Shown: positions 1-50,698 of the stretch, piece by piece
Numbering within the stretch: position 1 is the first letter of the stretch
Layout: each line of letters begins with the position of its first letter
Source: a virus
Length of the DNA: 50,698 bases
Virus record (IMG/VR): IMGVR_UViG_3300035698_027499
Coordinates: 1 to 50,698 of that record
Reading direction: 5' to 3' (one strand)
Program-made: the position numbers and the translations under genes
The notes under the pieces: model-generated
Told to the model about the DNA's origin: nothing
The model's database searches: none
The model's input: only the letters and a program-made list of their open reading frames with translations

Positions 1-91
1 CTTTCAACAATCCAGTTCTATCCCACTTTAAAACAAGGCGATTTCCTTCCTTTAAATCTTCTTCTTCATTCGTAATGGATAATATTCGCAT
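1..91 (-). CDS. Partial gene, unknown product (N-terminal 30 codons)
   Basis: An ATG at 91-89 opens a frame that stays open to the window edge, giving about 30 residues beginning MRILSITNEEED. No domain can be named from so short a piece. There is no clear Shine-Dalgarno sequence, but the AT-rich stretch just upstream could hold a promoter. It lies about 40 nt after a small hydrophobic ORF and on the same strand as all other genes, so it is probably the next gene of the same run. The rest of the protein lies outside the window. Confidence 0.4.
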   Translation of the reverse strand, partial: MRILSITNEEEDLKEGNRLVLKWDRTGLLK

Positions 92-130
92 GCGTAAACT
101 ATAATATATATAATGTCAATATTGTACCAT

Positions 131-229
131 TTACATAAATAAAAAATATAAAATATTCAACATACACAGAAAAAAAATCGGAATAAGGATTAAAATAATT
201 ATTAACATTTTTTCTATAAAATCTTCCAT
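131..229 (-). CDS. Possible 32-residue hydrophobic peptide
   Basis: This short ORF (ATG 229-227, TAA 133-131) encodes about 32 residues. A charged start (MEDFIEK) is followed by an almost unbroken run of Ile, Leu, Phe and Met, consistent with one membrane-spanning helix. It begins 9 nt after the stop of the preceding two-helix membrane protein. No Shine-Dalgarno sequence is visible. AT-rich phage DNA easily produces hydrophobic frames by chance, so the call rests only on position and on the charged-then-hydrophobic layout. Confidence 0.25.
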   Translation of the reverse strand: MEDFIEKMLIIILILIPIFFLCMLNILYFLFM

Positions 230-237
230 CAATCTAA

Positions 238-514
238 TCACTTAAGTTCCTCTTCTATTTGTTTCTCAATTTTAGCCCTAATCGCAGATCTTTCTTTTTC
301 TTTTTTTAATCTTTTTATTTGACCAGAATAAGCAAAATAAAATAGGTGATTGATACCTACAATAATTGATAGTACTGGCCATAACAAACAAGCACCAACT
401 TTTGCTAGACCTCTATCATTAGGAATTTATAGGTTCCCAGATTGCAATAAAACGACCAGAAACATAAATTCCAATAATAAAATATAATAAAATAGAAACA
501 GCGATGATCATCAT
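238..514 (-). pseudogene. Small two-helix membrane protein interrupted by a frameshift
   Basis: The ATG at 514-512 overlaps the stop of the methyltransferase gene (ATGA) and has AGGAG just upstream. This frame codes for about 31 residues with one hydrophobic helix and then hits TAA at 421-419. Shifting by one base near 424-426 (a short T run) gives a second open frame of about 60 codons. It starts near PNDRG, has a second hydrophobic segment (about 20 residues around LLWPVLSIIVG) and ends in a highly charged Lys/Glu tail with a stop at 240-238. Together the two frames make a sensible protein of about 90 residues: helix, short loop, helix, cytoplasmic coiled tail. The break may be a true inactivating mutation, a sequencing error or, less likely, programmed frameshifting. 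The function is unknown. Confidence 0.6.
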
Positions 515-1713
515 TCTCCTAATAAAGTTTTTTCAAAAACTAAAATTGGTTCAAGTTTCGTTAAATTCTCCGTCCCAACCTTTTTACTTAAATGACTCTT
601 TGAAAATTTCATGAACAAAGTTTCACTAAGATGAAATCCATTTGATTCAATAATCGATACCATGTCTTTTTTGATTTCAAGCTCTTTATGTTTATCTGAA
701 ATATTGAGCACAAAGCGTCCAGAAGGCTTCAGGAGCCTTCCCACATTCTGAACCGTCCTCGTCCAATAATCATTTAAAAAACTCTCATACCCCTTTGAAT
801 ACGCCTGAGAAGCCTCATCTGTATATTTCTCCTTCTCATGGTATGGCGGACTAGAAAATGCCAAATCAAAAGATTCAATTAAATCCTCTGGACAAAAATC
901 CTCAGATCCCATATTATGAAGTTTCGCCCTATCTTCAAACCCAAAATGCTTAATTAATTTATTTCCTTGGTCAATGGTCGTTCCCCACGGATCAACACCA
1001 ACATACGTAAGATTCTTGGAAGAAGCCATTGCTCCAAGAAGTCTCTGATTAAATCCTGAAGAATAATCAAAAATCTTTCCATTCTCTGGTGCATATTTCT
1101 CATAAATAAGTTTAGCAACAGTTGGTCGAAAATTTGATGTCTGAGGCGCCAAACGCATAGATCGAATACCTTGACGAAACATATTTCCTGTAATTGTAAA
1201 TGGGTGAGAAACCCCACGATAATAAAATGTAATTCCGAGACGATTCTCAATAACCTTCATAAGAAGAATATCATTATCAAATACCTCAATCGGTGATCTG
1301 CTTTTGCTTCCACTTTCTTTTACGTCGTAAAATTGAGGAGAAAAATGCTTGAAAATCTTATTTCCCGTAGTTGCTCCACAACTAATGATGTCATCTTGAA
1401 TTAGTGATGAAACTTCATATTTTTTTAATTTATCCCAATCTTTCTTGAGATCTTCATCTGGGTACTTTGGATACGGAAAACCTCCTTCTCTAAAATAATT
1501 GAAAAGATACTGAGCAACTTTCTTTTTATCATCAAGAGACATCAAAAAAATATTAGATACCGTTAATGGTACATCATTCCAATGAACAATATAATCTGTT
1601 CCATATCTCGATGAATCTAAATTATTTTTAGAAAGATTTTTCTCTTTGCTGTTTCGCTTAAGAATATCTTCATATTGAGTTTTTGATTTTTCATTTTCAT
1701 GTTGACTGATCAT
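511..1713 (-). CDS. DNA adenine/cytosine-N4 methyltransferase-like protein
   Basis: The 400-residue protein carries the two hallmarks of a Rossmann-fold DNA amino-methyltransferase. A glycine-containing SAM-binding motif (DYSSGFNQR) lies near residues 216-224, followed by an acidic strand end (VGVDPW, about 238-243). The catalytic SSPPY motif is at about 287-291. The SPPY form is commonest in N4-cytosine and N6-adenine enzymes. Residues 1-160 form an N-terminal region I do not recognise, perhaps for target recognition. The gene overlaps its neighbours at both ends by stop-start ATGA junctions (GNAT gene upstream, membrane protein downstream), so it is translated as part of a compact cassette. 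Likely roles are self-modification of phage DNA against host restriction or epigenetic marking. No cognate restriction enzyme is visible. The target base and sequence cannot be told from the sequence. Confidence 0.8.
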   Translation of the reverse strand: MISQHENEKSKTQYEDILKRNSKEKNLSKNNLDSSRYGTDYIVHWNDVPLTVSNIFLMSLDDKKKVAQYLFNYFREGGFPYPKYPDEDLKKDWDKLKKYEVSSLIQDDIISCGATTGNKIFKHFSPQFYDVKESGSKSRSPIEVFDNDILLMKVIENRLGITFYYRGVSHPFTITGNMFRQGIRSMRLAPQTSNFRPTVAKLIYEKYAPENGKIFDYSSGFNQRLLGAMASSKNLTYVGVDPWGTTIDQGNKLIKHFGFEDRAKLHNMGSEDFCPEDLIESFDLAFSSPPYHEKEKYTDEASQAYSKGYESFLNDYWTRTVQNVGRLLKPSGRFVLNISDKHKELEIKKDMVSIIESNGFHLSETLFMKFSKSHLSKKVGTENLTKLEPILVFEKTLLGE

Positions 1714-2141
1714 AATAATCCTTCATCAAATATCATTGTAAATACAATATCTTTTTCTTCTTCTGGCAAATATCTGAATCCATTATTCAAATAGAATTTG
1801 ATTCCTAATTCATTGACTTTAGCAACTCTTAACTTTATGCTTCTGCCTTCCTTTTTAGCAATCTCTTTCAATTTATCTAACATCATCAATCCAAGACCAT
1901 TTCCTGTCTTGCTCTCACGAACCGCCATTTTATCAAGAAGAACCCCAGAGCTAGTCTTATATCTCTTCCACAAAAGAAAAGAAACCAATTCATCTTCTTC
2001 ATAAGAACAAATGATTGTATCTTCATCAATGCATCTCTGCACAGTTGAATAATATAAAGGTCCCATTATTTTTTGCTTGATGTAGGGCTTTATGAGTTTG
2101 GCGCAGCTCTTGGGAAGATTTGTTATTTTTGTTTCATTCAT
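1710..2141 (-). CDS. GNAT-family N-acetyltransferase
   Basis: This is a 143-residue GNAT-fold protein. The acetyl-CoA pyrophosphate loop appears as GNGLGL (about residues 80-85) after a strand ending in VRESK. The C-terminal signature NELGIKFYLNNGF (about 110-122) matches the usual strand-helix that closes the cofactor site. A longer reading from a TTG at 2186 is possible, but ATG 2141-2139 is preferred: it lies just behind the stop of the small membrane gene (2149-2147) and has AGGA about 11 nt upstream. The stop overlaps the methyltransferase start. The substrate is unknown; small phage GNATs may modify host proteins, tRNA or small molecules. Confidence 0.82.
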   Translation of the reverse strand: MNETKITNLPKSCAKLIKPYIKQKIMGPLYYSTVQRCIDEDTIICSYEEDELVSFLLWKRYKTSSGVLLDKMAVRESKTGNGLGLMMLDKLKEIAKKEGRSIKLRVAKVNELGIKFYLNNGFRYLPEEEKDIVFTMIFDEGLL

Positions 2142-2146
2142 ATGGT

Positions 2147-2323
2147 TCAATATCCTAAAATTTCCAAAATTGTGGTATTTTCCCAACCCGGAGCCAGAAA
2201 TTTAACATATAGTATTGCCACAACAATTGGCATAAGAGCAACACCAATTATGGTCAATATGTATAATATCCAATTGTAAGATAACCAATTCCAAATTCGT
2301 TTCATTGCCAAATCATATTTCAT
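2147..2323 (-). CDS. Small membrane protein (58 aa)
   Basis: The ATG at 2323-2321 overlaps the stop of the homing endonuclease gene as ATGA, and the frame runs 58 codons to TGA at 2149-2147, just before the GNAT start. The product has a short basic/aromatic N terminus (MKYDLAMKRIWNWL), then about 30 strongly hydrophobic residues, then FLAPGW and a short polar tail. This fits one long or two tight membrane helices with the N terminus inside. The coupled overlap upstream and the tight spacing downstream are the main support. I do not recognise the family. Confidence 0.55.
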   Translation of the reverse strand: MKYDLAMKRIWNWLSYNWILYILTIIGVALMPIVVAILYVKFLAPGWENTTILEILGY

Positions 2324-3762
2324 TCATTGTTAAATTTGTATTCATATAAATAATTCCCGCATCCGTATATTCGATATACCTTATTTTCCTGCGCAACTTC
2401 TTTCTCTGATTTTCCACTCTGGGCTCTGAATCTAAAACGATCATAGCGAACCACATCGTCAGTATACCAATAATTCAAACCAGTGTCCCTAATAAAGTCA
2501 AATCCATTACTCAAATAGACTTTTCCTTCACCAAATCTCAAATCGGCATAAGTTATTATTCCAGCAAATCCACCATCACTTGACCAAGAAATGCACTTTT
2601 TCAATAATTTAGAAAATCCACCCATAACCAAATATCCCCTCTTGGAAACAAATCTTCCAATTTCAATTTTTCCCTTATACTTGTTTCTTATCATGGGAAT
2701 TCTCAAAGCTATACCACATACAAGCTCACCATTATAAACCAAACCAAAACATATCCTATTTCTACCATATCCGTCAATATGGTTCTCTTCAAAAAACTTC
2801 TTGGCAACCTTCTTATCTATCTCAATTATTGAACAACTTCTTGCTCCAATTTTAATATCAGCAACTCCCAATCTATTTTTAATCATAGACTTTATAATCT
2901 CTTTCTTGTTGGACCATTCATCACCAAATATATGAAGCAATCTAATTCCTTTGTCCTTGCAAAGAATGGTCTTGTTTTTATGATACTTTTTATCATAACC
3001 TGGCGGTCCATCCTCTCTATGATAATATAGGCTATTATATTCAATCGCCAAATCCTTGTCTGGGATGTATAAATCCAATTCATATGGAGATATGATACTT
3101 CTATCTCCAGAGATAACCCGAAAACCTAATTTCTTTATGAATTCTAATATTTCAACTTGAGATATTGATGCATTAGGAAAACATTGCGAGCATAAAGAAC
3201 CTCTCTCAAAAGCCTGTAATGTCTTGCCTTGTTCTAAGTTGCAAATCACACATCTCAATAACAAATATTGATGTTGTCTTGAATAATATTCGTCATAATC
3301 CGTAAGATTAATAAATTCTTTTTGCCGTATTCCAATTCGACCCAGAAAATCTTCTTTGGAAATCTTTTTAATATTTCTTATTTTATCCTTAGATTCTTCC
3401 GAATGAGATCTTCCATAAAATGAATTGTTCTTTCCTTTTTGATTCTCTGCCTGCAACCTCATTCGTTCATCATTCTCTTTTGTCAATCCCTTATTCCAAG
3501 ACGTGGACTTACCACCCTTCTTGCCACCCTCTTTCATTGCCTCTCTCGCATGATTAATGCAATACCTCCTAAAAGAAAAATCCTTGTGACTATATCTTGT
3601 TTCTGAATCACAGATTAAACATAAAGGTCTTATTCCATCATGATAATAACGAATAATATAATCTTCAATCTTCATAAAATGCGTGAACTGCAAATGAATT
3701 CCAAACTCTCTTTTGTCTTCACTTTCATCTCCACATATTAAACATTTTTTATAAATGTTCAC
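2320..3762 (-). CDS. Homing endonuclease, Vsr/EDxHD-like nuclease with C-terminal GNAT-like domain
   Basis: The 480-residue protein is built from recognisable modules. The N terminus has Cys pairs (C7/C10 and C48/C51). A NUMOD3-like DNA-binding stretch (NKGLT, then GKNNSFYGRSHSEE at about 110-123) follows, then more Cys pairs near 171/174 and 191/194. A PD-(D/E)xK nuclease of the Vsr-like phage homing type spans about 200-298, with ELDLYIP near 228, IEYN near 240 and H248. The last third (about 300-450) resembles the GNAT-like domain often fused to such nucleases in phages (GLVYNGELV, FIRDTGLNYWY). It is a free-standing gene placed directly downstream of the major capsid gene, on the same strand. 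An inverted partial copy of the capsid gene end lies between the two. It has no obvious Shine-Dalgarno sequence. The role, homing into related phages, is inferred from the family. Confidence 0.78.
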   Translation of the reverse strand: MNIYKKCLICGDESEDKREFGIHLQFTHFMKIEDYIIRYYHDGIRPLCLICDSETRYSHKDFSFRRYCINHAREAMKEGGKKGGKSTSWNKGLTKENDERMRLQAENQKGKNNSFYGRSHSEESKDKIRNIKKISKEDFLGRIGIRQKEFINLTDYDEYYSRQHQYLLLRCVICNLEQGKTLQAFERGSLCSQCFPNASISQVEILEFIKKLGFRVISGDRSIISPYELDLYIPDKDLAIEYNSLYYHREDGPPGYDKKYHKNKTILCKDKGIRLLHIFGDEWSNKKEIIKSMIKNRLGVADIKIGARSCSIIEIDKKVAKKFFEENHIDGYGRNRICFGLVYNGELVCGIALRIPMIRNKYKGKIEIGRFVSKRGYLVMGGFSKLLKKCISWSSDGGFAGIITYADLRFGEGKVYLSNGFDFIRDTGLNYWYTDDVVRYDRFRFRAQSGKSEKEVAQENKVYRIYGCGNYLYEYKFNNE

Positions 3763-3829
3763 AGACCAAACTATATCAAATACTAACTAACAAGTCAACT
3801 TTGTAAAATCATTATGAAACAATTTTGTG

Positions 3830-3865
3830 TTAGAAGCGATTTTTATGGAACATGTTACGGTAATT
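3830..3865 (+). repeat. Inverted partial copy of the major capsid gene 3' end (arm A)
   Basis: Positions 3830-3851 on the plus strand are identical over 22 nt to the reverse complement of 4039-4060, inside the last codons of the capsid gene. After a two-base difference, a further 12 nt at 3854-3865 match again. The plus strand here can even be read as residues VRSDFYGT, the same peptide that the capsid gene encodes near its C terminus on the minus strand. The two arms flank about 160 nt containing the capsid transcription terminator. Confidence 0.85.
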
Positions 3866-3934
3866 CTTCTTGACATGCATGGCAAATTTTTGTATTATCC
3901 ATACATAAAGAGTACCAAAAATAAATAAGTTTTA

Positions 3935-3964
3935 AAATAAAAAAGAGAGAGCATATGCTCTCCC
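3935..3964 (-). terminator. Rho-independent terminator after the major capsid gene
   Basis: On the minus strand the 16-nt palindrome GAGAGCATATGCTCTC (3947-3962) is followed by a TCTTTTTTATTTT tract. It begins about 45 nt after the capsid stop codon, exactly where an intrinsic terminator should protect the most highly expressed phage transcript. The downstream endonuclease gene would then need its own promoter or read-through. Confidence 0.82.
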
Positions 3965-4007
3965 TTCTTCAAAGTTGGTCTGTTTCAACCAAATTATCTA
4001 GATTATA

Positions 4008-5882
4008 CTAGATTACATTCAAGTCAATTACCGTAACCGTTCCATAAAAATCGCTTCTAACCATTTTCTTACCGTATCTGGTCATAACGCCTTTGCGTGG
4101 AGTGAAATCTTCCTGCGCAAAGATGGTTGGAGTCACGATGAGCGGCACATAGGGTGCGTACACATAGCCAGTTTCGAGATAACTTCCACCTTTGAAGCCA
4201 ACAAGGACTTTATTGCGTGGGAAGTAAGGATCTTTGTAAACTGTGAATCTATTAGAAACTGTTCCAATATTTTCTGCACCAACGGTCATTGGTGTGCTGA
4301 CTTGACCTGAGCCATCGATCTTGTAGCTTGTTTTATACATTGAACTTTGTTCAAGTATGGTTGCTACGTCTGGACCTACGACACAGAAGTTACCGGATCC
4401 ACGAAGTGTTTTCTTGTGGATTTCATTAGCGACATCGCAGATGATTTCGACAAGAGTCTCATACCATTCACGGACTGTACCCGTAAACTGTGGACCAGTT
4501 GAGAGAGTAGAGGCAAGCTGTACTTCTGCACCAGTTTTCTTATTTAAGAATTTACCTGGGGCACGGCTCCAGTAATAGTTAGCGGCATTACCTTCCATTA
4601 GAAGATCGTTAAGAACTTCACGGTCGATATCAAGAGCAACCTGCTCGGATAGGATCTTGGTAAGCTCGACCTCGGCATCAAGGCTGTGGAAAGCATTAAG
4701 ATCCTGAGCAAGTTCTGGAGACCAGCGTGCTCTCAACTTACGAGAAGTTGCTACGACACTAATTTGCTCAATCTTGATGTCAATCTCAGGGATTGCTGGT
4801 GATGGAGCATCAATGGCGAAGTCTGACTCGAAAGATGGAATGGTGAGGGTATCACCATCAGTTCCACCGACATCAAGCGTATCAGAAACAGCCATTGAGA
4901 CATGAAGCTGATCAGCAAGCGTTGGAGGAACACCACCATTACTAAGACGAAGAATAAATTTAATATGATCTCCGCCAAGTGCATTCGGTGTGAATGCTGT
5001 TCCATCCCAATTGCCGCGCTCATTTTGGCGACGAAGGTTAAGAACACCACGACCACCTTGGAATGTTTCACCCCAAGCTTGGACGGCACCAGGGGCAGCA
5101 CCAAGGTCAAGAAGGGCAATCTGCTTTACTTCCTGAATATCTCCAGTTGGAAGTGCGCTCTGAAGTTCAGAGACAGCAAGGAAAAGGAAAGCATAATCCA
5201 AAGTATTTTGTTCAACTCTTTCCTGAAGATCAGGATCGAACATTACCCATCTAGCATTTGAGCCAGTGAAGTCTGTATTGGTATCTACGGCTGTACCTGA
5301 CACCCATGCTTCACTTACACCCGTAAATGCGCCAACATTATCGTTGGAAGCTGTTACGGTCAAAGATGCTGAATGTACTTTTGTGAATCCAGAACCCACA
5401 AGATCGTACTGTCCACCAGTTGCAAGCGAACCTGAACGGACACCTGCACCTACTGGGTTGTTATAAATGGAATCACCACGTGTATACACGGAATCAGTTC
5501 CATCTCCACCGACATTGCTGCCGTAAGTGTAATCTAGATAGAAGAGCAATCCAGCTGGAAGGCTCATTGGCTGAATTGAGACTAGCTCATTTGCAACCAA
5601 ACCACCGAATACACGACGGACAATGGGGAATGCGACGTTTGAGAAACCGCGCACCTGCCCAGAACTTGTGAGCGCTGCTCCGCCTGTTGAAAGGCTGGAA
5701 CTCTCACGAAGAACCTCGGCCGCTTGGTTCTCAAGCAATCTTGCCATGTTTTCTTTTCCATAGCCCACAAGTCCCTTTAAGAGACCTGTGCGGTTCCATT
5801 TTTCACTAAGTCGTCTTGCTTCGACGCCCAAGTGTCTTGATCTAATATCTTCTGTTAGTTTATCTAATGAGAATGTTGACAT
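4008..5882 (-). CDS. Major capsid protein (T4 gp23-like)
   Basis: The 624-residue protein forms the icosahedral shell. Early in the sequence it has the gp23-type stretch RLLENQAAEVLRE (about 48-60), then PIVRRVFGGLVANELVSIQPMSLPAGLLFYLDY (positions about 86-118), the start of the HK97-fold core as seen in T4-like capsids. 'LLE' at 49-51 resembles the (I/L)xE sites used by the T4 prohead protease, so an N-terminal propeptide may be removed there; this is inference. It is about 100 residues longer than T4 gp23, the extra being a Gly/Ser/Thr-rich insertion after residue 120. AGGAG precedes the ATG. It lies directly after the scaffold gene and ends in an intrinsic terminator, as expected for the last gene of the head operon. 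Confidence 0.93.
   Translation of the reverse strand: MSTFSLDKLTEDIRSRHLGVEARRLSEKWNRTGLLKGLVGYGKENMARLLENQAAEVLRESSSLSTGGAALTSSGQVRGFSNVAFPIVRRVFGGLVANELVSIQPMSLPAGLLFYLDYTYGSNVGGDGTDSVYTRGDSIYNNPVGAGVRSGSLATGGQYDLVGSGFTKVHSASLTVTASNDNVGAFTGVSEAWVSGTAVDTNTDFTGSNARWVMFDPDLQERVEQNTLDYAFLFLAVSELQSALPTGDIQEVKQIALLDLGAAPGAVQAWGETFQGGRGVLNLRRQNERGNWDGTAFTPNALGGDHIKFILRLSNGGVPPTLADQLHVSMAVSDTLDVGGTDGDTLTIPSFESDFAIDAPSPAIPEIDIKIEQISVVATSRKLRARWSPELAQDLNAFHSLDAEVELTKILSEQVALDIDREVLNDLLMEGNAANYYWSRAPGKFLNKKTGAEVQLASTLSTGPQFTGTVREWYETLVEIICDVANEIHKKTLRGSGNFCVVGPDVATILEQSSMYKTSYKIDGSGQVSTPMTVGAENIGTVSNRFTVYKDPYFPRNKVLVGFKGGSYLETGYVYAPYVPLIVTPTIFAQEDFTPRKGVMTRYGKKMVRSDFYGTVTVIDLNVI
4026..4060 (-). repeat. 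Inverted repeat partner in the capsid gene 3' end (arm B)
   Basis: This is the functional copy: it encodes VRSDFYGTVTVI at the C terminus of the major capsid protein. Its reverse complement recurs at 3830-3865 with one small interruption. A transcript running through both arms could fold into a long hairpin. Confidence 0.85.
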
Positions 5883-5917
5883 TCTATACTCCTATAAATT
5901 TCGTAATAAGTGTTATC

Positions 5918-7963
5918 TTACTCGTTTAAAAATCCTGCTAACTTACCCCAACGAGTAAATTCTTGTTGTTCGGCTTCATTCAAAGATGAGCCGGACTTGG
6001 TTGCGCGAGAACTGCCAGAATTTAAAACATTCTGAACGTTTTTCTTGCCCTCGGTAAGTTTGCTTTTTGTTTGTTCTTTGCCACCGAAAACTTCGCTAAG
6101 TCTGGTGTAAAGATTTTTTACTTCTCGTACAGTTTCTGCCCCATCTAATGCTTCAAGTATTGTGACTCTCTGCTTTGAGGATAGATTTTCATTCTGCATC
6201 AATCTGTTTGCGTACATTAGTTTTGCATTGAAAAGATTACTTTTACGAAGTTCGCTTTCCAATTTAATATTCTGCTTATTTAGTTCGGAAACTGCAGCTT
6301 TATATTTGTTTACAACACTAAGAACATTTTTATTAACTCTTCTTGATTCTTGCTTTGGCTCTTCTTCAGTATCTTCATCGCTTTTTGCTTGAGCATTTCT
6401 CTTATCTTCTGCCCCTTTTCGCATTTCGCGGGCTCTTGAGCCTGCAAGATCACGTCGTGATGTACGGCGACCTGCGCTGTAACCTGAACCACCAAGCAAT
6501 TCCTGAAGTTCGTCTTCAGTTAATTCATTTTCTGCAACAGTAAAACCTGTTCCAACTGGATCCAATTGATTTAAATCTTCTCCATCAACAAATTTCTCGC
6601 CGTCGTCGCCTGTAGCTCCACCAAAATTATCAAATTTATCGGGTCCGCCACCGGGACTGTGTTGCATAGCTTGCTCTTCACGAAGGGCAGCTCGACGATG
6701 CTTTAATCTCATAAGTTCTTTTGAAAGAATTGCTTCTGAAATTTCCACTTCTTCATTTTCACCAATATCTTTAGTTTTCATAGTTACTTGTGTATCTCCA
6801 GAATTTGGATCTTCCTCTTCTGGGCCGGGTTGTCTCCTGGCTTGATCTTTACGCATTTGCCGGGCTCTTGAGCCTGCAACGTCTCCACGTGGAGATTTTG
6901 ATCTGGTACTAGCGTGTGAAGAGAATGGACCCTCTTCAAGTTCCATTTCCATTGGCATTTCCATTTCAAGATCCATCTCGTCGCCGAGATCGTCTCCCAT
7001 GTCATCATCCATGCCCATGTCATCATCCATACCCATTTCATCATCCATATCCATTTCATCGGCTGGTTCTACGTCAGCTGATAAAACAGACCCTTCTGGG
7101 TCATCAGTGTCTAATCCTCGAATTATAAGCTTAAGCTCGTCTTCTGTAAGTTTGCGTTTTGCCATTGTATAAATCTCCTTAATAAGTACATTAACCTTTT
7201 TGTAATATCTGTCTACCTTGCTATTTTCTGCTATTTTTTGTAGCTCGGCTAATGACTCACGAAGAAATCTTGCACTTATAATCATATTTGCACAAGCTTC
7301 TCCAAAAACTGTTTTCGATTGAGATAAATCATATCCTTCAGAAAGTGTTGTAAACTGACGATATTTTTTGGAAAGTCCAGCAACTTTCCTCTCAACTATT
7401 GATAATTTAACTGGAATGTAAAGATTATTCGCTACCGTATATAATTCTTCCAACTTATTTTCAATAAGCTGTGAAGTCTCTTTGGGAATGATGTTTTTCT
7501 TTACATCTTCTTGTAGTCCCTTATACGTTTTTTCAATTGTTGCTCTAACTTGATTGATTTTTTCACAATAAGAATTGTTATCCATTCCCTTATTGTGAAG
7601 CTCTTCTAATTTCTCAGAAATCCTCAAAGCACGAACGCCATAATTTTCAGCACGAACACCAGCCATTTTTGCTAATGCTTCGATTGATTCTTTGGTAAGT
7701 TCAACTTCTTCTTCTTCAGATTCCGTTAGAGGCTCAGTTATTTTAATTTTTTCTTCTTTTACAGAAGAATCAAACATGATGTCTTTTTCATCATCATCTT
7801 TGTCATCATCGTCTTCATCTTTGCCTTCAGCCAAAAGCTCTCTCTCAATCAATTGCTTAACTCTTGGAGTTAATTCTTCCATGATTGCTTTCTTTGCGTT
7901 TGTTTCAGCAATTTCTCTGAGTTTTTTAGCGTCTGCTAATGCATCTTTATGTAGTCTTGACAC
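5918..7963 (-). CDS. Prohead core scaffolding protein (gp22-like), enlarged
   Basis: The 681-residue protein lies immediately upstream of the capsid gene, where T4 gp22 sits. It is highly charged and low in complexity. An acidic tract follows residue 50, Met-Asp repeats (DDDMG units) lie around 305-340, and there are two copies of an 'AGSRARxMRK' box (about 363 and 515). The last 130 residues read as a coiled coil (ELNKQNIKLESELRKSN) followed by NAKLMYANRLMQNENLSSKQ and a VREVKNLYTRLSE-type ending, the part that looks like phage scaffold proteins. The N-terminal half (about 100-280) is helical and has no obvious counterpart in the shorter T4 gp22, so this may be a fusion or expansion. The start is GTG (7963-7961). 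A TATTTAT gap motif lies about 25 nt upstream. It is expected to be degraded by the prohead protease. Confidence 0.78.
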   Translation of the reverse strand: MSRLHKDALADAKKLREIAETNAKKAIMEELTPRVKQLIERELLAEGKDEDDDDKDDDEKDIMFDSSVKEEKIKITEPLTESEEEEVELTKESIEALAKMAGVRAENYGVRALRISEKLEELHNKGMDNNSYCEKINQVRATIEKTYKGLQEDVKKNIIPKETSQLIENKLEELYTVANNLYIPVKLSIVERKVAGLSKKYRQFTTLSEGYDLSQSKTVFGEACANMIISARFLRESLAELQKIAENSKVDRYYKKVNVLIKEIYTMAKRKLTEDELKLIIRGLDTDDPEGSVLSADVEPADEMDMDDEMGMDDDMGMDDDMGDDLGDEMDLEMEMPMEMELEEGPFSSHASTRSKSPRGDVAGSRARQMRKDQARRQPGPEEEDPNSGDTQVTMKTKDIGENEEVEISEAILSKELMRLKHRRAALREEQAMQHSPGGGPDKFDNFGGATGDDGEKFVDGEDLNQLDPVGTGFTVAENELTEDELQELLGGSGYSAGRRTSRRDLAGSRAREMRKGAEDKRNAQAKSDEDTEEEPKQESRRVNKNVLSVVNKYKAAVSELNKQNIKLESELRKSNLFNAKLMYANRLMQNENLSSKQRVTILEALDGAETVREVKNLYTRLSEVFGGKEQTKSKLTEGKKNVQNVLNSGSSRATKSGSSLNEAEQQEFTRWGKLAGFLNE

Positions 7964-8027
7964 GAATAATAACCCTTTAATCTCGAAAATAAATAGTATC
8001 TAATTATATAAATACTTTCTAACTGCC

Positions 8028-9233
8028 TCATTTATTATAATGATCGGTATCAGAAGCAGATAGTAATTTGTTATAAATACCTATTTGCTCCTCTTCGTAA
8101 TTCTCATCCCCAATTGCTTTTTGCCAATCTTTTGGTTCTTCAGGTTCCAAATCTGGACTTCGATCAGTATGTCTCTCTCTTTTTGCCATCATGTCCTTTA
8201 ACGACATAACTGGCTGATAACTCTCTCTATCCTTGAACGGGTAAGCAGAACTCCAACCAAATTGAGTTCCTCCTGGAATACTTAATCCAAATTGATTTAC
8301 AGCTCCATCTGGCTCAGAAGATCTACTTCTCAATCGAATTAAAGAACTCTCTCCTAAATCCGATTCATTTAAATAAGATCTAACAAATTCTCTTATTTTA
8401 TTTTCTTTTTTTAATTTTTTCAATCTTTTTATTTTATGCTCGTAAGCATCTTTAGCCGCATCAATAATTTGTTCATCCGATGCCCCTAAAAAAGTTCCAT
8501 TATATCCATCTAAAACATCTCTTAAAGCTCCAGCTAAAGAGTTTTCGCTCTGGAAGTGAGAATAATATCCTTTTTTCCCTTGTAGAAATTGGTGATATAA
8601 TATAGAAAATTCTTCTTCTAGACTAGGTATGTTTTCAGAATCACGAGTCCAATCTTCCTTATCTTGACTAATATCGAAATCCTCTTCTAATTCAGATAAA
8701 ATTGAATCTAATTTTTCAGATAAATCATCATAAATTGCATCATAACTTTCAGCAACATCATAATCTCCATCAATATAAGCTTCTTCAGATTTTCTATCAT
8801 AAAAATCTATTTTCTTTTTTATATTAGTAATATATTTTTTTTGATGGATAGATAATTTTTCCCAAAATAATTTTTTATATTCTAGAGATGTTAAACCTGA
8901 GTCATCCATAGTTTCTCTAGTAACATTTTCACCAGTCAATCCAACGGTCGCATCATCAAAATATGAAAAAGGATCCTTTGGCCTTGAAACATAATCGGGC
9001 TTCGACCCAGAATATTTTCCTATTTTATTTGCAAATCTTTTTTGAAGATTTGGATTGTCAAATTCAAATTCTTCATCTTCATCGGGCAATTCATACATGT
9101 CATAAGGAAATCCACTAGCCGATGGGCGAGGAACCATCTTATGATTGGTCGCTTTTCCATAACCTCCACCACTATTGGCATCTGGGTTTGGAGCATGATA
9201 ATATGTATTAAGCAGCTCTCGAAGCTTCTTCAT
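8028..9233 (-). CDS. Head-module protein of unknown function (401 aa)
   Basis: I do not recognise this protein. It is hydrophilic and mostly helical in its central part: long Lys/Glu/Asp-rich segments run from about 110 to 290, including acidic runs such as SELEEDFD. It has Pro/Gly-rich, probably unstructured ends. There is no signal peptide or membrane segment. It lies between the scaffold and a terminator in the head operon, so a prohead core or virion-interior role is plausible. Several (L/I)xE tripeptides could serve the prohead protease. The ATG has no Shine-Dalgarno sequence, and a CATAAT box lies about 8 nt upstream. It is the first gene after the terminator at 9255-9282, suggesting its own promoter. 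Confidence 0.7.
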   Translation of the reverse strand: MKKLRELLNTYYHAPNPDANSGGGYGKATNHKMVPRPSASGFPYDMYELPDEDEEFEFDNPNLQKRFANKIGKYSGSKPDYVSRPKDPFSYFDDATVGLTGENVTRETMDDSGLTSLEYKKLFWEKLSIHQKKYITNIKKKIDFYDRKSEEAYIDGDYDVAESYDAIYDDLSEKLDSILSELEEDFDISQDKEDWTRDSENIPSLEEEFSILYHQFLQGKKGYYSHFQSENSLAGALRDVLDGYNGTFLGASDEQIIDAAKDAYEHKIKRLKKLKKENKIREFVRSYLNESDLGESSLIRLRSRSSEPDGAVNQFGLSIPGGTQFGWSSAYPFKDRESYQPVMSLKDMMAKRERHTDRSPDLEPEEPKDWQKAIGDENYEEEQIGIYNKLLSASDTDHYNK

Positions 9234-9254
9234 ATTAGTAATTATGATTATTAA

Positions 9255-9282
9255 ATAAAAAAGCCTAGCATAACTAGGCTTT
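9255..9282 (-). terminator. Intrinsic terminator between head genes
   Basis: On the minus strand AGCCTAG, a five-base loop and CTAGGCT are followed by TTTTTTATTT. It begins about 20 nt after the stop of the 137-residue gene (9302). A second strong terminator inside the head cluster implies that the small genes upstream and the scaffold/capsid genes downstream are separate transcription units, or are tuned by partial read-through. Confidence 0.82.
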
Positions 9283-9301
9283 ATGAATATTTTATATTTT
9301 A

Positions 9302-9715
9302 TTATTCAGATGAAGACTTGCCCAAGACGAGCAAATCAAATTTTTGACTTGCAATTTTTTTCGATGTTTCAGAAGGTGATGTTGAATCTCCGAAACCAGA
9401 CGATTTTGGTGGATAATCATCAGGTGGCTTGCCCTTGTTGGCAGGATTTACATCACCTGGACCTGGCGGCGTTGGATTCGGCACCAGCCCAATAATTCCA
9501 GGATCATTTATTTCATTTAGATCTGGTGCCTCACCATAATCCATATTAAATGATCCAAGTACTGGGTTGTCCGAAACTATCCCATCCAAAAATGTATAAA
9601 TAAATTCAGATGGAACAAAGTCTGTTGGCGTCGCGGGAAATTGTTGTGCCAGTGACGTTGTGCCAGACTTACCTAAATCTCGCTCTGTTGGTGTTTCTAC
9701 TGTGTTAGTTGCCAT
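9302..9715 (-). CDS. Small head-module protein, unknown (137 aa)
   Basis: The 137-residue protein is rich in Pro, Gly, Ser, Thr and Asp and looks largely unstructured in its second half (PNPTPPGPGDVNPANKG around residue 75-91). The middle has a short ordered-looking piece (SEFIYTFLDGIV). No domain is recognised. AAGGA lies 7 nt before the ATG and a TATTTAT gap motif 17 nt upstream. It is followed directly by a terminator. The position among head genes suggests a virion or prohead component, but nothing in the sequence proves this. Confidence 0.65.
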   Translation of the reverse strand: MATNTVETPTERDLGKSGTTSLAQQFPATPTDFVPSEFIYTFLDGIVSDNPVLGSFNMDYGEAPDLNEINDPGIIGLVPNPTPPGPGDVNPANKGKPPDDYPPKSSGFGDSTSPSETSKKIASQKFDLLVLGKSSSE

Positions 9716-9763
9716 CTTGTTTTCCTTAAACTATAAATAATAGACTATCTAAAAAAATGCCTA

Positions 9764-10099
9764 TTATTTTTTTGCTACCAACTTAGAAATTGTTGCTTTT
9801 AATCTAGAATTTTCATTCTGAATTTGCTTTTTTTGAAGCTTTTCCTGCAAGGCTTTACGCTGTTTCCTCAAAGCCATCACCATTCTCATAGCCTTATTCT
9901 CTTTTGCAATAACACTTTCAAGTTTTGGTTTAATTCCCAATGCCTTTTCGTAATCAACCTGATGCACAAGTGTGTCAGCATATTCGTCAGCTTCAACTTC
10001 GTCAGTGTCTTTAGCTGCCTTAGCTAATTCTTTGTCAACTTTGTCGGTTTCTTCTTTGATGAGAGCCATAAGCTCCTTTATTGCCATCTTTTTAGCCAT
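9764..10099 (-). CDS. Small coiled-coil head-module protein (111 aa)
   Basis: The 111-residue protein is almost entirely helical and strongly charged. The C-terminal half (about 60-110: Lys, Gln, Leu and Glu with heptad-like spacing) should form a coiled coil; the N-terminal half is acidic. This composition recalls the small prohead-core proteins of T4-like phages (gp67/gp68 type), which also lie in the portal-to-scaffold interval, but I see no motif that settles it. AAGGAG lies 7 nt before the ATG and a TATTTAT element about 32 nt upstream. It is a candidate scaffold accessory protein. Confidence 0.7.
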   Translation of the reverse strand: MAKKMAIKELMALIKEETDKVDKELAKAAKDTDEVEADEYADTLVHQVDYEKALGIKPKLESVIAKENKAMRMVMALRKQRKALQEKLQKKQIQNENSRLKATISKLVAKK

Positions 10100-10150
10100 A
10101 TTAAATCTCCTTGGGCTTGTTTGCCTTATTTATAAATATATACTTATTTT

Positions 10151-10867
10151 CTAATTCTTGGAAGTTTGGAATGCTAATTTGGCCCAGCCGCCGCCCGCCA
10201 TGTCCGTGCCAAACATTTCCTCTGGTGTTTTTTCGGCCACAATGGATGCAGCCATGTCAGCAGGTTGCGATCCCTGAGAATCATGACTCAAGGGCTGTTT
10301 CCGAAAAGTCGTTTTAGCAGTATCTAATAATAAAGACGTTATGTCCATTCTTGAACCGTCTTCTAACATCATGTGAGTCTGGCCTTTTTCTTCTAAAGCT
10401 TTTTTAATAACCTTGTCATCGTCAGGATGGCTCTGAGTTGATTGAGAGCGACTTTGATTTTGTGCAGAGCTTCCCCCAAATATGTCTTGAAAAAATGTTA
10501 GCGTGTCTGGTGAGGACTCTGCAATAACTTGCTGCCTAATCCAACTGCCACCCAACTTACTGTAAGCCTTATTGGTCCATTCTTCTATTTTCTTTTTGCT
10601 CTTAAATCCTAATCCGTGATTTGGAACTTCAATTTTATTTCCCTCATACTTGAAAGGATTTTCTTTACCTTGAGATATCAAAAGTAACCTATCATACAAC
10701 TCAGGCTTACTAGGTTCCTTAGGCATATTTTTAGTAACTATGCCTTCCATAATTGTCTCAGAATTATTCATTATAATTTCCAAAACCAAAGCTTTTACTT
10801 CTTCATCTTCCGCTACAGATTCCAGTAACCATTCTTTAAAAAGATTTTTTAATTGATCTAAATTCAT
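10151..10867 (-). CDS. Head-module protein of unknown function (238 aa)
   Basis: I do not recognise this 238-residue protein. It starts with an acidic helical segment (MNLDQLKNLFKEWLLESVAEDEEV) positioned at residues 1-24. A mixed region follows, then a polar low-complexity stretch (Ser/Gln-rich around 135-148) and a Gly-rich end (FGTDMAGGGWAK). There is no membrane segment. CTGGAG lies 8 nt before the ATG, and the gene starts 3 nt after the end of its neighbour, so the two are translated together. A virion-interior or prohead role is inferred only from location. Confidence 0.68.
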   Translation of the reverse strand: MNLDQLKNLFKEWLLESVAEDEEVKALVLEIIMNNSETIMEGIVTKNMPKEPSKPELYDRLLLISQGKENPFKYEGNKIEVPNHGLGFKSKKKIEEWTNKAYSKLGGSWIRQQVIAESSPDTLTFFQDIFGGSSAQNQSRSQSTQSHPDDDKVIKKALEEKGQTHMMLEDGSRMDITSLLLDTAKTTFRKQPLSHDSQGSQPADMAASIVAEKTPEEMFGTDMAGGGWAKLAFQTSKN

Positions 10868-10870
10868 TAA

Positions 10871-11263
10871 TTAAACTCCAGGCAAGAATTGAGAACCAGA
10901 TGGCGCAGGATCAGAACCTGTTAGGTGTGGATAATTAGAACGAGGAATGGAAGTTAGTCCTGCCAATACATCAACGGTTGCAGCAGTTCCAGACATCCAT
11001 AAATCCCGAATCTTTATATTAATTTCAAAAGGTATATCTGTGCTTACGACAGTAAACGCATGATCTCCAGTTGTGACTCCATCTTCAGTAAACCCGAATG
11101 TAACAGTTCCTACCGTAGGCTTCACAACAAAAAATTTAGTAACTGCTGGAAATGAAATTCTTACTAATCCACTAACAGCTAATGAGCCCGTTACCCATGG
11201 TGTTCCACTAACCATGTATTCAGGTACGCTTTGTACTCCAGGTACTGGTGGTCTTAATCCCAT
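10871..11263 (-). CDS. Small beta-rich protein, possible capsid decoration protein
   Basis: The 130-residue protein is rich in Val, Thr, Gly, Ser and Pro with alternating hydrophobic residues, pointing to an all-beta fold. It contains a PEYMVSGTPWVTGS segment near residues 14-27 and ends in a flexible Pro/Gly/Ser tail. It has no Cys, no signal peptide and no membrane helix. GAGGGGA lies just before the ATG. It stands immediately downstream of the LAGLIDADG gene and ahead of the small head proteins. Small beta proteins in such positions are often outer capsid decoration or vertex proteins, which is my best guess. Confidence 0.6.
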   Translation of the reverse strand: MGLRPPVPGVQSVPEYMVSGTPWVTGSLAVSGLVRISFPAVTKFFVVKPTVGTVTFGFTEDGVTTGDHAFTVVSTDIPFEINIKIRDLWMSGTAATVDVLAGLTSIPRSNYPHLTGSDPAPSGSQFLPGV

Positions 11264-11320
11264 TATATTCCCCTCTTCATATCAATAGTAATATTTAAAT
11301 TCATATTAGTAAATATGCTA

Positions 11321-12295
11321 TCACAAATATAACAAATTGATTTTGTCCCATTTTCTTTTAAGTAAAGGCAAATCCATACAATTTATTGTTTTAATTAAAG
11401 AATAAGCACGATATCCCTTTATGGAATATCTGTAAATTCCCTTCTCCTTACTAACATTCGCTAATCTCTTGCCCTTCTTAGGTAAAAACAATTCATCAAA
11501 TATATTTTTAATTTCATCTAAAAATTTTTCCGTTCCATTTATTCCACAAAATAAATACTTTTTATTTTTAGTCAAACTAATATATCCATCTCCATCAATG
11601 TATCCGGCTATAAATGCTAATTTTTGTTTCAAATTGTCAAATAATGGAAATTCTAATTTATGCGTCTTTCTAGGAACAAAGCCAAAATTTTTTGATAATT
11701 GAGAACACATTTCTTTAGCATTACTTACCCACACAGAACAATATCTAAAATATTCTCCGTTCTTCTTTATCTTATTTCCTTTTTTATTTCCAACAATTTG
11801 TCCATCATAATTGATAAATTTAACAAATCTATAAAGGTGTTCAATATCTTTTTGAGATAATGATAATTTTAAAGCTTTGTTATTAACATTGCATCCATCA
11901 GCAACTAAAAACCCAGCCCAATAACAAACAGTCAGATCTTCCTTACTTTCAAATGAATTTATATTATGAGAATAATATCCATCCCTTTTATAATCAATAC
12001 TATCTAAACCAAATTCATTAATTTTCTTAACGATGCTTTGAGGATGTTTGCCAAGACCACTAACAAGATCTGCTTTAGATATTTGAAAATAATTTTCCTT
12101 AAGAAAATCTATCTCACCATCTGTCCAATCATGAGTTTGAGTTAATTTATATCTTGACTTTGCTCTTTTTATTGATTCGAAAGTTTTATCTGGGAATATA
12201 CTCATGAGTTCCACATTGGAACTCCGAAAGTTATTTTTCAATAATTCAATTTCTTTATTAGTCCAAAATTTATAATTTCGCTTTTTATCTACCAC
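11321..12295 (-). CDS. LAGLIDADG homing endonuclease, free-standing
   Basis: The 324-residue protein has two dodecapeptide motifs, CYWAGFLVADGCN (about 124-136) and AFIAGYIDGDGYI (about 227-239). Each ends in the Asp-Gly that supplies the metal-binding acid, and the 100-residue spacing is typical of single-chain two-repeat enzymes. The N-terminal 100 residues hold two Trp-containing SANT/Myb-like helical repeats (KFWTNKEIELLK and HDWTDGEIDFLK) that probably help recognise DNA. It is not inside an intron or intein: it starts 7 nt inside the 3' end of the prohead protease gene, with its own start and stop. The protease C terminus is therefore made by the gene junction. Homing next to a conserved head gene is the inferred purpose. 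Confidence 0.88.
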   Translation of the reverse strand: MVDKKRNYKFWTNKEIELLKNNFRSSNVELMSIFPDKTFESIKRAKSRYKLTQTHDWTDGEIDFLKENYFQISKADLVSGLGKHPQSIVKKINEFGLDSIDYKRDGYYSHNINSFESKEDLTVCYWAGFLVADGCNVNNKALKLSLSQKDIEHLYRFVKFINYDGQIVGNKKGNKIKKNGEYFRYCSVWVSNAKEMCSQLSKNFGFVPRKTHKLEFPLFDNLKQKLAFIAGYIDGDGYISLTKNKKYLFCGINGTEKFLDEIKNIFDELFLPKKGKRLANVSKEKGIYRYSIKGYRAYSLIKTINCMDLPLLKRKWDKINLLYL

Positions 12296-12906
12296 AATAA
12301 AATGTCATTTAAAACTCTATCAATTCTATCAGACTTATTGAAGAAACTATTAATCTCTTTAAGATCGAGAGATGTAATCTCTCGTCCTTCTTTCATAACA
12401 AAAGCTCCTGGAGTCGATGGTTCTGTAACTAGATCCCAACAGATCAATTGAAAATCATTTTGTACAACATTATATCCATTTGGATCTCGTTCCGTTGAAC
12501 CAACTCCGCGGGAAGATATGCCAATTGTCATTCCTGCCTCAACCAACTTAATAACGTTGGTGCCATGCGGATCCAAAGGCAAAATCTTTAATGTTCCAAA
12601 AACAATTCCTTTATCGTCCATATAAACTTCAGTCATAGCATGACTTACTGTTTGAAATTCAATAACAGAACTGTCGGTATGGTCCAAAGAACCATAAGCC
12701 CTTTTCTCCCTAATCAGTTTCTGATAATTTCTAACTTCTTTTTCTAAAATATCTTTTGGATAGATTCTTCCATTTTGATTAACAGTATCTGCTCTCTGTA
12801 TGATGCCCTTAAGATACACAGCATCACTCTCTTTACCAGTTGTTGTAATCTCTTTTATAACTTCCACTTTGTAATCAAAGCGATTATATTCGTCAAGTAA
12901 TTTCAT
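12289..12906 (-). CDS. Prohead core protease (T4 gp21-like)
   Basis: This 205-residue serine protease matures the prohead by cutting scaffold and capsid proteins. The His motif is SLDH (H76) and the Ser motif GISSRGVGS (about 129-137), followed by CWDLVTEPSTPGAFV (about 156-170), the conserved layout of the gp21 family. The length is close to T4 gp21. It lies between the portal side of the module and the small head genes, the T4 order. AAGGA lies 6 nt before the ATG. Its last codons overlap the LAGLIDADG gene, so the homing insertion may have replaced the original C-terminal residues. Confidence 0.9.
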   Translation of the reverse strand: MKLLDEYNRFDYKVEVIKEITTTGKESDAVYLKGIIQRADTVNQNGRIYPKDILEKEVRNYQKLIREKRAYGSLDHTDSSVIEFQTVSHAMTEVYMDDKGIVFGTLKILPLDPHGTNVIKLVEAGMTIGISSRGVGSTERDPNGYNVVQNDFQLICWDLVTEPSTPGAFVMKEGREITSLDLKEINSFFNKSDRIDRVLNDILLW

Positions 12907-12915
12907 TTTATTTCC

Positions 12916-13758
12916 TTATGCTATTTCTTCTTTTAATTTGGTTACATCAAGAAACTTCTCAACAGTACTGTCGGTAATATCTTCAATATTTTCTGCCAAA
13001 ATTAAATCCTTGGCCTTAGATAGTTTTTCCTCGACATATTTATTCTTCCCTTTGTTTTCGCTCAAATAAACATCGATCTTCTCAAGTGTGTCTTTTTTGA
13101 TCAAAGATATATGTTCATGAAGTCTTTCCCTATTCTCGTCTGATTCTTGTGAAAAAACATATGTTTTAATTAATTTAATTTGTTCTTCTGATAAATTGTT
13201 ATAATACTTATCGTTCAGCTTTTTAATCATAAGCTTTTCAACTAATGGATCGGCAGCACTAATCGCTTCCTCATCTAAAGTTGGAATTATTTTTTCAGAT
13301 AACAGCCATTCTTTCAATTGTTCTTCGTATTGCGCAACCTGAACAATATCGCTTGAACTGACTCTCCATTCATTGAGAAGTGATTGAATCGTTGCATAGA
13401 TTTTATATTCAGGAATTCTTCTATCGTAAAAAACCTTCTTACTTAGGTTGTGATTAATGCTCCTAATAAGAAGCGATTTTTCATAATCTAATTTTTCATC
13501 ATTATAATTTTTAGATTCTTGTTTGGCAGCATTAATAATTTTATCGGCCACAGACTCATTCTTAACTGTTGTCGCCACCAATGAATGAAACAAACGAAAT
13601 TCTTTATAAAGTTCTGTGTTTCTTTTGAAGTTTGTTCTTAATATATTTAAAGCAGTATCTCTTCGCTTATCATTTCCTTCAATAAGGCTGTCTGAAACAG
13701 TGCGGACAAGAAATTCGTATATTAGTCCAGTATTTCTTTTTTTATTATGTCTTGTCAT
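12916..13758 (-). CDS. Unknown helical protein between portal and protease (280 aa)
   Basis: The 280-residue protein is predicted entirely helical, rich in Lys, Glu, Asn and Ile. It has a basic N terminus (MTRHNKKRNTGLIYEFLVR) and a Leu/Lys/Glu-rich C-terminal third that may form a coiled coil. No enzyme motif is visible. Its start lies within the last 14 nt of the portal gene, and the protease follows 10 nt after its stop, so it is tightly coupled to both. T4 has the small core proteins gp67 and gp68 here; this one is longer, but a prohead core or assembly role is a fair inference. My impression is that other T4-like marine phages have a similar gene at this spot. Confidence 0.72.
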   Translation of the reverse strand: MTRHNKKRNTGLIYEFLVRTVSDSLIEGNDKRRDTALNILRTNFKRNTELYKEFRLFHSLVATTVKNESVADKIINAAKQESKNYNDEKLDYEKSLLIRSINHNLSKKVFYDRRIPEYKIYATIQSLLNEWRVSSSDIVQVAQYEEQLKEWLLSEKIIPTLDEEAISAADPLVEKLMIKKLNDKYYNNLSEEQIKLIKTYVFSQESDENRERLHEHISLIKKDTLEKIDVYLSENKGKNKYVEEKLSKAKDLILAENIEDITDSTVEKFLDVTKLKEEIA

Positions 13759-16700
13759 TATCGCTATCGCTCTCTTTTATTTCATAAATTCCATCTATTT
13801 CTTCATCAACAATTTCTGAGATAACATCTTTAACACTCTTAGCCTTTTTTACAATTTTGGGCGCCATTAGATTTGAACCATCATTTATACTTATGCTTTT
13901 TGTAATTGATTCTATAGTCTGCTTTAGATCATTGCTCAATCTTGTCCTAATATTTTCAGAATCTTCAATAGCAGATATTTGTCTATCTATCGCATCCGAT
14001 AATTTAAATGTGTTTCCTTTGCGGAATTTCTTCGCAAACATGTCTCCATAATGACGATCCTTTACATCCAATGCATCATTAGGGTTCGGAACTTTCATGC
14101 CCTTGGACCCAGGACTCTTAGTCCGACTTGGTCTTAAATTATTGTGCTTATATCTAGATAATTGATTCTGTTGATGAACAGGCTTATATTCGTCTTTTTC
14201 ATCATAATCTGCTTCGATAATCTCATCTTCATCGTCGGTGATTAATGGACCGACCGCTTTGTCATGTGCAAAAAGATCCTCTTCGTCTTCTTCTGCACCA
14301 ATTTCAGGTGCTTCCTCTTCGTCTCCGCCTTCTCCACCCTCTTCAGGAATATCAAAGTCCAAACCACCACCGCCTCCACCAAAGTCACCACCACCAAGAC
14401 CTCCGCCGCCTTCTCCACCTTCGGCTGCACCAGTAGAAATTTGTTCCATCTTCGCTCTTCTTATGAGTTCTTCAGCTTGATCCTCAAACATTTGCTCAAT
14501 TTGCTGATCAGTTAAACCAATAACTTCTTTATAAAGCCACTTTTCAGTAAGCATTCCTTCAGGTCTTGTTCCCAAAATTTCAAGCTTGGTCCTAATTCCT
14601 TCAAGCTTTTGTTGTTGAGCCATCGTCGATGGATTAGATAACTGTATTCTAAAATTAACAATATCTTCTCCAGTATATCCGTGGGCAGTCAAATGAATGG
14701 CAGCAATCTTATTTAATTCTGAAATGATGATTTGCTGAATTTGCTGAATCGATCGCGCAAAACGTATATCCTCCTGTGCGAGGTTAGATTTTGAACTCAA
14801 TGCCTCTTCAAATCCCAAATAAGCCTTTGGAACCTTAAGGGCAGCAAAAAGTTTTCTTTGGATATATTCGACATCATCAATAGCCGTCGTGTTCGCACCA
14901 CCAGCCAAGGTATCAATGCGTGTTCCAGTTTCAGTTCCACGCACCGCCAAAAAGTAATCAATATCAACGGACCAAGGGTTATACCGCAAATCTACGCGTC
15001 CAGCAGATTTGTCAACAACTTCTTGACTTTTCAATGTAACTCTGGCTTGTTCCATTACGTTTGGAACATCAGCTGGTGGAGTATTGGCAACATCAATGTA
15101 GAACACTCTTCTTTCAGGTGCACGAATTACACGATAAACTAACATGGCATCTTCTGCCATTATTAATTGTCTCCAGATACGTCGAGCACTTTCTAAGACA
15201 GAAGATCCATATGGAAGAAACGTATCATTTCCAAGCAATCGAAAATGAATAACTTGCCAATTTTCAAGGATCTGATTGCTCTCATTTACCCATCTAAATC
15301 TGACAGCGAATGGATCGTTTGGGTCATATCCTTCTTCTCTTTCGATTTCATTTACAGGAATTGGATGAACATTTATGACACCATATTCGGGCGAAACATC
15401 AGTCAGGAGGAAGAAATCCCCATATTTACACAAGTTACGAACCCACGGTCTTGCATTAAATTCAAAATTTAATGTATCATAATATAACTCTTCTAAGATT
15501 CTCTTAATTTTTGGATTCTCTGATTGAATATGCAAAGAAAATCCTTTTTCATCTTTCGCTACCGTCTCATCGGAGTATATGTCCAAAGCACTTGCTATCT
15601 CGGGTGTATACTCCATTTCACTTTGGAAAACCATAACAAAATCAAGTACTTGCCCTTTTTTGGGATTGTTTTTATTTTTACATCCGACTGCAAGATTGTG
15701 ATATTTCGGTACCGTTATGTTATAAACAACATCTTCCTTTTCAATAAATTCTATAGATGAAACCTTATGGTTATTATAATGCTCAACCCATTCATGAAAG
15801 GAATTATATCCCTCTTTTTTTATGCGAGATAGAACTTTGTTGGCGGTAGTATTTGCAGCACTAGCTAACTCCCTATAAGTCATGCCCTTTTTGTAGCTAG
15901 AACATATGTTTTGATAAGTAATTGTTTTGTCAATAATGGCTATCCTACCAACGCCATCAACAACTTTAAATCCATTACTTCTTTTAAAGTCGGACCAGGT
16001 ACCATGTCCATTACTACCCAGCCTTCTTCTAATAGCGTTAGGAGAACAATTCAACTTTTCACAAAGTTCATAAATATTCTCGCAATCTTTACCAGACTCT
16101 AAAATAACTTCTATTTTCGGAGATTTTGTCTCAATACAAATGCTTTCATGTATAATGTGATCTTGAATACTGTTTCTTTTGGACTTAAAGTCCAACCAAT
16201 TTTTAAAGCCTTTTTCTCTCAGCCTTCTCTTTAGTACATTTGCATCTACGCCAAGAACCTTTTTGACTTTACTCATAGTAAAGTCATTTTCAATTGCTAT
16301 TGACAATATTTTATCAAATATAATATCAGTTCTTTTGCAGGGATTATTTTTTTTCATCCATTTTGAATGTTTTTCATTTGGCTTTCCAAATTTATTTTTA
16401 TTATTAAGTTGAGCATGATAGCGATTATGCTCATATCTGTCCATAATCTTTAGATTCTCTAAAAGATTATTTGAACTTTTAAAGTCTAAATGATGAACTA
16501 CTTCATTTTCTTTTAATGGTCTTATAAAATATTCTGCTACAATTTTGTGCTCTTGTGTCCAGCCCCCAGCAGTAGCATCATCTTTATTTATTGTATAAAT
16601 CCATTTATAACCAGAATCATCAAATTCTCTAACATTAAAAGGCATTAGTGCGTCATAGCTACATAAATCTTGAGCTTCACATGGAGAACCATCTCTAAGC

Positions 16701-17767
16701 ATGAATTTGTGATCTGGTGTTGATATAACGTGTCCGCCGGTATCAAAGTTTACTTTTACAAGCTTTTGTTTTTCCCCACCCTTAGTAAGCCTGGGGCTGT
16801 GTGCTTCTGTTATTATGATTTTATCTTGTTCTTGACTATATGAATAAACATGAATTATCTCACCAGAATGGTTTTCGGCCAATTCCTTTATTGTAAAACA
16901 TCCCTTTGTCGTGTATACGAGTGTACTACCATGTAGGCAGAAATCTGCATAACGTGAATTGTGCACCAGAACAGTATTTGTAGCGAAATTTTCGTAACCA
17001 TCAACAGTTAGATCGCCAACTTCACACTCTCCATAAGGTTCAACCGAAACAACCTTATGGTTTCCCTGTAATTTATAACCCAAAGGCAAACCATCAGGTT
17101 CATCCATTCCCGGAAGTCGTCCAATACATTCGGGACCATGCTCACGATCTTCCATTGTCATTATCAGATCAAGTTGTCTCGAAATAAGGGCGCGACGTTT
17201 TCCAGAAGAATTTTGCAATTTACTGTGAATGTACTCAAAATCCTCAGTTGCCTGTGACTTATTTTGCTGCTCCTCAAATGGCATCATTAAATTATTTAAA
17301 AGTAGATCTCCAGCATCTCGATAGCTTCCATCTCGCATCATGCATGGATGATCTGGTGTGCAGATAAGGTGTGAGCCATCATCAAATGTAACCTTGACTG
17401 TGTCTTTTATACCAGAAGTTCTTGGATGGTGCGCCCATGCTGGTACAATGCATCCATTATCGTGATCGTAAGCATAAACAATAAACTTTTCACCATCAGG
17501 ATATTGTTTAATTAATTCTTTAAGAGTTAATCCTCTTTCAACTCCAGGTATTGGTATGATAGTTTCTGTTGATATGCATAATCTGTCAAATTGACCATAT
17601 GCGTTCAAGCTATTGCCATATACGGTTGCGGTACTTTTTCTAAAAACATCGATAGCACTTGATCTAACATTGCCGGTATCGAAGCCTCTGACTTTTCTTT
17701 TTACGAGTGGTCCAGATCGAAACAGTGATGTTAGTCTAGAGAATAAATTTTGTCTACGTGATGCCAT
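13745..17767 (-). CDS. Portal protein (T4 gp20-like) containing two inteins
   Basis: The 1340-residue precursor is a portal protein interrupted twice. Removing residues 64-270 and 277-715 leaves a 694-residue portal in which FDRL, SRYADF and SEMEYTPEIASALDIYSDE (residues 716-734) join into the conserved T4-type N-terminal portal motif. Beyond this lie the stem/clip region (NARPWVRNLCKYGDFFLL near 771-788; AERRVFYIDV further on) and SKSNLAQEDIRFARSIQQIQ, all typical of gp20. The C terminus carries an unusual Gly/Glu-rich acidic stretch (about 1105-1165) before a polar tail. The portal is the dodecameric DNA gate at the capsid vertex, and it docks the terminase encoded three genes upstream. No Shine-Dalgarno sequence precedes the ATG; TATATT lies 10 nt upstream. 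Function requires both inteins to splice. Confidence 0.93.
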   Translation of the reverse strand: MASRRQNLFSRLTSLFRSGPLVKRKVRGFDTGNVRSSAIDVFRKSTATVYGNSLNAYGQFDRLCISTETIIPIPGVERGLTLKELIKQYPDGEKFIVYAYDHDNGCIVPAWAHHPRTSGIKDTVKVTFDDGSHLICTPDHPCMMRDGSYRDAGDLLLNNLMMPFEEQQNKSQATEDFEYIHSKLQNSSGKRRALISRQLDLIMTMEDREHGPECIGRLPGMDEPDGLPLGYKLQGNHKVVSVEPYGECEVGDLTVDGYENFATNTVLVHNSRYADFCLHGSTLVYTTKGCFTIKELAENHSGEIIHVYSYSQEQDKIIITEAHSPRLTKGGEKQKLVKVNFDTGGHVISTPDHKFMLRDGSPCEAQDLCSYDALMPFNVREFDDSGYKWIYTINKDDATAGGWTQEHKIVAEYFIRPLKENEVVHHLDFKSSNNLLENLKIMDRYEHNRYHAQLNNKNKFGKPNEKHSKWMKKNNPCKRTDIIFDKILSIAIENDFTMSKVKKVLGVDANVLKRRLREKGFKNWLDFKSKRNSIQDHIIHESICIETKSPKIEVILESGKDCENIYELCEKLNCSPNAIRRRLGSNGHGTWSDFKRSNGFKVVDGVGRIAIIDKTITYQNICSSYKKGMTYRELASAANTTANKVLSRIKKEGYNSFHEWVEHYNNHKVSSIEFIEKEDVVYNITVPKYHNLAVGCKNKNNPKKGQVLDFVMVFQSEMEYTPEIASALDIYSDETVAKDEKGFSLHIQSENPKIKRILEELYYDTLNFEFNARPWVRNLCKYGDFFLLTDVSPEYGVINVHPIPVNEIEREEGYDPNDPFAVRFRWVNESNQILENWQVIHFRLLGNDTFLPYGSSVLESARRIWRQLIMAEDAMLVYRVIRAPERRVFYIDVANTPPADVPNVMEQARVTLKSQEVVDKSAGRVDLRYNPWSVDIDYFLAVRGTETGTRIDTLAGGANTTAIDDVEYIQRKLFAALKVPKAYLGFEEALSSKSNLAQEDIRFARSIQQIQQIIISELNKIAAIHLTAHGYTGEDIVNFRIQLSNPSTMAQQQKLEGIRTKLEILGTRPEGMLTEKWLYKEVIGLTDQQIEQMFEDQAEELIRRAKMEQISTGAAEGGEGGGGLGGGDFGGGGGGLDFDIPEEGGEGGDEEEAPEIGAEEDEEDLFAHDKAVGPLITDDEDEIIEADYDEKDEYKPVHQQNQLSRYKHNNLRPSRTKSPGSKGMKVPNPNDALDVKDRHYGDMFAKKFRKGNTFKLSDAIDRQISAIEDSENIRTRLSNDLKQTIESITKSISINDGSNLMAPKIVKKAKSVKDVISEIVDEEIDGIYEIKESDSDNDKT
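15623..16939 (-). mobile_element. Intein 2 in the portal protein, with HNH endonuclease and HTH-like repeats
   Basis: This intein is residues 277-715 of the precursor (439 aa). Block A begins CLHGSTLVYT, with catalytic Cys277. Block B has STPDHKFMLRDG (His353). Block F is VVYNITVPKYHNLAV. The junction is VMVFQ|S, with Gln715 in place of the usual Asn and Phe instead of the penultimate His; a 15-residue polar insertion sits just before it. Between the splicing halves lies an HNH-type nuclease (about 401-452: VVHHLDFKSSNN and NLKIMDRYEHNRYH). Three related helix-turn-helix-like repeats follow (ending LDFKS at about 530, SDFKR at 596, HEWVE at 662) and probably give the long DNA contact needed for homing. 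The following extein residue is Ser716. Confidence 0.87.
16958..17578 (-). mobile_element. Intein 1 in the portal protein (mini-intein, no endonuclease)
   Basis: This intein is residues 64-270 of the precursor (207 aa). It begins CISTETIIPI (Cys64), has block B CTPDHPCMMRDG (His140), and ends with block F ECEVGDLTVDGYENFATN and block G TVLVHN before Ser271, a fully canonical class-1 intein. The central region (about 168-235) is too short for an endonuclease and shows no LAGLIDADG or HNH motif, so this is a mini-intein that can splice but not home by itself. Its splicing domain resembles that of intein 2 (TPDH, RDG and a following LMPF segment are shared), so the two probably share ancestry. 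Only residues 271-276 (SRYADF) separate it from intein 2. Confidence 0.88.
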
Positions 17768-17792
17768 TATTTAATCAAATATAATCGTTATT

Positions 17793-18200
17793 TCAAATTT
17801 GTTGAAGGTATTTCTGTACATATCTGGGTTTCAACTTTAGCCCGCAGTCACAATATTTTCCATCATGTCCATAATCAGAAGGAATAAAATATTTGTTGAG
17901 TCCAACTTTATTACACAATCTTCCAATTAGTCTATTAAGTGCTCTTGGACTAACTTTGCTTCCACGACCGATCGTGGTATCAATTCTGATATTGCAGTAT
18001 CCATAATCGCTATTTCTTTTATCTGGACATGGTTTAGAAAACTGTGTATTACTCACAATATTTCTTTTCTTTAGCTCATCTTTTAGAATTAGAATTAGTC
18101 CAACAATATCTCTATCATAGCTTTGTTCTCTAAGAATATTGATATATTCTCTTCTTACGAACTCGCGCAATGTAGATTCGTTGAGGAATAGCATATTCAT
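17793..18200 (-). CDS. Unknown protein with clustered cysteines (135 aa)
   Basis: The 135-residue protein has a helical, basic N-terminal half (ESTLREFVRREYINILREQS) resembling a short capsid- or core-targeting helix. The second half has Cys59, Cys69, Cys96 and a terminal KYCDCGLKLKPRY motif, so metal or disulphide binding is possible. I cannot name a family. Two starts compete: ATG 18200-18198 and ATG 18194-18192. The second is separated by 4 nt from an ATATTTAT element, the same spacing seen at three other genes without Shine-Dalgarno sequences. It lies between the terminase side and the portal gene. Confidence 0.62.
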   Translation of the reverse strand: MNMLFLNESTLREFVRREYINILREQSYDRDIVGLILILKDELKKRNIVSNTQFSKPCPDKRNSDYGYCNIRIDTTIGRGSKVSPRALNRLIGRLCNKVGLNKYFIPSDYGHDGKYCDCGLKLKPRYVQKYLQQI

Positions 18201-18218
18201 AAATATCTTCTATATTAC

Positions 18219-18689
18219 CTATTCTTTTGAATCTATCAGATTTCCGATATTGATTGGATTGGGAGACCACGACATATAGATAAGATGAACTACTCTCGCC
18301 TTGATAATATTGATTGAATCATCGATAGTAATCTTGCTTATATCCCAGGCTTCTTTAGAAGAAGAATCATTTTTAATCCAATTTTCTATCTTCTTAGAAT
18401 CATTGTCTGATAATGCTGATGCAACACTTTTGATAAAGTTTAGAGAAAAATCTTGAGATTCTACATAAATAGAATGAGCTTGTCTTTCCCATTGAAAAAT
18501 CTTTTTAATATTATCTTTATTCCAATTAAGTTCTTTATATTTTAGAACTTCAGATTCTAATTTTTTCCAATCTCTTTTTTTTCTTAATGTATCTACAAAA
18601 AAATCAACAGCTAATTGAAAATTTCTGTGTTTAGACATTATCTTAGAAAGATTATTACTTTCTTTTTTGAGCATTGCATTCAATAACAT
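18219..18689 (-). CDS. Unknown helical protein between terminase and portal (156 aa)
   Basis: The 156-residue, mostly helical protein is rich in Lys, Ser, Asn and Asp. It starts MLLNAMLKKESNNLSK, contains Trp-Lys rich helices (KKRDWKKLESEVLKY about 37-51) and ends in a more hydrophobic segment (ARVVHLIYMSWSPNPINIG). No catalytic motif is seen. It begins just after the terminase stop (9 nt), so it is probably co-translated. T4 has sheath and tube genes in this interval; neither this nor the next gene resembles those, so the tail genes have moved elsewhere. The function is unknown. Confidence 0.62.
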   Translation of the reverse strand: MLLNAMLKKESNNLSKIMSKHRNFQLAVDFFVDTLRKKRDWKKLESEVLKYKELNWNKDNIKKIFQWERQAHSIYVESQDFSLNFIKSVASALSDNDSKKIENWIKNDSSSKEAWDISKITIDDSINIIKARVVHLIYMSWSPNPINIGNLIDSKE

Positions 18690-18698
18690 GGGATAAGC

Positions 18699-20324
18699 TT
18701 ATGAAAAGAGCCAGTTCCACCTTTTAGCAACAACTTGCTTTTGGACGCGTGGTGCTCCAAACCCAGAGCCATTACCGGCAACGGGTAAAAATACATTTAC
18801 CTCATCCTTTCTTGAAGGTTCTGAGATGATCTCATCTAGTTTAATTGATTTAGATTCCATAGCATCTAATATTGACTTGGTGTGTTCATCAGCAAACTGA
18901 TCATATTCTTCTACATCTACAAGCCATAAGCCAATAGCTAATGCCATAACCAAGTCATCATTTTCTCCCTTGCTTGCACCGACTTTATGTTCATTGATCC
19001 AAACAAATGTCTTTAATTCTTTTAGTAATCTTGTTGAATAGATTTTTATCTGTTTATTTCTTAATAGTTCTTCCATTTTTGTAAGAATTATTTGTTTCTT
19101 TTGTCCGGTTGTAAATATTCCTAAATCTCCACTTGGTTTTTGAATATTGTTTTGTGTGGATATGGCGGTCCATATATCTAAAGTCTTTTTCTTGTTGTTA
19201 TAAATTCTCGGATAAGAAAGAGAACAAAGACGCTGAATGGTGGCATAACCTACATTGTTATTTTCTGGACACACTAATGCTGTGTTGTATGATAATCCTA
19301 TTTCATTAATAAGCTCTGCAAATCTGTCTGGCGGCAGTTTGCCTTTGTACTCTGCAGCAATTTCTCCAGCGGTTGCATCAATTACATGAAAAGCAGAAAA
19401 GTCTTTTGCATCACCTCTTGATGTGTCAGCAGATAAAATATATTTGTGACCCAACAAAGGCTCTCTCCAAATATGAACATTCCTATCTGGACCAACCCTC
19501 CTAATCGGTGAATGCATAAGTGATAATTCTCTAATCCAATCAATAATGGTAGCGTCGAGATATGTATCGCCGGACGCCTGAAAGTCGCACTCGTATTCTT
19601 GAGCAATCGCTTTCTTGGACATTCCTTTTGTTTCTTCCGCAAACCATTTTTCATCATGTTCTGGATGTACCGACCAATGTAAATTGGTTGCAGTAAATCC
19701 ATTAATGTTATCCTCTGCATCAGAGTATAGTTTCCAGAAAGTCTCTTTCGCTCCATTGGGCGTGGACAAAATTATGGCTCGGCCGCCCGTGTTCATAGTC
19801 GGTTTAAGACCTGTCCAAATTGTTCCAAAATCTTTAACAAAGGCAGCCTCATCAACAATCAAAAGATTGATAGATTCTGACCGACCAGCATCTGGTGACG
19901 TTGGAACAGCTTTTATTTTTGATCCTTTGCTCGTTTCAATAAGTGTTTTATTGATTGTTACTTCTTGAATCTTTAACCAATCTGGCATGCTTTCAATGAG
20001 GAATTTACACTTATCAATAAAGTTTTTAGCAACATCTTCTTTAGTTGCAATAACAAATACTTTCTGATTTCCATAGAACATAATTAACCAAACAGCATAA
20101 GCTGCCGTGATCGTTGATAATCCAAGCTGTCTAGCTTTAACAATGATATTGTGTCTATTCTTATTGAAAGATTTAACTATGTCGTCTTGAAATGCAAATG
20201 TCTTAAATGGTATTACACCACGATCTAGTGTAACAACTTTACAATACCTATTAAAGAAATAGATTGGATCATTTTTGCACTTTCTAAACTCTGTCGCATG
20301 ACGTGCTTTGATGCCAACGGCCAT
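18699..20324 (-). CDS. Terminase large subunit (T4 gp17-like)
   Basis: This 541-residue DNA-packaging motor has both expected domains. The ATPase has Walker A KARQLGLST (63-71), Walker B LLIVDEAAF (154-162) and coupling motif STPNG (187-191). The RNase H-fold nuclease has SADTSRGDAKDFSA (D300), CPENNN (E354) and GENDDLVMALA (D456/D457). The order and spacing match gp17, though it is shorter than the 610-residue T4 protein, lacking most of the N-terminal extension. It contains no intein or intron, unlike the neighbouring portal. AGGAG lies 9 nt before the ATG, which immediately follows the stop of the preceding gene. A small terminase subunit is not evident; the 128-residue gene just upstream is a positional candidate only. 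Confidence 0.95.
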   Translation of the reverse strand: MAVGIKARHATEFRKCKNDPIYFFNRYCKVVTLDRGVIPFKTFAFQDDIVKSFNKNRHNIIVKARQLGLSTITAAYAVWLIMFYGNQKVFVIATKEDVAKNFIDKCKFLIESMPDWLKIQEVTINKTLIETSKGSKIKAVPTSPDAGRSESINLLIVDEAAFVKDFGTIWTGLKPTMNTGGRAIILSTPNGAKETFWKLYSDAEDNINGFTATNLHWSVHPEHDEKWFAEETKGMSKKAIAQEYECDFQASGDTYLDATIIDWIRELSLMHSPIRRVGPDRNVHIWREPLLGHKYILSADTSRGDAKDFSAFHVIDATAGEIAAEYKGKLPPDRFAELINEIGLSYNTALVCPENNNVGYATIQRLCSLSYPRIYNNKKKTLDIWTAISTQNNIQKPSGDLGIFTTGQKKQIILTKMEELLRNKQIKIYSTRLLKELKTFVWINEHKVGASKGENDDLVMALAIGLWLVDVEEYDQFADEHTKSILDAMESKSIKLDEIISEPSRKDEVNVFLPVAGNGSGFGAPRVQKQVVAKRWNWLFS

Positions 20325-20711
20325 TTAGGTCACTCCTAGTACAAGCTTCCTTTGGTAGAGTGCATCTCTTCTGCCGCTATATTGACCAAGACTTAGCATC
20401 TGATAATCATCACTGTCGCTAACATTCTTAACTTTGAGGGTTCTTCCTGTTGCATCTTTAAAGTCTTCTTTTATTTTCTTTATACAAGCATTAAGAAATC
20501 CTCCAGAGTCACCAGAGATTCTTTCCATTTCTTTTCTTCGTTCGTGAGGTTCTCCAAAATTAACAATGCAGGAGTATGAAAGCAGCAAATTTTCTGCATC
20601 CATCATATTTCCCTTAATGGATTGTGTTGCACCCCGTGGGTTATTGGTTGACCCAACTCCCCATGTAGAATTCAAAATGTTACCTAATATTTCGTAATCT
20701 TTATGTTCCAT
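20325..20711 (-). CDS. Unknown protein adjoining terminase (128 aa); positional candidate for small terminase
   Basis: The 128-residue protein ends directly before the terminase start, with no gap. It includes GSTNNPRGATQSIKGNMMDAENLL (residues about 20-43), HERRKEMERISGDSGGF and a C-terminal GQYSGRRDALYQRKLVLGV, and is helical with a basic end. T4 places the small terminase gp16 immediately before gp17, but I see no clear helix-turn-helix, so the identity is only positional. The ATG lacks a Shine-Dalgarno sequence and lies 6 nt after an ATATTTAT element (20718-20725), marking a possible transcription start for the terminase unit. Confidence 0.62.
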   Translation of the reverse strand: MEHKDYEILGNILNSTWGVGSTNNPRGATQSIKGNMMDAENLLLSYSCIVNFGEPHERRKEMERISGDSGGFLNACIKKIKEDFKDATGRTLKVKNVSDSDDYQMLSLGQYSGRRDALYQRKLVLGVT

Positions 20712-20724
20712 ATGTACATAAATA

Positions 20725-20973
20725 TCACGTGATTTCTAAAAGATCGGGTCTCCAACCTTCTAACCACTTTTTAGAATTAGGTTCTGCATATATTGTTGTG
20801 CAATCAAAGCATGCTTGATACTTACGAAATGTATAAGCATCTTGTGCATTCTTCATCTTACTCTTACAGCATGGGCAGAATAGAGGTACAGCCACATTTA
20901 TAATGGCTGGTTTAATGACAAAGAAACCATTCTTTGTTTCCTGGCTTCTATTGTTTGATATTTTTTTCAACAT
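20725..20973 (-). CDS. Small zinc-ribbon-like protein (82 aa)
   Basis: The 82-residue protein contains CPCC near residue 33 and CFDC near 55: two Cys pairs about 22 residues apart, the pattern of a zinc ribbon, with the sequence YTFRKYQACFDC between and at the second pair. The rest is short and basic at the N terminus and acidic at the C terminus, with no catalytic domain. Such proteins usually bind nucleic acid or bridge proteins. It sits in the DNA metabolism-to-packaging transition. No Shine-Dalgarno sequence; TATATT lies 7 nt before the ATG. Confidence 0.65.
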   Translation of the reverse strand: MLKKISNNRSQETKNGFFVIKPAIINVAVPLFCPCCKSKMKNAQDAYTFRKYQACFDCTTIYAEPNSKKWLEGWRPDLLEIT

Positions 20974-20989
20974 ACAAAATAATATAATA

Positions 20990-21283
20990 TTATTTCATAT
21001 CTTGAAATCTATTTTTTTCATTTTTTCCTCTTCTAACCAATTCGTCAATATCTTCCAGATCCATAATAACTCTTTTTATATTGCTTCTAATTCTATTGAC
21101 GTGAGTGGGAAAGTCTTCTTTCATACTTGATGTCATACTATAAAGTTTCTCAAGATATGAAACAGAACTACTAATATCTCCCAACTTATTGCGCCATCGC
21201 CCCAGGAGCCAATCCATAAAACCTTCATCAAGATTTTCTTCGATCCCAAAAATCTCCTTTAAGTCTTTTTTATCGTTTTCCAT
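20990..21283 (-). CDS. Unknown small helical protein (97 aa)
   Basis: The 97-residue protein is charged and helical, with MENDKKDLKEIFGIEENL at the start, then DWLLGRWRNKLGDISSSVSYLEKLYSM and a basic C terminus. The end could form a short coiled coil. It lacks Cys and membrane segments. It begins 8 nt after the stop of the Mre11-Rad50 gene, so it is probably translated with it. No Shine-Dalgarno sequence is seen. Its family and function are unknown. Confidence 0.6.
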   Translation of the reverse strand: MENDKKDLKEIFGIEENLDEGFMDWLLGRWRNKLGDISSSVSYLEKLYSMTSSMKEDFPTHVNRIRSNIKRVIMDLEDIDELVRRGKNEKNRFQDMK

Positions 21284-21291
21284 ATTATTAA

Positions 21292-24200
21292 CTATTCTTG
21301 ACAGATATAAGAATCCTTGCCTTTTTTAGTAATCTCTAACAAATGATCTGCCATTGACTTAATTGATTCTTTATGGCTTATAATAATAATATTGCCAAAC
21401 CATTTTTTCAATGAATTTATAACACTTACAAATGAATCAATATGGGATTCATCCAGACCATCAAATGCTTCATCTAAAGCAAGAAAATCTGGTTTTGCTA
21501 AACTGGAAGCATTTAATAGTCCAACACGTATAGCTAAAGCTGCTATAGCCTTTTCCATGCCACTACATAATTCTATTGGACGTTTACTGTCTCCATAATT
21601 GATATAAATTTCAAGCTTATCACTTTCCTCTTCAACATCGAGTTCTATATCAAAATTGACTGCGCCTCGTAAAACATTAGAAATTTCTGCATTTAACCCA
21701 GGTAAATCCATTCTAATAATCTGGTTTGGAATTCCCTTATTTCCAAATGCGTAAGCTAATTTTTCATAAATCTTATATTTTTCTTGTATATCTTCAAACT
21801 TATCTTTGTCTTCTTTCATCTTCTTTGTTTCGGCGCCTATAGAACCTAATCTTCCAGCTATTCTTATTCTTTCTGAGTCTTTATCTTTTATATCTTGTTC
21901 AACCTTGGATAGCTTTAATTTTATATTTTTTGTTTCTTTAGTTACATCGCTTGAAACATTGGCAACCAAATACGTTAATTCATTTTTCTCTTTTTTCAAT
22001 CTTTCTTTATTGTATTCTAGTTTGGTTTCATAATTCTCCACAGACAAAATAGAAATCTTTTTTACTAGACTCATTTCTTTTTCACATAGAAAGTCATATT
22101 TTTTAAGCTGATCATGATAATCTTCATCATCAACAATAAGAATTTCAAGCTTTTGTACCTGTTTTTCTAAGCTTTCAATTAATTCTTTTTGTGGTTTTAT
22201 ATTGTTTTTTTCTTGGTGTGCATCAATAATATATTTGCATGTTGGATATTGATCTCCGCATGGAACAACATCCAATTTAGAAACAGTTTTTTTCTTAGAT
22301 TTAAGAATATTTTTCTCAGAAGATAAATTTTCTTTAAGTTTGATAATTTGATTATCTAATTCAATTTTCTTCTTCAATTTAGCTTTAATCGTCTTTACTG
22401 GGATATTTCCTTTTCTGGTATAAACATCCTCTAAAGTTGATTCTAATTCATATTTTGTTTCAGATGTTATTTTGATTTGTTCTTTAATCTTTTCTTGTTG
22501 TTCTTCCAAGTCTGAAACAAATCTTTGTTTATTCTCTACTTGTTCTTCAGTTATAAGTTCATGATCGGTACGTGTAGAAAGCTTTTCACGCAACTTATCT
22601 CTTATGGCTTCATCAACCTGTAAAGCATCACTAATATCGATTGTAGATTTGTTGAGTTGCTTCTCTTCATTTTCTAATTCCATTAGGCTTGTATCCCAAT
22701 CAATAGGATCAAATAGTCTCAAAGCACTTTTGATACCTTTGAAATCATTTAATGATTTTGTATGAAATTCCTGTAAAACATGCAAATCTCTAAATTTATA
22801 GAGTTTCTTTTTTCTTTCTGTAGTTTTGTAATCTTCTATAAAAGATTCTAATTTCTTTTGAGGAGCCAAAGCTGTAATTTTAAAATCATCTATTGTTCCA
22901 ACAATTTTACGTATTTCTTTATCAGTTTCTGTTGGAGTTTCTCCATTAAGGCTTCTTATCTCATTTCCAAATTCATCCACCACCAAAAAATCAATGCTTC
23001 CTTTAGAACCCAGTCTTCCATCTGGTTTGTCAATTCTTTGAGTTTTTCTATAGATTGAATAATGAGTTCCGCCAACACGAAACATAAATTTACAAGAACA
23101 TTCTGTTTTTCTTATGTTTACGATCCCATGATTGTGATTAATGTTGATTTCTCTATCAAGTTTTCCAAATAGAGCATAAGCCATTGCTGCCAATATCGTT
23201 GATTTGCCTAATGCATTTGGACCAAATATTCCAATAATACCACCAAGAGAACGGAAATCAATGACATTGTCTTCTCCATAATTCATTATATTACTAAATT
23301 CCATTCTTACTGGAGACCAAATAATGTTTCGATTTACTTCATCTTTCTCAGGGTTTAAATCTTTAACATAATTCCACAAGGTTTCTTCTATAGTTTTCCA
23401 CTGTTGTTCCGTGAAATCATCTTTGTTATAAAATTCTTTCAAAAGTTTCATTATGACGGATGGTTCTCTCAAATTTCTCTTGAGACTATTCGCCATATCT
23501 TTATCAATTTGATTTACAACCTTTTCATCATATTGAGGAACAATATGATTTGATTTCTTGACTCTTTGTATTTCGTTAAATATCTGGGAGAAATCTTTTT
23601 GAGATAAAGGTTCCGAGTGATAGATTCTAAATCTGGATCCGTCAGGATATTTAGAAACTTTTTCCATAGTTTTTGATATGTTTCCTGCCCATTTAATTGT
23701 GACAAATGGTTTTCTATTTTCTATTTCATGTAATGTAACATCAAAATCGTATTTGCTTCTAATGTCCCAAATTAGAAATCCGTGTCCATCAATGTTTTCT
23801 CCAAAATCTTTTTGTACAGTTGAGCCACAATAGGCAATTCTTTTATCTTTATCTAAAAATTGATGCCTATGAATGTCTCCAAGTAAGGCAAAATCATAAT
23901 CTTTGAAAAAGTTTGGTTCAACTTCACCTTGCATATGATATCCAATATCTGTTATTGCCCCCTGTACAGAACCGTGAAAAAGTGCAATATTGATTCTTCC
24001 CTTTTTAGGTTTAACATCTTTCCAACCTTTTTCATCAAAAGGAGAAAAAACACATAAAGAAAATTCGTCATCAATATCATAGACGTCAGATTTTTTATAA
24101 AGCTTTATTCTGTCGTCATTTAACGCATCAATAATTGGAGAAATAGCATCTTGTCTATTTCTGTTTGCAAGATTGCCATCATGATTTCCAAGAATAATAT

Positions 24201-24423
24201 CTGTTATTGCTATCTTTGAAAAATTTCTAAACATCCATACAAGACAATCAACAACTTCAGGTGTGATTCTTTGTGTTTTTTCATCAACGATATCACCACA
24301 CATGATGATTCGATCAACTTTTAACATTTTTGCTTTTCTGAATATCTCAGTAAAAACTATCTTATATTCTTCATGTCGTATAAGTGGACGCCAATGAATA
24401 TCGGAAATATGTAATATTTTCAT
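21292..24423 (-). CDS. Fused Mre11-Rad50 recombination nuclease (T4 gp47-gp46 in one chain)
   Basis: The 1043-residue protein joins two T4 recombination subunits. Residues 1-300 form the gp47/Mre11/SbcD metallophosphoesterase: SDIH (7-10), GDIVDE (43-48), GNHDGN (79-84), FHGS (149-152) and GDIHRHQ (182-188). From about 370 comes the gp46/Rad50/SbcC ATPase: Walker A GPNALGKST (401-409), a long coiled coil with a hook-like PCGDQYPTCK (C722, C729), signature ELCSGMEKAIAAL (951-963), Walker B FLALDEAFDGLD (980-991) and ISHKE (1015-1019). All catalytic residues are intact. The hook cysteines are seven apart rather than in a CxxC. The complex processes DNA ends for recombination-dependent replication. 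In T4 the two are separate genes; here nuclease and ATPase are fixed one to one. A primase gene ends 9 nt upstream. Confidence 0.93.
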   Translation of the reverse strand: MKILHISDIHWRPLIRHEEYKIVFTEIFRKAKMLKVDRIIMCGDIVDEKTQRITPEVVDCLVWMFRNFSKIAITDIILGNHDGNLANRNRQDAISPIIDALNDDRIKLYKKSDVYDIDDEFSLCVFSPFDEKGWKDVKPKKGRINIALFHGSVQGAITDIGYHMQGEVEPNFFKDYDFALLGDIHRHQFLDKDKRIAYCGSTVQKDFGENIDGHGFLIWDIRSKYDFDVTLHEIENRKPFVTIKWAGNISKTMEKVSKYPDGSRFRIYHSEPLSQKDFSQIFNEIQRVKKSNHIVPQYDEKVVNQIDKDMANSLKRNLREPSVIMKLLKEFYNKDDFTEQQWKTIEETLWNYVKDLNPEKDEVNRNIIWSPVRMEFSNIMNYGEDNVIDFRSLGGIIGIFGPNALGKSTILAAMAYALFGKLDREININHNHGIVNIRKTECSCKFMFRVGGTHYSIYRKTQRIDKPDGRLGSKGSIDFLVVDEFGNEIRSLNGETPTETDKEIRKIVGTIDDFKITALAPQKKLESFIEDYKTTERKKKLYKFRDLHVLQEFHTKSLNDFKGIKSALRLFDPIDWDTSLMELENEEKQLNKSTIDISDALQVDEAIRDKLREKLSTRTDHELITEEQVENKQRFVSDLEEQQEKIKEQIKITSETKYELESTLEDVYTRKGNIPVKTIKAKLKKKIELDNQIIKLKENLSSEKNILKSKKKTVSKLDVVPCGDQYPTCKYIIDAHQEKNNIKPQKELIESLEKQVQKLEILIVDDEDYHDQLKKYDFLCEKEMSLVKKISILSVENYETKLEYNKERLKKEKNELTYLVANVSSDVTKETKNIKLKLSKVEQDIKDKDSERIRIAGRLGSIGAETKKMKEDKDKFEDIQEKYKIYEKLAYAFGNKGIPNQIIRMDLPGLNAEISNVLRGAVNFDIELDVEEESDKLEIYINYGDSKRPIELCSGMEKAIAALAIRVGLLNASSLAKPDFLALDEAFDGLDESHIDSFVSVINSLKKWFGNIIIISHKESIKSMADHLLEITKKGKDSYICQE

Positions 24424-24432
24424 ACGGTAAAC

Positions 24433-25413
24433 CTATCTGATAGATGAAATCTTATTTCTCAATAATGACATATGATCCCATTTTTCTGCCTTATTTTTTA
24501 TTTCGACGTATTCTTCTCTTGTCAATGACCCAACATCATCTTGTAATTCTGGTACTTTTACATCTATGCCTGCAGAAAGAAGTTTTTTTATTATTTTAGG
24601 AGTTTTTTTATGAATCATATCTGGATCCAGAGACCATATTATTGGTGTTTCGTGTCTTATTATTTTACCAAACAAATAAGAATCTTCGCTCAAGTCTGAG
24701 CCCATCAATATTGTAGCGTTCTCATCACATTTTACTAAATCTATTGGCCCTTCTGTGATCGATAATGGCTTTGACCAATTTAAATTTATTTCGTTGAATG
24801 CAAATTGTTTTTTAGGGATTTTGGTTCTATCTGTGTAATGGTATTTCATTCCACTTTCCCAAGATCTCCCAACAATACAATTTATATTTCCTTGTGTATC
24901 AAATGATGGAAACAAAATTCTATTCTTCCAAGGAAACTCGTCAGATATTCCAATTTTAAAATACCATAAATCATCATTGGTTATACCGCGACTTTTTGCA
25001 TAGGCTAAAGCCTTTTTTATCCCAAGATCTGTTGACAGTTTATGTGTAGCAAGTAAGCGAAAGTCTGGTGGCACCCTGAAGTTATTTAGACGGGTTTGGT
25101 CTCCGATATCCATCGAGAGTGCCTGATCGTCAGCAAACCTCTTTAAATATTCGACAAGGAGATTGTAGGAACAATAGTCCTTTAGAGCCTTAGATAATCT
25201 TCCATTATATCCACAATTCCAACAATGAAAGATCATATTTTTATGAAGGGCTATACAAAACTTATATTTAGATAAAGTAATACCAATCTTAAAATTTTCT
25301 TCTACACACTTGGGGCATTTTACTTGAATATTACCTTTAGAGTCTTTTTCACCTATGCGTCCAAAAGCTCTTTCAATAAATTCAATCTTTTCTGAAAAGG
25401 TTGTAATGACCAC
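24433..25413 (-). CDS. DNA primase (zinc-ribbon plus Toprim, gp61/DnaG type)
   Basis: The 326-residue protein has an N-terminal zinc ribbon (C33/C36 in VKCPKC; HCWNCGYNG with C64/C67). A middle region includes RILFPSFDTQGNI. The C-terminal Toprim domain has the catalytic glutamate in SITEGPIDLVK (E221) and the acidic pair in WSLDPDM (D263, D265). This is the layout of phage DnaG-type primases that lay RNA primers for the lagging strand. No helicase domain is fused, so a separate gp41-like helicase must lie outside the window. The start is GTG 25413-25411. It has no Shine-Dalgarno sequence but a TATAAT box only 5 nt upstream, so the message may be nearly leaderless. Confidence 0.88.
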   Translation of the reverse strand: MVITTFSEKIEFIERAFGRIGEKDSKGNIQVKCPKCVEENFKIGITLSKYKFCIALHKNMIFHCWNCGYNGRLSKALKDYCSYNLLVEYLKRFADDQALSMDIGDQTRLNNFRVPPDFRLLATHKLSTDLGIKKALAYAKSRGITNDDLWYFKIGISDEFPWKNRILFPSFDTQGNINCIVGRSWESGMKYHYTDRTKIPKKQFAFNEINLNWSKPLSITEGPIDLVKCDENATILMGSDLSEDSYLFGKIIRHETPIIWSLDPDMIHKKTPKIIKKLLSAGIDVKVPELQDDVGSLTREEYVEIKNKAEKWDHMSLLRNKISSIR

Positions 25414-25418
25414 ACTCT

Positions 25419-25424
25419 ATTATA
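25419..25424 (-). promoter_or_regulatory. TATAAT box abutting the primase start
   Basis: A perfect TATAAT in the gene direction is separated by five bases from the GTG start of the primase. If it is a -10 element, transcription would begin at or next to the start codon. It lies in the tiny gap behind the 134-residue gene. No convincing -35 hexamer is visible. Confidence 0.35.
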
Positions 25425-25824
25425 CAGACATTGGCCTGGGATTTACAGATATTCCCATTTCTTCATCTTGATCTTTTAAGCGATCATTTATCTCGTCAAA
25501 TTGTTCTTGACCTATATCCGAACCATCAAGATTTTTTACAACCAATATATAGTAAGTTTCATCGCCTGTCATATTATCTTTTGATCCCTCGTCGGTTTCC
25601 CAATCTCTTCTAGAATCTCCATCTCTTCTGGGTGGGATTTCATATTTCGTAGCATATGCATCAATTTCTTCAATATCTCTCTCTTCGAAAGGAAGAACCC
25701 AGCCCTTCCTTTTGGCTCTAGAATATGTATCTTCATCATATGAAACGATCTCATACGCTATTCCCATATGAAATAAAGAAGGTTCATATCCTAGAGCCTC
25801 TTTTAGAGAGCGATTAAAAAACAA
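25420..25824 (-). CDS. Unknown acidic protein (134 aa)
   Basis: The 134-residue protein is soluble and acidic. It begins MFFNRSLKEALGYEPSLF, contains an ordered-looking AYEIVSYDEDTYSRAKRKGW, then polar Arg/Asp/Gly-rich loops (around 66-88) and ends with DQDEEMGISVNPRP. I see no motif for a known enzyme. Its start overlaps the end of the membrane metalloprotease-like gene by 11 nt, and the primase follows after 6 nt, so it is locked into the operon. Its function is unknown. Confidence 0.65.
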   Translation of the reverse strand: MFFNRSLKEALGYEPSLFHMGIAYEIVSYDEDTYSRAKRKGWVLPFEERDIEEIDAYATKYEIPPRRDGDSRRDWETDEGSKDNMTGDETYYILVVKNLDGSDIGQEQFDEINDRLKDQDEEMGISVNPRPMSV

Positions 25825-26401
25825 TTAATTTATCCATTTCTTCTTTATATGGAGAATCTTTTGTAAGCATTTTTGCTACATGTTTTTTGAATGGCCACAT
25901 AAAATAATACTTTTTTGTTACAAAGGACTGAATCATTGATTCAATTTTTCTTCCTTGTTCTCTACTTCTTCTATATGCGCGCATTTCTGCTATCATACGA
26001 CCAGGAGAAGGCAACGGTAAAAAATAAACCAAAGCCAAAAGCCACCAGAGATTGCCCGTAAAGGCTAACAGTGCAAGAAATCCAAAAATTTGTGGTGCAG
26101 CATAGCATAAACTAAAAAGAAGTATATTAATATATTTTAATACTGGCCAAGCTGGCAACAGTCCATAAAAAGTTTGTGCGTCCATTAAATGAATTCCTTC
26201 ATGTTGAAGAACACGCGCTCTTTTAGATGCGCCTTCTGGTTTCCATGCTATAGGATACAAAGCTGACCACATCAACATAAATGGAGCAAAAAACATTAAT
26301 TTTCCAATTAGTTCCTGATGCCATACTCCATCCTTAGTTTTTACATCAAAACCTTTAACTTTACCCTTTAAATATTCAACTGTATTATTCCATTCTGACA
26401 T
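25814..26401 (-). CDS. Membrane protein with HExxH metallopeptidase-like motif
   Basis: The 195-residue protein has a hydrophobic segment around 34-52, then LQHEGIHLMDAQTF with HEGIH at 67-71, two further hydrophobic stretches (about 89-115 and 117-131) and a downstream AEMRAYRRS (Glu139). HExxH followed after some 70 residues by an E-x-R-A-Y helix is the metal-ligand pattern of small gluzincin-like zinc peptidases. Here it is combined with membrane helices, so a membrane-anchored protease acting on host envelope or inner-membrane proteins is plausible. GAGAGG lies 6 nt before the ATG. The catalytic call rests on this one motif; a structural metal-binding membrane protein is the alternative. 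Confidence 0.68.
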   Translation of the reverse strand: MSEWNNTVEYLKGKVKGFDVKTKDGVWHQELIGKLMFFAPFMLMWSALYPIAWKPEGASKRARVLQHEGIHLMDAQTFYGLLPAWPVLKYINILLFSLCYAAPQIFGFLALLAFTGNLWWLLALVYFLPLPSPGRMIAEMRAYRRSREQGRKIESMIQSFVTKKYYFMWPFKKHVAKMLTKDSPYKEEMDKLIVF

Positions 26402-26423
26402 AAGAAGCCTCTCAGTTAAATAT

Positions 26424-26978
26424 TCATTTTAATGATATAAAACCAGCTTTGCCAATAATAAATGAATCCATTCTGTCATAACAATAGTCTTTTATTTTTC
26501 CAGTTCTTTTTAGATCCCATTTGCACGTGCCATTAAATGGCTCTTTTAAGCTCATTTGATCAAATGCTTGTTCCTTCTGTGGTTTCCATGGAATTTTGTC
26601 TTTTTTAGATCGAACCTTGCTTCTCATGATAAGTCCACACTTTTTTCTAGCTTCTCCACAGTTTATATAAACTGGCGTTTTGTCGAAAATCTTATAAGCA
26701 AGATAACTGCAAATTCCATTAAATCTTAACAATAAAGAAATAGTGTGACTATTCGATTTTCCCCTCTTAAATTTTGAAAGAGGTTCTTCAATAAAAATGT
26801 GAGTTATCTCATATTCTTTCTTAATAATTTCAAAGAAGGAAAGCATTTTATCAACTTTGGTCCAAATTCCATCTTTTATTTTATAGAGTTCAACGTGATC
26901 CATTTTGATCAATTTACCTTTTTTATCAAGAATGGTAAATCCTGTTATGGACGTACTAATGTCGAGTGAAAGGATCAT
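26424..26978 (-). CDS. RuvC-like (RNase H fold) Holliday junction resolvase/endonuclease
   Basis: The 184-residue protein opens with MILSLDISTSITGF, an RNase H-fold first strand with Asp6 followed by the Ser/Thr-Gly turn. It has IFIEEPLS (Glu64/65) and ends with CYDRMDSFIIGKAG (Asp168 and Asp171), the acidic quartet expected for RuvC-type resolvases. The length is right for a single-domain resolvase. T4 itself uses endonuclease VII (gp49) to debranch replication intermediates before packaging; this protein probably replaces it. It sits with primase and Mre11-Rad50, matching a recombination role. No Shine-Dalgarno sequence; TATAAT lies 6 nt before the ATG. Confidence 0.83.
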   Translation of the reverse strand: MILSLDISTSITGFTILDKKGKLIKMDHVELYKIKDGIWTKVDKMLSFFEIIKKEYEITHIFIEEPLSKFKRGKSNSHTISLLLRFNGICSYLAYKIFDKTPVYINCGEARKKCGLIMRSKVRSKKDKIPWKPQKEQAFDQMSLKEPFNGTCKWDLKRTGKIKDYCYDRMDSFIIGKAGFISLK

Positions 26979-26984
26979 GATTCA

Positions 26985-26990
26985 ATTATA
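26985..26990 (-). promoter_or_regulatory. TATAAT box abutting the RuvC-like gene start
   Basis: A perfect TATAAT on the minus strand lies 6 nt from the ATG of the RuvC-like gene, in the 19-nt gap after the preceding gene. It is placed as at the primase gene. A Shine-Dalgarno sequence is absent, consistent with a very short leader. Confidence 0.35.
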
Positions 26991-26997
26991 AAACAAA

Positions 26998-27792
26998 TTA
27001 GTCATCATGGAAATTTTCATACCAACTTGGATCACCTTTTTTCTCAATAAAAAATAAATAACCAGCATCTGCAACATATTCTTTTACGCGACTCTGAATA
27101 TAATCAACACCATTTGATTTGAAAAAATTCTTCATTTGATTTATAAATAATTTATGTCGATTTATAAGTGGTTGTATCTGATAACTTTGATCTGTTTTAG
27201 TTTTGTATGATTGATCTAAAATATTATCTCCATACGTGTCACAATCTGCAGCTGTTTTTTTGTGAAGAGAAAGTTCATTGTCAAATTTTTCTTTTTCTAT
27301 TTGAACATTATTAGAAAATTTTTCCAATTCATCATATCCTGCCGTTGGGAATTCTTCTCTGTTGCCCATGATTGGAGACTCTTTAGCCAATACGATATTA
27401 AATATTAATTTTCCAAACCCATCACGTGCAGTAACATAACGAATCTCGTTGGCTCTATGGCATGAACCATTAAGTCCTAATATTCTTCCATTATTAATTG
27501 ATAAAAAAGCATATATTGCCCTGGGATCATTAAAGATCTGTTGAACATTAGAGAATCCATAATAGTCTTTGAAATTACCAAATTTGTCACCTTTAAATTT
27601 TATATCATCATAACTTTTTTTAGCTCTTTGTATCTCTAACTTCATACGTTGAGCATAGTATTTTGGTTTATATAATACATAATCGGTACTATGGCGTCCA
27701 GGATCAACCAATAATGCATAATCTTTTAATGAATCATTTTCTTTTTCTTCTTGCGACTCTTCAGAGAGCATTATGTCTGTTAGTTTTAGCAA
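26998..27792 (-). CDS. Possible GNAT-like phage protein, unknown role (264 aa)
   Basis: This is a 264-residue protein. The stretch GRILGLNGSCHRANEIRYV, then ARDGFGKLIFNIVLA and IMGNREEFPTAGYDELEKF (about 103-158) recalls a phage family in which a Gly-rich 'GAW…GYGPLLYD' core precedes a 'PDR' loop, thought to have an acetyltransferase-like fold. The match is partial. Flanking regions are charged and helical, with no membrane segment. The start appears to be TTG (27792-27790), with AAGG about 7 nt upstream; an ATG seven codons in is an alternative. It follows its upstream neighbour by 3 nt. The biochemical role is unknown. Confidence 0.6.
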   Translation of the reverse strand: MLKLTDIMLSEESQEEKENDSLKDYALLVDPGRHSTDYVLYKPKYYAQRMKLEIQRAKKSYDDIKFKGDKFGNFKDYYGFSNVQQIFNDPRAIYAFLSINNGRILGLNGSCHRANEIRYVTARDGFGKLIFNIVLAKESPIMGNREEFPTAGYDELEKFSNNVQIEKEKFDNELSLHKKTAADCDTYGDNILDQSYKTKTDQSYQIQPLINRHKLFINQMKNFFKSNGVDYIQSRVKEYVADAGYLFFIEKKGDPSWYENFHDD

Positions 27793-27795
27793 GTT

Positions 27796-28257
27796 TTACC
27801 TTTTACCAAATCTGTCTTTGAGAGTTGTTGTTTTTGACATTTTTTTCTTTGGAATTTCTGTGATCTTTTTTGTTTCTGGGATCACTGGCTTCTTTATAAT
27901 AGCTGCCTTTACCATGTCGTCCTTTTTCTTTTCTGGCCTTTGAATGAATTCGGCTACAACCTTCATTGATTCAACAAATTTTAGATCAACATTTAATGGA
28001 CAAAAATATTTATCTCCCAATACTACTTCAAGCTTTGATGCATACGTTCCTTCAGTCAGCTTGCCCTTCATCGTGGGAATCTTTATTTCAACTTCACCTT
28101 CACTATTGTATTTTCCCTTAAATGAATAAGAAAGTTCTTTCCCCTCGCACACAAGATTAATCTCGGGTGTTTCGCCAGATTGTGGCTCGGTTGATGTGAT
28201 CTCAACCTTAAGTACGATTTCATTAGGTCTATCTAAATGAAGCGATAAATTACTCAT
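27796..28257 (-). CDS. Unknown beta-sandwich-like protein with basic tail (153 aa)
   Basis: Residues 1-105 alternate polar and hydrophobic residues (LHLDRPNEIVLKVEIT, INLVCEGKELSYSFKG, YASKLEVVLGDKYFCPLNVD), suggesting an Ig-like or other beta sandwich. The last 45 residues are a flexible Lys/Pro-rich tail (KKPVIPETKKITEIPKKK). No enzyme motif is present. I have an unverified impression of similar proteins in other T4-like phages. No Shine-Dalgarno sequence; an ATATTTAT element (28262-28269) lies 4 nt before the ATG. The basic tail suggests binding to DNA or an acidic partner. Confidence 0.62.
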   Translation of the reverse strand: MSNLSLHLDRPNEIVLKVEITSTEPQSGETPEINLVCEGKELSYSFKGKYNSEGEVEIKIPTMKGKLTEGTYASKLEVVLGDKYFCPLNVDLKFVESMKVVAEFIQRPEKKKDDMVKAAIIKKPVIPETKKITEIPKKKMSKTTTLKDRFGKR

Positions 28258-28261
28258 ATCA

Positions 28262-28269
28262 ATAAATAT
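28262..28269 (-). promoter_or_regulatory. ATATTTAT element before start codon
   Basis: In the gene direction ATATTTAT is followed by 4 nt and the ATG of the 153-residue gene. The same element at nearly the same distance precedes the genes starting at 20711 (20718-20725), 43536 (43542-43549) and 18194/18200 (18199-18206), all without Shine-Dalgarno sequences. It could be a phage promoter element or a translation signal. Confidence 0.35.
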
Positions 28270-28282
28270 ACGAGATCAAACC

Positions 28283-28735
28283 TTATTCCCCCATAATATA
28301 GAAACCATCTTTTTCTTTTATGATATTTAGTTGCCAATTTTCAGATAATAACTTCTTAGTTTCATCGTCAAAAACTTCAATTGCCAATTTTAAATTATTA
28401 GTTTCTTCTCTTAAGAAAGAAAACTCATCCATACAATCATAAATAAGTTCTTCGTAGATCTGGTCTGATGCTTCGTCCGTGGTAAAAATAACGAAATTAT
28501 ATCCATTTTCATTTATCTCAGTCCAAGCTGCACCATTTACTTCACCCAAATAATCCAAACTAAAATAAGATAATTGCATATCTTCATCAATAAAGTCTCC
28601 ACCAAGAAATTCACATTCTTCTTTTATTTCCTTTGGAGAATAAACGTCATCAGCTACATTACTAAACGAATGAGTAATAATTTTACTTCCAAAATCGTTC
28701 GTTATAAATGATCTAATATATTCTCTTAATGACAT
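28283..28735 (-). CDS. Unknown acidic protein (150 aa)
   Basis: The 150-residue soluble, acidic protein starts MSLREYIRSFITNDFG and has mixed alpha/beta-looking segments (YFSLDYLGEVNGAAWTEI; NGYNFVIFTTDEASDQIYEE) and two Cys. It ends KEKDGFYIMGE. I do not recognise it and see no catalytic motif. It is the first gene after the tail cluster and lies 78 nt from it, so a promoter may lie in that gap. No Shine-Dalgarno sequence is evident. Confidence 0.62.
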   Translation of the reverse strand: MSLREYIRSFITNDFGSKIITHSFSNVADDVYSPKEIKEECEFLGGDFIDEDMQLSYFSLDYLGEVNGAAWTEINENGYNFVIFTTDEASDQIYEELIYDCMDEFSFLREETNNLKLAIEVFDDETKKLLSENWQLNIIKEKDGFYIMGE

Positions 28736-28813
28736 TTAATTTTAAACCATGTTCTATTATTTATCTGTATCCTGAATAAATGTATGATATTATGTAATTA
28801 TTTTTAGAATAGA

Positions 28814-31201
28814 TCAAAAATCTATTTTAGATCGTAGTAAAAGCTTATCACTATTTCTTTTCTTAATAGGTTGTGCCAAGTTTGTTTTCATTATAACATT
28901 TAAATTGTCATCTAGCCAATCTATATTTGTAATATAAACAAATTCTCCATCATCTTCATTTGCATTGAATGAAGATGATATTAGTTGATAATTTGGATTA
29001 CTTGAAGAATTAATCATGCCAGCTGCAGCCTCCACACTTAATTTTAACACATGTGTCGTTTGTTCTCCCTCAAATTCCATTCGAAATTGATCCTGTCCAA
29101 AAAAAGGTATGTTTGGAGATTTTACAACTATAATGCCTTCATTATAAAATATGTTTCCAACACTATTCCATGTTGCATGTTCGGACGATGCGTCTGCTCT
29201 ATATAAGTTGCCAAATTCATTGTCTTTTAATTTGATAGATAATTTCCCGCCACTACCAGAAATATCAGAATCAGTAATTGAAAAAGACCCTGGATTAATT
29301 CTATTCCCATAAAAAATATTTGATATTTCAAAGAAAGAAACCTCATTTGATGAATTGTCTCTTGTTCTTTGATATATCGTTAATACCTCTCCAGGATCTA
29401 CACCAGGATCTTCAGGTGATGCACCAGCTATTCCATCCATAATTGAACCCGACTCAAATATAAGTCCAGGGCGTAAACTAGATGTAGACACAAGATTATT
29501 CAACGTAATATAACTTAAATCAAGCGTTCCCAAATCGTTTACAAACTTTTCCATCAATGATCCAGAACTTGGAACAACTTCTTTAGTCCCAGTCAATAGT
29601 AAGTCAAAATTTGGTATGAATTTTCCATTGTCACATGGTAAAAGTAATATATTTCTTCTTCTTACTGAAGACGTTGCATAGAGAAGTGCATTAGCACTTG
29701 CTGTGGCTGTCTCTCCGGTAATTTGAGAGGCTGTCAGTTGTAACTGCCTTGGATATATATTGTTGGCAAAATCCCTTAGAAAGTTTTCTGTGTTCATATA
29801 GTGACCACCCACACCGAAGGACATGGCAACATTGAAAGGATCATCCGTGGTAGAATCAATAGCAAAAAATGGAGTTTGAAGAACTCCACCACTTTCACCA
29901 ACGGCTTGCCTGAAAGGACTTTCCTTCGTAAAAAAAGGTGGCAAATAAAACAATAAATTATCTAATGTGTCCGGCCCTGAACTTGTATCTGCTTTAATGT
30001 TGGAAGCCAATCTAAATACATTATAAATTCTTAAATCATGTATTTCAGCATTGAGCATATGTTCAAATCTAAACGTATTTGGCATATGTCGATCAAACCC
30101 AGGAGCTAGATTTAATAACCCATCACGAGTTGAAGGCTCATTATTGAAAAATATAGACTGAGCCGACAATCCTTGATTTGTTCCATCATAAAAATTTCCT
30201 ATACACAGAACATCTGGGTTGCTATTGAGACCATTATATGCATCAGGTAATATCGTTCCCGACGGGATAACAAAGCCTGTATCTTCTACTCCATCTATGA
30301 AGAAAGAACCCGATCCTTCATTTATTAAATTAGAACCCCAACGTATTGCTACGTGATGCCAATGGTTAAATTTCAAAGCATTGTCTGATGTTTCAAAAAT
30401 CAAATTATTTGGATATGTTCCTGGTGTTGCCTCAGATGGAATAATATCTGCACTATGACTTAATTGCAATCTAATTCTAAAACGATCTGCAAGTCCATTT
30501 GAATCTTTTAATGTGCCAGATACAAGAGAAATAGCATACGTTGAAGACATATGAAAAATGGTACCAGCTTTATAGTCTATTGTTTCTTCGTCTTGCTTAT
30601 ATGTAGGTTTGATATAGAATTCAAATGTAAATGGACCAGCCGGCATGTAGGTCCCAGATACGGACGATCCAGCTATGGAAGAACTATTTGGAAACAATAA
30701 AACAGAATCAGAAGGCAATCCAGAAGCAGTAAAAAAGTTCAAACAATGATAATTAGAATATGCCCAATGATTGTCAGGAGATGAAGGTCTATAATATTGA
30801 TATAATATATTTTTTATTGTATCTTTCTTAGATGTGTTGGTCGTATAAGTAAAAGATGGTTCAAATCTAAAAGCATTAATTTGTTTTTGCTTTCTGGCTG
30901 AAGAATTTACAGAATTTACTCGATCCAAATAAGCAGACATTGCTGATTCTGCATTTGTTCCTTGTGCAAATGAATTTTTAGCAACTGCCAATGAAGAATA
31001 TAAATTATTATCTTTAAAAGAACTAATAACACCAAAATTTGATAAATCAACAGTTTCTTTTTCTATGTCAGAACGACGAGCAAATAAATTAACAGATCCA
31101 GTTGTAATCCCATTTATGCTGCTAGAAGCAAATATTTTTTTAGGATTGGTTACAACCGTAAATGTTTCAATATCATCGCCTGTGATTCTAATAATAGACA
31201 T
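28814..31201 (-). CDS. Large tail/baseplate structural protein with LamG-like domain (795 aa)
   Basis: The N terminus (MSIIRITGDDIETFTVVTNP, then SSSINGITTGSVNLFARRSD) and the later NHWAYSNYHCLNFFTASGLPS look like a family I associate with virion proteins of uncultured marine myoviruses. Residues about 195-400 have the concanavalin/LamG-type pattern (GPFTFEFYIKPTYKQ, HWHHVAIRWG, GSFFIDGVEDTGF and a closing LNAEIHDLRIYNVFR), a carbohydrate-binding jelly-roll. The C-terminal 70 residues resemble the end of the next upstream gene's product (both finish in a 'P(I/V)xK…R(S/I)(K/R)(I/L)DF' segment), so they share a docking module. No Shine-Dalgarno sequence; an extended TGCTATAAT box lies 11 nt upstream. 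It is probably a baseplate or fibre-attachment protein. Confidence 0.75.
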   Translation of the reverse strand: MSIIRITGDDIETFTVVTNPKKIFASSSINGITTGSVNLFARRSDIEKETVDLSNFGVISSFKDNNLYSSLAVAKNSFAQGTNAESAMSAYLDRVNSVNSSARKQKQINAFRFEPSFTYTTNTSKKDTIKNILYQYYRPSSPDNHWAYSNYHCLNFFTASGLPSDSVLLFPNSSSIAGSSVSGTYMPAGPFTFEFYIKPTYKQDEETIDYKAGTIFHMSSTYAISLVSGTLKDSNGLADRFRIRLQLSHSADIIPSEATPGTYPNNLIFETSDNALKFNHWHHVAIRWGSNLINEGSGSFFIDGVEDTGFVIPSGTILPDAYNGLNSNPDVLCIGNFYDGTNQGLSAQSIFFNNEPSTRDGLLNLAPGFDRHMPNTFRFEHMLNAEIHDLRIYNVFRLASNIKADTSSGPDTLDNLLFYLPPFFTKESPFRQAVGESGGVLQTPFFAIDSTTDDPFNVAMSFGVGGHYMNTENFLRDFANNIYPRQLQLTASQITGETATASANALLYATSSVRRRNILLLPCDNGKFIPNFDLLLTGTKEVVPSSGSLMEKFVNDLGTLDLSYITLNNLVSTSSLRPGLIFESGSIMDGIAGASPEDPGVDPGEVLTIYQRTRDNSSNEVSFFEISNIFYGNRINPGSFSITDSDISGSGGKLSIKLKDNEFGNLYRADASSEHATWNSVGNIFYNEGIIVVKSPNIPFFGQDQFRMEFEGEQTTHVLKLSVEAAAGMINSSSNPNYQLISSSFNANEDDGEFVYITNIDWLDDNLNVIMKTNLAQPIKKRNSDKLLLRSKIDF

Positions 31202-31212
31202 TTTAATAATTT

Positions 31213-31221
31213 ATTATAGCA
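31213..31221 (-). promoter_or_regulatory. Extended -10 promoter candidate
   Basis: The minus strand reads TGCTATAAT, a perfect extended -10 sequence (TGnTATAAT), 11 nt before the ATG of the 795-residue structural gene and inside a 97-nt gap. Two ATGACA hexamers lie upstream, though not at the ideal 17-nt spacing. Host sigma-70-type recognition is the simplest reading. Confidence 0.45.
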
Positions 31222-31298
31222 TTACCATATTGTCATCTTGTCATCTAAACAAAATGAATACTGCATCACTCTTCCCAAATTTCATTATTTTTTACCCT

Positions 31299-32519
31299 TT
31301 AGAAGTCAAGCCTAATTCTAAATCCAATATCTTTTTCTGGGTTCTTTTCAACCGGACGACTAAGTTTTGCAACAGCCAAAAGGTTGTTACCCGTATCATA
31401 AATTCCAACGGAAGTTACAAAAGTAAATGTTTGTTGTACATCATCTTGACCTTCATCAATAACAACAATTCTATTATCACTATCAACAAATGTTGGATTA
31501 GACGAATAATTGAATTCATCAGCAGTTGCTCTAGCAAATACTAACGTCGAATTTATAACAGTTTGATTCTGAAAACTCATTGCAGTCAATGAACCCGAAC
31601 TAAATCTGCAAGAAGCTAAATGATCAATAATATTGTCAAGAGAACCCGATGTCAAAAAATCAGGAATAAATCTAGCATCTGGGTTTCCAGCCACTTCAGT
31701 GTCTCCAATAAATGTTTCACCGGCAGCTAACTCAGGGTTCGCCCCCGTTGGGCTCATAGCAGCAATTGTCCCAGAAACATGTTCCGTTCCCGACAAAACC
31801 TTCGCCAAATCCAAAACAAGAATTCCTTGATCTCCAAAAAGCAAACCAACATTTCTGTTACTATCTGAAGAATCTATGAGATTTGATACTTTTCCACCAA
31901 AAGAACTTTCTTGGTTAGATGCCGCTCCAGCATCTGTATAAATCTTAGCTCCATTTTCTGAAGTTGCATTTAGATTTGTTTGATGTAAACCATTCGTAGA
32001 AGAAGTTTGATAGAACCTCATAGCAAATGTTTCTTTTTTAATTCCATCTCTAAAAAATAACCTTTTCAAATCAATGAAAAAAGCTTCATCAATGCCGTTC
32101 GCCCCAAGAGCCGAACCAAATGGGGCAGCAAATCGTAGATCTGCATTACCAAGCAATAAAAGAGAATGTTGTCTGTATATGTCAATTTTTTCTCTCATCT
32201 GAAGAGATGTCGACGGAAATAACAATTTTCCAGCACTATCTTCACCACTTTTAATGTCTTGTACAGTTGAACCACTAAAATAGAGTCCGACCGTCATATC
32301 CATAACAGAGTTTGCTGTCTGAATAGAAAAATCTTGATCATATACCGTCTGAAATAAAGACGACGTTACTCCTGGCCCAACTCCACCAGAAACCCATACC
32401 TGATATTTCTTTCTGGTGTCAGAACCACTTACATCTTCTTGGGTTACATCAATTAGTTGATTCAAAACAGATCTAGCCGACTTTATGTCGTTAGCACTTA
32501 TTTCTTTAAATATAGCCAT
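31299..32519 (-). CDS. Tail/baseplate structural protein (406 aa)
   Basis: The 406-residue protein is probably part of the virion. It starts MAIFKEISANDIKSARSVLNQLIDVTQEDVS (31 residues, positions 1-31), has VSGGVGPGVTSSLFQTVYDQ and many Gly/Ser/Thr-rich loops, and ends LAVAKLSRPVEKNPEKDIGF followed by RIRLDF. That C-terminal segment parallels the end of the downstream 795-residue protein. It has no catalytic motif or membrane helix. AAGGA precedes the ATG, which overlaps the end of the HNH endonuclease gene by 14 nt. I have an impression of similar proteins in marine T4-like phages. A baseplate wedge or tail-terminator-like role cannot be decided from the sequence. Confidence 0.72.
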   Translation of the reverse strand: MAIFKEISANDIKSARSVLNQLIDVTQEDVSGSDTRKKYQVWVSGGVGPGVTSSLFQTVYDQDFSIQTANSVMDMTVGLYFSGSTVQDIKSGEDSAGKLLFPSTSLQMREKIDIYRQHSLLLLGNADLRFAAPFGSALGANGIDEAFFIDLKRLFFRDGIKKETFAMRFYQTSSTNGLHQTNLNATSENGAKIYTDAGAASNQESSFGGKVSNLIDSSDSNRNVGLLFGDQGILVLDLAKVLSGTEHVSGTIAAMSPTGANPELAAGETFIGDTEVAGNPDARFIPDFLTSGSLDNIIDHLASCRFSSGSLTAMSFQNQTVINSTLVFARATADEFNYSSNPTFVDSDNRIVVIDEGQDDVQQTFTFVTSVGIYDTGNNLLAVAKLSRPVEKNPEKDIGFRIRLDF

Positions 32520-33507
32520 TTATTTTCCTTAAAATCTTTCTTGTTTTGTATCCATAAGTATTTGTTTTTTGATGGCATTTTATACATAGTGTTCTTCCAT
32601 TGCCTACATTCCATAATTCTTTAACGTTAACTGCATCAATGGTGTTAGAAATATTATTTTCATTAACTATTAATGCAAATGGTTTAATGTGGTCTACATG
32701 TAGTTCGCACTTTGCCTTATTACACATTGTACATTTCCATTTATCTCTTGTAAAACAATACCTTCTCCATTCCTTGTAGGATGAAAGTAGCCTAATCTTT
32801 TTATATAGACTTGTTACACCACCATTCCAATTAGGATTTTTAGAACCCCGAATATCGTCCCTGGCCTTTCCATAAAGTGGATGTTTTTCACCACTAATCG
32901 TTTTTCTAAATATTGACATTTTTTCTCTAGCTTCTTTACTCATTTTCTTACCAATACTAGAATAAGATATTTTATTTTTTATAATCTCTGATTGCTGTGG
33001 ATACTCTGTCCCATATTCCCTTATTGAAGTTTGCTTTCTTTTCTCTTTTATAAGTTTTTTTTCTAAATCAGTCTTATCGTGACATAATTTCAATTGTTTA
33101 CTTTTTACCTTTTCATTTTTCATTGGATTGGAAAATCCATATTTTTCAATATTAGTTTTTTTTGTCTTTTCTTGCAAATCTTTTGTCTGTAAAGGAAACT
33201 CGCATCCATACTTCAGTAAATTTGTATTTTTTACCTTTTCTTTTTGTTTGTCATTTTTCATATGGTGTTTAGTTCCATATTTTATCATTGACGTATTTTG
33301 AGATTTTTTATATAAAATACCATCTTTTTTCATAGATTTTCTTGAACATTGAAATGAGCAAAAATGAAAATCTTTGCTCATTTTTTCTTTAATACATCTG
33401 TTGATGACAAAATTATATTGACAATGATCGCATTTGGCCATTAGTACTTTATTTGTTGTTGATCTATTTCCTACATTAGAAATAATAATATGTTCACTAA
33501 TAATCAC
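32506..33507 (-). CDS. HNH homing endonuclease, free-standing
   Basis: The 333-residue protein has a C-terminal HNH domain (RRYCFTRDKWKCTMCNK, CELHVDHIKPF and RTLCIKCHQKTN; C259/C262, H270/H273, C308/C311 and H312). Before it are four related repeats containing K/EYG (about 76, 100, 122, 165: IKYGTKHHMKN, LKYGCEFPLQT, EKYGFSNPMKN, REYGTEYPQQS), a known DNA-binding arrangement in phage homing enzymes, then a NUMOD3-like GEKHPLYGKA (about 206-215). An N-terminal Cys cluster (CDHC, CSFQC) may bind zinc. The start is GTG with AAAGGA 5 nt upstream. It lies between two structural genes and overlaps the next by 14 nt: a typical intergenic homing insertion. Confidence 0.88.
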   Translation of the reverse strand: MIISEHIIISNVGNRSTTNKVLMAKCDHCQYNFVINRCIKEKMSKDFHFCSFQCSRKSMKKDGILYKKSQNTSMIKYGTKHHMKNDKQKEKVKNTNLLKYGCEFPLQTKDLQEKTKKTNIEKYGFSNPMKNEKVKSKQLKLCHDKTDLEKKLIKEKRKQTSIREYGTEYPQQSEIIKNKISYSSIGKKMSKEAREKMSIFRKTISGEKHPLYGKARDDIRGSKNPNWNGGVTSLYKKIRLLSSYKEWRRYCFTRDKWKCTMCNKAKCELHVDHIKPFALIVNENNISNTIDAVNVKELWNVGNGRTLCIKCHQKTNTYGYKTRKILRKINGYI

Positions 33508-33523
33508 TAATTTCCTTTTTCAC

Positions 33524-34231
33524 TTAGATTGTTTTATCCACTTGTGTTTCGAATTCTAATACGGCCCCAGATTGGACGCCTTTGACGCTCATAAATGTTC
33601 TAATGAGATTTTTATTGGACGTGGTACCGAAGACAGTAAACTGAGCATTAGAGATGGATCGAACTTGCAAAGTGAATGTAAGTCTTGAACCTCCGATAGA
33701 AGTTTCGACAGGGTCTCTTCTCATGATATATCTAGCAGTTTTTGACCCATCAATTGAATCTGGTACAAATCCTTGAATTTGAAGAAAATCATTATTCATT
33801 GACAATTCAAAAGATTGATCTCTTAATTCGTTATCGATCGAATCTTCGTTTTGAAGAATTTGTGATATCGTCAAGCTTGCCGTTTTAGAAGTCGTCGCAC
33901 CTAATGTAACAACATTTGAACTGACACTTTCTCCAGTTAGAGATAATGTGGGCAATCGAACAAGATTTGGATTTGAAACACTCACAATTCTAAATTTTTG
34001 TCCAAAATTTTGATTAGTTAAAGCTTCGAATACAGGTACATTCTTTTCAATCTTTTCTTTACCTACAACTCTTCCAAACTTTCTGATGATGGAGTAGTCT
34101 ACTTCATCATCTCCAAGAGCAAACTTTACAAAAGAAAATGAGCCATCATTTCTAGCTATGGCGCGACGGCCTACATCTGTTAGTACAGCGTCAACTATAA
34201 TGTTATTGGTCGAATTGTCGAGAAAACCCAT
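33524..34231 (-). CDS. Tail/baseplate structural protein with 'VLTDxGR' N-terminal module (235 aa)
   Basis: The N terminus (NNIIVDAVLTDVGRRAIAR, then GSFSFVKFALGDDEVDY) is a widespread attachment module in phage tail and fibre-adaptor proteins. A related module begins the gene at 42628-43536 (LDTIITLEGRKQIVGG). The remainder is beta-rich, with many Thr/Ser/Val residues. It has no enzymatic motif. A strong GGAGGAG lies 6 nt before the ATG, the best Shine-Dalgarno sequence in the cluster, suggesting high translation. It is likely a baseplate or fibre-connecting subunit. Confidence 0.75.
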   Translation of the reverse strand: MGFLDNSTNNIIVDAVLTDVGRRAIARNDGSFSFVKFALGDDEVDYSIIRKFGRVVGKEKIEKNVPVFEALTNQNFGQKFRIVSVSNPNLVRLPTLSLTGESVSSNVVTLGATTSKTASLTISQILQNEDSIDNELRDQSFELSMNNDFLQIQGFVPDSIDGSKTARYIMRRDPVETSIGGSRLTFTLQVRSISNAQFTVFGTTSNKNLIRTFMSVKGVQSGAVLEFETQVDKTI

Positions 34232-34297
34232 TTATTTTTCTCCTCCATAACAATTTCCGCCTGAAATATCTATGATGTTTTTATTATTTTTATCCAT
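34232..34297 (-). CDS. Possible 21-residue leader peptide
   Basis: An ATG at 34297-34295 opens a 21-codon frame (MDKNNKNIIDISGGNCYGG, then EK) whose TAA directly touches the ATG of the next gene. Its last codons contain the GGAGGAG ribosome site of that gene. It could be a coupled leader peptide, or chance. The rest of the 96-nt gap shows only a TATTTAT motif at 34317-34323. Confidence 0.25.
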   Translation of the reverse strand: MDKNNKNIIDISGGNCYGGEK

Positions 34298-34327
34298 ATA
34301 TTTTATATCTCTTACTATAAATAAGTA

Positions 34328-36277
34328 CTAATCCTTAATTTTGGCCTTGTAAAACTTATTTATTGTAAATTTATTATTTTTACTATTAGAAAACAAGCCA
34401 TTTGTCTTGCTTTTCATTCTGTCTTTAATTATTATATCAAGTACTTGACTTTGTTGAAAGTCAATATTAATAAATTGCATCCTATACGAAGAATTATTTT
34501 GTTTAGTTGCGATTAGTGGTTCTTCTTGAGAACCTTGTTGAATAACGGACAAATACTCTGGATCAAAGTAAATTTTCATCTTGGTATGATTACTATCTTT
34601 TATAGTATCTACGAACGTATCTGTATTTAGATACATGTTTGGATACGGTTTAGGTGCGCCACTATTGGAAATAAGTTTTTTCTCAATATTGTTTTTAAAC
34701 CTATTGAATTTTATTTCAAATTGCATTCCATAATTTGAAGATAATCCATGAGCATCAATACTACAAACCGTATAAATGTACGTTTTTTCTCTATTAAAGT
34801 CTTTGTCTACGTAAAAATTCTGAGGAGAGATCAATGTCTTTATAAGATTTAGATCAACTATTTCAAATGATCTTGTTGAAATGATGCTATCATCAAAATT
34901 AAATTCAACCTGCAATTCAAATGGATCATTTATTGATTCTCTTCTAAGGACTTGCCATTTTTTAATATCTTTTTGAGGATTGATAGGGAAGCACCACTCA
35001 ACAACGGGAGCCTTCTCAAAGTGATCCCAAACAACATTTACATCCGATGGAACTGGCGGTGCGATACTTTCTATGCATTCTACAATCATTCTTGGACTTG
35101 CATCAGAACTTATCAATATCGAAGAGATAACGATCTCATCATCATTATCAGAATAGGTTTGAAACTCTACTAAATAAATTGCTCTTATTTGATAGATATA
35201 GCTTCTACCATAAGCAACCTTGAAGTCAATAGTTGATGTTGTTTCTTTTTGTTCAAGAATGATTGGATTTAAAGGTATGAGCTTTCCGTTTTTAGATCTT
35301 TCAAATTTATCAATAACATATCCAACATGTTCTTTTTTGGGAATAAAAACCGTATCAGATGGAGAGGTTTTAGTTGATACAGGATCAACAGTAATTTCAT
35401 ATTCTGCTTGATCAATGGTGGAAATATTTGTACCTCCAATAGCTTTCTTCTCAATCAAATCAGCTTCACTCAATAATGGTCCAACTTCGTCTGCAAAGAA
35501 CCCTAGTGGGTCAGTTGCAGATGTTGTTAAGGCAGCTTTAATAAATTTATTATTAACTTTAAATCTGGTTTTAACGGTTTTTAATTTCTCAAAAGTATCT
35601 TCAATTAGTTCTAATGTTTCTGAATTGTCTAAAAAGGTAGTGTTTGCTGACTTTAGATCGGTTAGCGCATCAATTATAAGTTGATCTGATATTTCACTGG
35701 TTCCGATGGTCCCAGCAAGAAATTTTGCTACATCTAATAAAGAAATATTATTCGTATCAACTTGTTCAGCTACAAAATCTAAATTTTTATCAATTTTATC
35801 GGCAATGATTATATTTTTAGAATTTATTTTTTTTGCGACGGATCCCGATGTCATTAAGTATAATTTTCCATCTATGGCAGTATCTTGAAATTCAATACCT
35901 GTAAAACTATGATTTGTGAATTCTTCTTCTTTATGAATTTTTGAATAATTCTTTTTAATGAAATTTCTACTTACGCTAGCAAAACCTGCCGGACTTAATA
36001 GGCTAGATGCAAGAAGTGGAAGTGTTGGATTGACAAGATTTTGTAAAAAAATAGAAGACCAAGAAAATTTGACAAATCGAGGTACATTATCTAATTCTTT
36101 TAGATCAATTTTACCAAAATCATCTGTGTTAATTTTTTGAAATCTTGGCTGCAACTTGCCACTATCATCAACTCGCTCATCTTTTGTAAAAAAATTATAA
36201 ACAAAATTAGGCTTAAATTTATTTACTTCAGGAGCATTAATGGAAACAATTGGCTTAGATGGAAAGGATACGGTCAA
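34328..36277 (-). CDS. Tail/baseplate structural protein with FN3-like region (649 aa)
   Basis: The 649-residue protein has a mixed N-terminal part with Asn/Lys/Ser-rich segments. A central FN3-like region (about 395-520) contains PPVPSDVNVVWDHFEKAPVV, KWQVLRRES and KTYIYTVCSIDAHGLSS. Its C-terminal third contains SGAPKPYPNMYLNTDTFVD (about 545-563) and YFDPEYLSVIQQGSQ, which I associate with structural proteins of marine myoviruses. It appears to start with TTG (36277-36275), three bases after the upstream stop, with AGGAG about 11 nt before; no nearby ATG fits. It probably belongs to the baseplate or its peripheral fibres. Confidence 0.72.
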   Translation of the reverse strand: MTVSFPSKPIVSINAPEVNKFKPNFVYNFFTKDERVDDSGKLQPRFQKINTDDFGKIDLKELDNVPRFVKFSWSSIFLQNLVNPTLPLLASSLLSPAGFASVSRNFIKKNYSKIHKEEEFTNHSFTGIEFQDTAIDGKLYLMTSGSVAKKINSKNIIIADKIDKNLDFVAEQVDTNNISLLDVAKFLAGTIGTSEISDQLIIDALTDLKSANTTFLDNSETLELIEDTFEKLKTVKTRFKVNNKFIKAALTTSATDPLGFFADEVGPLLSEADLIEKKAIGGTNISTIDQAEYEITVDPVSTKTSPSDTVFIPKKEHVGYVIDKFERSKNGKLIPLNPIILEQKETTSTIDFKVAYGRSYIYQIRAIYLVEFQTYSDNDDEIVISSILISSDASPRMIVECIESIAPPVPSDVNVVWDHFEKAPVVEWCFPINPQKDIKKWQVLRRESINDPFELQVEFNFDDSIISTRSFEIVDLNLIKTLISPQNFYVDKDFNREKTYIYTVCSIDAHGLSSNYGMQFEIKFNRFKNNIEKKLISNSGAPKPYPNMYLNTDTFVDTIKDSNHTKMKIYFDPEYLSVIQQGSQEEPLIATKQNNSSYRMQFINIDFQQSQVLDIIIKDRMKSKTNGLFSNSKNNKFTINKFYKAKIKD

Positions 36278-36279
36278 AA

Positions 36280-39200
36280 CTATGTTGCTCCTACGGTTGA
36301 TATTGTTACAAAATATTGATTGAAATGAATATTTTTACTAGGTTGAAGATTTTTAAACTTTGTTGGAGTTTGCAGCAATCCTTGTTGGGTTATAACTGCA
36401 TACATTTGAGTGCCAGCATTTGTTTCTAAAGTTTTACTTACATCTATTTCAAAATCATCTGGATCCACTGCCAAGTTAAATATTCTTTCAAACACTTTAG
36501 GAGACGTAATTCTTTGAGATTGTGTCTTGCCTCCCATCAATAGGCTTCCTGGTGTATACAGTTTAATGAAATTGATTATATCTTCCGTTATTTCAATGGA
36601 CGCAGAGCGTGAAACTCCAGGCAATACAATAGGTTCAATCTTCTCTGTAAAGTTGGTGTCCAATCTAAATGTGTCAATTTTATCCAATAAACTCTTTATT
36701 TTGGGGCTAGCACTTTTTAGTTGATCAATTGTTAAAGGTTTTCCTGCTATTCCTTGCACATAAAGAGTAACAATATTTTTAAACTTATTTTTTGTTTCTT
36801 CATCAACAAATCCTTCCGACAATTGTTCGTTGAATAAATATCTTGATTCATTCAGTGAAATACCTGTAAGCATTTGAATGTACAATCCCAATACATGACT
36901 TTCAACATGATTTCTCAACATTTTCTTTTTTTGATCGCTTGTCAAAAAACTATATGAAAAATCTGTCAAAAAACTATCCAATGTTTGCAAACCAGTATCC
37001 CTATTAAAATCTCTTGTCATCCCTACAATTTCGTCATTATCCAATATGGAAGAAAGACTTTGTTCTCCAGTTTCAACATTGTTCAATTCAAGAAAAGTAC
37101 TTAAATCTGTTTTTGTTACAAATCTGGACAATTCGAAATTGTAATTTATTGGTTTAAAAACTATATCTTCAAAATCAATACTTTTTCTATATACGTTTAT
37201 TGTTATAACATCTTTCTCTTTGTTGTTTATTGCAATGACATTGTTTTCATTAATTGAAACAGATTTAACAATACTGTTAGTGAATCCTGCCGGAAGTCCA
37301 ATGCTAAGGATCTTTAAGTTTTCAGATTCAGGTTTTCTAAATTTTGATCGATCTAAAACAGCACGTAATATATTCTTTTCTGTTTTTGTAATAACGGACG
37401 TATCCGTAAATAAAGGAAATTCTTTTTTAATTTTCTTAAGTCCTTTATTGATCCATGCTTGGTAAGGTTTCTTATTATTATTTCCATTTGGATTATAAAA
37501 ATCAACATCTGGATTGAAAAACGTCTTTGACAGAAAACCTAATTCTTTCCCTTTCTCAAATTCGAATAATTCTTTTTTAGATAACAAAAATTGTGCACGA
37601 CTAATTAAGGCAACCTTTTCTTTGCCTCCAACATCGTTAACAATTTCTTCTAATTTATTTTTATTTGCACCTTCAGGATCAAAAAAATCTAGAGCATCAA
37701 ATGATGTATTAATAATATTGTCAAATGTTTTACTTATTCTTACAATAATTTGATCAATTATTACATCTTCTTTTAGTAGTTTTAATTTTTGTTGTAAAAA
37801 TTCTGTTAATAGTCCAATAAACTGAAAGAGAGAACCACCCTTACTTATAAATTCCCCTATTTTTGCCTGTATCACAGCAGGTGGAGCATCTACAATATCT
37901 AAAACAAATATTATTTTAGACAACTTATCAATATCGATATCAAAAGATAAATCGGTCGATATTGATATTGGATCATCTTCATCTCCAGCAATGACTGCAT
38001 CAGTAATAAAGTCAAAGTATTTTTCAATATATGCAACATACAGCTCAAAACACATAGCAGCTATTGTTGTATAATTTAATCTATTTAATCTTGTTCTTTC
38101 TTTTCCGTTATCAAATACTTTTGCAACACCACCAGATTTTTTTATTAGTGTTGATGTAAACCCAGCTATTTTGTCAAATAAAATAAGGCTTCCACCTGAC
38201 TTTAGGTGAGAAAGAAATAAGTCTGTAGCCGTAGAGTAAGGAGAAGAAACATTAGAAGACGAAGCACTTCCTAAGCGATTAACGATTTTATTAGCAATAA
38301 TCTCTATTGCATTTAATCCAGCAACAGAATCTGTTGTAGGAGTGTCAGCTATCGCAGCGTCTTTTAGAGCTGGAAGTTGACCCCAAGTTTTTACTTCTCT
38401 AAGTGCCATTTGGTGATAAAAATCACTATAAACAACATTATCGGCTTCACCAGCATCTTTTCCACCCATTCCAAAAGCTAATATATATTGAAAAATTAAA
38501 TGCTTCAAGATTTCATCGTCTATGGCATTTTTCATTATCGATACTTCTCCCCATGTAGGAGTAAGATCTGTTACCTCATTCGGGGAATTTGATTTCAATA
38601 ACTTACATATCTCAAACATATCTTGAGTTACGTCGTCAAGCAAATTTAAAGGCTTTAGTTTTGGAATGGCTTTACCAATATCTAATAATTGTTTTATTAC
38701 CTGGATCGCTGCAGACTTTGTTTTTTTAACTTTTTTACGATAATCTTGAAGATTTTGGGTAGAAAATGGCTGGTTTCCTTTTAGGACAGAATCAACAAAT
38801 TGTACTTTCCCTGGTGTGAAAATTTCATTAATTTCATTTTCAACATAAAGTTGCTCAAAAGGAAGTACAATTGTTCCATCACCTACTTCAAATCTTAACA
38901 AAGATGTTAATGACGATTCTCCAACAACAGAATCTGTAATGGTATTACCTGGATCTCCCAATATGAAAAGAAAAGGATCACCAACATCATTGGCACCAAA
39001 TGTTTTCAATAAAATATCTGATGTCTTTTTGGCTCCAAGCCCACTTGATATTCTCATCTCTTTAGAAAGTGTCATGATTAGTAGTTTAATTCTATCGTCG
39101 GCATTACTTGGCAAAAGATCTATAAATTGATAATAAGGTGTTCCTACGATTGAAAAGTCAATCGTATCAAGTTGTCTTATCTGAAAATTAAATTGTCCAT

Positions 39201-40209
39201 CAGTAATGTCTAAAGTATCAACATTATATTTACCATAGTTTAAATCAGCATTCCTTGAAACTGTTTGTATGTTTTCTTCTACGCTGTAATTATTAAGAAT
39301 GAAATTATTGGTTCCACCTCCACCAACTTGTTCTTGTGCAAAACCTATATTTGGAGTATAATTGTTAGCCAAAGAAGGTTGAGCATTAGTTGTACCAAAT
39401 AGTGTCGGAGAATATTGTTTTAATGTATTTCTGACATCAAAGAAAAACTGTCCAAGAACTTTTGTATTAGAGAAATTATTGAACCCAGCTCCGCTGAATT
39501 GGTATTCCTCAACCAAAAATTCTTTATAAGATTTTACGGAAGTTTTTTTGCCAACACCAACTGAACTATCAAAATCTTCATCCAATTTCTTAATATTAAA
39601 AGATTCATTAACAGAGTCCAATTTATCCACAACATCATTCATAAATTCAACAGTATTTCTGGCGTTGGCAATATCACTCACGTATTCATTACCAATCTCT
39701 TCAATTAATTTTTTTGCACTTTCAACTTCAAACAAGGAATCAAAAAGCTTATTAATCGATTGAAATCGAATTTCTCTTGACATAAATGATGTTTCTATAA
39801 ATTCTCCAACATCACTTCTTTCTGGTCCGCTTATATGATCATAATATGGCAAATAATCAGTAAGAAACAAAATTTCTGGTCGTTGTTCTGAAATTCCTTT
39901 CAGTTGAGTAGGTTGGAGAAATTCAACAATAAATGGCTCATAAACCATAACATCTGAAATTTGAGCTTTATAAAAAGGTCCCTGTGGCGGTAACATAGGC
40001 GGCAAAGTTGTAGTAAGATCAGAAAATATCTGTTGAAAAGGGCTAGCTCCACCACCTGAAAAAGCTATATCGTCGGCGGTGGTAGAAAATTGACCACCAA
40101 CAAATGCTTTAACATTTGTTGTAACATTAGCTTCAGGCTGCAAAGCTTGCATCGTGATATTTCCGAAAGAGGCAAATGAACTAAATTTTGTTTTTAAACC
40201 TGTTGGCAT
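36280..40209 (-). CDS. Very large tail/baseplate protein (1309 aa)
   Basis: This is the largest uninterrupted structural protein in the window. The N terminus has Gly/Ser/Pro-rich loops (IAFSGGGASPFQQIF; TTLPPMLPPQGPF). The middle is helical with many Lys/Asp/Asn residues, including charged segments around 830-960. The C-terminal end (about 1235-1309) resumes a compact fold (SLLMGGKTQSQR, NAGTQMYAVITQQ). No catalytic or metal-binding motif is recognised. It lies between two FN3-like structural proteins with almost no spacing (1-3 nt), so all three are probably made together and assemble in one complex. Size and place suggest a baseplate hub or wedge component, analogous in scale to the largest T4 wedge proteins but not recognisably homologous. 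Confidence 0.7.
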   Translation of the reverse strand: MPTGLKTKFSSFASFGNITMQALQPEANVTTNVKAFVGGQFSTTADDIAFSGGGASPFQQIFSDLTTTLPPMLPPQGPFYKAQISDVMVYEPFIVEFLQPTQLKGISEQRPEILFLTDYLPYYDHISGPERSDVGEFIETSFMSREIRFQSINKLFDSLFEVESAKKLIEEIGNEYVSDIANARNTVEFMNDVVDKLDSVNESFNIKKLDEDFDSSVGVGKKTSVKSYKEFLVEEYQFSGAGFNNFSNTKVLGQFFFDVRNTLKQYSPTLFGTTNAQPSLANNYTPNIGFAQEQVGGGGTNNFILNNYSVEENIQTVSRNADLNYGKYNVDTLDITDGQFNFQIRQLDTIDFSIVGTPYYQFIDLLPSNADDRIKLLIMTLSKEMRISSGLGAKKTSDILLKTFGANDVGDPFLFILGDPGNTITDSVVGESSLTSLLRFEVGDGTIVLPFEQLYVENEINEIFTPGKVQFVDSVLKGNQPFSTQNLQDYRKKVKKTKSAAIQVIKQLLDIGKAIPKLKPLNLLDDVTQDMFEICKLLKSNSPNEVTDLTPTWGEVSIMKNAIDDEILKHLIFQYILAFGMGGKDAGEADNVVYSDFYHQMALREVKTWGQLPALKDAAIADTPTTDSVAGLNAIEIIANKIVNRLGSASSSNVSSPYSTATDLFLSHLKSGGSLILFDKIAGFTSTLIKKSGGVAKVFDNGKERTRLNRLNYTTIAAMCFELYVAYIEKYFDFITDAVIAGDEDDPISISTDLSFDIDIDKLSKIIFVLDIVDAPPAVIQAKIGEFISKGGSLFQFIGLLTEFLQQKLKLLKEDVIIDQIIVRISKTFDNIINTSFDALDFFDPEGANKNKLEEIVNDVGGKEKVALISRAQFLLSKKELFEFEKGKELGFLSKTFFNPDVDFYNPNGNNNKKPYQAWINKGLKKIKKEFPLFTDTSVITKTEKNILRAVLDRSKFRKPESENLKILSIGLPAGFTNSIVKSVSINENNVIAINNKEKDVITINVYRKSIDFEDIVFKPINYNFELSRFVTKTDLSTFLELNNVETGEQSLSSILDNDEIVGMTRDFNRDTGLQTLDSFLTDFSYSFLTSDQKKKMLRNHVESHVLGLYIQMLTGISLNESRYLFNEQLSEGFVDEETKNKFKNIVTLYVQGIAGKPLTIDQLKSASPKIKSLLDKIDTFRLDTNFTEKIEPIVLPGVSRSASIEITEDIINFIKLYTPGSLLMGGKTQSQRITSPKVFERIFNLAVDPDDFEIDVSKTLETNAGTQMYAVITQQGLLQTPTKFKNLQPSKNIHFNQYFVTISTVGAT

Positions 40210-40210
40210 T

Positions 40211-42628
40211 TTATATTACTTCTCCCGTAGATATTGCTACACCGCGGCTATAGTCTTTATATACAGGGATAATTCTATATGATATCGAACCAGGTTCTTC
40301 TGCAAATTTATTATCTATAAATTCAATTAGATTGGCACCAAAAAAAGAATGAACTTTTCCTATAAATTCTTCTGAGCCGAATCTATTCGCAACTATCAAA
40401 AAATGATCAATCAATTTTTTATCGCCTTCTATATTCCATCTTATTATACTAATTTTACTATTAAACTTTTTTACAAAAGCATTAAATATTTTAGGATTGG
40501 TTTTCTCTAATGAAACATCTAACGAAATATAATTAGCAATATCTCCAAATTCAAAACCTTCTTTTCCATAGTTTTTAGTTAGAGAGTTTATGCTCACAAG
40601 ATTTCCATATTGTTTAGTAATTGGATGTTGAAATTTTTTAGGCGAAGTATCTAAGCTTATACCGGCAACATTTATATAGTTTTTAACAATACTATCAAAC
40701 ATTGTTCTTGGATCTCTCAGTAATGCAGAGACAATATAGCGATAAGATCTTCCTGTTCTTAAAGGCGATACGTTGGTAGATTTTCTTTGTTCTATATCGC
40801 TAAAGTTTTCATCGGTAAAAACTGGAAAATATCCCATATCTCCATTAGATAAATCAACCCTTCTAACAGAATGTGCAATCAATTTATTTAGTTCATCTTT
40901 TTCTGCTTTTATTTCTTCGGCATACAAATCTGACAAACCTTGTTTGTCTAAAAGTTTTTTTAGAATTGTTTTTTGTGTATTATTTATGACCGACTGAATA
41001 CTGAATGTTATATCTAATTTTCCTTTTTCATCCGTAATAACTTTGGACTTACTAATAACGGTAGTAACAACTCCAAACGAAAAAGGAATATACTCTATTT
41101 CTTCACAATTTCCTACAATGATTTCATCACCATTAGGATAAATAAGCAAACAACAATATTCATATATGTGAAAATCTTTTAAATTTATTTTAGAATCCAA
41201 AAAGAGATATGAACTATTAACATCGTTGGTGCGTACCAACAATTTGCCTTTTGAAAAATCTGGTATAACTCTGAAATTTTTTTCAAATAATGTTTTATTT
41301 TTTGCTAACAATTTTATGGCAGCTACACCAGGTGGAATACCAACAACTTCAATTTTTATTCCTTTTTTTTCTATCTGAGATATCACCCCAGCATGGGCCA
41401 ATCTATTATTTCTAATAGTATTGATTTGGTAATTATATTTAGATACAACTATATTTGTGAAATTAGAACATAATTGTCCTTGATTCCCAAATGGTATAAC
41501 TCTATAAATAATATCACTAGCATTGCCGACCAAGTCAGTGTAAGTAATTGTTTCATTTGGTAAAGCCTGCACTTGGGCAACAAATTCATAATCCAATTCA
41601 GAAAATTTAACAGTTTTTTTGATATGTTTTCTATAAATTTTAACAGAAGTTGCATTCAAATCTTTTTGTGTAATTTCCAATAAGTTTTTAGCCAATAACG
41701 TTGTCGAATAAACTCTAGGAGGCTCTATTGGCGTCTGGATTATTTTAACGTTTTGTCCATGTTCTACTTTTTTTTGAATTTTTTCAATAGAAGAACCATC
41801 TTTACCAATTAATTCAAATACAACATTAAATTCTCCTTGATTGTCTAATACTCCTTGTTCAAATATCATTTCTTTTGTAATTGTAACGAAATTAGATAAT
41901 CTTTTTTTAAAGATTGGCACAACAATTTCTGGGTTTATTTCATTGGTATTACATGGATTACTTACCTTAAGTGTTTTTTGTGTAATCTTTCCTAGTTTTG
42001 CAGTCAGAGCAAAAGCTGTTTGTGCAGGAGCAAGCGTTCCTGCAAAAGAATTTGTTGTAGGTATCGTAAAAGACTTAACAAGATTACTTGGATCAATCTT
42101 ATCTATAAGAATTGATTCGGCTGCCAATGCTTGAAAAGACTCTTCAATATCATTAGTCTCAGCAGCAACATAAGTTGTTTGCTGTGCAATTGGTTCCACC
42201 TGCCCTGTTTGCTTCAATGTGTTGGTGGTCGCTATGGCATAAAATTGACCTTGGATTGGGGCAGTTGGATCTTCATTATTTATAGCAATAGTAAAATCAC
42301 TAGGCGCAATAGCTATAGCAGCTTTTATGTTGCTATTTTTTGTTGCCTTAATGAAAGAACTCATTTGTTGTATATTTTTTATTAATAAAGAATTAATAAC
42401 TTTTCCAGTGACAGGATTTTTTGTAAAAATAGATGGAGATTTAGCCTTATTAACAATCTCTATTTTAATTTTAACATTCAATGCACCTTGTTTTATTGCA
42501 CCAACTGCATCAATAGTATAGGTAAAGTCATAAAATGATTTTCCTTCATTGAATTTAGTTAATGCAGCATAATCTGCTGTTTCTGTTGTTAGAAGTTTTT
42601 TAGAACTTTTTATTTTTATAAACTTCAT
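40211..42628 (-). CDS. Tail/baseplate structural protein with FN3-like domains (805 aa)
   Basis: The 805-residue protein is predominantly beta-structured. Repeated FN3-like signatures include APRVYSTT-type strand starts near 305, a 'VKIYRKH…YEFVAQVQ…ETITYTDL' hairpin region (about 340-385) and later SYRYIVSALLRDP (about 645). No enzyme motif is visible. Its ATG overlaps the stop of the gene upstream as TAATG, and the 1309-residue gene follows after 1 nt, so translation is coupled on both sides. It resembles the protein at 34328-36277 in style, suggesting ancient duplication. A long peripheral baseplate or fibre protein is likely. Confidence 0.72.
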   Translation of the reverse strand: MKFIKIKSSKKLLTTETADYAALTKFNEGKSFYDFTYTIDAVGAIKQGALNVKIKIEIVNKAKSPSIFTKNPVTGKVINSLLIKNIQQMSSFIKATKNSNIKAAIAIAPSDFTIAINNEDPTAPIQGQFYAIATTNTLKQTGQVEPIAQQTTYVAAETNDIEESFQALAAESILIDKIDPSNLVKSFTIPTTNSFAGTLAPAQTAFALTAKLGKITQKTLKVSNPCNTNEINPEIVVPIFKKRLSNFVTITKEMIFEQGVLDNQGEFNVVFELIGKDGSSIEKIQKKVEHGQNVKIIQTPIEPPRVYSTTLLAKNLLEITQKDLNATSVKIYRKHIKKTVKFSELDYEFVAQVQALPNETITYTDLVGNASDIIYRVIPFGNQGQLCSNFTNIVVSKYNYQINTIRNNRLAHAGVISQIEKKGIKIEVVGIPPGVAAIKLLAKNKTLFEKNFRVIPDFSKGKLLVRTNDVNSSYLFLDSKINLKDFHIYEYCCLLIYPNGDEIIVGNCEEIEYIPFSFGVVTTVISKSKVITDEKGKLDITFSIQSVINNTQKTILKKLLDKQGLSDLYAEEIKAEKDELNKLIAHSVRRVDLSNGDMGYFPVFTDENFSDIEQRKSTNVSPLRTGRSYRYIVSALLRDPRTMFDSIVKNYINVAGISLDTSPKKFQHPITKQYGNLVSINSLTKNYGKEGFEFGDIANYISLDVSLEKTNPKIFNAFVKKFNSKISIIRWNIEGDKKLIDHFLIVANRFGSEEFIGKVHSFFGANLIEFIDNKFAEEPGSISYRIIPVYKDYSRGVAISTGEVI

Positions 42629-43536
42629 TATGAAAATACCAATGTAAAAAGATTAATAAAAGTGCTTCTATTTAAAGAGTCTATATATATTTTTCCAACA
42701 AAAAATATGTGTTCATCTCCATCTTCTGACGGGAATGAACCGAAATCAATAACATCCAATTTTTTAATTTCATTTGGAGTAATTTCGAAAAATTGTGCAA
42801 AAATATTATTGAGTCTTGATGTCTCTGAAAATTCTATATTATGAAATTCTTTACGTTTTAAATCTTTCTTTAATTCATCAAGACTTAATAGGTCTTTTTG
42901 GCCCAGTCGCATATATTGACCCAAATTTTTTCCTCCAACTCCAGAAATATTTTGTTTGTTTTTGGGCGGCAAAAATTTGAAATTTGGTATGTGAGACAAT
43001 CTCTTATCTTGAAAAAAACTATCAACCTTATCGATGGAAATAGACTGTATTTCTTGTTCACTTATTGGATATTCGTCCGTAAAAGAAAAATCAATTTCGT
43101 TATCTGAAATAACAAAGTTTTTATCATCTCTGAAAAAATCATTAGATCCTATCAATCTTAGATTATTAAAATGATCAACCGATGAAGATAATAGCCCATT
43201 AGCTGTTGATGCGTAAATGGAAGAATCTGTTACATAGGAACTGTCTTTTGTTAGTTTTCCTAGCTTTACTTTTACACTTCCTGCCGGATTATTTTGGATT
43301 AATCTGCCGGAATCATCGGCTTCAAATGTTATCTGATCAGAAGGTAAAGAAGCAGCCTCAAAAAACAATCTTTTGCTGGCATCATCACTTCCACTTAGGA
43401 TATCTCCACGATAAAAAGTATATCTATCACTAAATGCAGCAAACTTAATTTGTAAGTTTCCACCTACAATTTGCTTTCTACCTTCAAGCGTGATAATTGT
43501 ATCCAATATTCTTTCTTTGTTGTTGAGTATTCCCAT
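42628..43536 (-). CDS. Tail/baseplate protein with attachment module (302 aa)
   Basis: The 302-residue protein begins MGILNNKERILDTIITLEG followed by RKQIVGGNLQIKFAAFSDR, the same kind of N-terminal module as at 33524-34231 and common in tail-fibre adaptor proteins of T4-like marine phages. The rest is polar and mixed alpha/beta (GKNLGQYMRLGQKDLLSLDE, FFEITPNEIKKLDVIDFG). There is no Shine-Dalgarno sequence: the ATG lies 5 nt after an ATATTTAT element. It ends in a TAATG overlap with the FN3-like gene. Likely a baseplate-fibre connector. Confidence 0.72.
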   Translation of the reverse strand: MGILNNKERILDTIITLEGRKQIVGGNLQIKFAAFSDRYTFYRGDILSGSDDASKRLFFEAASLPSDQITFEADDSGRLIQNNPAGSVKVKLGKLTKDSSYVTDSSIYASTANGLLSSSVDHFNNLRLIGSNDFFRDDKNFVISDNEIDFSFTDEYPISEQEIQSISIDKVDSFFQDKRLSHIPNFKFLPPKNKQNISGVGGKNLGQYMRLGQKDLLSLDELKKDLKRKEFHNIEFSETSRLNNIFAQFFEITPNEIKKLDVIDFGSFPSEDGDEHIFFVGKIYIDSLNRSTFINLFTLVFS

Positions 43537-43571
43537 TTATTATAAATATGTCTTATTCTTGTTTTAGGAAA

Positions 43572-46500
43572 TTATACACTAATCAAAGATGGTAAATCTG
43601 GTCTATTCCTGGCTTCTCCATCAAAATATGGTAAAGATGATGTGGCTTCAAAGCTAAGATTGCTTGAAAATGTATCAGCCGGATCTTGTTTAGAGAATTT
43701 TATACTAATTGGAGATGACAAAGTTTTTCCAGACACCAATGATTGACCATCGCCATTAGTATGAAATTTTGTATCATGTCTTTGTTCTAACATGTCCCTA
43801 AATTGTCCATATCTATCATGTCTAAAAACTGCACTTGAATTATAATCAAATCCATTTATTAAACCATATTTCCATCCTCTAATGCCAACATCTTGTCTTT
43901 CATAAATATTTGTAGATCCTCCCAAATCTGTTTCAGTTCCCCTAAAGCGTGGAGCACCAACGTAAGTAAAAACTTGTTGAGAACCTGTATTGTTATCAAT
44001 GATTGTTCTATCTCCAATTCCATAATATGAACGCAATATAACTTCTATACCTTCTTTATCGTTTTTGTTATATGCTGCCATATCAACAATTCCTTGAGGT
44101 GGATCGGTAGCTGCTGGATCATATCCTTTTTGCATAGCAATTGAAATCACATTACTAGAGAAACCTAAATCGGCTAGATTAACACTAAAAGGTGATTCTA
44201 TTCTATTAATGCCTGAATATCTCGGCTCAAACGGGAAAGAATTTAGCCAAAACGTGTCTCTCAGTCCCGGGTTGAAAATTCCATCTGCATAACCTCCTAA
44301 AACTATCAACTTAATGGGATGGCTGCCCGGTATAACTGTTCTTACAGAAGCACCATTTATTATAGATACATCTGCAATTGACGGAATTAAAGAATCATAA
44401 TATCTTTCTTCTGATATAAGTTTTACTCCTCTTAATAATGAGCCTGTAACGCCAAAATTAAGACCATTATTAGCAGTTCCAACTCTTCTTCTTACGAGAC
44501 CAACATCCCCTAGCGAAGTAGTAACAAACATACTTCCACTGAAGTGTTCATCAATATATGAACCTGTATATGCTAAATTACGTTCAGTCATAAATTGATC
44601 AAGAATTGGTCCTGCACCAATTGGTTCATGAACACCCAGTGTTGTTAAATATTGATTCAATGTATTATTGTCATTAGACTCATTATTTGACACAAATGTT
44701 CCATACATTTTTATAATAATGGGGCCGACACTTTCAAAAGAATTGGTTTCATTATTAAAAGCTCTTGGCAATAAATTAAAATCTGTTGTTGAACCAGTTA
44801 GTAAATCAACTATTTCTAAATTCTCTTTGCAACGTCTGTGAGACGTTGCAAAGAGAATTAAATTATCATCTGGATTCAATACGTAAGGAGACACATTATT
44901 TTTAAAAAATGTGTAATGATCTACGTCCGCCGTATATACGGAATTGTCATAAGGCAATACTTTTTTATCGTCCCCGGCAATTTGTAATCCTTTTACATAA
45001 AGATCTCTATCTCCTAATTCTCCATTTCCATTTCTTCCAAATGGAGAAACTGCTTTTATACCTGCTCTTCTAAAAACTTCATTTGTTGTATTTGCAAAAT
45101 CCATACATAGAAGTCCATTAGTTACAGCAGGTTCCATTACAATTTCAAGAGTAGATGTAATATATTGTTCGCCTCCTATCGGGGCGGGAATTATAACAGA
45201 TGGTGTTGCATAAGTTGTAAATCCTCCAACTGTTGATAGTCCTACAAGCGTAGCAGAACTATCAAATCCGGGGTTGATAAAGGTGGTGTCGTCCCCTTCT
45301 GGTATTACTGTTCCTGAGCATATAAGATATCTTTGACTGGTCCCAGACTGATAAAGTCCAACAGTTTTAGTATCTTCTTGTCTCATTAGACCAAAAAACA
45401 TTCCTGGACCGCCAGAATCGGTTCGTGTATTACTTAGAAATCCACTTGCATTAGCTACCGTTCTCAAATCAAACCAACTAGCACTAATAGCGACTGGAAT
45501 TTTCAAAATCACTTTTTCCAATAAAAAAGGTTCAGATATGTAATTTGACATTTTAATTTTTTGATTATCAGATGCAATAAATTCGTTATCTAGTAAACAA
45601 CTTTGACTTTGGATAAAAGATAAAGCACTACCTATGGTCTTAGATGTTGGTTTATTATTTTCATTTGATCCAAAAACACTGGCCTGTAAATGGGGATTGT
45701 AAATTCCATTAACTGAACCTGAACCATTAATGGAACCACTTTGTTGAGGGAAACCAAATGGATGCATCAATATTGAATCCCATCCATGAGATACGTTTGT
45801 TGTACTTGAAGGAATTAATGCAGATCCAATATTACTAAAACCCCTCACTTCTGATCTTGCATCAAAATAAGCCAATCTGGATGTTTCAAAGTTAAACGAA
45901 AAAGCTACTGGATCTTGTTGACCTCCTACAAGTGTTACATTCGTTCCTAACTCTATGATAATTTGCGATTTTGATCTTAGTGATTGATTAAAACCAAATT
46001 TTCCCCAATCCTCTGGTGATGTACCAGATAGATTAATAAATTTAGAAGAATCTTCAATTCTTAAGTGATCTTTAAAAGCCGGCAAAGAAGGAAGTTCATC
46101 AGTGTTTGGAACATATTGGTCAAAAACTCCCGGCACTACATTTTTACTAATAACAATATCTGACATTAGTTCAACAGAATTAAGATATTGCGAATATGCC
46201 GGCAACCCTGATGGCATGCTTACTCCTGTCTGACCAGCATAAATATCATTTATTTCTTGATGATTTATTTCTCTATTAAGAACAACTAAATCTAATATTT
46301 CTCCATTGAACTGATCAAAATTTGAACCAGAATGTCCATTTCCGCCTACGTAAAACCCAGAACCACTATTCTCCATGGCTATATATCCAGCCGCAGCTAC
46401 ACGATCTGTTGATAGTTCATTGCCATTTATATATAAAAATATTCCAGCAGCGCTTTCGGTCGCATCGTAAGTTGCGACGATATGATTCCAAACTCCTTGT

Positions 46501-47294
46501 ACTCCAATTTTTGAAGCACTATAATGAGAACGAACACGGAGAGTTCTTGCTGCCGAATCATCATTTAGTCCAAATTCTAAACGTTCATTCGCATGATCAT
46601 AAAACAATCTCCATTCAAACCCTTGTGAATCAGATTTAGCACATATAATTGAAAGATCATCATTTATTTCACCCAGTTTACACCATACAGAAATAGAAAA
46701 TGGAGAATCTTCTAAACTATCTCCAAATGATAAAGCATCTAAACCGACCGAATTTGTGAGTGCATAACAAAGCTTACCAACTGAAAATACATCAGAGTCG
46801 GTGCCAGCATTAAATATAAATGAAGAACTAATTGACTGATCTCTTTGCACCTGTATGGGAAGTGATTTTCTATTATTGTTTGTTTGAAAGAATAATTCAG
46901 TCTTACTTGCGCCCGTTTTATTTACTTCCCCTATAGCATGCAATGCTGAACCAAGTGCTGGCTCAGAAATTATTCGTAAAACTGGTCTCCTAAAAAACCT
47001 CTCCTGAAATGACCAAAAACTAGCAATGTCAGCAAAAGGAAATTGTCCAGAATTGTCACCGAAACTTCTATCAACAACTTTTCTAGGATAATTCGATACG
47101 TCTTGATTTTCAACAAAAGAACCACTTGGAACTTCTTGAATAAAAAATATTGTTTTATTATCAAAAAACGGAACAACATTTTCTTTTCCTTTTCTTCCGT
47201 CCGAAACATTTCTAGAAACAACAGAATATTGACCATTGTCTTCGTCTTGTTTTTTTAATATTTGACGAGGAAGTTGAAATATACGACTACTCAT
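43572..47294 (-). CDS. Very large adhesin/tail structural protein with LamG-like domain (1240 aa)
   Basis: A frame opens further upstream, but ATG 47294-47292 is preferred: GGAGG lies 8 nt before it, and it overlaps the previous gene's stop. The N terminus reads MSSRIFQLPRQILKK. Residues about 190-350 form a LamG/concanavalin-type jelly roll (SPFSISVWCKLGE, GVWNHIVATYDA, AGIFLYINGNEL, LDLVVLNREINHQEINDIY), likely binding a surface glycan. The remainder is beta-rich, Ser/Gly/Asn-rich sequence of virion type. A perfect 19-bp palindrome interrupts the coding region at 44819-44859 without breaking the frame. This is a leading candidate for a host-recognition or adhesin component. Confidence 0.75.
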   Translation of the reverse strand: MSSRIFQLPRQILKKQDEDNGQYSVVSRNVSDGRKGKENVVPFFDNKTIFFIQEVPSGSFVENQDVSNYPRKVVDRSFGDNSGQFPFADIASFWSFQERFFRRPVLRIISEPALGSALHAIGEVNKTGASKTELFFQTNNNRKSLPIQVQRDQSISSSFIFNAGTDSDVFSVGKLCYALTNSVGLDALSFGDSLEDSPFSISVWCKLGEINDDLSIICAKSDSQGFEWRLFYDHANERLEFGLNDDSAARTLRVRSHYSASKIGVQGVWNHIVATYDATESAAGIFLYINGNELSTDRVAAAGYIAMENSGSGFYVGGNGHSGSNFDQFNGEILDLVVLNREINHQEINDIYAGQTGVSMPSGLPAYSQYLNSVELMSDIVISKNVVPGVFDQYVPNTDELPSLPAFKDHLRIEDSSKFINLSGTSPEDWGKFGFNQSLRSKSQIIIELGTNVTLVGGQQDPVAFSFNFETSRLAYFDARSEVRGFSNIGSALIPSSTTNVSHGWDSILMHPFGFPQQSGSINGSGSVNGIYNPHLQASVFGSNENNKPTSKTIGSALSFIQSQSCLLDNEFIASDNQKIKMSNYISEPFLLEKVILKIPVAISASWFDLRTVANASGFLSNTRTDSGGPGMFFGLMRQEDTKTVGLYQSGTSQRYLICSGTVIPEGDDTTFINPGFDSSATLVGLSTVGGFTTYATPSVIIPAPIGGEQYITSTLEIVMEPAVTNGLLCMDFANTTNEVFRRAGIKAVSPFGRNGNGELGDRDLYVKGLQIAGDDKKVLPYDNSVYTADVDHYTFFKNNVSPYVLNPDDNLILFATSHRRCKENLEIVDLLTGSTTDFNLLPRAFNNETNSFESVGPIIIKMYGTFVSNNESNDNNTLNQYLTTLGVHEPIGAGPILDQFMTERNLAYTGSYIDEHFSGSMFVTTSLGDVGLVRRRVGTANNGLNFGVTGSLLRGVKLISEERYYDSLIPSIADVSIINGASVRTVIPGSHPIKLIVLGGYADGIFNPGLRDTFWLNSFPFEPRYSGINRIESPFSVNLADLGFSSNVISIAMQKGYDPAATDPPQGIVDMAAYNKNDKEGIEVILRSYYGIGDRTIIDNNTGSQQVFTYVGAPRFRGTETDLGGSTNIYERQDVGIRGWKYGLINGFDYNSSAVFRHDRYGQFRDMLEQRHDTKFHTNGDGQSLVSGKTLSSPISIKFSKQDPADTFSSNLSFEATSSLPYFDGEARNRPDLPSLISV
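44819..44859 (-). repeat. Perfect 19-bp inverted repeat with 3-nt loop inside a coding region
   Basis: Positions 44819-44837 and 44841-44859 are exact reverse complements (CTCTTTGCAACGTCT at the core), separated by only three bases. The frame remains open and encodes LFATSHRRCKEN across it. No T-tract follows on either strand, so it is not an ordinary terminator. A hairpin this strong in the mRNA could slow ribosomes or polymerase. Confidence 0.9.
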
Positions 47295-48030
47295 ATTGCA
47301 ACCCTCCAAAAGCAATAGAATCAGTTCCTTCTTTATTCGAATAAACAAACCCAGATGTTGCAGATTTTTCAGACTCTAAAAGAGCATTATTTTGTATTCT
47401 TCTTCCATCATTGTTTTCCAACAAAACAGAATTTATGCCCGCATCATTAGTTAAAAATGAACTGCCAAAGTCTGTATCATCAAATGGAAATGTCTTCTCT
47501 TCCATATCGGAGATAAGCAATTCACTTTTATCGCTATCTATATAAAAATCAGTTTCTTGTACGTCTTCAAATCTATAATGCGATAATTTCTGATCTGTTG
47601 TTCCAAAAAAATCGGTATTACCATCCATAAGAGCACCTCTAATTTTGTGACTTATTGGAAATTCAATTGAATCAAATGATGCTTCGTCACGAATTGTTAA
47701 TGGTTCAATTGCACCATCAATTGGAAGGTAATCTCCAATATAAACCTCTGGACTATTATTCTCAATATATGAAACAGCATTAAATTGTAATCTATCTTCA
47801 AAAGGTTTTTGTGAATCAAATCTTTCAGTTGGAACAATATTGTACATCTCCAATACTGAACCTGGAGTCCCTGTTGTTAGGCTGGGAATTAAAGAAGTTC
47901 CTTTTTTAATTGGATTAGTAATGCTAACTCCTTGAGCATATTTTTCGAATGAAGACATATCAATTCCATTACCAGTTGGTTCTGGTTGTAAATCTACACT
48001 CTCTGCTTCTATATACGGTGGATGTGGCAT
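47287..48030 (-). CDS. Structural protein, unknown (247 aa)
   Basis: The 247-residue acidic protein (many Asp, Glu, Ser, Asn) starts MPHPPYIEAESVDLQPEPTG and includes EVYIGDYLPIDGAIEPLTIRD-type segments (about 94-114) and a C-terminal SATSGFVYSNKEGTDSIAFGG. It has no enzyme motif or membrane helix. Its start is 2 nt after the previous stop and its end overlaps the next start by 8 nt, so it is translationally coupled to both neighbouring adhesin-like genes. A small linker or chaperone for the large LamG protein is conceivable, but it is unassigned. Confidence 0.65.
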   Translation of the reverse strand: MPHPPYIEAESVDLQPEPTGNGIDMSSFEKYAQGVSITNPIKKGTSLIPSLTTGTPGSVLEMYNIVPTERFDSQKPFEDRLQFNAVSYIENNSPEVYIGDYLPIDGAIEPLTIRDEASFDSIEFPISHKIRGALMDGNTDFFGTTDQKLSHYRFEDVQETDFYIDSDKSELLISDMEEKTFPFDDTDFGSSFLTNDAGINSVLLENNDGRRIQNNALLESEKSATSGFVYSNKEGTDSIAFGGLQYE

Positions 48031-48031
48031 T

Positions 48032-49570
48032 TTAAAATTTCTTTATTTCTCCTACAATTTGTTGAAGCAATATTGCTCCTTTCAATGAACTTCTTTCTGT
48101 GGCTAAATCTAAATATTGATCATTGTTAAAATTTTCAAACTTGGGTCTTTCAAGCATATGAGATTCTACAACAAAATTAACTCCTCTAAATCTAGTCTTC
48201 CTTGGTAATAATGCTGATATAAAATGTCCAATATTTCTATCAAACCATTTAAAGAATTCAAAAAATGATTTCAAATTGATTTTATCATCTAATCTATTAA
48301 AATAAATCTCCCTTAAATTTTCTAATTGAGGATAATCTGGGGCATACATTAGTTCAGGATCTCCAATCCAATTTTCCAATCCTTCAAATGTGGCAAAAAG
48401 ATTAATAATATCTTGATCTAATGCATCAATTATGCTGAAATCAATTGTAAATCTCGCATCGTCATGCGGAGCCTCATTTGGTTCAATTTGATGTGCAATG
48501 CCAAACTTTGCATTGTTAATTAAAGCCAAATCTCTTGATTTATATCCTCTAGCTCTTACCTTATTGATCGTACTTGCTTCATCAAATTTTGGGGAAATAT
48601 AAGAATAATAAAATGTTTCAGGAGTGATTATTCTTGTACTTGTTTCAAATCCTGTGCCGCTCATATGTAATTGACTTTGAGCAAAATCAAAGATACTAAT
48701 TTCACCATCACTATTTGACTGAGTCACATATTGATCCGTTGAAGCATCCATTCTCAATCTTCCCCATGAATTATCTAATTCATTCACAAAGTTGAAATGA
48801 GTCAGTGGATTTGTAACACCTAAAGACTTAAAATTTCTTACATGTTCTTCCCACTCTCGTTCCAATAAGCCCTTTGACCACAATCTCATATGGCCAATTT
48901 TCCCATCAAATTCTGTCGTTCTTACAATATCACTAAAAGATCCCGACATTAATCCATAGTTGCTGCTTTCAGCCAAACTTTGACTTCCAATGGTCAAAAT
49001 TGGTCCGCCACTTGTAACGGAACCACTAAATGTAGCTGACCACATATTTCTAGCCCCAGCTATATCTGTTTCTTGATAGAAAGAAGAAGTAACAAATTTT
49101 TCAATAATTTTATCTCTTTGTGCTCTTGCGGCCCTTAAGAAATATGATGAACTTGTATTGGATTTAGAAACACCCTCGGGCAAATAATCTGTTGGATCAT
49201 CTGACCTAAATCTTCCAAATGAAATATTCCATTGATTTCCGTCAAATACATTGACTCCGGTCAATTGTAATGTAAAAATATTTACTGAACTTGTCCCATA
49301 TGAAGGAGAACTATATAAAACAATGGAATTAGAACCGGATATGGCCACGCAATTAATGGCAGGAACAATTCCAGCAAGAGGAGAAGAACCAGAAGCTGAT
49401 CCAGAAACACTTATTCTTGCCAAACTTTGAACGGAGTTTGTTAGGTTTCTCCCAGGTGGGAATCTATAAAAAGCTTCATATGTCCAGGAACCAGAAGTGA
49501 CTGGCGTGTCGCCAGCCCCTGCAGCAATACCTTCTCCCCATAATATTCCCCATTCGGATCCCCATGTCAT
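48032..49570 (-). CDS. Tail structural protein with LamG-like N-terminal region (512 aa)
   Basis: The 512-residue protein begins MTWGSEWGILWGEG. Its first half has jelly-roll-like strands (GSWTYEAFYRFPPG, GNQWNISFGRF, FDGKIGHMRLWSKGLLEREW at about 220-240), the pattern that closes a LamG domain. The second half is more helical, with NLREIYFNRLDDKINLKSFF, KWFDRNIGHFISALLPRKTR and VESHMLERPKFENFNND, recalling other marine-phage virion proteins in my memory. No Shine-Dalgarno sequence precedes the ATG, which overlaps a short upstream ORF as ATGA. It is the first AT-rich gene after the composition break. Confidence 0.7.
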   Translation of the reverse strand: MTWGSEWGILWGEGIAAGAGDTPVTSGSWTYEAFYRFPPGRNLTNSVQSLARISVSGSASGSSPLAGIVPAINCVAISGSNSIVLYSSPSYGTSSVNIFTLQLTGVNVFDGNQWNISFGRFRSDDPTDYLPEGVSKSNTSSSYFLRAARAQRDKIIEKFVTSSFYQETDIAGARNMWSATFSGSVTSGGPILTIGSQSLAESSNYGLMSGSFSDIVRTTEFDGKIGHMRLWSKGLLEREWEEHVRNFKSLGVTNPLTHFNFVNELDNSWGRLRMDASTDQYVTQSNSDGEISIFDFAQSQLHMSGTGFETSTRIITPETFYYSYISPKFDEASTINKVRARGYKSRDLALINNAKFGIAHQIEPNEAPHDDARFTIDFSIIDALDQDIINLFATFEGLENWIGDPELMYAPDYPQLENLREIYFNRLDDKINLKSFFEFFKWFDRNIGHFISALLPRKTRFRGVNFVVESHMLERPKFENFNNDQYLDLATERSSLKGAILLQQIVGEIKKF

Positions 49571-49680
49571 AGTTTATTATCCATAATATCTTTATAATAT
49601 AAAATATATAACAACAACGAACATTCGATTATATGGAAGTTTAATTCATATGCCAATGCCGTTGTAGGTGTTCCGCTCAT
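49567..49680 (-). CDS. Possible 37-residue ORF spanning the composition break
   Basis: ATG 49680-49678 overlaps the fibre gene's stop as TAATG and has GGAG 4 nt upstream. The frame runs 37 codons (MSGTPTTALAYELN at the start, hydrophobic middle) to a TGA that overlaps the next gene's ATG. The first dozen codons are GC-balanced, the rest AT-rich. It is either a real bridging peptide or the truncated 5' end of a gene from another genome fused by assembly. The remainder of this 109-nt interval holds nothing else I can support. Confidence 0.35.
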   Translation of the reverse strand: MSGTPTTALAYELNFHIIECSLLLYILYYKDIMDNKL

Positions 49681-50698
49681 TACACTCCAAAGATCCGCCA
49701 ACGGCTAGACGTACCGTCATAATATATTCTCACAGCAGAGTTCGCTGGTAAGTTGAAGGCGACCGCGCGCGGGCAACTGAATCGGTTAGCTGCCGTAGAT
49801 CCTGCTGCTTCATGGTTGATCACAAGGTTCACTGTGCCTAAGTTGACCATGGTGAAGATCGTTCCGATGTTGAGAAGCGCCGCGGACAGGCCAGTTAGGA
49901 TCGGGGTAGACGACGCAGTAACGCGTAAAATATTGCAATTTGGCCAGCCGGTAGGAGACCAATCGTTCTGCGTCCCGGTCATCGACACGGAGACCACGAG
50001 GTTGTGCCGGATTGGGGACGCGATAACAAATGCTCCGACCCTGCCTGTACCGCCGGACGCAGTGTTGACCACGACCTCTCCTGCACGCCCAGCTCCTCCG
50101 CCAGAGCCTGGCGTAAAGTTAATTCCACCACCCGTCTCCTGGCTGGCGCCACCAACGAAAGAAGCGGCGCCGCCGGTACCCGACGAGGCACCACCCGCGC
50201 CTGCCGTCCAGGTAATCGCCCCGCCTGTCGATGAGGTACCGCCCGTGCCGGCCGTACCCGCAATCGCCCCCGCCGTACCGGATCCGGTCGCGTTCGCGCC
50301 CGAGATCGTGAGCGCGCCACCGCTACGGTTTGTGCCTACGCCAGACTGCGGGGCGATCGTGACGCCGCCGCCGTTACCTGCTGTCGGGATGCCACCGCCT
50401 AGTGTAAGCGTCCCTCCTGCTCCGCCTGAAAATGTAGACCCGCCCGCAGCAACGGATAGCGCTCCGCCCGCTGTCGTGCTCGATGCGAGACGGCTCGCAG
50501 TGACGGCCGTCGCGTCTGCGGGGCCGAGGGACAGCAGCGCGCCGCCCAACGTCGTGGTGCCGGTCGAGACCGTGAGCCCCGCAGCCAGCGTAGTCAGCCC
50601 CGACGAGACCGTGAGCCCGGTTCCGATCGTCGTGAGTCCGGTGGTCCAGTTCAAGGATAGCGGCGTATCTACAGCGTTACCGCTCGCGTCTCGCCGGA
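49680..50698 (-). CDS. Partial glycine-rich fibre-like protein, GC-rich
   Basis: The frame is open to the window edge, so the N terminus is missing; a TTG at 50654 is not a convincing start. About 340 residues are visible. First come short repeats built on GLTxxxxGLTVS and TTLGGA. Then there is a long glycine-rich collagen-like or beta-helical stretch of GGA(I/L)-TxxxGxGG units. The compact C-terminal domain contains ILTGLSAALLNIGTIFTMVN, NHEAAGSTAANRFSCP and YYDGTSSRWRIFGV, a tip domain common in phage fibres and other Gly-rich surface proteins. The gene is visibly GC-rich against the AT-rich remainder, with different codon use. It is likely a receptor-binding fibre acquired from, or belonging to, another genome. 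Confidence 0.72.
   Translation of the reverse strand, partial: RRDASGNAVDTPLSLNWTTGLTTIGTGLTVSSGLTTLAAGLTVSTGTTTLGGALLSLGPADATAVTASRLASSTTAGGALSVAAGGSTFSGGAGGTLTLGGGIPTAGNGGGVTIAPQSGVGTNRSGGALTISGANATGSGTAGAIAGTAGTGGTSSTGGAITWTAGAGGASSGTGGAASFVGGASQETGGGINFTPGSGGGAGRAGEVVVNTASGGTGRVGAFVIASPIRHNLVVSVSMTGTQNDWSPTGWPNCNILRVTASSTPILTGLSAALLNIGTIFTMVNLGTVNLVINHEAAGSTAANRFSCPRAVAFNLPANSAVRIYYDGTSSRWRIFGV

Follow-up and report, generated by a model that had tools for sequence, protein, structure and literature searches.

Two neighboring inteins, six extein residues apart, at an insertion hotspot in a T4-type viral portal gene

Two inteins around a six-residue extein

The window, by which we mean the whole 50,698-nucleotide stretch of viral DNA analyzed here (IMG/VR record IMGVR_UViG_3300035698_027499), carries the precursor of a T4-type portal protein (gp20), the ring through which DNA enters the viral head, as a 1340-aa open reading frame at 13745..17767 on the minus strand, as are all features below. 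The frame matches the Pfam Portal_T4 profile (E 2.5e-70), and the portal profile in turn matches the T4 gp20 structures 3ja7 and 6uzc. Its neighborhood supports the assignment, with genes for the terminase large subunit (18699..20324; Pfam), a prohead protease (12289..12906; Peptidase_S77, E 6e-24) and the major capsid protein Gp23 (4008..5882). In addition, the frame contains two matches to Pfam Intein_splicing and, with NCBIfam models, intein N-terminal and C-terminal regions, two of each.

Alignment to the N-terminus of uninterrupted portals defines an N-extein of 63 residues that ends in FDRL (17579..17767). It is followed by intein a (207 aa, residues 64-270; 16958..17578), which runs from Cys1 to His-Asn and precedes a Ser, then by the 18-bp extein SRYADF (16940..16957), and then by intein b (439 aa, residues 277-715; 15623..16939), which runs from Cys1 to Phe-Gln and also precedes a Ser. 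The C-extein, delimited with Portal_T4 and uninterrupted homologues, starts with SEMEYTPEIASALD (13745..15622). A sequence-only reading of this DNA had placed two inteins at exactly these residues, each starting with Cys and followed by Ser, with nothing but a shared SRYADF between them. Translation confirms C64...HN270 and C277...FQ715, and identical borders came out when the frame was aligned automatically, with gaps and without any borders being supplied, to 19 uninterrupted portals.

Because insert-free homologues carry the stretch contiguously (RLSRYADFSEMEYTPEIASALD), SRYADF is portal extein sequence. In an uninterrupted portal that is 84% identical (L008), RL-SRYADF-SEMEYTPEIA is unbroken, and Y and D of the hexapeptide are invariant among portals. 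The earlier claim that joining the exteins rebuilds a conserved portal motif, FDRL-SRYADF-SEMEY, is thus supported, with SRYADF present where alignment to uninterrupted portals was expected to find it. One further contig (L009) also carries this double insert, differing in a single residue.

Intein a is an in-frame insert with exact junctions, absent from homologues, and has all the motifs of a class 1 intein: C1, a block B TPDH (TxxH), a VHN end and S+1. It is matched by Pfam Intein_splicing and by both the N- and C-terminal NCBIfam models. A predicted structure of the tandem, built from a shallow alignment, resembles the solved mini-inteins 6frg, 4o1r and 1mi8 (about 207 columns, with TM by target of 0.81-0.87), which supports a Hint fold. 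We built this model from a clean four-row alignment and dropped a large one, because its aligner had put site-a N-halves on intein a of the window and the C-halves of those same inteins on intein b, a placement that would have faked cross-pairing. Intein a is a mini-intein and appears to have lost its endonuclease: its 70-residue linker holds no recognizable one, and a search of this linker for a remnant found none (best E 4.3).

Intein b is likewise an in-frame insert with C1, block B TPDH (TxxH) and S+1, and the nucleophiles of both inteins are intact. Its C-terminus is Phe-Gln rather than His-Asn, so that Phe replaces the usual penultimate His, and the terminal Gln is among the known cyclizing residues (Asn, or the Gln and Asp variants). 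Folded alone it gave a poor model (pLDDT 55), and its splicing region reached moderate confidence in the tandem model. Of the two window inteins, only b has a predicted HNH domain. The candidate core lies at residues 407-449 (16421..16549; HNH_3, E 0.003) with a score of 17.6 bits, under the Pfam cut-off of 24.8; its H-H, N and H residues are invariant across five b inteins, and intein b also has helix-rich repeats that resemble DNA-binding elements.

An insertion hotspot in related portals

Homologous viral contigs place three insertion sites within an 11-residue portal stretch, FDRL/SRYADF/SEMEY/TPEI, where the slashes mark sites a, b and c in turn. Sites a and b are 18 bp (six residues) apart, and b and c are 15 bp (five residues) apart. 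In the window, site c at the end of the SEMEY pentapeptide (15608..15622) is empty; it is filled in L010, L020, L178, L182, L033, L034 and others. One portal (L010) has all three sites filled. Sites a and b are filled in the window and L009, L043 and L180, sites b and c in L020/L025, and sites a and c in L178/L179 and L182. Single inteins occur at b (L042, L044 and L144/L145), at a (L181) and, in many portals, at c. By these comparisons the T4-type portal gene has an intein hotspot here, with two of its three sites filled in the window, and the tight double arrangement is shared by relatives. In the literature searched, from which subscription papers were mostly absent, we found no natural intein pair this close.

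The frame is open throughout the insert in every carrier that fully covers it, and in L044 it is broken only downstream of the intein, by stops in the C-extein. We also considered introns in place of inteins, and rejected them because every carrier examined keeps an open frame across its inserts.

A tree of the splicing domains groups the inteins of site a in one clade (100/97) and those of site c in another (99/96). These two clades are sisters (97/89), and site b was gained at least twice. Since the neighbors fall in separate supported clades, together with same-site inteins of other viruses, they are independent arrivals rather than products of duplication. We conclude from the sequences that a and b are different lineages, each of which reached its site separately.

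Both inteins and the exteins are also under purifying selection. In a comparison of the window with L010, pS/pN was 0.75/0.25 for intein a, 0.74/0.18 for intein b and 0.71/0.14 for the C-extein. We relied on pS and pN alone because dS was saturated, which makes omega values rough.

Splicing and mobility of the pair

The best explanation overall, and one we consider likely, combines a hotspot with autonomous, independent splicing and with co-conversion of intein a. Both would be class 1 inteins that splice autonomously in cis, each forming a Hint domain of its own. They would excise independently and in either order, restoring FDRL-SRYADF-SEMEY once both were gone. Intein a, with His-Asn, is probably faster than intein b, which ends in Phe-Gln and lacks the penultimate His. 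Either intein keeps six native flanking residues whether its neighbor has spliced or not. The sequence-only reading had proposed that such tight packing forces a dependence or an order on the two reactions. This is not borne out by the relatives, in which a+b, b+c, a+c, a+b+c and single sites all occur in continuous frames. Since every combination and each site alone is represented, either intein can be found without its partner, and the sequences imply no order.

The more interesting consequence, absent from that reading, concerns homing at the DNA level between sites only 15-18 bp apart. The HNH endonuclease of intein b would cut an empty allele, and repair would copy a along with b because a is only 18 bp away. 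That the endonuclease-less intein a persists and spreads in this way has, in our judgment, slightly less than an even chance. A more far-reaching version, to which we assign somewhat less than an even chance, is that a and b form one composite mobile unit, so closely set that one double-strand break always co-converts both. One endonuclease would then serve two inteins, and loss of one of the two would avoid the damage done by two breaks 18 bp apart. Phage T4 provides precedents in exon co-conversion and in the rescue of the defunct I-TevIII by mobE (PMC2988022). Interference between the homing of neighboring inteins is known, and whether one endonuclease serves two has been asked (PMC10643990). 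In archaeal MCM genes, co-homing of two neighbors was inefficient, though both endonucleases are active in that system (PMC10643990).

In favor of co-conversion, with categories classified by hand, endonuclease-less inteins are commoner among tightly packed inteins (7 of 19) than among others (3 of 33; p=0.026). The trait changed at least 8 times on the tree, and the association is not significant once phylogeny is allowed for by pairing related rows (2.0 pairs for and 0.7 against, from few pairs). The window and L008, whose allele is empty, share an identical DNA run of at most 32 nt, and this longest run spans site b. Such a peak is absent in the double and triple carriers L043 and L010, and as a homing footprint the run is only suggestive.

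A rival account is ordinary coexistence, in which the inteins splice independently and intein a lost its endonuclease by normal decay, with neither hitch-hiking nor interaction; its chance we put at rather less than even. Its splicing part is the same as that of the explanation we prefer, and the two differ only on mobility. Endonucleases of fixed inteins often decay, as is well documented (PMC10643990), inteins that lack the domain and are not tightly packed also occur (L141 g, L178 e and L004 h), and the phylogeny-aware test gave no significant association. However, only 1 of 20 single-intein proteins (L004) is without an intact endonuclease, and several separate losses adjoin an endonuclease-bearing neighbor within 33 bp.

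Less probable accounts, and comparison with known systems

Coupled or misdirected splicing is improbable. It would involve a fixed order, or pairing of the N-half of a with the C-half of b to excise both inteins together with SRYADF, perhaps as a means of regulating portal assembly. The shared extein is just six residues long, a and b are related (43% over their N-halves), and the weak-looking Phe-Gln terminus could delay intein b. Yet each of the three sites is filled somewhere without the other two, and both inteins have their six-residue native flanks. The match of the joint model to solved mini-inteins spans about 207 columns, as long as intein a itself, which is the outcome to expect from a folding alone. 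Loss of the hexapeptide should also be harmful, because its Y and D are invariant. Cross-splicing would need a chimeric splicing domain, and the double removal from Cys64 to Ser716 that had been suggested from the sequence finds no support in the shallow structure model or in the divergence between a and b.

Slightly more improbable again is an intein b that no longer splices, leaving a portal that is non-functional or used unspliced. It has lost His-Asn and its HNH score is weak, but the intein b of L010, 72% identical, retains Phe-Gln with pN far below pS, and tailed phages cannot do without a portal. Moreover, inteins that end in Gln and inteins without the penultimate His can splice (PMC4031507). 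Least credible of all is a tandem duplication of one intein or an assembly artefact, whose sole support is the similarity of a and b, given their separate supported clades, each with same-site inteins of other viruses, and the double insert in several independent contigs.

The portal hotspot is a natural test bed for the coexistence of neighboring selfish protein elements. A composite unit, if true, would answer whether neighboring inteins hitch-hike, and a single gene family offers alleles with one, two or three inteins, some with endonucleases and some without, as ready constructs for co-homing. The same alleles suit tests of how two or three inteins splice when the extein between them is five or six residues long, and of the minimum extein size. 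Automatic annotation of such portals is likely to go wrong, since open-frame precursors reach 1842-1936 residues and uninterrupted relatives have roughly 600-700.

Several known systems share parts of this arrangement. Cluster C1 mycobacteriophages have an intein in a phage portal gene, in another phage and host group; that account counts the portal among its classes of intein-bearing proteins, and its available portion describes no adjacent pair (PMC5050341). The TerL gene of crAss-like phages contains two inteins in one DNA-packaging gene, but the exteins between them are described as separate coding fragments, and the available text reports no micro-extein (PMC7886860). An engineered dual intein joins Ssp DnaE and Ssp DnaB mini-inteins head to tail through a linker with both active; it was built for cleavage and mutated against ligation, and shows only that tandem Hint domains fold and react (PMC4339811). 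In the T4 mobE/I-TevIII/nrdB system, a neighboring endonuclease moves a defective element by co-conversion, although the partners are a group I intron and a free-standing endonuclease rather than neighboring inteins (PMC2988022). The haloarchaeal MCM helicase, with MCM-a and MCM-d, likewise has two inteins close together in a single conserved gene, a mixture of single and double alleles, and the question of co-homing with a degenerate endonuclease (PMC10643990). It is an archaeal helicase with LAGLIDADG endonucleases, whereas the portal is a phage head gene with an HNH-type enzyme. The MCM sites lie in separate ATPase-domain motifs, at a spacing that the available text does not give (PMC10643990), whereas in the portal a spacing of 15-18 bp separates the sites, of which up to three are filled within 11 extein residues.

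Two inteins flanking a portal hexapeptide

The window encodes a T4-type portal protein in a 1340-residue open reading frame on the minus strand (13745-17767; Pfam Portal_T4, E 2.5e-70). Pfam identified two intein splicing stretches within it, the second insert also having a weak HNH match, and NCBIfam models for the intein N-terminal region and for the C-terminal region each matched there twice. In translation, intein a (16958-17578, 207 aa) runs from CISTET to VLVHN and intein b (15623-16939, 439 aa) from CLHGST to VMVFQ, each followed by Ser, and the extein hexapeptide SRYADF (16940-16957) lies between them, all on the minus strand. The sequence-only reading had described two inteins six residues apart, and its coordinates proved exact when the pieces were translated. 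Intein a has a complete set of class 1 residues. Intein b contains Cys1, TPDH and Ser+1 and ends in Phe-Gln, as does the site-b intein of the related contig L010; other site-b relatives end in Lys-Asn, Ser-Asn or His-Asn. Because inteins without the penultimate His or with a terminal Gln can splice, some slowly and some well (reviewed in PMC4031507), intein b may be the slower splicing step. At site e (portal residue 285), contig L137 carries an intein of a different lineage that also ends in Gln (ITYQ, then Ser), so the terminal Asn was lost more than once in these portals.

Scanning viral contigs with the spliced portal, the protein without its inserts, recovered 49 relatives. Close uninterrupted portals hold the motif unbroken, for example YDRL-SRYADF-SEMEY-TPEIASALD in L008 (84% identical). 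Uninterrupted homologues without SRYADF would have counted against the two-intein reading; the close ones retain it, and the hexapeptide is genuine extein. When 18 uninterrupted portals were aligned with the spliced portal, its residues Y66, D68 and M72 did not vary across the nineteen sequences. The longest identical DNA run between the window and the intein-free L008 is 32 nt and spans site b (portal codons 65-75).

An alignment of four rows, all genuine a+b carriers, yielded a tandem structure model whose splicing cores are of moderate confidence (blocks of about 60-89) and whose other parts are of low confidence; it does not resolve the short SRYADF link (residues 271-274 below 50). Its match to solved mini-inteins extends over about 207 columns, which equals intein a in length and would be expected were intein a to fold as a single Hint domain. 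The model is equally compatible with cross-pairing of the two inteins and with its absence.

A recurrent insertion hotspot

Using degenerate DNA patterns for the three junctions and automatic mapping of every insert on uninterrupted references, we found three insertion sites within 11 residues: a (between DRL and SRY), b (ADF and SEM) and c (MEY and TPE). After near-copies were removed, a and b occurred together in the window/L009, in L043 (which has a further intein, its third, at site d) and in L180 (with one more at site e; its a intein is incomplete at the contig edge). L010 has all three, L020/L025 have b and c, and L178/L179 (plus site e) and L182 have a and c. Site b is occupied alone in L042, L044 and L144/L145, a alone in L181, and c alone in about a dozen contigs. 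The single-site alleles show that each intein can do without its neighbour. The sequences lend no support to a forced interdependence of the two; independent splicing within a recurrent hotspot should replace that interpretation. Introns are ruled out because the reading frame is open across every insert examined; stops occur in L044 alone, in the C-extein (the portal part after the last intein) downstream of its intein.

Other intein sites in the gene lie around residues 285, 343-349, 88 and 132. The portal of huge phage LR756508 (2710-6870) carries mini-inteins of 150 and 141 aa, 13 residues apart, beside a large third intein. L137-L139 share an identical arrangement of three endonuclease-length inteins (397, 403 and 414 aa) in an 1842-aa portal frame. 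The inteins at site e of L178 and at the residue-132 site of L104, sisters on the splicing-domain tree, have Pro, which is not a nucleophile, as their first residue and a Cys at position 4 of block F (VYCMTV, AYCMEV), and so resemble class 3 inteins. Single intein-like inserts near residues 345 and 221 occur in the portal frames of L196 and L199, contigs binned with Bacteroidota in metagenome-assembled genomes labelled Chitinophagaceae and Flavobacteriales.

Origins, selection and mobility

In a maximum-likelihood tree of splicing domains, inteins group by insertion site, not by host gene copy. All eight site-a inteins form one clade (support 100/97), as do all 18 site-c inteins (99/96), and the two clades are sisters (97/89), as if a single lineage had at some time moved from one of these sites to the other, 33 bp away. 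At site b there were at least two gains, since the lineage of the window, L010 and L043 is distinct from L020, L141, L144 and L180. The tree rules out duplication as the origin of the window's pair, and inteins a and b are, by its topology, independent arrivals. Between the window and L010, where dS is saturated, pS/pN is 0.75/0.25 for intein a, 0.74/0.18 for intein b and 0.71/0.14 for the C-extein; amino-acid change is clearly held down in both inteins.

No recognisable endonuclease was found in intein a. L010 and L180 likewise have endonuclease-less a inteins, whose deletions end at different points, and the tree overall requires no fewer than eight changes in the presence or absence of the endonuclease; together, these make the losses look separate. 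Among distinct inteins, categorized by hand in a non-random sample collected via junction patterns, the endonuclease is missing from 7 of the 19 whose neighbour lies no more than 15 residues away and from 3 of the remaining 33 (Fisher p = 0.026); by type of protein, it is missing from 9 of 33 in multi-intein and 1 of 20 in single-intein proteins (p = 0.07). Pairing related rows left too few informative pairs to test packing against loss. Hitch-hiking of an endonuclease-less intein with its neighbour is an attractive hypothesis, and a and b may home as a composite. Precedents for hitch-hiking come from T4, in exon co-conversion and in the rescue of I-TevIII by mobE (PMC2988022), and the question has already been raised for archaeal MCM inteins (PMC10643990).

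Among its head and tail genes, the window also has three probable free-standing homing endonucleases, one directly adjoining the prohead protease: 11321-12295 (LAGLIDADG), 2320-3762 (homing/HNH family with NUMOD3) and 32506-33507 (DUF7487 with NUMOD3).

Comparison with known systems

Elsewhere in the window, a single frame (21292-24423) joins an SbcD-like metallophosphatase to a Rad50/SbcC-type ATPase, resembling T4 gp47 and gp46 fused. Inteins in phage portals are already known (PMC5050341), as are multiple inteins per gene (PMC10643990, PMC7886860, PMC1635734). The literature searched yielded no natural intein pair sharing a five- or six-residue extein and no intein triple within 11 residues. 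The inteins themselves are ordinary and of known kind; the novelty is their packing.
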